From positions 4,494,828-4,558,827 of the forward strand of contig JAQJVL010000005.1 in the NCBI GenBank assembly GCA_035578905.1: 64,000 nucleotides of DNA, read 5' to 3'. The notes beneath the pieces were generated by a model. It made no database searches. It was not told where the DNA came from and worked only from the letters and a program-made list of their open reading frames with translations. Origin of the DNA: Stictocephala bisonia (taxonomy: Eukaryota > Arthropoda > Insecta > Hemiptera > Membracidae). Made by a program: the position numbers and the translations under genes. How positions within the stretch are numbered: the first letter of the stretch is position 1; each line of letters starts with the position of its first letter. Positions 1 through 64,000 of the stretch are shown one piece after another.

Positions 1-182
1 TACTTTTTTTATTGCAACTAAAAAATAAATAGGAAGTTGTAATCCAAAAAAAATATTTCTTACATGTTTAAACGCAGAATTAAATTTCGAAAATTTCAAT
101 GTAACTCTCATAGTGATATCTTTTTTTGTTTTCATTCCATGACAGTTTAAACTCGGGGGTCCATAATTTTGAATCGGACAGT

Positions 183-437
183 AGATGTTCAAATATAGAC
201 AAACTTATCTAACATCGGTTATGAGTCACTAGATGTTCAGATATAGACTAACGTATCTAACATCGGTTATGAGTCACTAGATGTTCAAATATAGACTAAC
301 TTATCTAACATCGGTTATGAGTCACTAGATGTTCAAATATAGACAAACTTATCTAACATCGATTATGAGTCACTAGATGTTCAAATATAGACAAACTTGT
401 CCAACATCGGTTATGAGTCACTCGATGTTGAAATATA
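183..437. repeat. 48-bp tandem repeat, 5 copies
   Basis: Five head-to-tail copies of a 48-bp unit begin at 183, 231, 279, 327 and 375, followed by a degraded partial copy from 423. Units share AGATGTTCAAATATAGAC and AACATCGGTTATGAGTCACT and differ by a few substitutions only. No open frame or gene is associated with it. Confidence 0.93.
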
Positions 438-1554
438 TATTTTTTAAATCCTAATTATTAACTAAAAAATGAAATAAATATATAGTATTAAAAGTGAAAC
501 TTAATTAATTTAAGAACAGCTGAGGTTAAAACGCTCAAACTTGATTAAGAGGTTAATAATATTATGAGTTTTTATCACTAATGAATTTTTTATTTACCAA
601 AATTTCATAATTTACATTTTCTGATCGACATTTAAATAAATCGTTAAGTAATAGGTAACGCCAGGCAGACACTGTTTGGGGTTCCTAACTATGGTGAAGT
701 AAGAGAATTGGTAGCCTACCAACTGTAAAATAAATAAATTTATTAAAACTATAATATTAGATTACAAAGTGAAATTTTCTGCTAGAATATGCCTACTATA
801 ATTACAACAAGAAAATCATAAAATAAAAGTAATAACTATAACACACAATCAACCAAAAATACATACATGCACTACTACATATCGATACAATTACATTAGA
901 AATACATAATGCTATACTATGTTACATTTTTTTATGTGAATTTAACCTTTAATGGGCAATTACTAAAAGTCTTTAAATGTTAAACAAAATTGTATTGTAA
1001 GTAAAATCAACGAGCCCTTCTTTGGCAAAATCTATTCATAAATAACAAAGGAACAACTTTGATCATTGTAAGGTATGCTGGGCTTCAATGGAATGTTGCT
1101 TACCAGAGCTACTTTCAACAATAAAGGTAGTTTCAACAATGTTGAGTAGCACCATGGTTGAAGTATGCCTTACGATGTTTACAGTTGTGTTTCTTTGTTA
1201 TTTGTGATTATATTTTGACAAACAAATGCTCATTGGATTTATGACTTATTGTTAATGTTTTTGTGCTATATAAATAAATATTGCATAAATGTTAATGTTT
1301 TTATGCTGTATCAATATTGTATAAAATTTAGCTTATTTAGTTATTGTAGTTAAATTATTTATGGATATATTTTTTTTAATATTGTAAAATTATTGTTACC
1401 TAATTACAATACACAATATAATTAATCCCGCTAAAAATTTTAAGCTTTTTAACCTGAGTGGTTCTTAAATGACACAAATTTCTTTAAATACACAAACAGA
1501 GAGGCGGAAAACAAAACGTTTTAGGGCCTATATTTATAGGAATTTTTTCGGACC

Positions 1555-1575
1555 TTTTCCGTTAATTCACTACCA
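1555..1575 (+). repeat. Left member of a 21-bp inverted pair flanking the 63-bp array
   Basis: The 21 bases here are the exact reverse complement of 6620-6640. A second, one-mismatch copy follows at about 1583-1603. The pair encloses 5.1 kb including the whole ~63-bp minisatellite. It could be the remains of terminal inverted repeats, but I found no target duplication outside the pair. Confidence 0.55.
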
Positions 1576-1628
1576 TTAATTTTTCCGTTACTTCACTACC
1601 ACTACTTTTTTATCGCAATTACGATTCG

Positions 1629-1720
1629 GTTAGGTTAGGTGGGAATTGTCCAGTTGCACCGGTGGTCATTTCAAACCCTTTGGAACAGTGTCCAGTTGCA
1701 CCATGCCAGGGTCAGTTTAA
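1629..1720 (+). repeat. TTAGG pair plus isolated monomer fragment of the 63-bp family
   Basis: GGTTAGGTTAGG is followed by GTCCAGTTGCACCGGTGGTC and, 40 bp on, by a second GTCCAGTTGCACC. This is the opposite-strand sense of the repeat unit that fills 2750-6421, where the unit carries ACCACCGGTGCAACTAGAC. The fragment is a diverged, dispersed copy next to two telomere-type units. Confidence 0.55.
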
Positions 1721-2749
1721 ATCGACGTAATGTAGTCGATTATTTATTTAATAATTTTCCCAACAGATTTATCCCAAGAAAACTTTTCAGATTCAAAGCA
1801 CAAATACATGGGTAGATTAATTTCTAGAATGAATTACGTCAGGCTATTTTACTTCCATTACAAAAAGTAATAGACTTATGAAGTTCAATAACCTACGTTA
1901 CTGAAAAAAATGTAATTCCATGTAACGTATTATTGTTCTGAGGTATCAATGTGTTTAGAAAAGCAGTACTTTCAAGATTAAATTTTATTATTTTTGAAAG
2001 TCATGCATTTTTATTTATGTCAGTTCATGTGCTTCAGAACACATCGTAGACATTGTGCAATGGACGTCTTTATTTAATTTTGTAATGGCTTGCTAAACTA
2101 TACAAATTACTTTTTTCTTTAGCGTCAAAATAATTTTAATATTGTTCTGAGATTTCGAAAAAAGTTGTTCTCAATGTTTGACAATGAATTTGTATTCATT
2201 TTCATAATGTACAAAATGTATTGGTATATTGATGTTGTCCACTATTGTTATTTAATAAAACCATGATTTGAAAGTTTATTTGACATTGATTTTGAAATCA
2301 CCCCTCCCGACTCTTCAGTATAATCACTTGATTTTTGTTAGTATTCGTGTTTTTGTTAAATAAATTTACTAAAGAATTAAACTTTGTCTTATATAATAGA
2401 GTCAGTTAAAGTGATAATTATTACAGTTGATATTTTATGATAAAAAAACAAATTATAGTTACCGATGTGTTTAACAGGGTAAATGTTAGTCTGCCGTAAA
2501 CCTGTCTTATAAGAACTACATACGGCTAAGTTTGGTGATCCTTATAAACACAATCTTTGTTTTTGAAAGTTTCACTATTGAATTTAAACACTGTTCGCAC
2601 TTAACTCTCAATGAATTCTGCTTTGCTATTGGAAACCATCATCTATACCAAACATACATCAGTATATGATATTGTGTCATAAAAGTGACCTTTATGTTGA
2701 ATTTGTCTGTGATTACTATAGAAGTGTGTCAATGCGTTCTACCTGAAGA

Positions 2750-5700
2750 GACCCAGATTTGACCGCTGGTGCAGCTACAACTGTCTGTAGACGTGCTTGG
2801 GACAGAGGATTACTTCGACCTTTATAAATTCCTTTGACCAGCTGTGCAACTAGACATGCTTTGGGACAGAGGATTACTTCGACCCTTATAAATTCCTTTG
2901 ACCAGCGGTTCAACTAGACATGCTAGGACAGAGACTAGACATGCTTTGGGACAGAGGATTACTTCGACCCTTATAAATTCCTTTGACCAGCGGTGCAACT
3001 AGACATGCTTTGGGACAGAGGATTACTTCGACCCATATAAATTCCTTTAACCACCGGTGCAACTAGACATGCTTTGGGACAGAGGATTACTTCGACCCAT
3101 ATAAATTCCTTTAACCAACGGTGCAACTAGACATGCTTTGGGACAGAGGATTACTTCGACCCTTATAAATTCCTTTAACCACCGGTGCAACTAGACATGC
3201 TTTGGGACAGAGGATTACTTCGACCCATATAAATTCCTTTAACCAACGGTGCAACTAGACATGCTTTGGGACAGAGTATTACTTAGACCCTTATAAATTA
3301 CTTTGACCGCCGGTGCAACTAGACATGCTTGGGGACAGAGGATTACTTCGACCTTATAAATTCCTTTAACCACCGGTGCAACTAGACATGCTTGGGGACA
3401 GAGGATTACTTCGACCTTATAAATTCCGTTGACCGCCGGTGCAACTAGACATGCTTTGGGACAGAGGATTACTTCGACCCATATAAATTCCTTTAACCAC
3501 CGGTGGAGCTAGACATGCTAAGGACAGGGGATTACTTCGACCCTTATATATTCCTTTAACCACCGGTGGAGCTAGACATGCTAGAGACAGAGTATTACTT
3601 AGACCCTTATAAATTCCTTTGACCGCCGGTGCAACTAGACATGCTTTGGGACAGAGGATTACTTCGACCCATATAAATTCCTTTGACCGCCGGTGCAACT
3701 AGACATGCTAAGGACAGAGGATTACTTCGACCCTTATATATTCCTTTAACCACCGGTGGAGCTAGACATGCTAGAGACAGAGGATTACTTAGACCCTTAT
3801 AAATTCCTTTGACCGCCGGTGCACCTAGACATGCTAAGGAAAGAGGATTACTTCGACCCATATAAATTCCTTTAACCACCGGTGCAACTAGACATGCTTT
3901 GGGACAGAGGATTACTTCGACCCATATAAATTCCTTTAACCACCGGTGGAGCTAGACATGCTAAGGACAGAGGATTACTTCGACTCTTATATATTCCTTT
4001 AACCACCGGTGGAGCTAGACATGCTAGAGACAGAGTATTACTTAGACCCTTATAAATTCCTTTGACCGCCGGTGAAACTAGACATGCTAAGGACAGAGGA
4101 TTACTTCGACCCTTATATATTCCTTTAACCACCGGTGGAGCTAGACATGCTAGAGACAGATTATTACTTAGACCCTTATAAATTACTTTAACCACCGGTG
4201 CAACTAGACATGCTTTGGGACAGAGGATTACTTCGACCCATATAAATTCCTTTAACCACCGGTGCAACTAGACATGCTAAGGACAGAGGATTACTTCGAC
4301 CCTTATATATTCCTTTAACCACCGGTGGAGCTAGACATGCTAGAGACAGAGTATTACTTAGACCCTTATAAATTCCTTTGACCGCCGGTGCAACTAGACA
4401 TGCTTGGGACAGAGGATTACTTCGACCCTTATATATTCCTTTAACCACCGGTGGAGCTAGACATGCTAGAGACAGAGTATTACTTAGACCCTTATAAATT
4501 ACTTTGACCGCCGGTGCAACTAAACATGCTTTGGGACAGAGGATTACTTCGACCCATATAAATTCCTTTAACCACCGGTGCAACTAGACATGCTAAGGAC
4601 AGAGGATTACTTCGACCCTTATATATTCCTTTAACCACCGGTGCAACTAGACATGCTAGAGACAGAGTATTACTTAGACCCTTATAAATTACTTTGACCG
4701 CCGGTGCAACTAGACATGCTTTGGGACAGAGGATTACTTCGACCCATATAAATTCCTTTAACCAACGGTGCAACTAGACATGCTTTGGGACAGAGTATTA
4801 CTTAGACCCTTATAAATTACTTTGACCGCCGGTGCAACTAGACATGCTTAGGACAGAGGATTACTTCGACCCTTATAAATTCCTTTAACCACCGGTGCAA
4901 CTAGACATGGTTGGGACAGAGGATTACTTCGACCCTTATAAATTCCTTTAACCACCGGTGCAACTAGACATGCTAGAGACAGAGTATTACTTAGACCCTT
5001 ATAAATTCCTTTGACCGCCGGTGCAACTAGACATGCTTGGGACAGAGGATTACTTCGACCCTTATAAATTCCTTTAACCACCGGTGCAACTAGACATGGT
5101 TGGGACAGAGGATTACTTCGACCCTTATAAATTACTTTGACCGCCGGTGCAACTAGACATGCTAGAGACAGAGTATTACTTCGACTCTTATAAATTCCTT
5201 TGACCGCCGGTGCAACTAGACATGCTTGGGACAGAGGATTACTTCGACCCTTATAAATTCCTTTAACCACCGGTGCAACTAGACATGGTTGGGACAGAGG
5301 ATTACTTCGACCCTTATAAATTCCTTTAATTGCTGATTCAACTAGACATGCTAGGGACAGAGGATTACTTCGACCCTTATAAATTCCTTTAATCGCCGAT
5401 GCAACTAGACATGCTAGGGACAGAGGATTACTTCGACCCTTATAAATTCCTTTAACCACCGGTGGAGCTAGACATGCTAGAGACAGAGTATTACTTAGAC
5501 CCTTATAAATTCCTTTGACCGCCGGTGCAACTAGACATGCTTGGGACAGAGGATTACTTCGACCCTTATAAATTCCTTTAACCACCGGTGCAACTAGACA
5601 TGCTTGGGACAGAGGATTACTTCGACCCTTATAAATTCCTTTAATCGCCGATGCAACTAGACATGCTAGGGACAGAGGATTACTTCGACCCTTATAAATT

Positions 5701-6421
5701 CCTTTGACCACCGGTGCAACTAGACATGCTTGGGACAGAGGATTACTTCGACCCTTATAAATTCCTTTAACCACCGGTGCAACTAGACATGCTTGGGACA
5801 GAGGATTACTTCGACCCTTATAAATTCCTTTAATCGCCGATGCAACTAGACATGCTAGGGACAGAGGATTACTTCGACCCTTATAAATTCCTTTAACCAA
5901 CGGTGCAACTAGACATGCTAGGGACAGAGGATTACTTCGACCCTTATAAATTCCTTTAACCACCGGTGCAGCTAGACATGCTAGGGACAGAGGATTACTT
6001 CGACTCTTATAAATTCCTTTAACCACCGGTGCAACTAGACATGCTAGGGACAGAGGATTACTTCGACCCTTATAAATTCCTTTAACCACGAGTGCAACTA
6101 GACATGCTTTGGACAGAGGATTACTTCGACCCTTATAAATTCCTTTGACCACCGGTGCAACTAGACATGCTTTGGGACAGAAGATTACTTCGACTCTTAT
6201 AAATTCCTTTGTCCGCCTGTGCAACTAGACATGTTAGGGACAGAGGATTACTTCGACCCTTATAAATTCCTTTGACCGCCGGTGCAACTAGACATGCTAG
6301 GTACAGAGGATTACTTCGACCCTTATAAATTCCTTTGACCGCCGGTGCAACTAGACATGTTAGGGACAGAGGATTACTTCGACCCTTATAAATTCCTTTG
6401 ACCGCCGGTGCAACTAGACAT
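2750..6421. repeat. Minisatellite, ~63-64-bp unit, about 58 copies
   Basis: Head-to-tail units share ACCGGTGCAACTAGACATGC, GACAGAGGATTACTTCGACC and TATAAATTCCTTT. Unit length varies between about 62 and 65 bp because of small indels around the TTTGGGACAG segment. The left edge (2750-2800) is degenerate. Variant types (CTTTGGG, CTAGAG, CTAAGG, CTTGGG, CTAGGG) are clustered, which suggests local duplication. In 4848-6224 most units are exactly 63 bp, so one minus-strand frame stays open for 458 codons as a 21-residue repeat. I treat that frame as a by-product of the period, since no start context, splice site or non-repeat domain supports a gene. Confidence 0.93.
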
Positions 6422-7894
6422 CAGCCGGTTAGGTGGCTACTAAAGTTGATCACAAACTGGTAAATCCTACGATTGACTTACTGCCGAATGCGCTCTCCGT
6501 AAGTTCTTAGTAGCGGTAAGACAAGGCCAGCGATGTCGGATTCCTAGAAGATAAAAATTTCACAGTGTACGTAAAAATTATTGGAGAATAGTTTTTAGAG
6601 CAATAGAATATGTATCAAGTGGTAGTGAATTAACGGAAAATATCCCTTTTTCTTATTTTGACCCGAGAAACCACATCCTTGAATTTGGGAACATGGAATA
6701 GGGACAACCCTATGTACAAAGATGTACGGCTGCAACTAATATTACAAATTTTAATTCTAATACAAACATAATGTGTTTTTCAGGAGATCGAACCTATCTT
6801 TATAAAGGAATTGTTTGCTTATGTAGTAATGGAAGAAATAGTTAAAAGACGAGTGTTATATTTGTCAAGATATAAAGTATCTTGTGTGTACAGTATATTT
6901 ATGTGGTAGCTATAAGGTACACTAATAGATGTTAGGGGTAAAATGTAAAAAGGGTGCTAATTTCACCTCAGTAAAGAAGTTTTTTAATCAAACTGGATTA
7001 ATAAACTTGCTATCTACTGCCCATGAAGAGATTGATGTAATTATTAAGTTAATCTTAACTGGGCCGCTTGTGACACGTGTGGAGAGCAGTCTCAAAATAT
7101 CCGCGATCCAAAATTTCCATGTCTCAAAATTTTCGAATTCTGTATGAACTTTAATTTTACCAATTACTAGATAGCCGGTAGTCTTAGAATTTCCGCGCCG
7201 GACCAACCCCCTTATTATCGCTCGACTGCGCTCTCCTAACACAGGTAATAGGTAGTCTGATATCTGGTAGACATTTTAATTATAATCCAGGTTTGATAAT
7301 AGAACCAATTTTCTATCAATCAATGATATATATATCATTTGTTATTTTTATTCTAAATTTGATTAAATCATATTTTAATAAACTCATTTCACTTGATTTT
7401 CTAATAAGAACAACAATAAAATGTCATTCAATATCCCTTTATTATTCTTTCTTAAAAAAGTTCGCTTGATTTTTTCGAAGGTCTGCACAATCCGCATCTA
7501 AATGGCTGGCCAACATTTTAAGTTCATGTTTAATTATTTTTATAAATTTGATTTAATATGTCCTATTTTGCCTTTACTAGTAATAATAGAGATTTTATGT
7601 TTTTAAATGTAGCCTTTTGGAAGCGTAATTTAATAAGCTTTAAAATGAGATATCATGAACCACTTTATTACAAAATATAACGTATAAATAAATTATAAAG
7701 TACAACAATTATTAACATCGTTTCTTATGGAAGAACAAATTCAAGATAGTGGATTCAGCACAGCCATAAATTAGCAAACTTGTTCATTTTTTAGCAAACG
7801 CTTTTCTTTATTGACTATTTATATTTGTAAATGCTTTATTACTAAGGGTTCTTTAATATTAAGTAGTCATATTACTTATATACATGGTTTCATT
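6422..7894. other. Intergenic DNA, no gene seen
   Basis: This is AT-rich DNA between two arrays. Short overlapping frames near 6929-7242 on both strands have no recognisable domain and look like chance. The similar phrases TGCGCTCTCC near 6489 and 7228 were noticed but do not define an element. The array on the left ends in CCGGTTAGGTGG at 6423, again a TTAGG-like junction. Confidence 0.5.
6620..6640 (-). repeat. Right member of the 21-bp inverted pair
   Basis: Exact reverse complement of 1555-1575. It lies about 200 bp beyond the right edge of the ~63-bp array. No element end is proven. Confidence 0.55.
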
Positions 7895-10800
7895 AAGCCT
7901 CTATACGAGTCAGTACCATTCTAGTAACTGTAGCGTGCAGGGAGGGCGGGGTATTAATACTGTCATAACAATCCAGCCTCTGTACGAGTCTGTAGAATTG
8001 TAATAGGCGATAGAGCGGGTAGTTTAGTCTACCGACGTACATTAACCGATTAGTACGTGCATTACATTGCGGGTAAGAGGAGCCTGGTATTATCTAACTG
8101 TACTTACAATCCAGCTCTGTAACGAAAGTTCTAGTACAATTGTAGGTAGGAGGCAGGTTATTATTCTACTTTTACTTACAATCCAGCCTTATTACGAGTC
8201 ATTTACCATTGTAAGCCGTAGAGTGGAGCAGGGTATTAATTACTGTTCTTACAAATCCAGATCCTGTTCGAGCGAGTCCAGTCACCATTGTGGAAGGCGG
8301 AGAGGGCGGTATTAACTACTGTACTTACAATCCAGCCTACTGTACGTGTCAGTACCATTGTAAGCATGCTGGAGGGCAGGTATTAACTACTGTACTTACA
8401 ATCCAGCCTCCTGTACGAGTCAGTACCATTGTAAGCGTGCGGGAGGGCTGGTATTAACTACTGTACTTACAATACAGCCTCATGTACGAGTCAGTACCAT
8501 TGTAAGCGTGCGGGAGGGCGGGTATTAACTACTGTACTTACAATACAGCCTCATGTACGAGTCAGTACCATTGTAAGCGTGCGGGAGGGCGGGTATTAAC
8601 TACTGTACTTACAATCCAGCCTCCTGTACGAGTTCAGTACCATTGTAAGCGTGCCGGAGGGTGGGTATTAACTACTGTACTTACAATCCAGCCTCCTGTA
8701 CGAGTCAGTACCATTGTAAGCGTGTGGGAGGGCGGGTATTAACTACTGTACTTACAATCCAGCCTCCTGTACGTGTCAGTACCATTGTAAGCTTGCAGGA
8801 GGGCGGGTATTAACTACTGTACTTACAATCCAGCCTCTTGTACGAGTCAGTACCATTGTAAGCGTGCGGGAGGGCGGGTATTAAATACTGTACTTACAAT
8901 CCAGCCTCTGTACGAGTCAGTACCATTGTAAGCTTGCGGGAGGGTAGGTATTAACTACTATACTTACAATCCAGCCTCCTGTACGAGTCAGTACCATTGT
9001 AAGCGTGCAGGAGAGCGGGTATATTAAACTACTATACTTACATCCAGCCCCTTACGAGTCGAGACATTGTTACGTAGTGAGGTAGAAGATTCGGTATTAA
9101 CTACTTCGTACTTACAATCCAGCCTCCTGTACGAGTCTAGTACCATTGTAGGCGTTGTGGTTAGGGCGGGTATTAACTACTGTACTAAAATCCAGTCCTC
9201 TGTATACGAGTCAGTACCATTGTAGCGTGCGGGAGGAGGCGGTATTAACTACTGTACTTACAATCCAGTCTCTTACGAGTCAGTACGATTGTAAGCGTGC
9301 GGGAGGCCAGGTATTACCTACTGTACTTACAATCCAGCCTCTGTAGAGTCAGTAAATTGTATGGCGTACGGGAGGGCTAAGAGCGATTTATTATATCTAC
9401 TGTACTTACAATCCAGCCTCTGTACGAGTCAGTACCATTGTAAGCGTACGGAGGGCAGGTATTTAACTACTGTACTTACAATCCAGCCTACTGTACGAGT
9501 CAGTACCATTGTAAGCGTGCGGGAGGGCGGGTATTAACTACTGCACTTACAATCCAGCCTCATGTACGAGTCAGTACCATTGTAGGCGTAGAGGAGGGCA
9601 GGTATTAACTACTGTACTTACAATCCAGCCTCATGTACGAGTCAGTACCATTGTAGGCGTAGAGGAGGGCAGGTATTAACTACTGTACTTACAATCCAGC
9701 CTCATGTACGAGTCAGTACCATTGTAGGCGTAGAGGAGGGCAGGTATTAACTACTGTACTTACAATCCAGCCTCATGTACGAGTCAGTACCATTGTAGGC
9801 GTACGGGAGGGCAGGTATTAACTACTGTACTTACAATCCAGCCTCATGTACGAGTCAGTACCATTGTAGGCGTACGGGAGGGCAGGTATTAACTACTGTA
9901 CTTACAATCCAGCCTCATGTACGAGTCAGTACCATTGTAGGCGTACGGGAGGGCAGGTATTAACTACTGTACTTACAATCCAGCCTCATGTACGAGTCAG
10001 TACCATTGTAGGCGTACGGGAGGGCAGGTATTAACTACTGTACTTACAATCCAGCCTCATGTACGAGTCAGTACCATTGTAGGCGTACGGGAGGGCAGGT
10101 ATTAACTACTGTACTTACAATCCAGCCTCATGTACGAGTCAGTACCATTGTAGGCGTACGGGAGGGCAGGTATTAACTACTGTACTTACAATCCAGCCTC
10201 ATGTACGAGTCAGTACCATTGTAGGCGTACGGGAGGGCAGGTATTAACTACTGTACTTACAATCCAGCCTCATGTACGAGTCAGTACCATTGTAGGCGTA
10301 CGGGAGGGCAGGTATTAACTACTGTACTTACAATCCAGCCTCATGTACGAGTCAGTACCATTGTAGGCGTACGGGAGGGCAGGTATTAACTACTGTACTT
10401 ACAATCCAGCCTCATGTACGAGTCAGTACCATTGTAGGCGTACGGGAGGGCAGGTATTAACTACTGTACTTACAATCCAGCCTCATGTACGAGTCAGTAC
10501 CATTGTAGGCGTACGGGAGGGCAGGTATTAACTACTGTACTTACAATCCAGCCTCATGTACGAGTCAGTACCATTGTAGGCGTACGGGAGGGCAGGTATT
10601 AACTACTGTACTTACAATCCAGCCTCATGTACGAGTCAGTACCATTGTAGGCGTACGGGAGGGCAGGTATTAACTACTGTACTTACAATCCAGCCTCATG
10701 TACGAGTCAGTACCATTGTAGGCGTACGGGAGGGCAGGTATTAACTACTGTACTTACAATCCAGCCTCATGTACGAGTCAGTACCATTGTAGGCGTACGG

Positions 10801-13800
10801 GAGGGCAGGTATTAACTACTGTACTTACAATCCAGCCTCATGTACGAGTCAGTACCATTGTAGGCGTACGGGAGGGCAGGTATTAACTACTGTACTTACA
10901 ATCCAGCCTCATGTACGAGTCAGTACCATTGTAGGCGTACGGGAGGGCAGGTATTAACTACTGTACTTACAATCCAGCCTCATGTACGAGTCAGTACCAT
11001 TGTAGGCGTACGGGAGGGCAGGTATTAACTACTGTACTTACAATCCAGCCTCATGTACGAGTCAGTACCATTGTAGGCGTAGAGGAGGGCAGGTATTAAC
11101 TACTGTACTTACAATCCAGCCTCATGTACGAGTCAGTACCATTGTAGGCGTACGGGAGGGCAGGTATTAACTACTGTACTTACAATCCAGCCTCATGTAC
11201 GAGTCAGTACCATTGTAGGCGTACGGGAGGGCAGGTATTAACTACTGTACTTACAATCCAGCCTCATGTACGAGTCAGTACCATTGTAGGCGTAGAGGAG
11301 GGCAGGTATTAACTACTGTACTTACAATCCAGCCTCATGTACGAGTCAGTACCATTGTAGGCGTAGAGGAGGGCAGGTATTAACTACTATACTTACAATA
11401 CAGCCTCATGTACGAGTCAGTACCATTGTAGGCGTAGAGGAGGGCAGGTATTAACTACTGTACTTACAATACAGCCTCATGTACGAGTCAGTACCATTGT
11501 AGGCGTAGAGGAGGGCAGGTATTAACTACTATACTTACAATACAGCCTCATGTACGAGTCAGTACCATTGTAGGCGTAGAGGAGGGCAGGTATTAACTAC
11601 TGTACTTACAATCCAGCCTCAAGTACGAGTCAGTACCATTGTAGGCGTAGAGGAGGAAAGGTATTAACTACTGTACTTACAATCCAGCCTCCTGTACGAG
11701 TCAGTACCATTGTAGGCGTAGAGGAGGAAAGGTATTAACTACTGTACTTACAATCCAGCCTCATGTACGAGTCAGTACCATTGTAGGCGTAGAGGAGGGC
11801 AGGTATTAACTACTGTACTTACAATCCAGCCTCCTGTACGAGTCAGTACCATTGTAGGCGTAGAGGAGGAAAGGTATTAACTACTATACTTACAATACAG
11901 CCTCATGTACGAGTCAGTACCATTGTAAGCGTAGAGGAGGGCAGGTATTAACTACTATACTTACAATACAGCCTCATGTACGAGTCAGTACCATTGTAAG
12001 CGTGCGGGAGGGCGGGTATTACCTACTATACTTACAATACAGCCTCATGTACGAGTCAGTACCATTGTAAGCATGCGGGAGGGCAGGTATTAATTACTGT
12101 ACTTACAATCCAGCCTCATGTACGAGTCAGTATCATTGTAGGCGTACGGGAGGGCAGGTATTAACTACTGTACTTACAATCCAGCCTCATGTACGAGTCA
12201 GTACCATTGTAGGCGTAGAGGAGGGCAGGTATTAACTACTATACTTACAATACAGACTCATGTACGAGTCAGTACCATTGTAAGCGTGCGGGAGGGCGGG
12301 TATTACCTACTATACTTACAATCCAGCCTCCTGTACGAGTCAGTACCATTGTAAGCGTGCGGGAGGGCGGGTATTAACTACTATACTTACAATCCAGCCT
12401 CATGTACGAGTCAGTACCATTGTAAGCGTGCGGGAGGGCGGGTATTAACTACTGTACTTACAATCCAGCCTCCTGTACGAGTCAGTACCATTGTAAGCGT
12501 GCGGGAGGGCGGGTATTAACTACTATACTTACAATCCAGCCTCCTGTACGAGTCAGTACCATTGTAAGCGTGCGGGAGGGCGGGTATTAACTACTGTACT
12601 TACAATCCAGCCTCCTGTACGAGTCAGTACCATTGTAAGCGTGCGGGAGGGCGGGTATTAACTACTGTACTTACAATCCAGCCTCTGTACGAGTCAGTAC
12701 CATTGTAAGCGTGCGGGAGGGCGGGTATTAACTACTGTACTTACAATCCAGCCTCCTGTACGAGTCAGTACCATTGTAAGCGTGCAGGAGAGCGGGTATT
12801 AACTACTGTACTTACAATCCAGCCTCCTGTACGAGTCAGTACCTTTGTAAGCGTGCGGGAGGGCGGGTATTAACTACTGTACTAACAATCCAGTCTCCTG
12901 TACGAGTCAGTACCATTGTAGCGTGCGGGAGGGCGGGTATTAACTACTGTACTTACAATCCAGCCTCCTGTACGAGTCAGTACCATTGTAAGGGTGCAGG
13001 AGGGCGGGTATTAACTACTGTACTTACAATCCAGCCTCCTGTACGAGTCAGTACCATTGTAAGCGTGCGGGAGGGCGGGTATTAACTACTGTACTTACAA
13101 TCCAGCCTCCTGTACGAGTCAGTACCATTGTAAGCGTGCGGGAGGGCGGGTATTAACTACTGTACTTACAATCCAGCCTCATGTACGAGTCAGTACCATT
13201 GTAAGCGTGCGGGAGGGCGGGTATTAACTACTGTACTTACAATCCAGCCTCATGTACGAGTCAGTACCATTATAAGCGTGCGGGAGGGCGGGTATTAACT
13301 ACTGTACTTACAATAAAGCCTCATGTACGAGTCAGTACCATTGTAAGCGTGCGGGAGGGCGGGTATTAACTACTGTACTTACAATCCAGCCTCCTGTACG
13401 TGTCAGTACCATTGTAAGCTTGCGGGAGGGTGGGTATTAACTACTGTACTTACAATCCAGCCTCCTGTACGAGTCAGTACCATTGTAAGCGTGCGGGAGG
13501 GCGGGTATTAACTACTGTACTTACAATCCAGCCTCCTGTACGAGTCAGTACCATTGTAAGCGTGCGGGAGGGCGGGTATTAACTACTGTACTTACAATCC
13601 AGCCTCCTGTACGAGTCAGTACCATTGTAAGCGTGCGGGAGGGCGGGTATTAACTACTGTACTTACAATCCAGCCTCCTGTACGAGTCAGTACCATTGTA
13701 AGCGTGCGGGAGGGCGGGTATTAACTACTGTACTTACAATCCAGCCTCCTGTACGAGTCAGTACCATTGTAAGCGTGCGGGAGGGCGGGTATTAACTACT

Positions 13801-16800
13801 GTACTTACAATCCAGCCTCCTGTACGAGTCAGTACCATTGTAAGCGTGCGGGAGGGCGGGTATTAACTACTGTACTTACAATCCAGCCTCCTGTACGAGT
13901 CAGTACCATTGTAAGCGTGCGGGAGGGCGGGTATTAACTACTGTACTTACAATCCAGCCTCCTGTACGAGTCAGTACCATTGTAAGCGTGCGGGAGGGCG
14001 GGTATTAACTACTGTACTTACAATCCAGCCTCCTGTACGAGTCAGTACCATTGTAAGCGTGCGGGAGGGGCAGGGTATTAACTACTGTACTTTCAATCCA
14101 GCATCCTGTACGAGTCAGTACCATTGTAAGCGTGCGGGAGGGAGGGTATTAACTACTGTACTTACAATCCAGCCTCCTGTACGAGTCAGTACGATTGTAA
14201 GCGTGCGGGAGGGCAGGTATTAACTACTGTACTTACAATCCAGCCTCCTGTACGAGTCAGTACCATTGTAAGCGTGCGGGAGGGCAGGTATTAACTACTG
14301 TACTTACAATCCAGCCTCCTGTACGAGTCAGTACCATTGTAAGCGTGCGGGAGGGCGGGTATTAACTACTGTACTTACAATCCAGCCTCATGTACGAGTC
14401 AGTACCATTGTAAGCGTGCGGGAGGGCGGGTATTAACTACTGTACTTACAATCCAGCCTCCTGTACGAGTCAGTACCATTGTAAGCGTGCGGGAGGGTGG
14501 GTATTAACTACTGTACTTACAATCCAGCCTCCTGTACGAGTCAGTACCATTGTAAGCGTGCGGGAGGGCGGGTATTAACTACTGTACTTACAATCCAGCC
14601 TCCTGTACGAGTCAGTACCATTGTAAGCGTGCGGGAGGAAGGTATTAACTACTGTACTTACAATCCAGCCTCCTGTACGAGTCAGTACCATTGTAAGCGT
14701 GCGGGAGGGCGGGTATTAACTACTGTACTTACAATCCAGCCTCTGTACGAGTAAGTACCATTGTAAGCGTGCGGGAAGGCGGGTATTAACTACTGTACTT
14801 ACAATCCAGCCTCTTGTACGAGTTAGTACCATTGTAAGCGTGCGGGAGAGCGGGTATTAACTACTGTACTTACAATCCAGCCTCCTGTACGAATCGATAC
14901 CATTGTAAGCGTGCGGGAGGCGGGTATTAACTACTGTACTTACAATCCAGCCTCCTGTACGAGTCAGTACCATTGTAAGCGTGCGGGAGGCGGGTATTAA
15001 CTACTGTACTAACAATCCAGTCTCCTGTACGAGTCAGTACCATTATAAGCGTGCGGGAGGCGGGTATTAACTACTGTACTAACAATCCAGTCTCCTATAC
15101 GAGTCAGTACGATTGTAAGCGTGCGGGAGGGTAAGTATTAACTACTGTACTTACAATCCAGCCTCCTGTACGAGTCAGTACGATTGTAAGCGTGCGGGAG
15201 GGCGGGTATTAACTACTGTACTTACAATCCAGCCTCCTGTACGAGTCAGTACCATTGTAAGCTTGCGGGAGGCGGGGTATTAACTACTGTACTTACAATC
15301 AAGCCTCCTATACGAGTCAGTACGATTGTAAGCGTGCGGAGGGCGGGTATTAACTACTGTACTTACAAGTCCAGCCTCCTACGAGTCAGTACCATTGTAA
15401 GCGTGCGGAGGCGGGTATTAACTACTGTACTTACAATCAGCCTCCTATACGAGTCAGTACTATTGTAAGCGGTGCGGGAGGGCGGGGGTATTAACTACTG
15501 TACTTACAATCCAGCCTCCTGTACGAGTCAGTACCATTGTAAGCGTGCGGGAGGGCGGGTATTAACTACTGTACTTACAATCCAGCCTCCTGTACGAGTC
15601 AGTACCATTGTAAGCGTGCGGGAGGGCGGGTATTAACTACTGTACTTACAATCCAGCCTCCTGTACGAGTCAGTACCATTGTAAGCGTGCGGGAGGGCGG
15701 GTATTAACTACTGTACTTACAATCCAGCCTCCTGTACGAGTCAGTACCATTGTAAGCGTGCGGGAGGGCGGTATTAACTACTGTACTTACAATCCAGCCT
15801 CCTGTACGAGTCAGTACCATTGTAAGGCGTGCGGGAGGGCGGGTATTAACTACTGTACTTACAATCCAGCCTCCTGTACGAGTCAGTACCATTGTAAGCG
15901 TGCGGGAGGGCGGGTATTAACTACTGTACTTACAATCCAGCCTCCTGTACGAGTCAGTACCATTGTAAGCGTGCGGGAGGGCGGGTATTAACTACTGTAC
16001 TTACAATCCAGCCTCCTGTACGAGTCAGTACCATTGTAAGCGTGCGGGAGGGCGGGTATTAACTACTGTACTTACAATCCAGCCTCCTGTACGAGTCAGT
16101 ACCATTGTAAGCGTGCGGGAGGGCGGGTATTAACTACTGTACTTACAATCCAGCCTCCTGTACGAGTCAGTACCATTGTAAGCGTGCGGGATGGCGGGTA
16201 TTAACTACTGTACTTACAATCCAGCCTACTGTACGTGTCAGTACCATTGTAAGCATGCTGGAGGGCAGGTATTAACTACTGTACTTACAATCCATCCTCC
16301 TGTACGAGTCAGTACCATTGTAAGCGTGCGGGAGGGCTGGTATTAACTACTGTACTTACAATACAGCCTCCTGTACGAGTCAGTACCATTGTAAGGCGTG
16401 CGGAGGGCGGGTATTAACTACTGTACTTACAATCCAGCCTACTGTACGAGTCAGTACCATTGTAAGCGTGCGGGAGGGCAGGTATTAACTACTGTACTTA
16501 CAATCCAGCCTCCTGTACGAGTCAGTACCATTGTAAGGGTGCGGGAGGGCGGGTATTAACTACTGTACTTACAATCCAGCCTCCTGTACGAGTCAGTACC
16601 ATTGTAAGGGTGCGGGAGGGCAGCTATGAACTACTATACTTACAATTCAGCCTCCTGTACGGGTCAGTACCATTGTAAGGGTGCGGGAGGGCGGAAATTA
16701 ACTACTGTACTTACAATCCAGCCTCCTGTACGAGTCAGTACCATTGTAAGGGTGCGGGAGGGTGGGTATTAAGTACTGTACTTACAATCCAGCCTCATGT

Positions 16801-19800
16801 AACTACTGTACTTACAATCCAGCCTCCTGTACGAGTCAGTACCATTGTAAGGGTGCAGGAGGGCGGGTATTAACTACTGTACTTACAATCCAGCCTCCTG
16901 TACGAGTCAGTACCACTATAAGCGTGCGGGAGGGCGGGTATTAACTACTGTACTTACAATCCAGCCTCCTGTACGAGTCAGTACCATTGTAAGGGTGCGG
17001 GAGGGCGGGTATTAACTACTGTACTTACAATCCAGCCTCCTGTACGAGTCAGTACGATTGTAAGCGTGCGGGAGGGCAGGTATTAACTACTGTACTTACA
17101 ATCCAGCCTCCTGTACGAGTCAGTACCATTGTAAGGCGTGCGGGAGGGCGGGTATTAACTACTGTACTTACAATCCAGCCTCCTGTACGAGTCAGTACCA
17201 TTGTAAGCGTGCGGGAGGGCAGGGTATTAACTACTGTACTTACAATCCAGCCTCCTGTACGAGTCAGTACCATTGTAAGCGTGCGGGAGGGCAGGGTATT
17301 AACTACTGTACTTACAATCCAGCCTCCTGTACGTGTCAGTACAATTGTAGGCGTACGGGAGGGCGGGTATTAACTACTGTACTTACAATCCAGCCTCCTG
17401 TACGAGTCAGTACCATTGTAAGCGTGCGGGAGGGCAGATATTAACTACTGTACTTACAATCAAGGCTCCTGTACGAGTCGGTACCATTGTAAGCGTGTGG
17501 GAAGGCGGGTATTAACAACTGTACTTACAATCCAGCCTCCTGTACGAGTCAGTACCATTGTAAGCGTGCGGGAGGGCAGGTATTAACTACTGTACTTACA
17601 ATCCAGCCTCCTGTACGAGTCAATACGATTGTAAGCGTGCACGTGGGCGGGTAATAACTACTTTACTTACAATCTAGCTTCATGTACGAGTCAGTACCAT
17701 TGTAAAGGTGTGAGAGGGCAGGTATTACTACTGTACTTACACTCCAGCTTCATGTACAAGTCAGTACCATTGTAAGGCTGCGAGATGGCAGGTATTACTA
17801 CTGTACTTACAATCCAGCCTCCTGTACGAGTCAGTACCATTGTAGGCGTACGGGAGGGCAGGCATTAACTACTGTACTTACAATCCAGCCTACTGTACGA
17901 GTCAGTACCATTGTAAGCGTGCGGGACGGCGGGTATTAACTACTGCACCTACAATCCAGCCTCCTGTACGAGTCAGTACCATTGTAAGGCTGCGGGAGGG
18001 CAGGCATTAACTACTGTACTTACAATCCAGCCTACTGTACGAGTCAGTACCATTGTAAGCGTGCGGGACGGCGGGTATTAACTACTGCACCTACAATCCA
18101 GCCTCCTGTACGAGTCAGTACCATTGTAAGCGTACGGGAGGGCAGTTATTAACTACTGTACTTACAATCTATCTTCATGTACGAGTCAGTACCATTGTAA
18201 GGCTGCGAGATGGCAGGTATTACTACTGTACTTACAATCAAGGCTCCTGTACGAGTCAGTACCATTGTAAGCGTGTGGGAGGGCAGGTATTAACTACTGT
18301 ACTTACAATCCAGCTTCATGTACGAGTCAGTACCATTGTAAGAGTACGGGAGGGCAGGTATTAACTACTGTACTTACAATCCAGCCTCCTGTACGAGTCA
18401 GTACCATTGTAAGCGTGCGGGAGGGCAGGTATTAACTACTGTACTTACAATCCAGCCTCCTGTACGAGTCAGTACAATTGTAGGCGTGCGGGAGGGCGGG
18501 TATTAACTACTGTACTTACAATCCAGCCTCATGTACGAGTCAGTACCATTGTAAGCGTGCGGGAGGGCAGGTATTAACTACTGTACTTACAATCCAGCCT
18601 CCTGTACGAGTCAGTACCATTGTAAGCGTGCGGGTATTAACTACTGTACTTACAATCCAGCCTCCTGTACGAGTCAGTACCATTGTAAGCGTGCGGGAGG
18701 GCAGGTATTAACTACTGTATTTACAATCCAGCCTCCTATACGAGTCAGTACCATTGTAAGCGTGCGGGAGGGCGGGTATTAACTACTGTACTTACAATCC
18801 AGCCTCCTGTACGAGTCAGTACCATTGTAAGCGTGCGGGAGGCGGGTATTAACTACTGTACTTTCAATCCAGCCTCCTGTACGAGTCAGTACCATTGTAA
18901 GCTTGCGGGAGGGCGGGTATTAACTACTGTACTTACAATCAAGCCTCCTATACGAGTCAGTACCATTGTAAGCTTGCGGGAGGGCGGGTATTAACTACTG
19001 TACTTACAATCCAGCCTCCTGTACGAGTCAGTACCATTGTAAGCTTGCGGGAGGGCGGGTATTAACTACTGTACTTACAATCAGCCTCCTGTACGAGTCA
19101 GTACTATTGTAAGCTTGCGGGAGGCGGGTATTAACTACTGTACTTACAATCCAGCCTCCTGTACGTGTCAGTACCATTGTAGGCGTGCGGGAGGGCAGGT
19201 ATTAACTACTGTACTTACAATCCAGCCTCATGTACAAGTCAGTACCATTGTAGGCGTGCGGGAGGGCAGGTATTAACTACTATACTTACAATCCAGCCTC
19301 ATGTACAAGTCAGTACCATTGTAGGCGTGCGGGAGGGCAGGTATTAACTACTGTACTTACAATCCAGCCTCCTGTACGAGTCAGTACCATTGTAGGCGTG
19401 CGGGAGGGCAGGTATTAACTACTGTACTTACAATCCAGCCTCCTGTACGAGTCAGTACCATTGTAGGCGTGCGGGAGGGCAGGTATTAACTACTGTACTT
19501 ACAATCCAGCCTCCTGTACGTGTCAGTACCATTGTAGGCGTGCTGGAGGGCAATTATTAACTACTGTACTTATAATCCAGCCTCCTGTACAAGTCAGTAC
19601 CATTGTAGGCGTGCGGGAGGGCAGGTATTAACTACTGTACTTACAATCCAGCCTCCTGTACGTGTCAGTACCATTGTAGGCGTGCGGGAGGGCAGGTATT
19701 AACTACTGTACTTACAATCCAGCCTCCTGTACGTGTCAGTACCCTTGTAGGCGTGCGGGAGGGCAGGTATTAACTACTGTACTTACAATCCAGCCTCCTG

Positions 19801-22800
19801 TACAAGTCAGTACCATTGTAGGCGTGCGGGAGGGCAGGTATTAACTACTGTACTTATAATCCAGCCTCCTGTACGTGTCAGTACCATTGTAGGCGTGCGG
19901 GAGGGCAGGTATTAACTACTGTACTTACAATCCAGCCTCCTGTACGTGTCAGTACCCTTGTAGGCGTAAGGGAGGGCAGGTATTAACTACTGTACTTACA
20001 ATCCAGCCTCATGTACGAGTCAGTACAATTGTAGGCGTACGGGAGGGCAGGTATTAACTACTGTACTTACAATCCAGCCTCATGTACGAGTCACTACGAT
20101 TGTAAGCGTGCGGGAGGGCAGTTATTAACTACTGTACTTACAATCCAGCCTCATGTACGAGTCAGTACCATTGTAAGCTTGCGGGAGGCGGGTATTAACT
20201 ACTGTACCTACAATGAAGCCTCCTATAAGAGTCAGTACCATTTTAGGCTTGCGGGAGGCGGGTATTAACTACTGAACTTACAATCAAGCCTATACGAGTC
20301 AGTACTATTGTAAGCTTGCGGGAGGCGGGTATTAACTACTGAACTTACAATCAAGCCTATACGAGTCAGTACTATTGTAAGCTTGCGGGAGGGTTGGTAT
20401 TGACTACTGTACTTACAATCCAGCCTCCTGTACGAGTCAGTACGATTGTAAGCTTGCGGGAGGCGGGTATTAACTACTGTACTTACAATCCACCCTCCTA
20501 TACGAGGCAGTACCATTGTAAGCTTGCGGGAGGCGGGTATTAACTACTGTACTTACAATCAAGCCTCCTATACGAGTCAGTACTATTGTAAGCTTGCGGG
20601 AGGGTTGGTATTGACTACTGTACTTACAATCCAGCCTCCTGTACGAGTCAGTACGATTGTAAGCTTACGGGAGGCGGGTATTAACTACTGTACTTACAAT
20701 CAAGCCTCCTGTACGAGTCAGTACCATTGTAAGCTTGCGGGAGGCGGGTATTAACTACTGTACTTACAATCAAGCCTTCATACGAGTCAGTACGATTGTA
20801 AGCTTGCGGGAGGGCGGGTATTAACTACTGTACTTACAATCAAGCCTCCTGTACGAGTCAGTACGATTGTAAGCTTGCGGGAGGCGGGGGTTAACTACTG
20901 TACTTACAATCAAGCCTCCTATACGAGTCAGTACGATTGTAAGCGTGCGGGAGGGCGGGTATTAACTACTGTACTTACAATCCAGCCTCCTGTACGAGTC
21001 AGTACGATTGTAAGCTTGCGGGAGGCGGGTATTAACTACTGTATTTACAATCAAGCCTCCTATACGAGTCAGTACGATTGTAATCTTGCGGGAGGGCGGG
21101 TATTAACTACTGTACTTACAATCCAGCCTCCTGTTCGAGTCAGTACGATTGTAAGCTTGCGGGAGGGCGGGTATTAACTACTGTACTTACAATCAAACCT
21201 CCTATACGAGTCAGTACTATTGTAAGCTTGCGGGAGGGCGGGTATTAACTACTGTACTTACAATCAAGCCTCCTATACGAGTCAGTACGATTGTAAGCTT
21301 GCGGGAGGGCGGGTATTAACTATTGTACTTACAATCAAGCCTCCTATACGAGTCAGTACTATTGTAAGCTTGCGGGAGGGCGGGTATTAACTACTGTACT
21401 TACAATTAAGCCTCCTATACGAGTCAGTACTATTGTAAGCTTGCGGGAGGGCGGGTATTAACTACTGTACTTACAATCAAGCCTCCTATACGAGTCAGTA
21501 CGATTGTAAGCTTGCGGGAGGGCGGGTATTAACTACTGTACTTACAATCCAGCCTCCTGTACGAGTCAGTACTATTGTAATCTTGCGGGAGGGCGGGTAT
21601 TAACTACTGTACTTACAATCAAGCCTCCTATACGAGTCAGTACGATTGTAAGCTTGCGGGAGGGCGGGTATTAACTACTGTACTTACAATCAAGCCTCCT
21701 ATACGAGTCAGTACGAATGTAAGCTTGCGGGAGGGCGGGTATTTCTACTGTACTTACAATCCAGCCTCCTATACGAGTCAGTACGATTGTAAGCTTGCGG
21801 GAGGGCGGGTATTGACTACTGTACTTACAATCCAGCCTCCTGTACGAGTCAGTACGATTGTAAGCTTGCGGGAGGGCGGGTATTGACTACTGTACTTACA
21901 ATCCAGCCTCCTGTACGAGTCAGTACGATTGTAAGCTTGCGGGAGGGCGGGTATTGACTACTGTACTTACAATCCAGCCTCCTATACGAGTCAGTACGAT
22001 TGTAAGCTTGCGGGTGGGCGGGTATTAACTACTGTACTTACAATCCAGCCTCATGTACGAGTCAGTACCATTGTAAGCTTACGGGAGGGCTGGTATTAAC
22101 TACTGTACTTACAATCCAGCCTCCTGTACGAGTCAGTACGATTGTAAGCTTGCGGGAGGGCGGGTATTGACTACTGTACTTACAATCCAGCCTCCTGTAC
22201 GAGTCAGTACGATTGTAAGCTTGCGGGAGGGCGGGTATTGACTACTGTACTTACAATCCAGCCTCCTGTACGAGTCAGTACGATTGTAAGCTTGCGGGAG
22301 GGCGGGTATTGACTACTGTACTTACAATCCAGCCTCCTGTACGAGTCAGTACGATTGTAAGCTTGCGGGAGGGCGGGTATTGACTACTGTACTTACAATC
22401 CAGCCTCCTATACGAGTCAGTACGATTGTAAGCTTGCGGGAGGGCGGGTATTGACTACTGTACTTACAATCAAGCCTCCTATACGAGTCAGTACGATTGT
22501 AAGCTTGCGGGAGGGCGGGTATTTCTACTGTACTTACAATCCAGCCTCCTATACGAGTCAGTACGATTGTAAGCTTGCGGGAGGGCGGGTATTGACTACT
22601 GTACTTACAATCCAGCCTCCTGTACGAGTCAGTACGATTGTAAGCTTGCGGGAGGGCGGGTATTGACTACTGTACTTACAATCCAGCCTCCTATACGAGT
22701 CAGTACGATTGTAAGCTTGCGGGTGGGCGGGTATTAACTACTGTACTTACAATCCAGCCTCCTGTACGAGTCAGTACGATTGTAAGCTTGCGGGAGGGCG

Positions 22801-22819
22801 GGTATTGACTACTGTACTT
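7895..22819. repeat. 71-bp satellite array, about 210 copies (~14.9 kb)
   Basis: The unit runs GTATTAACTACTGTACTTAC, AATCCAGCCTCCTGTACGAG, TCAGTACCATTGTAAGCGTG, CGGGAGGGCGG and repeats every 71 bp (for example 13860 to 13931). Each unit contains the inverted pair CTTACAAT / ATTGTAAG about 29 bp apart, so each monomer can fold as a hairpin. Sub-blocks are locally homogenised: about 9570-11080 carries GTAGGCGTACGGGAGGGCAG almost without change; 12400-14500 carries AAGCGTGCGGGAGGGCGG; 20200-22819 carries AAGCTTGCGGG. The left end (7895-8300) and patches at 9000-9420 and 14730-15480 are rich in single-base indels. Short frames in it are artefacts. Confidence 0.97.
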
Positions 22820-23332
22820 CAATTTAAAAAGGCCTGTTTAAATAAATATATGTCACCAAAACTAAAAGATTGGCCATAAGGCTATGAAATTTTTGAATTT
22901 TTATAAAAAATTAAACTAACGCTAGCAATAATTAAAAACTAAACGGTATTAATTTGTATGTTTGGGATCGAGATACTAAGTGGATGTTGCAAAGCTTTAT
23001 TATATTTGTTTTAAATGCTTTGTAGGTGTTTCAAATACAACAATTTCTTGATGTCATTAAAAAAAAGAAAAAAACAAAATACCAACAAAGGATGAATGAA
23101 TACTTAAGGCTCATTAACGATGCGATAACCATTTTTTTAATTTAAGAGCATTTCTCAAGATTATGTTTTTTTAATGCAAGAACAAAATCAACAATTACAG
23201 TTGTTTATAGGAAGCGTAAATAACCAAAATCACAGCAATGTTTAACATACAAAGATTAAACATTATGACAAATCAAAAGTTTATTGTAATAATTTACATT
23301 GAAGTGGTAGATTGCAGTCAGTATCATATTTC
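22820..23332. other. AT-rich spacer, nothing recognised
   Basis: This is unique AT-rich DNA between the end of the 71-bp satellite (sharp edge after ACTGTACTTC) and the nested palindrome. No open frame of note, RNA gene or repeat was seen. Confidence 0.5.
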
Positions 23333-23588
23333 GTGTAGACTGGAATGAACTGCTGAGTTGGTTAAGGTGGTGCAATCGGTTTTCGGTGAGTTGATTATTT
23401 TCCAATTTTATAATCAAAATTAGTTAATTCCAGGTTAATAGTTCCCTTGGGACAGGAAAATACAAAAAAAATGTTAACCACTACTTAGGACTTGTGGCCT
23501 TATGAAGTGGTGAATTTAGCTGATTTTAAATCAGCGTTAAGACATAAATGTTCAAAGCACAAGTTTATTTTTTTATAATTACATTTAT

Positions 23589-23733
23589 TGCCATAACTGA
23601 ATGGATTAACATGTTTTTAATGTACAAACATTTATAGTTTTAAAGGTTAAAAAGAGGTATTTTTAACCTTTAAGATTAGAACTATTTTCACATTAAAAAA
23701 ATGAAAAACATGTTAATCCATTCAGTTATGGCA
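23589..23733 (+). mobile_element. 145-bp inner MITE-like unit, copy 1
   Basis: It begins TGCCATAACTGAATGGATTA and ends with the reverse complement of its own start, giving a 30-bp perfect terminal inverted repeat. It contains AACCTTTAAGATTAGAACTA and no gene. It is flanked by ATTTAT on the left and ATAAAT on the right, which are mirror images rather than a direct target duplication. Confidence 0.6.
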
Positions 23734-23774
23734 ATAAATGTAATTATAAAAAAATAAACTTGTGCTTTGAACAT

Positions 23775-23919
23775 TGCCATAACTGAATGGATTAACATGT
23801 TTTTCATTTTTTTAATGTGAAAATAGTTCTAATCTTAAAGGTTAAAAATACCTCTTTTTAACCTTTAAAACTATAAATGTTTGTACATTAAAAACATGTT
23901 AATCCATTCAGTTATGGCA
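23775..23919 (-). mobile_element. 145-bp inner MITE-like unit, copy 2 (inverted)
   Basis: By eye it is an exact reverse complement of 23589-23733 along all 145 positions. Perfect identity implies very recent inversion-duplication or gene conversion. The outer arms, by contrast, have visibly diverged. Confidence 0.6.
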
Positions 23920-24147
23920 ATAAATGTAATTATAAAAAAATAAACTTGTGCTTTGAACATTTATGTCTTAACGCTGATTTAAAATCAGCTAAATTTACCA
24001 CTTCATAAGGCCACAAGTCCTAAGTAGTGGTTAAAATTTCTTTGTATTTTCCTGTCTCAAGGGAAGGTACATTAACTAATTTTGATTATAAAATTGGAAA
24101 AATCAACTCACCTTATCACTGGTTGCACCGCCTTAAGCCTGGTCGAC

Positions 24148-25397
24148 ACGAACGTAAGTTCAGATTTATTATATTTTACTAAAACCATAGTCGGGTGAAC
24201 ACAAGTATGAAATTAATTTGAAATAGATTTGTAAAAGTCTAATGCTATCTTATAGTATAAATAATAAGGAAAAGGGAATCAAACTAAAAAATGAACGCAC
24301 AAAAGAACAAAAAAATAATGTATGTACAATTGTTATTTGATTTCATACCATCAGTTTAAAATCTCGCCCCCCTCCAAATAATAATAAAAAAAAAGAACCA
24401 TACACACACTGATGTGCATACGGGCCCTATCTCCACACAGAGGATGGCCCACCCTTGCTATTTAAAAAAGTTATTAATTAAGTTTAAGCTAACTCAGCAG
24501 AATTCAATAAATTGCCAATCGGGTGTCCAGACATTTTTCATTAGAATAAAACTCGTTCAACTGCTGCCGAAGAACTGAGTAGAGAAAGAGTAAACTCCAA
24601 CTCTTTCAAAATTTTCACACTTATTTTCGGCCAATTTCAAGAGTTGAAAAACATCTTTTTTTAAGGGGAGGGAGGTGTATGGTATTATAATAATAGAGCA
24701 TAGTATGTGATACATTATACAACACTTTCACGAGTGTCGATTGATGATTGCCCGAAGTAATAGATGTTTGTATTTTTTTTCAATATTAAATATTTAAAAT
24801 AAATACTTTCAATATTAATAGAACGAAAAATACGGACATTTACCCGGTTTTTCTTTGTACGGTAAGGACACGGGCATTGAATCTAAAATACAAACGGTCC
24901 GTACAAAATACGGACGTATGGCAACCCTAGCTGTAGCCTACAGGATATAATTTATATTTACCTGTTTATTGTTCCTCGTCCCTCGTCGGAGAAACATCAC
25001 TCGCCTACCGGTGATTGTATCCGATTGTTTTGCAAATAACCATTTATTAAGGCCATAGTGCAAAACCAATTTCAGGGCTGTTGTAAAATATAAGTTGATA
25101 TATTTATTTGAAAAACAATATTTCAGTTTCGAATGTAATTTATAAATTGTTAAGTTTTGTTACTAGGTCACGATGCATATTTAGACTGTAGCTGCAGGGC
25201 GTAGAGACCACTGAAAGTTTAGCGGTCTCGAGGTGACCAGAGGTGTAATGTTTGTTGGCCGGACGTACAACATGCGTAGCGGCGTGCCAAGGTTTGGAAG
25301 TCGTGGCTTATCTGACGATCGTTATCAGAGGTGACCTTCTGTCTTCCATAAATTCAGCCGGTACAATTACCGAGACGTCATCCCTTCATCCTTCACG
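24148..25397. other. Intergenic / presumed 5' flank of the cysteine-rich gene
   Basis: No gene was recognised. A short dyad GTCCGTAC...ATACGGAC near 24897-24915, next to ATGGCAACCCT, looks like transposon-end debris but was not assigned. The last ~130 bp before the ATG at 25398 is the likely promoter and 5' leader; I could not place a convincing TATA box or initiator there. Confidence 0.4.
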
Positions 25398-28300
25398 ATG
25401 GCCGACATAAACCTCATTGTACTCCTAGTGCTCACGTGTCTCTTCGCCCAGGTACGCCCTAGTTGTAGCGGAGTGATATGAAAATCTGGCAGCACGAATC
25501 TTTCTCCTTAAGACCAATGTTAATTTTTCTCAAATCAAGCAAAAACATAGCTCCAATGTGATTCAATTAAAAAGCGTTTGATCTCTGGCGATTTTAACAT
25601 TTAAAATATTTGACAAATTCTTGAATTGATGATTAGTGTTAATTACTTTTATTTTCCATTTAATCAAGTGCATGAAATTACAACTATTATAAGTTTATGT
25701 GTCACAATTATTTTAATTTAAAAAAACTTAAAATGTGCTTAACAAACAAGTTCTCCATTACTATATACCGACGAAAACATAAGTAAAATATTGGCTTAAC
25801 CATTTAACATTAATCTTATGGAGAATAGAACCAAGATAGCCGACCACCTAGCTTAGCTTAACACAAGATAGCCGAACACCTTAAATAATGAACGGCTTCA
25901 CCGTTCAGTAAGAATTTGTTTGGCAAACGTATGTAAATTATTTAAAATCTGTAATTGAGAACTTACATGCCTGAGAACTTACATGCCTGAGAACTTACAT
26001 GCCTGAGAACTTATAAGCCTGAAAACTTATATAATTTCTTAATTAATAATCGTCAATTTTAAATGATTAAAAATATGTTTGATTCTGTAACATTAAGATC
26101 CAAACATTCATGTTTTGAGAAATTGTTTCAAATTGGTTATGTGGCTTACATTCGCTTCTCAGTTATTAACTTTAGCATAAATACACCAAAGACATGTTTA
26201 TTGTGGGTGTTAGAGGAGACTTTATGTTTTACCTAAAAATAATTTTTTAATTTTGGATTTCCAGTTGTTGTCCTTGGGATCCTTTCAACAATACATAATT
26301 CACGAATAATTCTAAAACCAAAAAATTCTTAACTGACATATAATGTGAGCGCATAAAAGTTAGCTTCGACATACACAACATATGCTGTAAAGAATGTATA
26401 CTTTTTAATTATTTTTTAAAAGATAAACAGTCACACCTGAAATCAAATCAGGTTTCCTGGTTACTGGTTTTCTGTAACTTGACGTTGAAGCAGGTATCAC
26501 ACTTTGCTAGCCAATTTTTGAGAATAGTTTAATTTATTTCCTATAATTGTAATTTTAAATGGATATTTTGCATCCTTATTATGGTTTAATTAAGTAATAC
26601 ATTGACAACCCCTGTATGAAAATCCAAAATCTAAAAAAAGGCACACACCCACACAAGCCTACCTTTGAAACCCTCTCCAAACCTATATATAAAACTTCTT
26701 ACTTCCCACCCACCACACATATGAAACTCCTTACAACCCACCCAAACTTACAGTACAACAGACAACTTCTCACTGCACAAACACCATATACACACGCAAT
26801 TCCTTAAAACCATCCTATCAGTTTCATACACACATCTTCTTACTGCCCACCCATCACACCAACACACGCAACTCATTAAAACCCACCCAAATATACAACA
26901 GATAACTTCTTATTGCACACTCACCACTCCTAAACACATAACTCCTTACAATTCCCCTGCCAATCTAGAAATAGTAATGTTTGCTGCATATCCTCCATAC
27001 CTACAAACGCAACGAAACCCCCCAAAATCTTCAAACAGAACTTCTAACTTCATGCCCACCCTATACATGCAACTTCTTACAACCACCCTCCAATACTCCA
27101 TGTACAACTTTTATAGCCCATCCACCACCCCTACATTTGTAACTACATACGAGCCCCCTACCACTCTCAGAGAGAGAAATTCTTGTTGCACACCCACTAC
27201 TCCTGCATACTCCTTAAAACACCCTAAAAACTCCTTAAACTCCTCCAAAAAAACTCATTAAAAACCTCCAAACAAATACGCAGAACTTCTTACTTCCCAC
27301 CCACCACTGCTACACATGCCATTTCTTAAACATTTTCACACATACTATACGTAGAACTTCTCATAGCCCACTTAACACTCCAAACTATTAATTCCTATAT
27401 CATTCCTGTACAAACAACTTCTTACTTCCCACCCACCACTCTTAAACATGCAACTCCTTACAACCCCTCTCCTAGTAACACACATAGAGCTCCTTATTGC
27501 CACCCACAATTCCAACTTACGCAACTCTTGACACCCTCCCGAGGCCTACATAAAGAACTTCCCACTACCTCTATACTCGTAACCCTTACAACTCCCTACT
27601 ACTTCTACACGTGCAACTTCTTTCTACTTACCCACCACCCCTGCAAATGTAACTTTTTACAACCCCCTCTCCAGACGTACGCATAGAACGTATCACTGCC
27701 CACCCACCACTCTTCCACATGCACTGCCATAGATCTTACCTACTGGTCCTACAAGTAAAACTCTACTCCTAATCCCTACTTCTATGACTCCTTAGCGTGC
27801 ACATCTATTCTATTATCAGTAAGAACATACAGCTGAACGAGATAAATATTGTGAGATAATCTTTTGCTGCATAGTCAAAAATAGAAATGCATATCATCAC
27901 AGCACATTTAATTGTTACTATTTCAAATTTATCTACTTCTAAGACCAATGATAGTATGATGAAATGAAAGAACTACAATAAACCGTGCGAATGACGGGTG
28001 CTTACTCTACCGCTAGTTATCTATAATTCCTGATTAACCCCTTGAAATTTACAGTTACCTAAGAGGTTAATGCTAAAGCTCTTAAGAGCTTCAATTAGAA
28101 CAAAATTGTTGCTGGAGGCTATGTGGGGAATTATTGTAGATGACCTCCTTTAACACATACATAACAGTCATTAATCATTCTAATAACGATATTTTTTACT
28201 GTTACAGAACTCAAACTGCCATAAAGATCATTCTAATTGCCACTATCATCAAGTAACTACCACACCTACTACTTGCTGTGTCCCTGCAACTATCTACTCA

Positions 28301-28606
28301 AAGCCAGTTCAACAGTATTACCCTCAACCTATCTACACCCAAGCTTGCTGTCCTACAGTTGCGTATGCCAAGCCAGTCCAGCAATGTTGCCCTCAACCTA
28401 CCTACACCCAAGTTTGTTGTCCTCCGCCAACTACAACGTGCTGTGTCCCTACAACAACCTACTCACAACAATGCTGCTCCCAAGCTTCAACGACATCCCA
28501 CTCTCTTTCTTGTTGCAATCATGGCTCTTCATCAGGATGTGATAAAGATTCTGATTGCGGATGCTGCTGCAAGAAGAAACACTCCTGCTGCTGCTGTTGT
28601 TGTTAA
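25398..28606 (+). CDS. Two-exon gene for a small secreted cysteine-rich protein (150 aa)
   Basis: Exon 1 (25398-25451) encodes MADINLIVLLVLTCLFAQ, a typical signal peptide with a hydrophobic core, and ends at a GTACGC donor. Exon 2 (28208-28606) follows a TTTACTGTTACAG acceptor and reads in the same phase (0) for 132 codons to TAA. The body is rich in Cys, Pro, Thr, Gln and Tyr. It has CC pairs at regular spacing, an internal duplication (KPVQQ..PQP.YTQ.CCP, about residues 50-66 and 74-90), two CCVP blocks, a GSSSGCDKDSDCGCCC segment and a terminal run of six Cys. Acidic and Lys residues cluster near the C terminus. The architecture (signal exon plus one Cys-rich body exon) is usual for insect secreted structural, salivary or defence peptides. 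I recognise no named family and assign no function. Splicing is inferred from signals and phase only. Confidence 0.68.
25956..26031. repeat. 16-bp tandem repeat, ~4.5 copies
   Basis: TGAGAACTTACATGCC is repeated three times perfectly, followed by TGAGAACTTATAAGCC and a decayed last copy. It lies within the intron. Confidence 0.85.
26636..27760. repeat. Degenerate CA-rich minisatellite in the intron
   Basis: Loose repetition of ACTTCTTACTTCCCACCCAC, CACTCCTACACATGCAACTC and CTTACAACCC blocks with many substitutions and indels. The strand is strongly C/A-biased with very few G. Open frames at 26616-26807 and 26977-27261 arise from this bias and have no coding support. Confidence 0.7.
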
Positions 28607-28925
28607 ATGTTGTAAATATTTGTTGTTACTTGTAAAATATACTATTTATTTCGTCCTAATTACGTCAATTTATTGATCGATGTTTGAATCTTCATTTACT
28701 GTACCCGAAATTCACACTTCTTGAGTAATGTATCGACAAGGAAATGTGACAATGGTGTAAGTTGTGTATCAGACCTTTCTAAACATCGATTCACTTGAGC
28801 TAAAAAGTCCATCGTAAAGGTGCCTAAAATGAATGCTATAAACAGCTGGGGATAGTGACTGATTTATGACGGACTCTCACCTACTTTCAATAGCAGCTGG
28901 GTTTATATCTGACCAAAATCATTGC

Positions 28926-28931
28926 AATAAA
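28926..28931 (+). promoter_or_regulatory. Candidate polyadenylation signal of the cysteine-rich gene
   Basis: AATAAA lies 320 bp after the TAA stop at 28604-28606. I saw no nearer canonical hexamer downstream of the stop. The cleavage site is not determined. Confidence 0.45.
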
Positions 28932-30401
28932 ATACTTTCTATGACACACTTTTTTAAGAATAGCTTGAAAAACTATTCGCATTAAATATTTTTCATCCGA
29001 CTACGACAACAACTGGTCTATTAATCTTGTACATCTACTTGCCCGTCACTGACTTCTGAATTCCACCATCAGTAAGAGGTTAATAGATTGCCAAGGCATC
29101 ACAAAAAGATCCTTTGTAGGGACCTCAATCTCTGCCACAAGGTCCACACTTATTTATGTTACAAATGATATTGCTTCCGTAAGCCAACAGGAAGACATTA
29201 AAACCGGCCACTATATGACTTACATATTTGATCAAGTTATCCTCAATAATTGCTTAGAAACCTGAAAATGAAAACCCAGAAAAAACATAAGTGGTTGCTT
29301 CTGTTCTAGTAACGTACTTGCGAACCAAAACTAAATATCTCTTTCAGCTGCGTTTGATTAAGCAAACTGATTATCTACTGTATGTAGGAGACAGTTTAGA
29401 TAAATATCTCTTTTTGCTTCCATATAACAGCAGCTGAATTGAGAACAAGAATATATTTTTCAGAAATTTTCTTGACCAAATTGGTGAGCCGATACACAAA
29501 TCTGGCATGCCACAGCATTTTCCATTGTTTATTTAACAGCTGAATGATCGGCTCCCATCCTCCAGTCAATGAGGCCTGCCAGGGTCTCTTCGTTGCAAAT
29601 GTAAAATTCCAGAGCTGCGTAACAAATTTCCTTCTGAAAGTCGATGCAAGACGCTCTTCAAATCTGGAATGCAAGCCATTTACCCTGATTTTCTGTTTTG
29701 AATATCAATTTGATGAAAATCATCGGATTTTGTGGCAATACTCTTACTCTGTTTCCTCCAGCTTTAATTAATTTTGTTCAAACGGTTGAGATATTTTGGC
29801 TGCATTCAATCCAGAGTAAGACTCACTCAATTCCCTCATTTATGGGGCTGGCCAACATACGTGTCGGTATATTCTATGTAGGTGTTTGATAAGAGTGATT
29901 GCCCCACCCCCTCCCCAAGTGGAATAGTGAGGTCAAATTCAGATACTGAGAAAGTCTGAGAAGCAATAATCTTTCTTGCCTTTTGCCAAACACGAGTTCC
30001 TGTTCCTCTGTTTTATTTTAGGAAGTTAATTAACTTATTAATTTCACCTCTATTTTTACTATAATTATTAATTTGAAAGTGTTCTGTTATTTTTATTGAT
30101 TTTACTCGTTTACTTAGCTGAAAGAAAAAAAACATGACACCTTTATCCAAGTCCTGAGCTGAGATTGAAGGAATGATTTATGGCAGCCAGAAAATGTATG
30201 TCTGCTGTACTATTTGAGAGCGAGTATTTTCAATAGTTGCAACTAGTGGGTTATCACTAAAGGTCTAACGATGTTTATTATAGTACATAATGTGCATTTA
30301 TACGTGGTGGTCATGTGACCAAAAAACACTTAGTATAGGAGTATATTTGTGACATCACACGAATAGCTGTTAGGTTAGAGCGTGGATGTGATCACTGTTA
30401 T
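28932..30401. other. Intergenic DNA, no gene seen
   Basis: Moderately AT-rich unique sequence. Overlapping short frames on both strands at 29396-29889 have no recognisable motif, signal peptide or splice framework, so I do not call a gene. Confidence 0.5.
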
Positions 30402-31238
30402 TCAACAGAAGGGTGGGTAGGAGGGCCATCGATGTTGTCTGGTAGATGGGTGGGTAGGAGGGCTATCAATGTTGTCTGGCAGAAGGGTGGGTAGGAGGGC
30501 TATCAATGTTGTCCGACAGAAGGGTGGGAGGGAGGGCTATCAATGTTGTCCGGCAAAAGGGTGGGTAGGAGGGCCATCGATGTTGTCCGACAGAAGGGTG
30601 GGTAGGAGGGCTATCGATGTTGTCCGGCAGAAGGGTGGGTTAGAGGGCTATCGATGTTGTCCAGCAGAAGGGTGGGAGGGAGGGATATCGATGTTGTCCG
30701 ACAGAAGGGTGGGAGGGAGGGATATCGATGTTGTCCGACAGAAGGGTGGGAGGGAGGGATATCGATGTTGACCGACAGAAGGGTGGGAGGGAGGGATATC
30801 GATGTTGTCCGACAGAAGGGTGGGAGGGAGGGATATCGATGTTGTCCGACAGAAGGGTGGGAGGGAGGGATATCGATGTTGTCCGACAGAAGGGTGGGAG
30901 GGAGGGATATCGATGTTGTCCAGCAGAATGGTGGGAGGGAGGGCTATCAATGTTGTCCAGCAGAAGGGTGGGTAGGAGGGCCATCGATGTTGTCCGACAG
31001 AAAGGTGGGTAGGAGGGTTATCGATATTGTCCGGCAGAAGGGTGGGTAGGAGGGCTATCAATGTTGTCCGACAGAAGGGTGGGTAGGAAGGCCATCAATG
31101 TTGTCCGAAAGAAGGGTGGGTAGGAAGGCCATCAATGTTGTCCGAAAGAAGGGTGGGTAGGGAGGCCATCAATGTTGTCTGAAAGAAGGGTGGGTAAGAG
31201 AGCCAGCAACGTTGTTCGTTAGAAGTGTGGGTTGGAGA
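30402..31238. repeat. 37-bp G-rich minisatellite with G-quadruplex motifs, ~22 copies
   Basis: The unit contains GATGTTGTCCGACAGAAG followed by GGGTGGGAGGGAGGG or GGGTGGGTAGGAGGG. Central units are exactly 37 bp apart. The uninterrupted four-run motif GGGTGGGAGGGAGGG starts at 30522, 30670, 30707, 30744, 30781, 30818, 30855 and 30892. Because 37 is not a multiple of three, the same frame cycle is read in all phases and overlapping open frames appear on both strands. None is a credible gene. Edge units are more diverged (GTAGG, GTAAGAG variants). Confidence 0.95.
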
Positions 31239-32772
31239 GTAGGTCACCTCTGTGCAGAGTAGTGTAATATGTGTTGTGTCCTAAGCTGGGAAGAACATGT
31301 GTCTCGTCATGTGGATGCCAGGTATTTTAATGACAAGCATACCCGTTTAACGCTGAACAAATTTTTGGATTGATATAACTTTGAGTACCGGTATGCCACT
31401 TTTATTTGAAATGGGAACCGGGTGTACAATGTAGAAGTCAAGGCTGTCCAGAGAAAATTTCTCTGGAAGTTGTAAAGAATTTATTAAGTGTTTAGTTCGT
31501 CTAAGAGTTTTAAGCTAGGCTATACTTTTCACTCAAGAGATGGTTTGTTTGCTCGTACTTTAAAGTATGTGATCTGATATCAGCTGTGCCATCATTGCAG
31601 TAAAGCTACGTAACGTTGATTTTTTCAATGACGTTTATCGTAGTTTTCAAAGTATGCTGACAGCCAGCGTATAATAATACATCACAGTCAGCTAGTGGAG
31701 CCCAATTTCACGAGCGTTGCAAGATTTGCCACAGGCCTACTTTGAACGGGGTGATTGGTCAGTGCGAGGATAGCTGGGGAGAATGGGAGTCCCTTTTATA
31801 ACAAAAATAAAATAAATATGCGAACTAGTTGCACGTTTTGTATTGCAGATCTTGTGTTATCTAATCTATCTTAATAATGCCTTATCAACTCTGAATCTGC
31901 AAGGAGGGAGATTGCTCAGTATCCCACAACTTGCAGGTTAATTAAAGTCCACATAACCAGTCAAGAATAGCTATTAAGTTGGGTTCAATGGAACAAATTT
32001 GTGTGTACTTATATTTTACAGTCGGAACAACTTTTTGTTTTCATTACCTTCGACTGCATTAAGTGAAATACATCTCCCTCATAAGGAACTGGCTGTATTT
32101 GCTGTGTATGATAGCATTTAAGCCATATTGAACAAATGAAGAGCGAGTGACGCCAAGGCCAGTCCCACAATGCCATGTAAGGCATAGCCTCCTAAATTAA
32201 TAGTAGGTCTACATAAATGTTTATGTAACATACGACAGTATTGGAAAGCTTAAACACAGGTGTGTGTAGAAGCAATTATTGAATATTAAAATGAAGATGA
32301 TTGGAAAAACGATTATTTAAGCGATTTCGTCTGGCATTTAAACCATGAATCATATAGTCACTGGTTGTCCATTGCATTCTTTTTCAGATATTAGCTCATT
32401 AGCTAGTCTTCATACGCTTGGAGAGAAAGGCATTTAATGGTCACAAGTATTTGATTAAGCTATGTGAGATAGACTTTAAGTTGTTTTAAATGTTAAATCA
32501 ACAAATTTTACTTTTAAATGGCTGGCAAAAGACATAAAAGCTTCAACGTAACAAATAAATTGGAATTTAATTCAACATACCTATTCTAAAACATAATATT
32601 ATCTAAAACATTCTAGTTAAAAATTAAAAATCTGGTAACCAGGAAGGAAACTCTAACTGTTTATACCCAAGGCTGTTTACTGACAAGTTGGGTTTTCTTA
32701 ATTATCGATACAATTTAGTCTCTGTGAATTCCGAAGTCTCAGACCGGGAGGAACGGAACGTGTTTGATGTTA
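31239..32772. other. Intergenic DNA, no gene seen
   Basis: Unique AT-rich sequence between two arrays. No open frame, RNA gene or repeat was supported. Confidence 0.5.
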
Positions 32773-34850
32773 TAACCGACGTCCAACGAGCACATACTCT
32801 AGTTATAATCGACGTCCAACGAGCACATACTCTAGTTATAATCGACGTCCAACGAGCACATACTCTAGTTATAATCGACGTCCAACGAGCACGGTCTCCA
32901 GTTATAACCAAGGTACAACGAGCACATACTCTAGTTATAACCGACGTCGAACGAGCACGGACTCCAGTTATAACCAAGGTACAACGAGCACATACTCTAG
33001 TACTCTAGTTATAACCGACGTCCAACGAGCACGGACTCCAGTTATAACCAAGGTACAACGAACACATACTCTAGTTATAACCGACGTCGAACGAGCACGG
33101 ACTCCAGTTATAACCAAGGTACAACGAGCACATACTCTAGTACTCTAGTTATAACCGACGTCCAACGAGCACGGACTCCAGTTATAACCAAGGTACAACG
33201 AGCACATACTCTAGTACTCTAGTTATAACCGACGTCCAACGAGCACGGTCTCCAGTTATAACCAAGGTACAACGAGCACATACTCTAGTTATAACCGACG
33301 TCGAACGAGCACGGACTCCAGTTATAACCAAGGTACAACGAGCACATACTCTAGTACTCTAGTTATAACCGACGTCCAACGAGCACGGACTCCAGTTATA
33401 ACCAAGGTACAACGAGCACATACTCTAGTTATAACCGACGTCGAACGAGCACGGACTCCAGTTATAACCAAGGTACAACGAGCACATACTCTAGTACTCT
33501 AGTTATAACCGACGTCCAAAGAGCACGGTCTCCAGTTATAACCAAGGTACAACGAGCACATACTCTAGTTATAACCGACGTCGAACGAGCACGGACTCCA
33601 GTTATAACCAAGGTACAACGAGCTTATACTCTAGTACTCTAGTTATAACCGACGTCCAACGAGCACGGTCTCCAGTTATAACCAAGGTACAACGAGCACA
33701 TACTCTAGTTATAACCGACGTCGAACGAGCACGGACTCCAGTTATAACCAAGGTACAACGAGCACATACTCTAGTACTCTAGTTATAACCGACGTCCAAC
33801 GAGCACGGACTCCAGTTATAACCAAGGTACAACGAGCACATAGTCTAGTTATAACCAACGTCCAACGAGCACGGACTCCAGTTATAACCAAGGTAAAACG
33901 AGCACATACTCTAGTACTCTAGTTATAACCGACGTCCAACGAGCACGGACTCCAGTTATAACCAAGGTACAACGAGCACATACTCTAGTTATAACCGACG
34001 TCGAACGAGCACGGACTCCAGTTATAACCAAGGTACAACGAGCTTATACTCTAGTACTCTAGTTATAACCGACGTCCAACGAGCACGGTCTCCAGTTATA
34101 ACCAAGGTACAACGAGCACATACTCTAGTTATAACCGACGTCGAACGAGCACGGACTCCAGTTATAACCAAGGTACAACGAGCACATACTCTAGTACTCT
34201 AGTTATAACCGACGTCCAACGAGCACGGACTCCAGTTATAACCAAGGTACAACGAGCACATAGTCTAGTTATAACCAACGTCCAACGAGCACGGACTCCA
34301 GTTATAACCAAGGTAAAACGAGCACATACTCTAGTACTCTAGTTATAACCGACGTCCAACGAGCACGGACTCCAGTTATAACCAAGGTACAACGAGCACA
34401 TACTCTAGTACTCTAGTTATAACCGACGTCCAACGAGCACGGACTCCAGTTATAACCAAGGTAAAACGAGCACATACTCTAGTACTTTAGTTATAACCGA
34501 CGTCCAACGAGCACGGACTCCAGTTATAACCAAGGTAAAACGAGCACATACTCTAGTACTCTAGTTATAACCGACGTCCAACGAGCACAGACTCCAGTTA
34601 TAACCAAGGTACAACGAGCACATACTCTAGTACTCTAGTTATAACCGACGTCCAACGAGCACGGACTCCAGTTATAACCAAGGTACAACGAGCACATACT
34701 CTAGTTATAACCGACGTCCAACGAGCACGGACTCCAGTTATAACCAAGGTAAAACGAGCACACTCTAGTTATAATCGACGTCCAACGAGCACGGACTCCA
34801 GTTATTACCGAGGTCCAACGAGCACATACTCTAGTTATAACCGAGGCGAA
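32773..34850. repeat. 33-bp minisatellite with 72-bp and 138-bp higher-order units
   Basis: Two 33-bp types alternate: type A (AGTTATAACCGACGTCCAAC, GAGCACGGACTCC) and type B (AGTTATAACCAAGGTACAAC, GAGCACATACTCT). A 6-bp CTAGTA insertion after some B units gives periods of 72 bp (A+B+6), and A+B+A'+B+6 gives 138 bp. In A' the motif is GACGTCGAACG. The left edge (32773-32900) is a simpler run of near-identical GACGTCCAACGAGCACATAC units. The 11-codon period keeps frames open, which is not evidence of coding. Confidence 0.95.
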
Positions 34851-36194
34851 TAAATTTGCTTTTATTAAAATAAACTCATTAATAGAATACTTTTGAACAT
34901 TGAAACTATCTACCCTAAAGAATGTCTTTGGAAACAATTAGAATAGAGCAGTATTGGAATTCGAGCACCCTCCAGAAGGAAACTGAAAATTGATAATAGT
35001 TAATTTTTTTTATTTGGTACAAAAACTATGTTTTCAATATAGATCAGGACAGGGTGTTTGTGATTTGATTAAAAGGAGGTAAATCTTTCATGGACTTAAT
35101 TTTATTGTTAATTGGTGTACTACCAACAATCAATTTACAGTAAAATTAAATTTTTATTAACAATAAATTAATAATATTAGTAATAACCCATGATAATGAG
35201 TTTCTAAGGACGAAAACAGAAACACAAGCTGGGTTTTACCATTCCGTTTTAGTGAATTCGTAAGTGAAATCTGTGTTATAATTGAAAATCAGTCAATCCA
35301 AACAAAATAAATTTCTTGCTTAAAATTTTAGAGATTTTTGACAAAATAGGAATCCGTCAACTCTTGACTCACAGAAAACACCTTTCGATTCACAAACTAT
35401 GCAAACAAAATCTACTTGGTGCATGCCTGTTGTCACCTTTGTTGGCTCTTCAGCTAAGGAATGTTTGCAGACGTGCAACTTACATTTCCTTAGGACAGGG
35501 ATGCAGATGGTAAATCAATAACTTTACCTAGCATTGTAGGTACCTAGCAATACCTAAAATGCTAGGTGATGTGATGTTTGCCAATCAACTTTTGACTTTT
35601 GTTTAATAACTTCGGTACGCGAGTTTCTGAAATAATTGCTTAGTGAACGGTCAATTTGATATGTACTGTAATAGACGGAATTTCTGGGTTTCGGCCTTGA
35701 ATGAATGAATTTATAAAGATTTACTAAAATTATTGAGTCATGTAGGATATACTGTACTGTATAAAATGCGTAGACATACAAGAACATATGCGTTCATGTT
35801 TTGTAATAGTGACAGATTCCCAATTCGAGCCACTGTAAGTCTCCCCTAACGTGTTGCTAGGGTTCAAAGTACATTACCGGTAAATGGAACTGTTCGCCCT
35901 CGTCAACCCAGGAACTGATGACACTCGGAACCACTCTCCTTTGACAATCTACCTTCATCATATAGATCATCAGCATAAAAATAGCTTTAAAAATATATTT
36001 TTGTTCTATTCGAGAATGCGAAGGAGAGGAAAGCAATGAAATTCCTTCCGACATTCCCGAAATCCATTAGTAAATAAGTGATATAAACAAAATACACACT
36101 ATTAGCAATAAGTAAAAGAGGCGTGCCCTTCAATTGAGTGAGTAGGTTCAATAAATGCAGAACAACAAACAAGTTGCGTCAGTGTAATTGAAGG
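34851..36194. other. Intergenic DNA, no gene seen
   Basis: AT-rich unique DNA. Several frames of 60-80 codons overlap on both strands (35316-36172) with no domain, splice or homology signal that I recognise. Confidence 0.45.
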
Positions 36195-36305
36195 CTAATA
36201 ATCTTCTTGTAGAATGAACGAATGTCATCTCTAACCTCTAACCCAAGCTCAAAGTCCTGACGCCTTAGTCCGCTCGGCCACTGGCTCGCCCTGCTTCCAT
36301 TGTGA
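36195..36305 (-). mobile_element. tRNA-derived SINE-like fragment
   Basis: Read on the minus strand it contains GTGGCCGAGCGGACTAAGGC. TGGCCGAGCGG (36270-36280) matches the RNA polymerase III A-box consensus TRGCNNAGYGG exactly, and the flanking GCGTCAGGACTTTGAG resembles the D and anticodon arms of a Leu/Ser-type tRNA. The expected B box is degraded (ATTCGTTCATTC). This fits the head of a tRNA-derived SINE better than a functional tRNA, because no acceptor-stem pairing is evident. Confidence 0.45.
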
Positions 36306-36877
36306 ATTTTTATTTTATATTATACTGAAATGAAATTAAAATATTTTTCAGCATATAAAATAATATTCAGATACAAAATATAAGAGTGATTGTAAAACGA
36401 TAAGACGAAATTAATTGAGTAACTAAAGTTTGTTTTAAAAGGATCTGATTGAGACAAATGTGTATAATTGATATATTTCCAAACCTACAAGATTATGCAA
36501 AACTTACCTTATGTGTGGGCGTCAAACAAATACATATGTCATACTTAAATTTATGCTTTAACATTCCAAAATTTGATATAATTGAGGCCAAAAATCGGGT
36601 TTAAAGTTTGAGAAAAAAATTCATTAACGAAACCATAATTAAGTAAACTTGACATAATTCACGCCGCAGTAGTGTTTATACAATATAAACACACTTATAA
36701 CAATTTGATTTGTCGTTTTGAAAATAAAAAAATGTAATGTATTTTTTTATTGAGAATTTTAAAATGTTAAAATGTTTAGTATTTGCTGCTCAAGTAAATG
36801 CACAATAAGTATCAAATTGGAGTCATTCTTTTTCTAGATCTGAAAAAGTATTATAACAGTATATTACAGGTTTGGAT

Positions 36878-37060
36878 TATGTGTGGGTAAGAGAACTGAG
36901 TATCAGGCTTGTCAGTTAGCTGAAATCAGACCAACACTACGTGGTTCGGATCCGACGTAAAGATGTAGGTCCTTTAGTTGTCCTGGCTATTGGGCTACTA
37001 ATAAATAGATCTTTCTGAGGACCAGTCAACCTTATATAGTAACAATGACTACACTCACTC
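36878..37060 (+). mobile_element. Second tRNA-like SINE candidate
   Basis: GTGTGGGTAAGAGAACTGAG and TATCAGGCTTG align loosely with the tRNA-like head at 36195-36305. GGTTCGGATCC near 36943 is one base from the B-box consensus GGTTCGANNCC. The tail TACTAATAAATAGATC may be its 3' region. The A box is poor. Relationship to the first fragment is inferred by eye. Confidence 0.35.
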
Positions 37061-37746
37061 GCCCCTCACATTTTCCCTTGACGATCAGCGTCTTCATAAT
37101 GAATTATACAAAATAATGAAAATATATTCAGGCCTTGAAAATATAAAAATATTTGGATTTAACTCATTATAAACAAAATGTTTTGGAACACTTAATGTTT
37201 TAATATATAGAATAAATTAGGGACATTATATTCAATTGTCATTCGCATTAAACTAAAAAAATAATGAAAGAAAAAGAGAAAAGGGAAGTTTGTTAAACAG
37301 TGTTTCAAAAAAGGGGAGAAGACCTATTTTATCTTTATTGTCATCTATAATGTACCACATATTTTATTTGTCGACCAAATACGAACTTTCAATACGACAT
37401 GTTTTCCCATCCACTCTATGTAAAGTGTTAGAGGTTCCCAGGTTAAGTGTTAGAGAGGGCTCCTTAGCTCTAACTTCGCCTGGTAAAACAAGACAAACTT
37501 TAACTTTTTAACTTTAAACAATATTGACGGTCCTTCTGTGCACTACAATTGTACATGTTAGTTAGGAATATTTTTTACAAGAAAGAATCGTACAAAGTCA
37601 CCCATCAGGATGTGGGATTGGGATATATTTCAAGATGGAGAGATTTGGAGAAGATAACAAGTGTGTGCTTGGTCTTATTTCATGAAGAGCTATGGTGCAC
37701 AGTACTGGGAGCCATGGTGGAAGAGTTGCAATGAAGGAATGGCTGA
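37061..37746. other. Intergenic DNA, no gene seen
   Basis: Unique AT-rich sequence. Short frames at 37290-37734 have no recognisable features. Confidence 0.45.
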
Positions 37747-37905
37747 TATCCAGTTGCACCGGCGGTCAAAGGAATTTCCACGGGTCAAAACATTCCTCCG
37801 TCCGAAAAGTGTCCAGATGCACCGGTGGTCAAAATCTACCCACCTCACTTATCCCCGCTGCAAATTCCTTCGACCGCCGGAGCCGGTGCAATTGGAAGGC
37901 CCCTT
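37747..37905 (+). repeat. Diverged dispersed monomers of the ~63-bp family
   Basis: TCCAGTTGCACCGGCGGTCA, AAGGAATTTCCACGGGTCAA and GTCCAGATGCACCGGTGGTC follow one another at a spacing near that of the 2750-6421 array read on the opposite strand. A third degenerate unit, AAATTCCTTCGACCGCCGGA, follows in inverted sense. This shows that the monomer exists outside the main array. Confidence 0.6.
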
Positions 37906-38106
37906 CCTTCCCCACCCCACTACATTTCTTCAAACATAGTTTATAAGTGTTTAACAATTTCGCAATGGAATATTCTATCAAACACTTGCCGATGTTTCGT
38001 GGCACATACTAATGGTAGACCACAGCAGGTTCTAACTAATAAATATGGTAACTATGTATTTAATGTTTAATTTTGTGTTTATCCGTGGCAACACTAACAT
38101 CTAACC

Positions 38107-38206
38107 TAGCCTAACCTAACCTAACCTAACCTAACCTAACCTAACCTAACCTAACCTAACCTAACCTAACCTAACCTAACCTAACCTAACCTAACCTAAC
38201 CTAACC
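38107..38206 (-). repeat. Interstitial insect telomeric repeat (TTAGG)n, ~19 copies
   Basis: An essentially perfect CCTAA run of about 97 bp on the plus strand, i.e. TTAGG on the minus strand. The motif is the canonical insect telomere repeat. Here it lies internally between unique sequence (ends ATCTAACCTAG and CCGACTCATG). It could be a relic of end-joining or of telomerase-mediated break repair, or a microsatellite. Confidence 0.95.
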
Positions 38207-38212
38207 GACTCA

Positions 38213-38430
38213 TGACTCATGTCATAACAAAGGGTGTGGAATTTGGCACGGTCAGCTTGGGGTTACTGTACTAGGAATCCGGCCTGGTTGGACTTTCCCG
38301 GCTCATGTCATAAACAAGGGCCTCTGGTGCAATTGGAACACCCCCCAAAAGGGGCTCCGGTGCATCTGGACACATCAGTTTGGGGCCGATCCCTGACCCC
38401 GGTGCAATTGGAAATCTCCCAAAGGAATCG
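38213..38430 (+). repeat. GC-rich degenerate repeats related to the ~63-bp family
   Basis: CTCATGTCATAACAAAGGG (about 38216) and CTCATGTCATAAACAAGGG (about 38303) form a spaced direct repeat. The phrase GGTGCAATTGGAA or GGTGCATCTGGACAC occurs at about 38326, 38360 and 38401, echoing the GGTGCAACTAGAC core of the ~63-bp array. Confidence 0.45.
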
Positions 38431-38809
38431 CTTAAGCCCTCATCGCCCTACTTAGGTGGACATCGACCTCCTGTGATTGGTACTGTGAACATGGGTTATG
38501 ACATATGCATATTGTCTTCAGGTGGAAGGGGAAGAGTAGGGGGGTGTCCAGAGCGAGAGTCCAGAAGAACACGGGGGCACAATATTCAGCGCATGAGTAT
38601 TTTGTTGTCTTTTGAATTGACGTTTTACTAAAAAAAATCGCCGATAAGCAAAGACGTTTAAACTGAGCGAGCTGCTATAAAATAACTTATGATTTGTCCT
38701 AGTGCAAAATTTATTTATTTATATCTTTCTCCAGAAAACAATTTAAATATACATTTACATAAAAATACCATTTTAATTTGGCTGTCATTAAAAGCAAGAG
38801 GAAATGTAA
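38431..38809. other. Intergenic DNA, nothing recognised
   Basis: No gene, RNA or repeat could be supported between the GC-rich repeat patch and the 91-bp array. Confidence 0.45.
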
Positions 38810-40010
38810 AAAGAAAATATACAGACAGGTGCTGAGAAGAATATTCGTGGACTTACGATACATACAATGATACCATTTATAGGAGTTTTTAATACTTAAC
38901 CAAACAAATATACAGACAGGTGCTGCGTAAAATATTCGTGGACCTACGATGCATACAATGATACCATTTATAGGAGTTTTTAATACTTAACCAAACAAAT
39001 ATACAGACAGGTGCTGAGAAGAATATTCGTGGACTTACGATACATACAATGTTACCATTTATAGGAGTTTTTAATACTTAACCAAACAAATATACAGACA
39101 GGTGCTGAGAAGAATATTTGTGGACTTACGATATACATAATGATACCATTTATAGGAGTTTTTAATACTTAACCAAACAAATATACAGACAGGTACTGAG
39201 AAGAATATTCGTGGACTTACGATACATACAATGATACAATTTATAGGAGTTTTTAATACTTAACCAAACAAATATACAGACAGGTGCTGCGTAAAATATT
39301 CGTGGACCTACGATGCATACAATGATACCATTTGTAGGAGTTTTTAATACTTAACCAAACAAATATACAGACAGGTGCTGAGAAGAATATTCGTGGACTT
39401 ACGATACATACAATGATACCATTTATAGGAGTTTTTAATACTTAACCAAACAAATATACAGACAGGTGCTGCGTAAAATATTCGTGGACCTACGATGCAT
39501 ACAATGATACCATTTATAGGAGTTTTTAATACTTAACCAAACAAATATACAGACAGGTGCTGAGAAGAATATTCGTGGACTTACGATACATACAATGTTA
39601 CCATTTATAGGAGTTTTTAATACTTAACCAAACAAATATACAGACAGGTGCTGAGAAGAATATTTGTGGACTTACGATATACATAATGATACCATTTATA
39701 GGAGTTTTTAATACTTAACCAAACAAATATACAGACAGGTACTGAGAAGAATATTCGTGGACTTACGATACATACAATGATACCATTTATAGGAGTTTTT
39801 AATACTTAACCAAACAAATATACAGACAGGTGCTGCGTAAAATATTCGTGGACCTACGATGCATACAATGATACCATTTGTAGGAGTTTTTAATACTTAA
39901 CCAAACAAATATACAGACAGGTGCTGAGAAGAATATTCGTGGACTTACGATACATACAATGATACCATTTATAGGAGTTTTTAATACTTAACCAAACAAA
40001 TATACAAATC
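38810..40010. repeat. 91-bp minisatellite in a 6-unit (546-bp) higher-order repeat
   Basis: Thirteen 91-bp units start at about 38821, 38912, 39003 and onward, with AATATACAGACAGGTGCTG and ATAGGAGTTTTTAATACTTA in each. Variants occur in a fixed order: GAGAAG; GCGTAA; GAGAAG with AATGTTACC; GAGAAG with ATTTGTGG and GATATACATAATG; GGTACTGAGAAG; GCGTAA with CATTTGTAGG. Then the same six follow again, and then the first once more. The true repeating block is therefore about 546 bp, present 2.2 times. Confidence 0.93.
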
Positions 40011-40481
40011 TCCAAAAAACTAAATTGGCCTCTAAATATAAAAATCCAGTCTCTAAATTGGTGGAATCCGTAAAAGTATTTTAGTTTTATTTTTCTCTTC
40101 AGCTGATTGTATGGCACAGTATACTGTGCGTGTGTAATCCTAATTATAATTAGGAGGGTAAAAAATAATGACAATGCTTCAAATCCATTTGGCAACCTTG
40201 CTGTATAGTGCTCACTGTTAAGGAATGTGTTTTGACAATAATACCTTCTCTTCACTCACACACCTACCTACCAGCTTATTTGTTACCATAATGTACACAC
40301 TGTAGTGACTTGAGGAGACGCATAATAAGACACTGTTAAGCACAATGAACGTTAACCTATAGCGATATTTCGTTATCGACGAGGTGACCTCTGGCTTGTT
40401 TGTGGGTCATGCTCTGTATCATCTGTTGACTGAGACTTAGCTAACAAGACCTTTATTTACACATCATTAGTTAATCAAAGC
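40011..40481. other. Spacer between two 91-bp arrays, no gene seen
   Basis: Unique AT-rich sequence. A minus-strand frame of 121 codons runs from here into the preceding array (39890-40255) and has no recognisable domain. Confidence 0.45.
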
Positions 40482-41697
40482 CAAACGGCGTGCTCAAACA
40501 TTGCACCAACAACACGCACCCCAGTGACGAGATGTGTGTTTCGATATATTGTTTGGTATCGTGTCCCAAAGCCTAACGGTGTGCTCAAACATTGCACGAA
40601 CAACACGCAAAGCAGTGACGAGATGTTTTTTCGGTATATTGTTTGGTAGTGTGTCCCAAAGCTCAAAGGTGTGCTCAGACACTGCACCAACAACACGCAC
40701 CCCAGTGACGAGATGTGTGTTTCGATATATTGTTTGGTATCGTGTCCCAAAGCCTAACGGTGTGCTCAGACACTGCACCAACAACACGCAACCCAGTGAC
40801 GAGATGTTTGTTTCGGTATATTGTTTGGTAGTGTGTCCCAAAGCCTAACGGTGTGCTCAAACATTGCACCAACAACACGCAACCCAGTGACGAGATGTTT
40901 GTTTCGGTATATTGTTTGGTAGTGTGTCAGAAAGCTCAACGGTGTGCTCAGACACTGCACCAACAACACGCACCCCAGTGACGAGATGTGTGTTTCGATA
41001 TATTGTTTGGTAGCGTGCCCCAAAGCTAAACTGCGTGCTGAAACACTGCACCAACAACACGCACCCCAGTGGCGAGATGTGTGTTTCGGTTCATTGTTTG
41101 GTAGCGTGTCCCAAAGCCTAACGGTGTGCTCAAACATTGCACCAACAACACGCAACCCAGTGGCGAGATGTTTGTTTCGGTATATTGTTTGGTAGTGTGT
41201 CCCAAAGCTCAACGGTGTGCTCAGACACTGCACCAACAACACGCACCCCAGTGGTGAGATGTGTTTCGGTACATTGTTTAGTAGCGTGTCCCAAAGCCAA
41301 ACTACGTGCTGAGACACTGCACCAACAACACGCAACCCAGTGACGAGATGTTTGCTTCGGTATATTGTTTGGTAGTGTCCCAAAGCCCAACGGTGTGCTC
41401 AAACACTGCACCAACAACACGCAACCCAGTGACGAGATGTTTGTTTCAGTATATTCTTTGGTAGTGTGTCCCAAAGACCAACGGTGTACTGAGACACTGC
41501 ACCAAAAACACGCACCCCAGTGACGGGATGTTTGTTTCGGTATATTGTTTGGTAGTGTGTCCCAAAGCCCAACGGTGTGCTCAGACACTGCACCAACAAC
41601 ACGCACCCCAGTGACGGGATGTTTGTTTCGGTATATTGTTTGGTAGTGTGTCCCAAAGCCCAACGGTGTGCTCAGACACTGCACCAACAACACGTAG
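40482..41697. repeat. Second 91-bp minisatellite, ~13 copies, different sequence
   Basis: Units share GCACCAACAACACGCACCCC, AGTGACGAGATGTTTGTTTC, GGTATATTGTTTGGTA and GTGTCCCAAAGC. The period counted at the left end is 91 bp, with small indels in places. There is no visible sequence similarity to the 91-bp unit at 38810-40010. Many overlapping open frames on both strands result from repeat structure. Confidence 0.93.
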
Positions 41698-42597
41698 TGA
41701 GGGGGTGGGAGTAGTTTTGTACTTTAAAATTGATTTTAATTTATTTAAAATCACTGCAACTTATGCATATAATATATTAATTTCTCGTTCTTGTAAATTT
41801 CATAAGGAAAACAACATAACCAATTTATTAATTTTACTTCCTGTGAATGCCAAGGTCTCTAAAAATTGATAAGATTTTTATTGCGTGAAAAGTTAAAAAT
41901 ATTATATTTATAAAACGTATAGAAAACATTCCTATGTCATAAAGTACAAATAAACGAGGGAAACTGTGTGATTAGATTTGTCATAGGCCTCTTATTTTCC
42001 TAGTAAACAACCTTCATACTCGGGTACCCATAATTTCTGCGACGAAAAAGTGGATGGGTCAGTGTTATATTATTTATAGAATTAATTAATTAATGTACAC
42101 GTCCGAAACAAAATATGGACTTTAGAGATAGTCGGTCTAGATATGAATATAAATACAAAATTGATTTGTTGTATTTCATTATTACTTAATAATAACAAGT
42201 ATATTGCAAAATTTAAGTTTTATGGTCAAACTGCTTTAGAGATAGAACGATTTTATTGAAACAAACAAAATGGTGGGAAGCTGGTTAAAAGAGAAGTTTA
42301 GGTCCTATGTTGACAGCCTTGTAAGAATGTTTTCCACATTTTGACTCCAAGAACAACCTTCTTAAGTGTGTAGATTGTTTCAGAAACACGATTTATTTAT
42401 AGTCTTTGACACAGGTATAAATGGTTAGTAATTTACAAGCCTTTACAGTATAGCTGTTTTGTAGAAAATAAATTGTTTATTCACTTAGCAGCCATCTTAC
42501 CCACCCTACATATTATGTGAAATTATACGTTACACCTACCCATTGAATAGCAATGTTTTATAGGTTTCTAATACGAGGATTGATCAAACAACTGATT
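41698..42597. other. AT-rich spacer, no gene seen
   Basis: Unique DNA between two arrays. No coding exon, RNA gene or transposon was recognised. Confidence 0.5.
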
Positions 42598-43489
42598 GAT
42601 CGGTACATGAACCGTCTGTTTATGTGTGTAAAAGGGAGGGAAGAATCGTCATGCTATACAAACAACGAATCCCTCTTATTAGGTACACAACCCGTTTGTT
42701 TATGTGTGTCAAAGGGTGGGAGGTAAGAATCATCATGCTTTACAAACAATGAGTCCCTCTTATTCGCTACATCAACCGTTTTTTATGTGTGTCAAAGGGT
42801 GGCAGGGAAGATTCATCATGCTATATGAATTCCTCTTATTCGCTACATCAACCGTTTTTTATGTGTGTCAAAGGGAGGGAGGTAAGAATCACCATGCTAT
42901 AAAAACAATAAATCCCTCTTATTCGCTACATCACCCGTTCTTTATGCGTGTCAAAGGGTGAGAGGGAAGACCCGTCATGCTATACAAACAATGAATCCCT
43001 TTTATTCGGAAAATCACCCGTTTGTTTATGTGTGTCAAAGGGTGGGTGGGAAGACCCGTCATGCTATACAAACAATGAATCCCTCTTATTAGGTACACCA
43101 CCCGTTTGTTTATGTGTGTCAAAGGGAGGGAGGGAAGAATCATCATGCTTTACAACCAATGAGTCCCTCTTATTCGCTACATCAACCGTTTTTTATGTGT
43201 GTCAAAGGGTGGCAGGGAAGATTCATCATGCTATATGAATTCCTCTTATTCGCTACATCAACTGTTTTTTATGTGTGTCAAAGGGAGGGAGGTAAGAATC
43301 ACCATGCTATAAAAACAATGCATCCCTCTTATTCGCTACATCACCCGTTCTTTATGCGTGTCAAAGGGTGAGAGGGAAGACCCGTCATGCTAAACAAACA
43401 ATGAATCCCTTTTATTCGGTAAATCACCCGTTTGTTTATGTGTGTCAAAGGGTGGGTGGGAAGACCCGTCATGCTATACAAACAATGAA
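42598..43489. repeat. 84-bp minisatellite, left part (interrupted by the palindromic element)
   Basis: Units share CGTTTGTTTATGTGTGTCAA, AGGGTGGGTGGGAAGACCCG, TCATGCTATACAAACAATGA and ATCCCTCTTATTCGGTAC. In this part a block of about 410 bp with variant units (CGCTACATCAACCGTTTTTT; CTATATGAATTCC) occurs twice (matching points 42731 and 43141). The array is the same as 56527-58213 and was continuous before insertion of the 13-kb element. Confidence 0.93.
43484..43489 (+). repeat. 6-bp target site duplication, left (AATGAA)
   Basis: AATGAA directly precedes the element. An uninterrupted array unit reads CAAACAATGAATCCCTC, so one AATGAA has been duplicated by the insertion. A length of 6 bp is the known hallmark of Polinton/Maverick integration. 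Confidence 0.88.
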
Positions 43490-43569
43490 AGTAGTAGGGT
43501 TATAGCGGTTGACAAACGCCCCATGAAGAGTTTTCGCCCCATGACGAGTCAGCTAGGTCAGTTTTTTTT

Positions 43570-43684
43570 AATGAGGTTCTAATGACCTTAACGAGTTTTT
43601 AATGAGGTTCTAATTGATCTTAACGAGTTTTTAATGAGGTTCTAATTGACCTTAACGAGTTTTTAATGAGGTTCTAATGACCTT
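43570..43684 (+). repeat. 31-32-bp tandem repeat near the left end, 4 units
   Basis: AATGAGGTTCTAATTGACCT followed by TAACGAGTTTTT is repeated four times, the last copy truncated. The right arm has three units (56363-56447). Subterminal tandem repeats of this kind often serve as binding sites for replication or integration proteins, but that is inference here. Confidence 0.9.
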
Positions 43685-44029
43685 GTAGTAGTCAAAAGAT
43701 GCCGATATTGCCGCCAGAATTTAGGATTTCTGCGTCAAATCGATTACCAGCCCTTCCCCCTTCCCCCTCTCCCCTCCCCCCCTCAAAATCAAAAGGGCCT
43801 CGACGATTACCGAAGGTTCCCGACAATCTCCGGAAACCCCCGAAGGTATTCTCCGAAACAATCAATACATTTCCCGTAAAAAGTGGTTTTTTGCTTATAT
43901 CTCGAAAACGGTGCGTCCTAGAGCCTTGGAAATTTTTTTCGACCCCCGAAAGTCTATTAGGCCCACCTGTATACACCATTTCCGACCTACCTATAACAAA
44001 ATTTTTCCAAAAATAACACCTTTGAACTT

Positions 44030-44268
44030 ATCTTTACCCCCACCACTTTGGATCTAGTTTCGTTATTTACCGTCCGATTTCGCTCAAATTTGGTACACGT
44101 GTACAGATACGCATGCCATACAATATAAACCGTTTGTATTATGTATATGTCGTCTCTGGACTTATCTTTACCCCCACCACTCCGGATCTAGTTTCGTTAC
44201 TTACCGTCCGATTTCGCTCAAATTTGGTACACGTGTACAGATACGCATGCAATACAATATAGCTAGGC
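44030..44268 (+). repeat. Duplicated ~100-bp block with GTACACGTGTAC palindromes (left arm)
   Basis: CTTATCTTTACCCCCACCAC, TAGTTTCGTTA, ACCGTCCGATTTCGCTCAAA and TTTGGTACACGTGTACAGAT recur in two direct copies about 133 bp apart. Each carries the 12-bp palindrome GTACACGTGTAC (44093-44104 and 44227-44238), which includes an E-box-like CACGTG. The block lies between the element end and the promoter, so it may be a regulatory or replication region. Confidence 0.8.
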
Positions 44269-44426
44269 TAAAAGTGCATTTTATATAGTATAACAAGGCT
44301 AATAGTGTATTTTATATAGTACAAAAAGGGAATTTGAGAGAAATTTGGGAATTTGAGGGAAATTTTGGGAGGGAAAATTCCCAACAGGTTGGCAGGAATG
44401 GGGGCCGCCATCTTGGATCCGGGGCA

Positions 44427-44466
44427 TATATATTACGATGATTTCAGGACAATCATCATTCAGTCT
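44427..44466 (+). promoter_or_regulatory. Predicted polB promoter, left arm (TATA + insect initiator)
   Basis: TATATATA at 44427-44434 is followed by TTCAGTCT, a match to the arthropod initiator TCAGTY, with the presumed +1 A at 44462. The spacing (about 28-35 bp from the TATA region) is canonical. The transcript would start about 475 bp upstream of the polymerase ATG and pass through two introns. Confidence 0.55.
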
Positions 44467-44531
44467 CAGACTTTTGAACGAGACACATCTAGCAGCTCCG
44501 CTATTTACAACGCATCTATTGCAACCGTATT

Positions 44532-44701
44532 GTAAGTATACATAACCTATAAATTCATTTTACTCTCTAGGAACATAACCTAACTTATCTTACCTTTACC
44601 AAGATATTGAAAAACATTTTTCTACAGACATTTCTAGAACTATACATACCCGAGTAGATAGATATTGAGAGTTTTACGATATTGTGTTTCATTTGTTGCA
44701 G
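44532..44701 (+). other. Predicted leader intron 1 of left polB (170 bp)
   Basis: Starts GTAAGTATAC, an excellent donor, and ends TTTCATTTGTTGCAG. The preceding exon has a short frame from ATG 44353, but it lies mostly upstream of the predicted start site and closes in exon 2. I therefore regard this region as 5' leader. Confidence 0.5.
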
Positions 44702-44782
44702 ATCAGCCATCCTCACAAAAACCTGCTACCACTCCATCACGTGACTTCGTCTACCCACGGCAACCACACCCATCTAATACAT

Positions 44783-44930
44783 GTAAGCCCTTATATATCA
44801 TTACTGTAGCATTTCCGTAACCCTAATGCCCCTAAGCAAACTTTAGACTTAGATTACCGTTCTCTTTACGGTATTTGCATAGATTACCTTAATGATCATG
44901 TTACTAATAAAAATTGTCCTTCTGTTCCAG
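44783..44930 (+). other. Predicted leader intron 2 of left polB (148 bp)
   Basis: Starts GTAAGCCCTT and ends TTGTCCTTCTGTTCCAG, a strong pyrimidine-rich acceptor, six bases before the polymerase ATG at 44937. This intron decides the start: the longer frame from 44892 would begin inside the intron. Confidence 0.55.
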
Positions 44931-44936
44931 ATCATC

Positions 44937-47900
44937 ATGAACCCCAACCAAATTGCATGCCCCAGATGCAGCAAGACCATGTCTAAGACAAACATAGCTC
45001 GCCATCTCAAGAGCTGCACCGGGCCTACAACGACTCGGGAGCCCCAGCGACCTTGCCCGTCCTGCGGGATGATGATCACCCTCTCCCACCGCAGCCGGCA
45101 CCTCAAGAAGTGCAGCCCCGCTCACCTCAAGAGGAAGGCTGGGGACCCTATCCCATCTATCTCCAAGACCGCCCGCATGGATGATGAGCCTCAGCCATCA
45201 ACGAGCTCGTCATCAATCATCAACAACGTGCGCTCCTCGATCGTGTCAGCATACAACACGGTTAAGACAGCAGTAGGCGATCTCATCGGAGGACATAAAC
45301 AATTGGAGATTATCGAAATCGAGAAGGCATTCAAGGGGCGAATGAAGACGTACTCCATCGATAACAAGCCTAACATAAAGGACCCCGCTGGATTTCTACA
45401 ACAAGCTCGTGAATTGGTTAAAGGCAAGATCGAGGAGAATGCGAGGGAAAAGAACATCAAGACGAACCTCGTCTTCCTTGTCAAGTATAAGAAGCCGATT
45501 GGAGACAAGGTAGAGGACAAAGAGATGAACTTTAAGACCAAGAACGTGGTTATACTCCCAACCGTAGACATCTTGGCCTATGTGGAGGATGCTGAGGGGA
45601 AGCTTTTGAAGGAGATGGATGAATTCTACGCTAAAGGCTCTGGCTGGACCTTAGCAAAGATCATTGGATTGGAGCTTAGAGTTAACCGATACGATCCCAT
45701 TCACGCATCAACCTACACCGAGCTGCCAAAAAAGATCAGCGATAAGAAGGCTGTTCTAAATATACAAAACACTGATCAGAAATGCTTCCTCTGGTCTGTG
45801 TTAGCGGCTCTCCATCCCGTCTCATGGCAAGATCAACCTCGCCGTATCCACCACTATCTACCATTCGAACACGAGCTGGATCAACATCTCCAAGGAATCA
45901 ACTTCCCCGTCACCCTTGATAAAATCACGCTATTCGAGAAGAGGAGCGGATTTTCCATCAACGTCTACGCCTACGACGAAAAGTGCATCGTATACCCGCT
46001 GCTGGTAACAAATGCAGAGAAACACACTCATATCGACCTCCTATACATCAAAGACGGAGACAACACGCATTATTGTCTCATTAGAGACCTCAGCCGACTC
46101 GTTAGGTCCCAGACTACTAATTATGAGCATAAGACGTGGATATGCCGCCGCTGCCTGCTACACTTTGGAACGCAGGACCTACTCAACCGTCACACGGAGG
46201 ACTGCAACGAGCACGAAGCCGTCAAGATTATTATGCCACCGGAGGGAAGCACCATCAAGTTTGAAGAGGGGCAGAAGAAGATGCGAGTCCCGTTCGCAAT
46301 GTACGCGGACTTTGAGTGCATGCTCACCCCCATCGAGGAGAACGAGGATCAGCCAATTGGACCGAGGAGATGCTATACCGAGAAGTACCAGAAGCATGAG
46401 GCCATCAGCTTCTGCTACTACATCGTGTATACCGATGGAGACTACGCCCACCCCGTCAGCTACTTTGGAGAGGATGCCGCCCAGGTCTTCGTAGAACGTC
46501 TACTAGATGAGTCGAGGAAGATTCACCAACTCTACTCCACCGCTGCAGCCATCCCGATGCAGCTAACTGCGGACGACGAGCAGGAATTTATCACGGCTAC
46601 CAACTGCCACATCTGTGAAAAGCCTTTCACCAACCCAGATGACTACAAGGTTCGTGATCACGATCACCTCACCGGAAAGTTTAGAGGCACAGCCCACAAC
46701 CTCTGCAACCTCAAGTTTCGGAAACCAAACTTTATACCCATCTTCATCCATAACTTGAGTGGGTACGACACCCATTTATTTATCAAAATGTTTGGGTTGA
46801 ATGACGAGACCATCAGCGTCGTACCTAACAATGAAGAACGCTACATCTCGTACACCATCGAGATTGAGGGTGGGGTGAAGCTGCGATTCCTCGACTCGTG
46901 CCGGTTCATGGCTTCGAGTCTCGATAAATTGGTAAATAACCTCGCACCCGAACACTTCAAACACACCTCACAATTCTACATTGGAGAGCAACTGCAGTTG
47001 CTTACAAAAAAGGGGATCTACCCCTACGACTTTATGGACTCCCTAGAAAAGTTCAAGTTGACATCTCTACCAGCAAAAGAAGACTTTTACAACAAATTAA
47101 ATATGGCTGGAATCTCCGATCAAGACTACGAGCATGCGCGGAAGATCTGGACTACATTCAACATCAAAAACATGCAGGAATATACTGAGCTCTACAACAA
47201 GACAGATGTGCTTCTATTGGCCGACATCATGGAGAACTTCCGAGACGTGTGCCTCCAGACCTATCAACTTGATCCAGCCTGGTACTTCACCGCACCTGGA
47301 CTCGCCTGGAGCGCCATGCTCAAGGTCACTAACATCGAGCTGGAGTTGCTCTCTGACTACAACATGAGCCTGATGATTGGCAAAGGAATTCGAGGAGGAG
47401 TTTCCCAAGTCTCATGCCGCTACGCCAAGGCCAACAACCCGTACACCGAGGACTATGATGAGGAGAAACCTACCAGCTACCTCACTTACCTGGATGCCAA
47501 CAATTTATACGGGTGGGCGATGAGCCAGCACATGCCCTACGGTGGTTTCAAGTGGGTGGAGCCAGTGGAGTTCGAGTGGGAAGGTAACAAGTACGGCTAC
47601 ATTGATATTATGGATGTAGCAGACGACAATGACATGGGATACATCTTGGAGGTGGATTTGGAGTACCCCAAAGAGCTCCACGACTCGCATTCCGACCTCC
47701 CCCTCGCCCCAGAGCAACGTATACCGCCGGGGGCTAAGGAGAGCAAGCTGCTTCTCACCCTCCATGACAAGGAGAAATACGTAGTACACTACCGCAACTT
47801 GAAGCAGTACTTGTTGCTGGGGATGAAGCTGACAAAAGTGCACCGAGCCGTCTGCTTTAACCAAAGCAGATGGCTGAAGAAATACATCGACCTAAATACC

Positions 47901-48794
47901 GATATGAGAACCCAGGCAAAAAACGATTTTGAGAAAGACTTCTTCAAACTGATGAACAATTCGGTGTTTGGGAAGACTATGGAGAACATCCGAAACCGAG
48001 TCGACATTCGCCTGGCAACAAAGGAACGACAAGTCCAAAAGTGGCTGGCAAAACCAAATTTTAAAAGCAGAACCATCTTCACCGAGCAGCTAGCAGCAGT
48101 TCATATGTCTAAAACGAAATTGTTGTTTAATAAGGCTATCTACGTAGGAATGAGCATCCTTGATATATCCAAAACCCTAATGTTCGACTTCCACTACAAC
48201 GTCATCAAGAGAAAATATGGAAACAAGGCTGAACTTCAGTACACCGACACCGACTCTCTGACATATCTCATCGAGACGGAACACTTTTACAAGGATATGA
48301 AGCAGATGATAGACTTCTTCGACACAAGCGACTACCCTCAGCCGAATCGATACAACATCCCGAGCGTGAACAAAAAGGTGATTGGTAAGTTCAAGGATGA
48401 ACTAAATGGTCGAGTTATGTATGAGCATGTTGGGCTTCGCTCAAAGATGTATGCGAGTCGCTCAGAAAAAAAGGACGACAAAGATGACGGGGAAATAAAA
48501 AAGAGCAAGGGTGTGAAGATGTGCGTGATAAAAAAAGATATTACCTTCCAAGATTATAAGGATTGTATGAAAGAATTTGCCGAAAAATACAGCACACTGG
48601 ACATAACACTTGGAGTGAAGCAAGATCACAGCTCTAAAGACTACCGCACTATGAACATGATCCGGAGTTTCAAGCACAATGTATATACCGTGGAGCTCAA
48701 CAAGATTGCCCTATCTGCTTACGATGATAAGAGATTTATCCTGGAGGGGGGCGTCAAGACCCTACCCTGGGGGCATTATCTAATTGATAAATAA
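44937..48794 (+). CDS. polB: Polinton-type protein-primed family B DNA polymerase, left copy (1,285 aa)
   Basis: Replicative DNA polymerase of the viral/Polinton protein-primed class (Pfam DNA_pol_B_2 type). Order of parts: C2HC zinc fingers C8-C11-H23-C27 and C40-C43-H55-C59; a Ser-rich linker; an OTU-like segment with D280-Q-K-C283 and H378-Y379, the layout of a cysteine-protease centre; a third zinc-finger-like C403-R-R-C406; ExoI D458-F-E460; an inserted C557/C560 plus H-D-H module like endonuclease VII; ExoII N606 to Y-D611; ExoIII Y753-N-K-T-D757; motif A D853-A-N-N-L-Y-G; motif B N1008-S-V-F-G; motif C Y1102-T-D-T-D-S1107. All catalytic acidic residues of both 3'-5' exonuclease and polymerase centres are present, so the protein could be active. 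I chose ATG 44937 because it follows a strong splice acceptor; an in-frame ATG at 44892 lies in the predicted intron. Codon use is GC-richer than the flanking DNA. A separate terminal protein was not found. The OTU assignment is inference from two short motifs. Confidence 0.9.
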   Translation: MNPNQIACPRCSKTMSKTNIARHLKSCTGPTTTREPQRPCPSCGMMITLSHRSRHLKKCSPAHLKRKAGDPIPSISKTARMDDEPQPSTSSSSIINNVRSSIVSAYNTVKTAVGDLIGGHKQLEIIEIEKAFKGRMKTYSIDNKPNIKDPAGFLQQARELVKGKIEENAREKNIKTNLVFLVKYKKPIGDKVEDKEMNFKTKNVVILPTVDILAYVEDAEGKLLKEMDEFYAKGSGWTLAKIIGLELRVNRYDPIHASTYTELPKKISDKKAVLNIQNTDQKCFLWSVLAALHPVSWQDQPRRIHHYLPFEHELDQHLQGINFPVTLDKITLFEKRSGFSINVYAYDEKCIVYPLLVTNAEKHTHIDLLYIKDGDNTHYCLIRDLSRLVRSQTTNYEHKTWICRRCLLHFGTQDLLNRHTEDCNEHEAVKIIMPPEGSTIKFEEGQKKMRVPFAMYADFECMLTPIEENEDQPIGPRRCYTEKYQKHEAISFCYYIVYTDGDYAHPVSYFGEDAAQVFVERLLDESRKIHQLYSTAAAIPMQLTADDEQEFITATNCHICEKPFTNPDDYKVRDHDHLTGKFRGTAHNLCNLKFRKPNFIPIFIHNLSGYDTHLFIKMFGLNDETISVVPNNEERYISYTIEIEGGVKLRFLDSCRFMASSLDKLVNNLAPEHFKHTSQFYIGEQLQLLTKKGIYPYDFMDSLEKFKLTSLPAKEDFYNKLNMAGISDQDYEHARKIWTTFNIKNMQEYTELYNKTDVLLLADIMENFRDVCLQTYQLDPAWYFTAPGLAWSAMLKVTNIELELLSDYNMSLMIGKGIRGGVSQVSCRYAKANNPYTEDYDEEKPTSYLTYLDANNLYGWAMSQHMPYGGFKWVEPVEFEWEGNKYGYIDIMDVADDNDMGYILEVDLEYPKELHDSHSDLPLAPEQRIPPGAKESKLLLTLHDKEKYVVHYRNLKQYLLLGMKLTKVHRAVCFNQSRWLKKYIDLNTDMRTQAKNDFEKDFFKLMNNSVFGKTMENIRNRVDIRLATKERQVQKWLAKPNFKSRTIFTEQLAAVHMSKTKLLFNKAIYVGMSILDISKTLMFDFHYNVIKRKYGNKAELQYTDTDSLTYLIETEHFYKDMKQMIDFFDTSDYPQPNRYNIPSVNKKVIGKFKDELNGRVMYEHVGLRSKMYASRSEKKDDKDDGEIKKSKGVKMCVIKKDITFQDYKDCMKEFAEKYSTLDITLGVKQDHSSKDYRTMNMIRSFKHNVYTVELNKIALSAYDDKRFILEGGVKTLPWGHYLIDK

Positions 48795-48900
48795 GCGATG
48801 CTAGACCGAGCCGTCTTAGACGCGCTGATGGTGGAGTAAGGAGACGGGTGGGAGCACAAGAGTGCAGGAGGTAGCAAATAGAAGAAGGTCGGCTACCACT

Positions 48901-48945
48901 TTCCGCAGCGGGGAGGGGCTGCGGAATCCCTTAAAATCCAATAAA
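48901..48945 (+). terminator. 3' hairpin and poly(A) signal of left polB
   Basis: TTCCGCAGC and GCTGCGGAA (48901-48926) form a 9-bp perfect stem with an 8-base GGGGAGGG loop, about 105 bp after the stop. AATAAA follows at 48940-48945. The hairpin just before the hexamer is kept in both arms and may help 3'-end formation. Confidence 0.6.
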
Positions 48946-49100
48946 TATTTTGGTTTACAAAAATCTTAATCAGTTATGAATTGGACACAATTCAATCCAG
49001 TTATGAATGTGAGAGAAACCATCGCCAGAGAGCTACACGCTCCAGCCAGAAGAACATTTCCCACCAGACCTGTATTTTTAACAGTACCACACTGTTACAG

Positions 49101-49223
49101 GTTACTAACATGTCCGTAGAAACCCAATTTACGACATTGGATGGGCTCAACCCGTCCGTAGTGCAATGTAAAAACCTCGTACTGGACGAACCTTCTTCTT
49201 AATTACGGTAACTTCTACGCCAG
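49101..49223 (+). other. Possible small exon with a 30-codon frame downstream of left polB
   Basis: Bounded by a CACACTGTTACAG acceptor and a CAG|GTAAGTA donor, both near-consensus. It contains ATG 49110 and a 30-codon frame ending TAA at 49202. The same frame extends upstream to ATG 48981 (73 codons) if the acceptor is not used. No domain is recognised. It could be a separate short gene, an alternative 3' exon, or chance. Confidence 0.3.
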
Positions 49224-49649
49224 GTAAGTAATGTTAAGTTAGTTTTAAGTAAACTCTTTTACCGTCAACCTTTAAAAAACAATCTGTAAAATAAATTCTG
49301 TTATAATATCTCCAGCTCTGTGTGAATTTCTATAGAATACCGTACCATCGAGGTGAGGGCGGCCCAAATTCAATAAAAAAGCCCGACTGTTCTCTAAGGC
49401 AGCCGTAAAACGCATAAGTCCTGAGGCAGTCCTGCAGCTTAGGGCTGGGCTAATCCCCGTAAGACCTTGAGTCGCAGTCCGGGCCCTCGTATGGTACGTG
49501 TATCTGGATGTGTGTAACACTCTATGGCTGGCTTAAACTCTGTAAGTCCAGGGTGTGAGTAAGGGATATTTTTAGTAACAAGAAAAATAAAATAAATAAA
49601 TAAAAGCCCTTTGTAAGTTTGTGCGTCACATTGAAAGGCTTCTGGGCCG

Positions 49650-49743
49650 TTTTTCTGTTTTCCTGTTTTCCTGTTTTCCTGTTTTTTCTGTTTTTCTGTT
49701 TTTCTGTTTTTCTGTTTTTCTGTTTTTCTGTTTTTCTGTTTTC
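49650..49743. repeat. TTTTTCTG microsatellite in the loop
   Basis: About eleven units of TTTTTCTG or TTTTCCTG. They produce Phe-rich frames on the plus strand and Lys/Glu/Asn-rich frames on the minus strand, neither of which I accept as coding. Confidence 0.9.
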
Positions 49744-49908
49744 CAAGTCTTTCTGCATCGCAATATGCAACAAAAGAAGTTCACAGGTATGGTGGGAAAT
49801 GTTCTTCCGGCTGGCGCGCGTGGCGAAGCCAAAGCTGATACAAGATCTTGTTCATTCGAATTCATGTTTGATAATAAAGAATTTAGAAAACAATTCTATT
49901 TATAGCCT

Positions 49909-49968
49909 GGGTTGGGCTAACTCGGGTTTTATTAACCCACGTTGATTTAACCCGGTTTAGCCCAACCC
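49909..49968. other. Imperfect 20-bp stem-loop in the palindrome loop
   Basis: GGGTTGGGCTAACTCGGGTT pairs with AACCCGGTTTAGCCCAACCC at 18 of 20 positions around a 20-base centre. It lies near the symmetry axis of the 13-kb palindrome, so it would sit close to the turn of a folded single strand. Confidence 0.7.
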
Positions 49969-50822
49969 GCCATGATAGACTGATAAGAAAAAGTGAAAAT
50001 ACGAGTCCTTTTATACTCTCAGTTGACCTTGAGAGAGTATTGTGCCTCCTTCCCTAAAGGTCTATGCAAGAGTCTTAACACTTGTCCTTGCATTCCCAGA
50101 CAAGACCATGACTATCAAGTCAATGCCTGTCCAGACAAGTCTTGACCCAAGTTTCCACACCACCCAAGGGGTATAGGGTCATTGCACTTTGTGCATTGGC
50201 GCGTTTTTTATTATAGTGGGTGTCCCCAGTAGGCATAATCCCACTTACTTTAATGTAACTTGCCTCAACCATCGCAAGCTACGGTGATAGCCACTCCATA
50301 ACAAAATTGCTACCTCCCAGTATTATTTTTGTGTTTCTTTTTCTTTATACTTTTTTTTTTTTTTTTTGGATCCACTATAAGTCTAGCCGCCACTTTACTT
50401 GGAGAAGCCTTTCAATGTGACGCACAAACTTACAAAGGGCTTTTATTTATTTATTTTATTTTTCTTGTTACTAAAAATATCCCTTACTCACACCCTGGAC
50501 TTACAGAGTTTAAGCCAGCCATAGAGTGTTACACACATCCAGATACACGTACCATACGAGGGCCCGGACTGCGACTCAAGGTCTTACGGGGATTAGCCCA
50601 GCCCTAAGCTGCAGGACTGCCTCAGGACTTATGCGTTTTACGGCTGCCTTAGAGAACAGTCGGGCTTTTTTATTGAATTTGGGCCGCCCTCACCTCGATG
50701 GTACGGTATTCTATAGAAATTCAAACAGAGCTGGAGATATTATAACAGAATTTATTTTACAGATTGTTTTTTAAAGGTTGACGGTAAAAGAGTTTACTTA
50801 AAACTAACTTAACATTACTTAC

Positions 50823-50945
50823 CTGGCGTAGAAGTTACCGTAATTAAGAAGAAGGTTCGTCCAGTACGAGGTTTTTACATTGCACTACGGACGGGTTGAG
50901 CCCATCCAATGTCGTAAATTGGGTTTCTACGGACATGTTAGTAAC
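50823..50945 (-). other. Possible small exon downstream of right polB
   Basis: Exact mirror of 49101-49223, same 123-bp length, splice signals and identical translated 30-codon frame. Identity between arms is high everywhere, so conservation here is weak evidence of function. Confidence 0.3.
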
Positions 50946-51100
50946 CTGTAACAGTGTGGTACTGTTAAAAATACAGGTCTGGTGGGAAATGTTCTTCTGG
51001 CTGGAGCGTGTAGCTCTCTGGCGATGGTTTCTCTCACATTCATAACTGGATTGAATTGTGTCCAATTCATAACTGATTAAGATTTTTGTAAACCAAAATA

Positions 51101-51145
51101 TTTATTGGATTTTAAGGGATTCCGCAGCCCCTCCCCGCTGCGGAA
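51101..51145 (-). terminator. 3' hairpin and poly(A) signal of right polB
   Basis: Mirror of 48901-48945: the same 9-bp stem at 51120-51145 and AATAAA (TTTATT on the plus strand) at 51101-51106. Confidence 0.6.
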
Positions 51146-51251
51146 AGTGGTAGCCGACCTTCTTCTATTTGCTACCTCCTGCACTCTTGTGCTCCCACCC
51201 GTCTCCTTACTCCACCATCAGCGCGTCTAAGACGGCTCGGTCTAGCATCGC

Positions 51252-54200
51252 TTATTTATCAATTAGATAATGCCCCCAGGGTAGGGTCTTGACGCCCCCC
51301 TCCAGGATAAATCTCTTATCATCGTAAGCAGATAGGGCAATCTTGTTGAGCTCCACGGTATATACATTGTGCTTGAAACTCCGGATCATGTTCATAGTGC
51401 GGTAGTCTTTAGAGCTGTGATCTTGCTTCACTCCAAGTGTTATGTCCAGTGTGCTGTATTTTTCGGCAAATTCTTTCATACAATCCTTATAATCTTGGAA
51501 GGTAATATCTTTTTTTATCACGCACATCTTCACACCCTTGCTCTTTTTTATTTCCCCGTCATCTTTGTCGTCCTTTTTTTCTGAGCGACTCGCATACATC
51601 TTTGAGCGAAGCCCAACATGCTCATACATAACTCGACCATTTAGTTCATCCTTGAACTTACCAATCACCTTTTTGTTCACGCTCGGGATGTTGTATCGAT
51701 TCGGCTGAGGGTAGTCGCTTGTGTCGAAGAAGTCTATCATCTGCTTCATATCCTTGTAAAAGTGTTCCGTCTCGATGAGATATGTCAGAGAGTCGGTGTC
51801 GGTGTACTGAAGTTCAGCCTTGTTTCCATATTTTCTCTTGATGACGTTGTAGTGGAAGTCGAACATTAGGGTTTTGGATATATCAAGGCTGCTCATTCCT
51901 ACGTAGATAGCCTTATTAAACAACAATTTCGTTTTAGACATATGAACTGCTGCTAGCTGCTCGGTGAAGATGGTTCTGCTTTTAAAATTTGGTTTTGCCA
52001 GCCACTTTTGGACTTGTCGTTCCTTTGTTGCCAGGCGAATGTCGACTCGGTTTCGGATGTTCTCCATAGTCTCCCCAAACACCGAATTGTTCATCAGTTT
52101 GAAGAAGTCTTTCTCAAAATCGTTTTTTGCCTGGGTTCTCATATCGGTATTTAGGTCGATGTATTTCTTCAGCCATCTGCTTTGGTTAAAGCAGACGGCT
52201 CGGTGCACTTTTGTCAGCTTCATCCCCAGCAACAAGTACTGCTTCAAGTTGCGGTAGTGTACTACGTATTTCTCCTTGTCATGGAGGGTGAGAAGCAGCT
52301 TGCTCTCCTTAGCCCCCGGCGGTATACGTTGCTCTGGGGCGAGGGGGAGGTCGGAATGCGAGTCGTGGAGCTCTTTGGGGTACTCCAAATCCACCTCCAA
52401 GATGTATCCCATGTCATTGTCGTCTGCTACATCCATAATATCAATGTAGCCGTACTTGTTACCTTCCCACTCGAACTCCACTGGCTCCACCCACTTGAAA
52501 CCACCGTAGGGCATGTGCTGGCTCATCACCCACCCGTATAAATTGTTGGCATCCAGGTAAGTGAGGTAGCTGGTAGGTTTCTCCTCATCATAGTCCTCGG
52601 TGTACGGGTTGTTGGCCTTGGCGTAGCGGCATGAGACTTGGGAAACTCCTCCTCGAATTCCTTTGCCAATCATCAGGCTCATGTTGTAGTCAGAGAGCAA
52701 CTCCAGCTCGATGTTAGTGACCTTGAGCATGGCACTCCAGGCGAGTCCAGGTGCGGTGAAGTACCAGGCTGGATCAAGTTGATAGGTCTGGAGGCACACG
52801 TCTCGGAAGTTCTCCATGATGTCGGCCAATAGAAGCACATCTGTCTTGTTGTAGAGCTCAGTATATTCCTGCATGTTTTTGATGTTGAATGTAGTCCAGA
52901 TCTTCCGCGCATGCTCGTAGTCTTGATCGGAGATTCCAGCCATATTTAATTTGTTGTAAAAGTCTTCTTTTGCTGGTAGAGATGTCAACTTGAACTTTTC
53001 TAGGGAGTCCATAAAGTCGTAGGGGTAGATCCCCTTTTTTGTAAGCAACTGCAGTTGCTCTCCAATGTAGAATTGTGAGGTGTGTTTGAAGTGTTCGGGT
53101 GCGAGGTTATTTACCAATTTATCGAGACTCGAAGCCATGAACCGGCACGAGTCGAGGAATCGCAGCTTCACCCCACCCTCAATCTCGACGGTGTACGAGA
53201 TGTAGCGTTCTTCATTGTTAGGTACGACGCTGATGGTCTCGTCATTCAACCCAAACATTTTGATAAATAAATGGGTGTCGTACCCACTCAAGTTATGGAT
53301 GAAGATGGGTATAAAGTTTGGTTTCCGAAACTTGAGGTTGCAGAGGTTGTGGGCTGTGCCTCTAAACTTTCCGGTGAGGTGATCGTGATCACGAACCTTG
53401 TAGTCATCTGGGTTGGTGAAAGGCTTTTCACAGATGTGGCAGTTGGTAGCCGTGATAAATTCCTGCTCGTCGTCCGCAGTTAGCTGCATCGGGATGGCTG
53501 CAGCGGTGGAGTAGAGTTGGTGAATCTTCCTCGACTCATCTAGTAGACGTTCTACGAAGACCTGGGCGGCATCCTCTCCAAAGTAGCTGACGGGGTGGGC
53601 GTAGTCTCCATCGGTATACACGATGTAGTAGCAGAAGCTGATGGCCTCATGCTTCTGGTACTTCTCGGTATAGCATCTCCTCGGTCCAATTGGCTGATCC
53701 TCGTTCTCCTCGATGGGGGTGAGCATGCACTCAAAGTCCGCGTACATTGCGAACGGGACTCGCATCTTCTTCTGCCCCTCTTCAAACTTGATGGTGCTTC
53801 CCTCCGGTGGCATAATAATCTTGACGGCTTCGTGCTCGTTGCAGTCCTCCGTGTGACGGTTGAGTAGGTCCTGCGTTCCAAAGTGTAGCAGGCAGCGGCG
53901 GCATATCCACGTCTTATGCTCATAATTAGTAGTCTGGGACCTAACGAGTCGGCTGAGGTCTCTAATGAGACAATAATGCGTGTTGTCTCCGTCTTTGATG
54001 TATAGGAGTTCGATATGAGTGTGTTTCTCTGCATTTGTTACCAGCAGCGGGTATACGATGCACTTTTCGTCGTAGGCGTAGACGTTGATGGAAAATCCGC
54101 TCCTCTTCTCGAATAGCGTGATTTTATCAAGGGTGACGGGGAAGTTGATTCCTTGGAGATGTTGATCCAGCTCGTGTTCGAATGGTAGATAGTGGTGGAT

Positions 54201-55109
54201 ACGGCGAGGTTGATCTTGCCATGAGACGGGATGGAGAGCCGCTAACACAGACCAGAGGAAGCATTTCTGATCAGTGTTTTGTATATTTAGAACAGCCTTC
54301 TTATCGCTGATCTTTTTTGGCAGCTCGGTGTAGGTTGATGCGTGAATGGGATCGTATCGGTTAACTCTAAGCTCCAATCCAATGATCTTTGCTAAGGTCC
54401 AGCCAGAGCCTTTAGCGTAGAATTCATCCATCTCCTTCAAAAGCTTCCCCTCAGCATCCTCCACATAGGCCAAGATGTCTACGGTTGGGAGTATAACCAC
54501 GTTCTTGGTCTTAAAGTTCATCTCTTTGTCCTCTACCTTGTCTCCAATCGGCTTCTTATACTTGACAAGGAAGACGAGGTTCGTCTTGATGTTCTTTTCC
54601 CTCGCATTCTCCTCGATCTTGCCTTTAACCAATTCACGAGCTTGTTGTAGAAATCCAGCGGGGTCCTTTATGTTAGGCTTGTTATCGATGGAGTACGTCT
54701 TCATTCGCCCCTTGAATGCCTTCTCGATTTCGATAATCTCCAATTGTTTATGTCCTCCGATGAGATCGCCTACTGCCGTCTTAACCGTGTTGTATGCTGA
54801 CACGATCGAGGAGCGCACGTTGTTGATGATTGATGACGAGCTCGTTGATGGCTGAGGCTCATCATCCATGCGGGCGGTCTTGGAGATAGATGGGATAGGG
54901 TCTCCAGCCTTCCTCTTGAGGTGAGCGGGGCTGCACTTCTTGAGGTGCCGGCTGCGGTGGGAGAGGGTGATCATCATCCCGCAGGACGGGCAAGGTCGCT
55001 GGGGCTCCCGAGTCGTTGTAGGCCCGGTGCAGCTCTTGAGATGGCGAGCTATGTTTGTCTTAGACATGGTCTTGCTGCATCTGGGGCATGCAATTTGGTT
55101 GGGGTTCAT
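51252..55109 (-). CDS. polB: Polinton-type protein-primed family B DNA polymerase, right copy (1,285 aa)
   Basis: Inverted second copy with the same length, domain order and start logic (ATG at 55109, six bases after a predicted acceptor). It differs from the left copy at five residues: D367E, I641V, A861V, K1013E and I1074S (left to right). A861 is eight residues after the motif A aspartate (Y-G-W-A becomes Y-G-W-V). K1013 immediately follows the motif B N-S-V-F-G and becomes Glu, a charge reversal beside the dNTP-binding region. The catalytic aspartates of motifs A and C and the exonuclease acids are unchanged. The frame is open from start to stop, so decay, if any, is by missense only. I infer that this copy is the less constrained one. 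Which copy is ancestral cannot be told from the window alone. Confidence 0.9.
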   Translation of the reverse strand: MNPNQIACPRCSKTMSKTNIARHLKSCTGPTTTREPQRPCPSCGMMITLSHRSRHLKKCSPAHLKRKAGDPIPSISKTARMDDEPQPSTSSSSIINNVRSSIVSAYNTVKTAVGDLIGGHKQLEIIEIEKAFKGRMKTYSIDNKPNIKDPAGFLQQARELVKGKIEENAREKNIKTNLVFLVKYKKPIGDKVEDKEMNFKTKNVVILPTVDILAYVEDAEGKLLKEMDEFYAKGSGWTLAKIIGLELRVNRYDPIHASTYTELPKKISDKKAVLNIQNTDQKCFLWSVLAALHPVSWQDQPRRIHHYLPFEHELDQHLQGINFPVTLDKITLFEKRSGFSINVYAYDEKCIVYPLLVTNAEKHTHIELLYIKDGDNTHYCLIRDLSRLVRSQTTNYEHKTWICRRCLLHFGTQDLLNRHTEDCNEHEAVKIIMPPEGSTIKFEEGQKKMRVPFAMYADFECMLTPIEENEDQPIGPRRCYTEKYQKHEAISFCYYIVYTDGDYAHPVSYFGEDAAQVFVERLLDESRKIHQLYSTAAAIPMQLTADDEQEFITATNCHICEKPFTNPDDYKVRDHDHLTGKFRGTAHNLCNLKFRKPNFIPIFIHNLSGYDTHLFIKMFGLNDETISVVPNNEERYISYTVEIEGGVKLRFLDSCRFMASSLDKLVNNLAPEHFKHTSQFYIGEQLQLLTKKGIYPYDFMDSLEKFKLTSLPAKEDFYNKLNMAGISDQDYEHARKIWTTFNIKNMQEYTELYNKTDVLLLADIMENFRDVCLQTYQLDPAWYFTAPGLAWSAMLKVTNIELELLSDYNMSLMIGKGIRGGVSQVSCRYAKANNPYTEDYDEEKPTSYLTYLDANNLYGWVMSQHMPYGGFKWVEPVEFEWEGNKYGYIDIMDVADDNDMGYILEVDLEYPKELHDSHSDLPLAPEQRIPPGAKESKLLLTLHDKEKYVVHYRNLKQYLLLGMKLTKVHRAVCFNQSRWLKKYIDLNTDMRTQAKNDFEKDFFKLMNNSVFGETMENIRNRVDIRLATKERQVQKWLAKPNFKSRTIFTEQLAAVHMSKTKLLFNKAIYVGMSSLDISKTLMFDFHYNVIKRKYGNKAELQYTDTDSLTYLIETEHFYKDMKQMIDFFDTSDYPQPNRYNIPSVNKKVIGKFKDELNGRVMYEHVGLRSKMYASRSEKKDDKDDGEIKKSKGVKMCVIKKDITFQDYKDCMKEFAEKYSTLDITLGVKQDHSSKDYRTMNMIRSFKHNVYTVELNKIALSAYDDKRFILEGGVKTLPWGHYLIDK

Positions 55110-55115
55110 GATGAT

Positions 55116-55263
55116 CTGGAACAGAAGGACAATTTTTATTAGTAACATGATAATTAAGGTAATCTATGCAAATACCGTAAAGAGAACGGTAATCTAAGTC
55201 TAAAGTTTGCTTAGGGGCATTAGGGTTACGGAAATGCTACAGTAATGATATATAAGGGCTTAC
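55116..55263 (-). other. Predicted leader intron 2 of right polB (148 bp)
   Basis: Mirror of the left intron 2. Donor GTAAGC at 55263-55258, acceptor CAG ending at 55116, six bases before the ATG at 55109. Same length in both arms. Confidence 0.55.
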
Positions 55264-55344
55264 ATGTATTAGATGGGTGTGGTTGCCGTGGGTAGACGAA
55301 GTCACGTGATGGAGTGGTAGCAGGTTTTTGTGAGGATGGCTGAT

Positions 55345-55514
55345 CTGCAACAAATGAAACACAATATCGTAAAACTCTCAATATCTATCTACTCGGGTAT
55401 GTATAGTTCTAGAAATGTCTGTAGAAAAATGTTTTTCAATATCTTGGTAAAGGTAAGATAAGTTAGGTTATGTTCCTAGAGAGTAAAATGAATTTATAGG
55501 TTATGTATACTTAC
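55345..55514 (-). other. Predicted leader intron 1 of right polB (170 bp)
   Basis: Exact mirror of the left intron 1: donor GTAAGT at 55514-55509 and acceptor CAG ending at 55345. Same length in both arms. Confidence 0.5.
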
Positions 55515-55581
55515 AATACGGTTGCAATAGATGCGTTGTAAATAGCGGAGCTGCTAGATGTGTCTCGTTCAAAAGTCTGAG

Positions 55582-55622
55582 ACTGAATGATGATTGTCCT
55601 GAAATCATCGTAATATATATAT
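55582..55622 (-). promoter_or_regulatory. Predicted polB promoter, right arm
   Basis: Mirror of the left promoter. The initiator TCAGT is intact, but the TATA tract has one more AT dinucleotide (TATATATATA), which shifts the TATA-initiator spacing by 2 bp relative to the left arm. Confidence 0.5.
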
Positions 55623-55786
55623 GCCCCGGATCCAAGATGGCGGCCCCCATTCCTGCCAACCTGTTGGGAATTTTCCCTCCCAAAATTTCCCTCAAATTCC
55701 CAAATTTCTCTCAAATTCCCTTTTTGTACTATATAAAATACACTATTAGCCTTGTTATACTATATAAAATGCACTTTTAGCCTAGC

Positions 55787-56028
55787 TATATTGTATTGCA
55801 TGCGTATCTGTACACGTGTACCAAATTTGAGCGAAATCGGACGGTAAGTAACGAAACTAGATCCGGAGTGGTGGGGGTAAAGATAAGTCCAGAGACGACA
55901 TATACATAATACAAACGGTTTATATTGTATGGCATGCGTATCTGTACACGTGTACCAAATTTGAGCGAAATCGGACGGTAAATAACGAAACTAGATCCAA
56001 AGTGGTGGGGGTAAAGATAAGTTCAAAG
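55787..56028 (-). repeat. Duplicated ~100-bp block with GTACACGTGTAC palindromes (right arm)
   Basis: Inverted counterpart of 44030-44268, with both direct copies and both GTACACGTGTAC palindromes preserved. Confidence 0.8.
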
Positions 56029-56362
56029 GTGTTATTTTTGGAAAAATTTTGTTATAGGTAGGTCGGAAATGGTGTATACAGGTGGGCCTAATAGACTTTC
56101 GGGGGTCGAAAAAAATTTCCAAGGCTCTAGGACGCACCGTTTTCGAGATATAAGCAAAAAACCACTTTTTACGGGAAATGTATTGATTGTTTCGGAGAAT
56201 ACCTTCGGGGGTTTCCGGAGATTGTCGGGAACCTTCGGTAATCGTCGAGGCCCTTTTGATTTTGAGGGGGGGAGGGGAGAGGGGGAAGGGGGAAGGGCTG
56301 GTAATCGATTTGACGCAGAAATCCTAAATTCTGGCGGCAATATCGGCATCTTTTGACTACTA

Positions 56363-56447
56363 CAAGGTCATTAGAACCTCATTAAAAACTCGTTAAGATC
56401 AATTAGAACCTCATTAAAAACTCGTTAAGGTCATTAGAACCTCATTA
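56363..56447 (-). repeat. 31-32-bp tandem repeat near the right end, 3 units
   Basis: Mirror of 43570-43684 with one internal unit fewer (the unit with CTAATTGACC). The loss or gain occurred after the arms separated, or was not removed by arm-to-arm conversion. Confidence 0.9.
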
Positions 56448-56526
56448 AAAAAAACTGACCTAGCTGACTCGTCATGGGGCGAAAACTCTTCATGGGGCGT
56501 TTGTCAACCGCTATAACCCTACTACT

Positions 56527-56532
56527 AATGAA
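56527..56532 (+). repeat. 6-bp target site duplication, right (AATGAA)
   Basis: AATGAA directly follows the element end CCTACTACT and continues as the ordinary array unit ATCCCTCTTATTAGG. It pairs with 43484-43489. Confidence 0.88.
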
Positions 56533-58213
56533 TCCCTCTTATTAGGTACACCACCCGTTTGTTTATGTGTGTCAAAGGGAGGGAGGGAAGAATCATCATG
56601 CTATAAAAACAATGAATCCCTTTATTTGGTACATCACCCGTTTGTTTATGTGTGTCAAAGGGAGGGAGGGAAGATTCATCAAGCTATAAAAACAATGAAT
56701 CCCTCTTATTTGGTACATCACCCGTTTGTTTATGTGTGTCAAAGGGAGCGAAGAATCGTCATGCTATACAAACAATGAATCCCTTTTATTCGGTACATCA
56801 CCTGTTTGTTTATGTGTGTCAAAGGGTGGGTGGGAAGACCCGTCATACTATAAAAACAATAAATCCCTCTTATTCGGTACATCACCCGTTTGTTTATGTG
56901 TGTCAAAGGGTGGATGGGAAGACCCGTCATGCTATGCAAACAATGAATCCCTTTTATTCGGTACATCACCCGTTTGTTTATGTGTGTCAAAGGGAGGTAG
57001 GGAAGATTCATCAAGCTATAAAAACAATGAATCCCTCTTTTTTGGTACATCACCCGTTTGTTTATGTTTGGCAAAGGGAGCGAAGAATCGTCATGCTATA
57101 CAAACAATGAATCCCTTTTATTCGGTACATCACCTGTTTGTTTATGTGTGTCAAAGGGTGGGTGGGAAGACTCGTCATACTATAAAAACAATGAATCCCT
57201 CTTATTCGGTACATCACCCGTTTGTTTATGTGTGTCAAAGGGTGGGTGGGAAGACCCGTCATACTATAAAAACAATGAATCCCTTTTATTCGGTACATCA
57301 CCTGTTTGTTTATGTGTGTCAAAGGGTGGGTGGGAAGACCCGTCATACTATAAAAACAATGAGTCCCTTTTATTTGGTACATCACCTGTTTGTTTATGTG
57401 TGTCAAAGGGTGGGTGGGAAGACCCATCATGCTATACAAACAATGAACCCCTATTATTCGGTACATCACCTGTTTGTTTATGTGTGTCAAAGGGAGGGTG
57501 GGAAGACCCGTCATGCTATACAAACAATGAATCCCTTTTATTCGGTACATCACCCGTTTGTTTATGTATGTCAAAGGGGGGGTGGGAAGACCCGTCATGC
57601 TATGCAAAAATGAATCCCTTTTATTCGGTACATCACCCGTTTGTTTATGTGTGTCAAAGGGTGGGTGAGAAGACCCGTCATGCTATACAAACAACGAATC
57701 CCTTTTATGCGGTACATCACCCGTTTGTTTATGTGTGTCAAAGGGTGGGTGGGAAGACCCGTCATGCTATGCACACAATGAATCCCTTTTATTCGGTACA
57801 TCACCCGTTTGTTTATGTGTGTCAAAGGGTGGGTGGGAAGACCCGTCATGCTATGCAAACAATGAATCCCTTTTATTCGGTACATCACCCGTTTGTTTAT
57901 GTGTGTCAAAGTGTGGGTGGGAAGACCCGTCATGCTATACAAACAACGAATCCCTTTTATGCGGTACATCACCCGTTTGTTTATGTGTGTCAAAGGGTGG
58001 GTGGGAAGACCCGTCATGCTATGCAAACAATGAATCCCTTTTATTCGGTACATCACCCGTTTGTTTATGTGTGTCAAAGTGTGTGTGGGAAGACCCGTCA
58101 TGCTATACAAACAACGAATCCCTTTTATGCGGTACATCACCTGTTTGTTTCTGTGTGTCAAAGGGTGGGTGGGAAGACCCGTCATGCTGTACAAACAATG
58201 TTGTTAAAAGTTA
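56533..58213. repeat. 84-bp minisatellite, right part, ~20 copies
   Basis: Continuation of 42598-43489 with the same CGTTTGTTTATGTGTGTCAA and TCATGCTATACAAACAATGA cores. An 84-bp period equals 28 codons, so frames of up to 391 codons stay open on the plus strand and about 200 on the minus strand as 28-residue repeats. Openness on both strands argues for period effects, not coding. A sub-block with TTATGCGGTACATC and TCAAAGTGTG variants alternates near 57690-58130. Confidence 0.94.
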
Positions 58214-58536
58214 AGAAGCCTACCATTACCTAACTTGTTAACCTTGTACTGAGGATTGAGTAATATTTAAGAAAACCGAAAGAATGTAGAATAAAGATGT
58301 GTTTTTTGGGACTATTAAAATAAATATAGTACACACTTTACACTTTAAATAATCACACTCTCTGCTTTCTTACTCACTCTTTAATTTAATCTAAAAAAAG
58401 TTCATGACTGCCTTTCCAAATCTTCAGAAATAATTTCTTGTAATTTTTGTTTGCAGGACTTTTAATCCTTAGGACTATAATATCATTGCTACAAATATGT
58501 TCAAAAGTTGTATGATACACTCACAACTGCAATACT

Positions 58537-58593
<57 letters not shown>

Positions 58594-58939
58594 ACACCAG
58601 TGGCATTGTCATTTAAGTTAGTCTGCAAACGTTGTTGTTGGATAATGGTCCACAAACTTTGTTAGCTAATTTAAGTGGATATGAAATCCTCCCTGGATAT
58701 GAAATACCCCTTGACAAACCACAGAAAAATAATGAACAGTCTAACGTTGGTGTTTTAATAATGATTTAAACTGGGATTTTAATTATGTAATTTTCACATA
58801 GAAACCTTGAGACGATTACATGTATGTTGTATTAATTACGTCTGTTATATTAAAAGCTGAAATAAAACCTTACTCTGGACAAAGAACAAAACATTTATTA
58901 TTTCTGGTGACACATTACAACATCCTATTAATCAAGCCT
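58214..58939. other. AT-rich spacer with a 55-base T tract
   Basis: No gene seen. Positions 58538-58592 are an uninterrupted run of T. On the minus strand this could be the poly(A) tail of a retroposon lying to its right (minus-strand sequence ends TGCCACTGGTGTC before the A run), but no retroposon body was recognised. Confidence 0.5.
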
Positions 58940-59392
58940 TGTTAAGAGTCTGCAGAAGCTGTCGGAGGCTGTCGACCATGTTGGATATAATTCCATAAGA
59001 ACATTGTTATTTTGGAACCGGACATACGACCACGCGTATCCAAATTAAACGGTTATTTTTATATTGATTTTTCCAAACAAATTACAGTTGATCAAGAATG
59101 AAATTGCACGTAGGAATTTATTTGCAAATTCCTAATTAAATTTATAGAAAAAGAGATAAAACATATTTAGTTTGAAGTTTTTGTTTTCACATAGTTTTCA
59201 AAATATGCATATGTATTCAAAATATCAAAAGCAAACCCAATGCGCAATATGATAAAGTTTGAAATTACACCTCATACACAACTTTTGGTTAATAAATAAC
59301 AGAAAAAAGATGGATTCGTAAATAACATTGTTCTTATGGGATTAAAACCAATATGGCCGACAGCCTCTGCAGACTGCTAAGACGAAAAGTGG
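58940..59392. repeat. Fold-back (MITE-like) element with ~70-bp inverted arms
   Basis: The left arm 58940-59012 (AGAGTCTGCAGAAGCTGTCG, TTCCATAAGAACATTGTTAT) is an imperfect reverse complement of the right arm 59318-59392 (AATAACATTGTTCTTATGGG, CGACAGCCTCTGCAGACTGC). About 305 bp of AT-rich DNA lie between them with no gene. Ends and target duplication are not precisely defined. Confidence 0.7.
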
Positions 59393-59929
59393 CATGAAGA
59401 AAGAAAACAACTCGTAAAGTTCTGTAAAATTATTGAGACTCTTGAGACTTCCAGTTGAACACGAAGCTTCCATGAAAAGGTTAGGATGGTAGAGGATAAA
59501 CAACCGGCAACCATCCTGATTTAGGCCTCCTTATTTATAGTTTTCCTTAAAAAATAGAAGGAAAACAATACACTTGTTATGCCATGATAACAATATAAAT
59601 GTTATTGTTTGAACATTCCTAAAAAAGTTGTAATTAATATTTGTTTGGACACCGACCATTTAGTCAGAAACTAAAAAGTCACAAACCTTACGGGTTAGTG
59701 AACAACGTGTGTTGTTAGCATTGATTTCGTTAAGAGACTTATTGGAATCCAAGAACTGTATTTCATACATGATAGATGTATAACAACTAGTGTGACGTGT
59801 TGCCGACGTCACCGACTTGCTCGTGGAAGTTCCCCAGGACCTTGGTTCTATTAAACCTAATTATTGTGAGTAAAGGTCATTGATAAACAGATTAAATGGC
59901 CTGCCTTCTGTTAGTTTGCCAATGGAGCC
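59393..59929. other. Spacer, no gene seen
   Basis: Unique sequence between the fold-back element and the ~51-bp array. Nothing recognisable was found on either strand. Confidence 0.45.
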
Positions 59930-60018
59930 TGTCACTGATAAGTGATCGTTCTACTACAAGTAGTCTCTCAGTCAGCTTTCTCTGTCATGTGATTGTTCTA
60001 CTACAAGTAGTCTCTCAG
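59930..60018. repeat. ~51-bp minisatellite, left remnant
   Basis: About 1.7 units with AAGTGATCGTTCTACTACAA, GTAGTCTCTCAG and TCAGCTTTCTCTGTC, the same family as 62947-63925. The hAT-like element separates the two parts. The last eight bases TCTCTCAG (60011-60018) are the left target duplication. Confidence 0.85.
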
Positions 60019-60034
60019 CAGTGGTGGATTTAGG

Positions 60035-60064
60035 GGGGGGGGCTTCCGGGCTCAAGCCCCCCCC
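60035..60064. other. Subterminal G/C stem-loop of the hAT-like element
   Basis: GGGGGGGGCTT and AAGCCCCCCCC form an 11-bp stem around CCGGGCTC, 16 bp inside the left end. The right end has no such structure, so the two termini are asymmetric. Confidence 0.75.
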
Positions 60065-60939
60065 AAAACCAAACAAAAAGTTTAAATTACTATGGTAAAT
60101 AAAACAATACCAACACATGTTTAACGATATCGAACAATCATTGACAATGTGAAAAATATTTGCTTTTTTACACTCACATTAATATGCATTTTCTAGCATG
60201 AATTATTACTATCACAATAAATAACTCACAATTAACTTAGTAAAAACAGAAGTAATGACATGAGCGATGTTATGAACTGAAATATGTGAGCAAGCCTCTC
60301 ATGCGAGAGAAGCGCCGAGGACTGAAGGATTCTGATGCGGTAACGTCACATGGCAAGCACGGGGACTGACCAATATACAAAGCGGCGCTGAACTCACATG
60401 ATTAGATACAAACCTATACGATACCAACGCATTATACTGAAGTGGCTATTTCCAAAATTACTTAATATAATCATAGAGAACCCTGCAACGACATTCTAGA
60501 CAAGACGATCCATTCCGTGTAGATAAAGTTGTTTCAGTAAATATAATTCTTAAATGCATAAAATAAATAGAACGCACTAATATTTATGTCACATTCACAT
60601 AATAATTAACATTATCGTTGATAATTTTGAACTTTGGGCCTATATTTAAACTTTATTATTGCTTTGAAAGCAAATGTTCAACATTGTTTAGTTTGTTGCT
60701 ACTCATTACAATACAAAATAATGAAATATAAATTATAGGCATACACTTGCGTTTAATATTAAAAAAATAATAAATTCTACAAACAGTAATTTTGTATAGT
60801 TTGCTATTTTGTAATAATTTTAGTTATTTCAAATAGTATTTATATTTTCTATGCAGCAGTAGTAGTTGGAATACAGGAATATTTTTCTTAAGAATTAGAG
60901 CTGCAACCTTGAGTTTCGTCATTATTTAACGTATCAGGC

Positions 60940-61960
60940 TTGTCGCACATCCTTGAAAACTGACCTTACAGCAGAAACCAGTCCGAACAAAATATTTAGT
61001 CGTGCATGGGACTGTAAAAATAAAAAATAAAGTCGTTTTCAGTATGTTAATAATATAATTTTGTGACCGCAAAGTCTGTCCACCGAGGATACCGGCTAGT
61101 GATATAGTCTGATCAAGTTTGCATCTTTGACGATCCAGATATTATTTAATAGACGTCAACTTCTAGCGTAACCAGTGGTAAAATACCAATCAGTTAGTAG
61201 ACTACAAGCGAATAAATAATATTTGTACTACATATTGTAAAATAGTACTGTCATGCCTGAAAAAAAAAAAAAAATACTTAAATCAATCCGCTACACAGCA
61301 CGTTTTTGTCGACCGACTTGCAGTTATCTCACGTCCGATTTAAACCTAACAGGTACCAAGATATCGATCGAGTAATAGACTATAATTTTATAAAAGATTA
61401 TTTCATTCCGTTCTGTAATAATAATATTACGATGCCTCGAAGCCCGACCATCGAGATTCGCCATTCGTTAACTAATCAGGATTTTCGCACGTCTTTGACG
61501 ACCGATCTTACAACAGAACCCAGTCCGAATTAGGTTTAACCAGTACGAAAGTGTATAACATAAAATGGGACTGTATAGCATAAATATATTGTCGTTTTAT
61601 GTATGATAATAATATGAGTATGAAACTCTAAAGTCTGTCCACCGAGGATACCGGCTAAAGTGTGCGTCTTTTACGTCCGAGATTGTATTTAATAGACGAC
61701 CGATTCTGGTGTAACCGGTGCCAAAACGTCAATCAATTGAAATATTATAACCGTATAAAACATTACTACATTACGTATTGTAATAATAATAATAATACCA
61801 TCAGACCTCAAATTCCGTCCACCGAAGGACGTCAGACGGAAACTAATCCCCCACGGCCGACACGGCACGTCTTTGACGACCGGCTATTCAGTTATCTTAC
61901 GTCATACTCCATACTTTTTTGTTATTGTTTAAAAATAGAGCCATCCGTTTACATTTAAAA
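60940..61960. repeat. Internal direct repeats (~560 bp) in the hAT-like element
   Basis: AAAGTCTGTCCACCGAGGAT and the following ACCGGCTA occur at 61071 and 61630. ATGGGACTGTA occurs at 61006 and 61565, the same 559-bp offset. Variants of CACGTCTTTGACGACCG recur near 60945, 61298, 61487 and 61864, so a shorter period is nested inside. The two weak frames at 61306-61533 and 61662-61958 lie in equivalent parts and share spelled-out similarity only through the repeat. Confidence 0.75.
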
Positions 61961-62946
61961 TAGAATAAATTGAAATAATTGAGATAGAAAAGTTATAGGT
62001 CTGAATAATAAAAACTTGTATGTTCTAATAATTATGAATATTATAACAACATTTAAAATTGAAATTTATTATGAGGCTTGGACAGTGACTAAAATGTATG
62101 AAGTTCAGATTAAATAATATTCTTAGCTTACAGTGGGTTGTTTTATTCATTATTTAGGCATTTTCCTTTTTTTATAGATAAACAAATATGAATAAGAAAT
62201 AGCTTTTTCATTACACTACTATGAGTTTAGCTGTTTTCGTTATATGTTTACAACCTGCGAAACATCATATTTTCAACAGCTGTCTATTGTTTACTACCGA
62301 AAGTAACATTGTTTACAACCGAAAATTTTCCACAGTCAACAACACCTGTTTTTATTCCGTAGTGTAGTGAAAAGTATCGTTCAAAACTCGAGTGAAAGTG
62401 TTTTGTATGTTCTCGACCATTTGAAGTGCTCGACAAGTCTCGCACTTCAAACATATGGTCTCGAATATGCAAAACCCCACTTTCCACTCTTGTTATGAAA
62501 TATACTATTTACCTCTTAAATGTCAAACTGTCTTTTAAGACTACTGATTTGTCACTCAAAAAACATTAAAAAATATATACTATCAAATCAACATAAAACT
62601 AAAAGTTGACAATTGATGTGTTTTGACAAGATTTATAGTCTATGATAAAATGCAAGAATAGTGAAAACATCGTGTCAAGCAGATCAGTACACAGGCTTAA
62701 ATATAGGTGTAAATGGTTGAGCAGGAATTACATGTTTTCACGAGGAAACATGAATTTAATGTAAAATTAGTGTTTAATCGTGTAAAAACACACTTCCTGC
62801 AGAGCTTGGCTTAACCATGTATGATTTAAAATTAATTCTTAAATTTAACTTTACATGCCCTGGAACGAGTTTCCCCAATAATATACCCACGATCCCCATA
62901 TACTCTGATTAGCCTCTCCCAAAATAATTTTCTAGATCCGCCACTG

Positions 62947-63925
62947 TCTCTCAGACACTCAGCTTTCTCTATCAAGTGATTGTTCTACTACTAGTAGTCT
63001 CTCAGACACCCATCTTTCTCTGTCAAGTGATTGTTCTACTACTAGAAGTCTCCCAGACACTCAACTTTCTCTGTCAAGTGATCGTTCTACTACTAGTAGT
63101 CTCTCAGACACTCAACTTTCTCTGTCAAGTGATTGTTCTACTAGCATTCTCTCAGACACTCAGCTTTCTCTGTCAAGTGATCATTCTACTACTAGTAGTC
63201 TCTCAGACACTCAACTTTCTCTGTCAAGTGATTGTTCTACTAGTATTCTCTCAGACACTCAGCTTTCTCTGTCAAGTGATCGTTCTACTACTAGTAGTCT
63301 CTCAGACACTCAACTTTCTCTGTCAAGTGATTGTTCTACTAGTATTCTCTCAGACACTCAGCTTTCTCTGTCAAGTGATCGTTCTACTACTACTAGTCTC
63401 TCAGACACTCAACTTTCTCTGTCAAGTGATCGTTCTACTAGTATTCTCTCAAACACTCAGCTTTCTCTGTCAAGTGATCGTTCTACTACTAGTAGTCTCT
63501 CAGACACTCAGCTTTCTCTGTCAAGTGATCGTTCTACTACTAGTAGTCTCTCAGACACTCAACTTTCTCTGTCAAGTGATTGTTCTACTAGTATTCTCTC
63601 AGACACTCGGCTTTCTCTGTCAAGTGATCGTTCTACTACTACTAGTCTCTCAGACACTCAACTTTCTCTGTAAAGTGATTGTTCTACTAGTATTCTCTCA
63701 AACACTCAGCTTTCTCTGTCAAGTGATCGTTCTACTACTAGCATTCTCTCAGACACTCAACTTTCTCTGTCAAGTGATCGTTCTACTACTAGTAGTCCCT
63801 CAGACATTTAACTTTCTCTGTCAAGTGATTGTTCTACTAGTATTAGTAGTCTCTCAGACACTCAACTTTCTCTGTCAAGTGTTCGTTCTACTAGTAGTCT
63901 CTCAGACACTCTGCCCTCTCAAAGT
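62947..63925. repeat. ~51/45-bp minisatellite, right part, ~20 copies
   Basis: Units share TCTCTCAGACACTCAACTTT and CTCTGTCAAGTGATCGTTCT, ending either ACTACTAGTAG (51 bp) or ACTAGTAT (45 bp with the following TCTC). Long and short units alternate through 63120-63480. Both lengths are multiples of three, so a 326-codon Leu/Val-rich frame stays open; I do not accept it as a gene. TCTCTCAG at 62947-62954 is the right duplication of the hAT-like insertion. Confidence 0.93.
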
Positions 63926-64000
63926 GCTCTTCTATATGAATGTATACATTTACTAAGTTTTCATTACTGTTTTTATTTCGGGACCGAACACTTCATATTT

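Follow-up and report, generated by a model that had tools for sequence, protein, structure and literature searches.

Palindromic PolB elements related to Polintons in the genome of Stictocephala bisonia and their probable fold-back origin

The window analysed here, a stretch of 64,000 nucleotides of the Stictocephala bisonia genome, contains a palindromic element which consists of the PolB end of a Polinton twice, head to head, without integrase and ATPase. It belongs to a family of such palindromes in the host genome. Probably these are fold-back (snapback) Polinton half-genomes, inserted in trans by the integrase of a parent element.

Structure of the window palindrome and its polymerase

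The original prediction of a 13-kb palindrome was confirmed at window positions 43490-56526, with inverted arms of 6154 and 6124 bp (Table 1). Alignment of arm against arm with MAFFT gave 10 substitutions, one 2-bp indel and one 32-bp indel, the latter within tandem repeats close to the outer end. By blastn the arms were 99.75% identical over 6050 columns (12 mismatches). An inverted match of 6.1 kb at more than 99% identity is far beyond chance. The termini read AGTAGTAGGG.../...CCCTACTACT, i.e. AGTAG...CTACT. The hexamer AATGAA, described earlier as a target duplication, is present at both ends. At this site alone it is weak evidence, because the 84-bp satellite unit that was the insertion target contains AATGAA; the duplication becomes firm through other copies. 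The supposed 759-bp loop turned out to be the inner end of the right arm. In unbroken copies this sequence is present in both arms, and its interpretation as a spacer was rejected; only the left counterpart was lost here, leaving the window copy itself asymmetric. The gene 2 remnant in this region is identical to C225 at 40 of 42 bases.

Table 1. Coordinates of the features of the palindromic element and its insertion site (window positions)
Feature	Position	Strand	Remark
84-bp satellite (insertion target), left part	42612..43489	.	
Target-site duplication AATGAA, left copy	43484..43489	.	
Left arm	43490..49643	+	innermost ~0.75 kb absent in window copy
31/32-bp tandem repeats by left terminus	43565..43684	+	one unit more than right arm
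PolB gene, left arm, intact	44937..48794	+	first ATG 44937
Inner end of right arm (earlier 'loop')	49644..50402	.	starts GGGCCG at palindrome centre
(GTTTTTCT)n microsatellite adjoining centre	49649..49742	.	
Gene 2 remnant, first 14 codons MNSNEQDLVSALAS	49824..49865	-	reads toward centre
Right arm, portion with left counterpart	50403..56526	-	
PolB gene, right arm, intact	51252..55109	-	first ATG 55109
31/32-bp tandem repeats by right terminus	56364..56451	-	
Target-site duplication AATGAA, right copy	56527..56532	.	
84-bp satellite, right part	56527..58200	.	

Each arm contains one open PolB frame (44883-48794, plus strand; 51252-55163, minus strand). PolB is the sole long gene of the window palindrome, in which no packaging ATPase, protease or capsid gene was recognised. 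Nor were a protease and a major capsid gene recognised in the sequenced stretches of the parents. The protein comprises N-terminal zinc-finger-like motifs, exonuclease and polymerase motifs and an endonuclease-VII match; a PHROGs search likewise returned endonuclease VII, together with weak unknowns. Its nearest named relatives are leafhopper proteins; the PolBs of Homalodisca and Macrosteles show 67-71% identity. In Pfam, PF03175 was matched by distant relatives only, namely two PolBs of 51% identity (1.7e-22 and 4.9e-27), and not by the window PolB or two closer relatives. The Pfam search also gave no OTU domain in the window PolB; an OTU-like N-terminal domain is expected in adintovirus PolB according to PMC11071296. 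NCBIfam yielded 0 families, PDB sequence searches no polymerase match, and a viral-contig search two stretches that fit a pattern and 0 relatives. The catalytic part, modelled from 46 sequences, reached a pLDDT of 90, superseding an earlier model from 10 close sequences (pLDDT 28). The best PDB structural matches of this model were phi29 DNA polymerase, including one entry with bound terminal protein, and the best viral matches were densovirus, adintovirus and bidnavirus-type PolB. The predicted fold, together with PF03175 in the distant relatives, suggests a PolB of the protein-primed type, as had been proposed. Of 17 comparisons computed, the 11 whose dS exceeded 0.03 gave dN/dS values of 0.13-0.24; purifying selection acts on PolB.

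Palindromes and integrase-bearing relatives in the host genome

Further palindromic copies were found in the same genome. Among the 39 PolB loci listed, 21 are inverted pairs, none with a listed integrase; 17 were recognised as listed opposite-strand PolB pairs and four more by means of probes. Twelve loci have a single PolB followed by an integrase: in 11 the two genes are listed on one strand and no more than 8 kb apart, and the twelfth (C75:1004810) was established by sequence. Six loci were assigned to neither class. PolB orientation is convergent in 17/17 listed opposite-strand pairs. All 13 palindromes with both ends read have AGTAG...CTACT ends; for C93 and C4964, a search at the position where ends were expected found none. 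Target duplications could be scored in 12 palindromes with both ends usable, and here 10 exact 6-mers and two agreeing at 5 of 6 bases were observed. Control lengths of 4, 5, 7 and 8 bases gave exact duplications in 0/12 cases, and cross-pairing of non-partner ends in 0/132. Set against the mispaired ends, these duplications therefore indicate that the palindrome moves as a unit, which bears out the predicted inverted dimer inserted as one unit with 6-bp duplications.

The thirteenth palindrome, C3899, has no target duplication, and its mirroring runs 2 kb into the host flank. Unit insertion leaves both features unexplained. Extra inverted pieces close to the outer end were seen in C13, C35, C1253 and C10657. 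The mirrored flank and the extra pieces would be compatible with aberrant transposition, using two like ends on sister chromatids or neighbouring copies, or with a chromosomal inverted duplication, in either case without replication fold-back. This origin is quite improbable, since in all 12 usable insertions the target duplications flank the palindrome as a whole, the centres read consist of element-type array and not of host sequence, and deletions as well as expansions are common to both arms. An assembly artefact caused by fold-back chimeric reads or missed adapters was rejected as highly improbable. Several copies do lie on short contigs, and the C3899 mirror enters the flank near a contig end, but the window copy is situated inside a 9.1-Mb contig, 12 elements have distinct flanks on both sides with target duplications, substitutions separate the arms, and the architecture recurs at 21/39 listed loci.

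The single-PolB loci provide candidates for parent elements. Elements of this genome that bear integrase, ATPase and phospholipase A2 (PLA2) genes encode PolBs 96-97% identical to that of the palindrome. Their Pfam matches are rve (1e-8, above cut-off), Pox_A32 (7.5e-10) and Phospholip_A2_4 (2.8e-14), with a weak Chromo match in the integrase (0.0017, below cut-off). The integrase-bearing loci are putative parents of Polinton/adintovirus type. The host genome holds at least 126 integrase and at least 150 ATPase matches; a PF00665 profile search of the genome gave at least 150 retroelement-like matches, which were set aside. Inverted pairs were found for integrase at 2/124 loci listed. No integrase frame was found in the window element, and the 17 listed palindromes have no listed integrase at a distance of up to 8 kb, so that an integrase inside the palindrome was rejected. 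The terminus of C2605, the sole parent end read and on one side, is closely similar to the palindrome terminus. In view of the parents with 96-97% identical PolB and the similar terminus, the palindromes seem to derive from an ordinary element of Polinton/adintovirus type. The original prediction had raised the possibility of a minimal polymerase-only class; as an independent class this was rejected, since such parents are present in the same genome. The opposite case it had considered, Polinton fragments duplicated at this site only, is correct as to the fragments, but they are not confined to the window site.

The sequence 3' of the parent PolB matches the inner arm (1921 nt) only over roughly its first 280 nt, apart from short pieces, and between the parents and C225 gene 2 is only 35-36% identical, so that no direct parent carrying precisely this junction was seen. 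Gene 2, likewise of Polinton type, is found in a second class of palindromes. Among the matches listed, gene 2 pairs less than 10 kb apart are in divergent order in 40/40 cases. A precomputed PF26634 label is attached to 30/30 gene 2 relatives listed; in the Pfam search, the gene 2 query and three relatives gave no family. The PLA2 gene, beyond gene 2, has no opposite-strand pair less than 11 kb apart among 150 matches listed. Because of this and the low gene 2 identity to the parents, an interpretation of the gene 2 palindromes as 'right-end' fold-backs was withdrawn.

Palindrome centres and the proposed fold-back origin

In several other copies little or no spacer separates the two halves. 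The centre AAAACGGCCGTTTT is found without spacer at 5 loci, the C5351 centre has 48 perfectly paired bases per side, and C577 has a one-base spacer within the family's array. The centre is made of a (CAGRAAAA)n array. The parents have a similar array type; in two sequenced parents an array like (GTTTTTCT)n is located upstream of the gene 2 homologue. The order PolB end, gene 2 start, array, in both arms, is common to several copies. For the six elements with both arms in hand, the partner arm was the nearest relative of 12/12 arms. The FastTree phylogeny did not join the two C3899 arms, though they are nearest by distance, and grouped C3899b with C93a. Rearrangements are also matched between the two arms of an element: both arms share one PolB deletion in the deletion derivative C577, a longer terminal tandem array in C1248, and a duplication of ~305 bp in C3804.

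Arm-to-arm gene conversion occurs in long chromosomal palindromes, e.g. of the Y chromosome. Conversion after insertion could thus be an alternative source of the arm likeness, in which case the palindrome would be uninformative on replication, and the grouping of C3899b with C93a is as expected of a mosaic. As the general explanation it is nevertheless improbable: the window copy retains its private asymmetries (the lost left inner arm, both indels and the 10 substitutions), and C577 combines its two-armed deletion with the family's array at the centre.

Fold-back of a Polinton is the likeliest origin considering the unit duplications, the element-type centres, the matched arms and the integrase-bearing relatives. 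The palindromes have the features of snapback subgenomes, with the same terminus at both ends, symmetric arms and a centre within element sequence, the window copy being asymmetric. In the proposed mechanism, a strand displaced by protein-primed synthesis would fold back at a repeat-rich site and be extended along itself up to the terminus, so that the resulting duplex would have a PolB end at either terminus. Later displaced strands would fold into half-length hairpins already bearing a double-stranded terminus, and the palindrome could therefore replicate itself, its arms being made alike in each round. The parent integrase, and PolB from either source, would act in trans on the shared AGTAG terminus. 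We infer both the fold-back replication and the integration in trans.

Replication of full-length Polintons might repeatedly generate the palindromes as by-products that are inserted once; they would then be dead-end defective genomes rather than a lineage that propagates itself. Full-length-type elements are abundant, as the integrase and ATPase matches show. The PolBs of C9, C10657, C35, C75 and C2605 fall between two palindrome groups in the tree. Snapback defective genomes are readily formed by AAV (PMC8235507). Moreover, the centres differ between groups. The inner arms of different groups are 98.8-99.5% alike over only ~170-200 bp, 93-96% directly beside, and 75-78% next to the centre. 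The shortness of the highly similar stretch strengthens the by-product explanation, which is opposed by the recurrence of AAAACGGCCGTTTT in 5 loci and by the PolB/gene 2/array order common to several copies, whose junction the sequenced parents lack. We consider repeated formation of dead ends a possibility, albeit a doubtful one. The same short stretch weakens a more far-reaching idea, put forward tentatively and rather unlikely: that the palindromes are not by-products but self-complementary DNA replicons of a lasting kind, whose entire genome is one inverted repeat and in which every displaced strand at once forms a hairpin bearing a complete origin. PolB would then be selected on the palindromes, and PolB-type and gene 2-type palindromes, possibly with others, would complement each other as a multipartite set, relying on resident Polintons for the integrase and perhaps also for the capsid.

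Relation to known elements and implications

Polintons/Mavericks have 5'-AG ends, a 6-bp target duplication and terminal inverted repeats, as do the palindromes. The protein-primed-type PolB and the inverted termini are shared with the palindromes, and the retroviral-type integrase and packaging ATPase with the parents described here (PMC6431247). In contrast to Polintons, the palindrome lacks integrase, ATPase and other parental genes, and its polymerase lies within an inverted repeat that is the entire element. Foldback elements (FB, Galileo) mostly consist of one long inverted repeat as well; their arms are usually non-coding and their transposase is of another class, and they are not PolB elements. 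Defective adenovirus genomes with symmetric left ends are derived from a protein-primed replicon with one end inversely duplicated, but these occur in virus stocks, without inheritance in a host genome. AAV snapback subgenomes are self-complementary, originate from the left or right part of the parent, and have symmetric and asymmetric forms (PMC8235507); AAV is a parvovirus in particles, whereas the insertions here are multicopy and of Polinton type in a host genome. The catalytic part of the palindrome PolB matches adintovirus PolB in structure, and the parents have an rve integrase; for the C-terminal chromodomain of the adintovirus integrase they gave a weak match below the cut-off (PMC11071296). 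No hexon/penton gene was identified here, and the palindromes are half-genomes. Bidnaviruses, whose PolB is Polinton-derived and whose genes lie on separate molecules, are among the closest structural PolB relatives, but are capsid viruses with parvoviral genes, and their polymerase lies outside the terminal repeats (PMC4061559). Among the literature matches listed (titles and abstract openings, with most subscription papers outside this scope), neither a description of palindromic Polintons nor a paper joining Polintons with snapback was found.

For genome annotation, the palindromes are a warning that an inverted pair of polymerase genes is not necessarily assembly noise and can form one unit. 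The copying of Polinton DNA has so far largely been inferred from the polymerase. Strand-displacement replication from the termini predicts numerous fold-back half-elements whose polarity is fixed, whose centres recur and whose arms match, as found here. The genomic record makes this idea testable and offers natural evidence on how Polintons may copy their DNA. A further suggestion is that Polintons can give rise to satellite elements, comparable to AAV snapback genomes, which multiply alongside them.

Palindromic elements inserted as units

The predicted 13-kb palindrome with one PolB gene (a protein-primed-type DNA polymerase) in each arm was borne out. The PolB frame is intact in both arms, which differ by 10 substitutions, one 2-bp indel and, within the tandem repeats near the termini, one 32-bp indel. 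The termini are AGTAGTAGGG and CCCTACTACT, and AATGAA flanks the element on both sides at a site consisting of an 84-bp satellite. The window is rich in varied minisatellites (2934-6421, 8086-22823, 30405-31237, 32795-34844, 38815-40006, 40476-41694 and 62946-63911), the largest having a 71-bp unit in 207 copies (14.7 kb). A TTAGG-type array, (CTAAC)21 at 38101-38206 (98% matches), is located mid-contig in a 9-Mb contig; this motif is carried by arthropod telomeres.

Inverted arms of the palindrome
Feature	Position	Element
Left inverted arm	43490-49643	window palindrome
Right inverted arm	50403-56526	window palindrome

Searching the host genome (1.68 Gb in 11105 contigs) with PolB yielded at least 36 matches with 94-100% identity, many as head-to-head pairs. 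Fifteen seemingly single PolB loci were probed for a second arm (probe length 1 kb at 14 loci and 2.5 kb at one); a sixteenth, C10657, which runs into its contig end, was left out. An inverted second arm was present at nine loci, and none was found at the expected place in six. Pooling of two PolB listings gave 56 PolB positions on 38 contigs, corresponding to 39 loci among the matches listed. Opposite-strand PolB pairs occurred at 17 of these loci, convergent in all 17 and with no integrase within 8 kb among the matches listed; probing added four inverted pairs (C8758, C93, C127, C1273). Other host copies are palindromic as well; inverted pairs, the window copy included, make up 21 of the 39 loci. 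A single PolB with a same-strand integrase within 8 kb was listed at 11 loci, and C75:1004810 is one more single-PolB locus, with an integrase-like frame recognized from sequence. The remaining six (C10657, C13, C33, C489, C3143, C227) were placed in neither class. In C13, C35, C10657 and C1253, additional inverted pieces from within arm positions ~309-934 border the PolB 5' end on its outer side, hence these lineages have a different outer structure.

Both ends were obtained for 13 palindromes; others, cut by contig ends or not retrieved at both ends, were not counted, and at C93 and C4964 the terminus was not found at the position examined. In 12 palindromes (C3899 was excluded) the hexamers abutting the two ends were compared with each other. 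The duplication was exact in 10 and agreed at five of six bases in two, while exact matches at 4, 5, 7 or 8 bases were absent from all 12. Flank pairings from mismatched elements were never exact (0/132) and reached at least five of six in 4/132. As originally predicted, the palindromes insert as units. No target duplication was present at C3899 (C3899:570-18698), where the mirror continues ~2 kb past the element into the host flank (99.8% over 1913 bp). Either misassembly or an inverted duplication that arose later in the chromosome may be the cause.

Palindrome centres and matched arms

The 759-bp sequence taken in the original prediction for a separate loop occurs in both arms of C5583, C3899, C3804 and C522. 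It is arm sequence, and the window copy is without the left inner 0.75 kb reaching the centre. In these four palindromes the arms join at AAAACGGCCGTTTT, with a (CAGRAAAA)n array on one side and a (TTTTYCTG)n array on the other, and the C7724 centre is identical. The centre is thereby recurrent among palindromes. C8758 has CGG/CCG in imperfect surroundings, C5351 has 48 perfectly paired bases per side and C577 a one-base spacer; the best-scoring spacers of C5564 and C311 (7 and 10 bases) lie within arrays, where their position is approximate. The centre of C1193 is another one, close to perfect, and C5021 is asymmetric.

Arm relatedness was compared among 30 PolB copies, including six elements with both arms in hand. 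The nearest relative was the own partner for 12/12 arms, although a tree places the two C3899 arms apart. Structural changes are likewise common to both arms: an identical PolB deletion in C577 (inverted match 99.6% over 463 bp), a terminal array in C1248 (417 bp identical) and a duplicated ~305-bp stretch in C3804. The arms match element by element. The deletion derivative C577:526851-529932 is a palindrome of 3.1 kb that retains the family's ends, making it a miniature, non-autonomous form. At window arm positions 5650-5820, lineages with ~94-96% PolB likeness share ~170-200 bp of the inner arm at 98.8-99.5%, with flanks at 93-96%; perhaps this reflects recombination or a constrained site.

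Integrase-bearing parents and gene-2 palindromes

Parents, i.e. single-PolB, integrase-bearing Polinton/adintovirus-type loci, were read 3' of PolB on the same strand at C75:1004810, C9, C35 and C2605. The gene set was pooled, since not every gene was read at each locus. It comprises an integrase of the rve type (1e-8, above cut-off, with a sub-threshold Chromo match of 0.0017), a Pox_A32-type packaging ATPase (7.5e-10), a homologue of gene 2 (35-36% identical to C225 gene 2), a repeat protein bearing a tail-fibre-like motif and a gene resembling phospholipase A2 (PLA2; 2.8e-14). One gene order fits the ATPase and PLA2 positions at all four parents and the integrase at three. The host genome holds at least 126 matches to the integrase and at least 150 each to ATPase and PLA2. 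Parent C2605 starts with AGTAGTAGGATTATGGGGGTTGACAAACG, closely resembling the palindrome terminus. Integrase-bearing relatives with a like terminus at one end hence occur in the same genome. This agrees with the arms being fragments of an ordinary Polinton, but not with their duplication at this site only, as palindromes occupy 21/39 PolB loci among the matches listed. Inverted integrase pairs were found at 2/124 loci among the matches listed (C2704, C119). Rare inverted pairs with integrase and/or ATPase (C2704:66436-70589, C1270:19567-22177, C119:8094-14718) are possibly palindromes with another fold-back point.

A second palindrome class contains gene 2. C225 (8.0 kb) has the palindrome terminal sequence at both ends, a gene 2 of 307 codons within a 318-codon frame, and gene-2 stretches read in both arms (inverted match 99.8% over 500 bp). 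Besides C225, gene-2 loci are known by position, from the best 150 of 195 host-genome matches. These 150 include 40 opposite-strand pairs <10 kb apart, divergent in 40/40, 67 single matches and three same-strand neighbours. A 361-aa-frame gene-2 type (e.g. C3445, C1044, C94) forms divergent pairs, mostly 7-9 kb apart, and probably marks a further class of palindrome whose central region carries different genes.

In the window copy the first 14 codons of gene 2 adjoin the PolB palindrome centre, reading inwards, and in two parents an array like that at the centre separates the ATPase from gene 2. Together, these place the PolB-palindrome fold-back point in such sequence. The exact junction is absent from the sequenced parents; the immediate parent is therefore not among them.

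PolB and a proposed fold-back model

In 17 hand-selected pairwise PolB comparisons, dN/dS was 0.13-0.24 in the 11 with dS above 0.03. Three shallow between-element comparisons gave 0.11, 0.31 and 0.36, and arm pairs within three elements 0.36-0.78, with 8-12 changes each. These ratios indicate that PolB is a selected gene. PF03175 was matched by two PolB relatives at 51% identity and not by the window PolB or two nearer relatives. The closest named relatives are leafhopper proteins (Homalodisca vitripennis 71%, Macrosteles quadrilineatus 67%); together with the TTAGG-type array they suggest a hemipteran host. The predicted structure of the catalytic part (pLDDT 90, built from 46 sequences) suggests closest similarity to phi29 DNA polymerase among solved structures, one entry having bound terminal protein, and to densovirus, Drosophila adintovirus and bidnavirus-type PolB among viral models.

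The palindrome terminus would act as a primed replication origin. A displaced strand might fold back at the repeat-rich site and then be extended into the full palindrome. Later displaced strands would fold into a hairpin with the whole arm as stem, and copying of this hairpin would transfer one arm's sequence to the other. The parental integrase could link the palindrome ends to host DNA. AAV snapback genomes are a precedent (PMC8235507). The components, namely snapback genomes and Polinton/adintovirus PolB plus integrase, are already known; the literature searched contained no description of folded-back Polinton halves forming a multicopy family in a genome. Symmetric defective adenovirus genomes are a second precedent for fold-back. 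The window palindrome falls outside the Polintons in being without integrase and packaging genes, but its ends behave like those of a Polinton.
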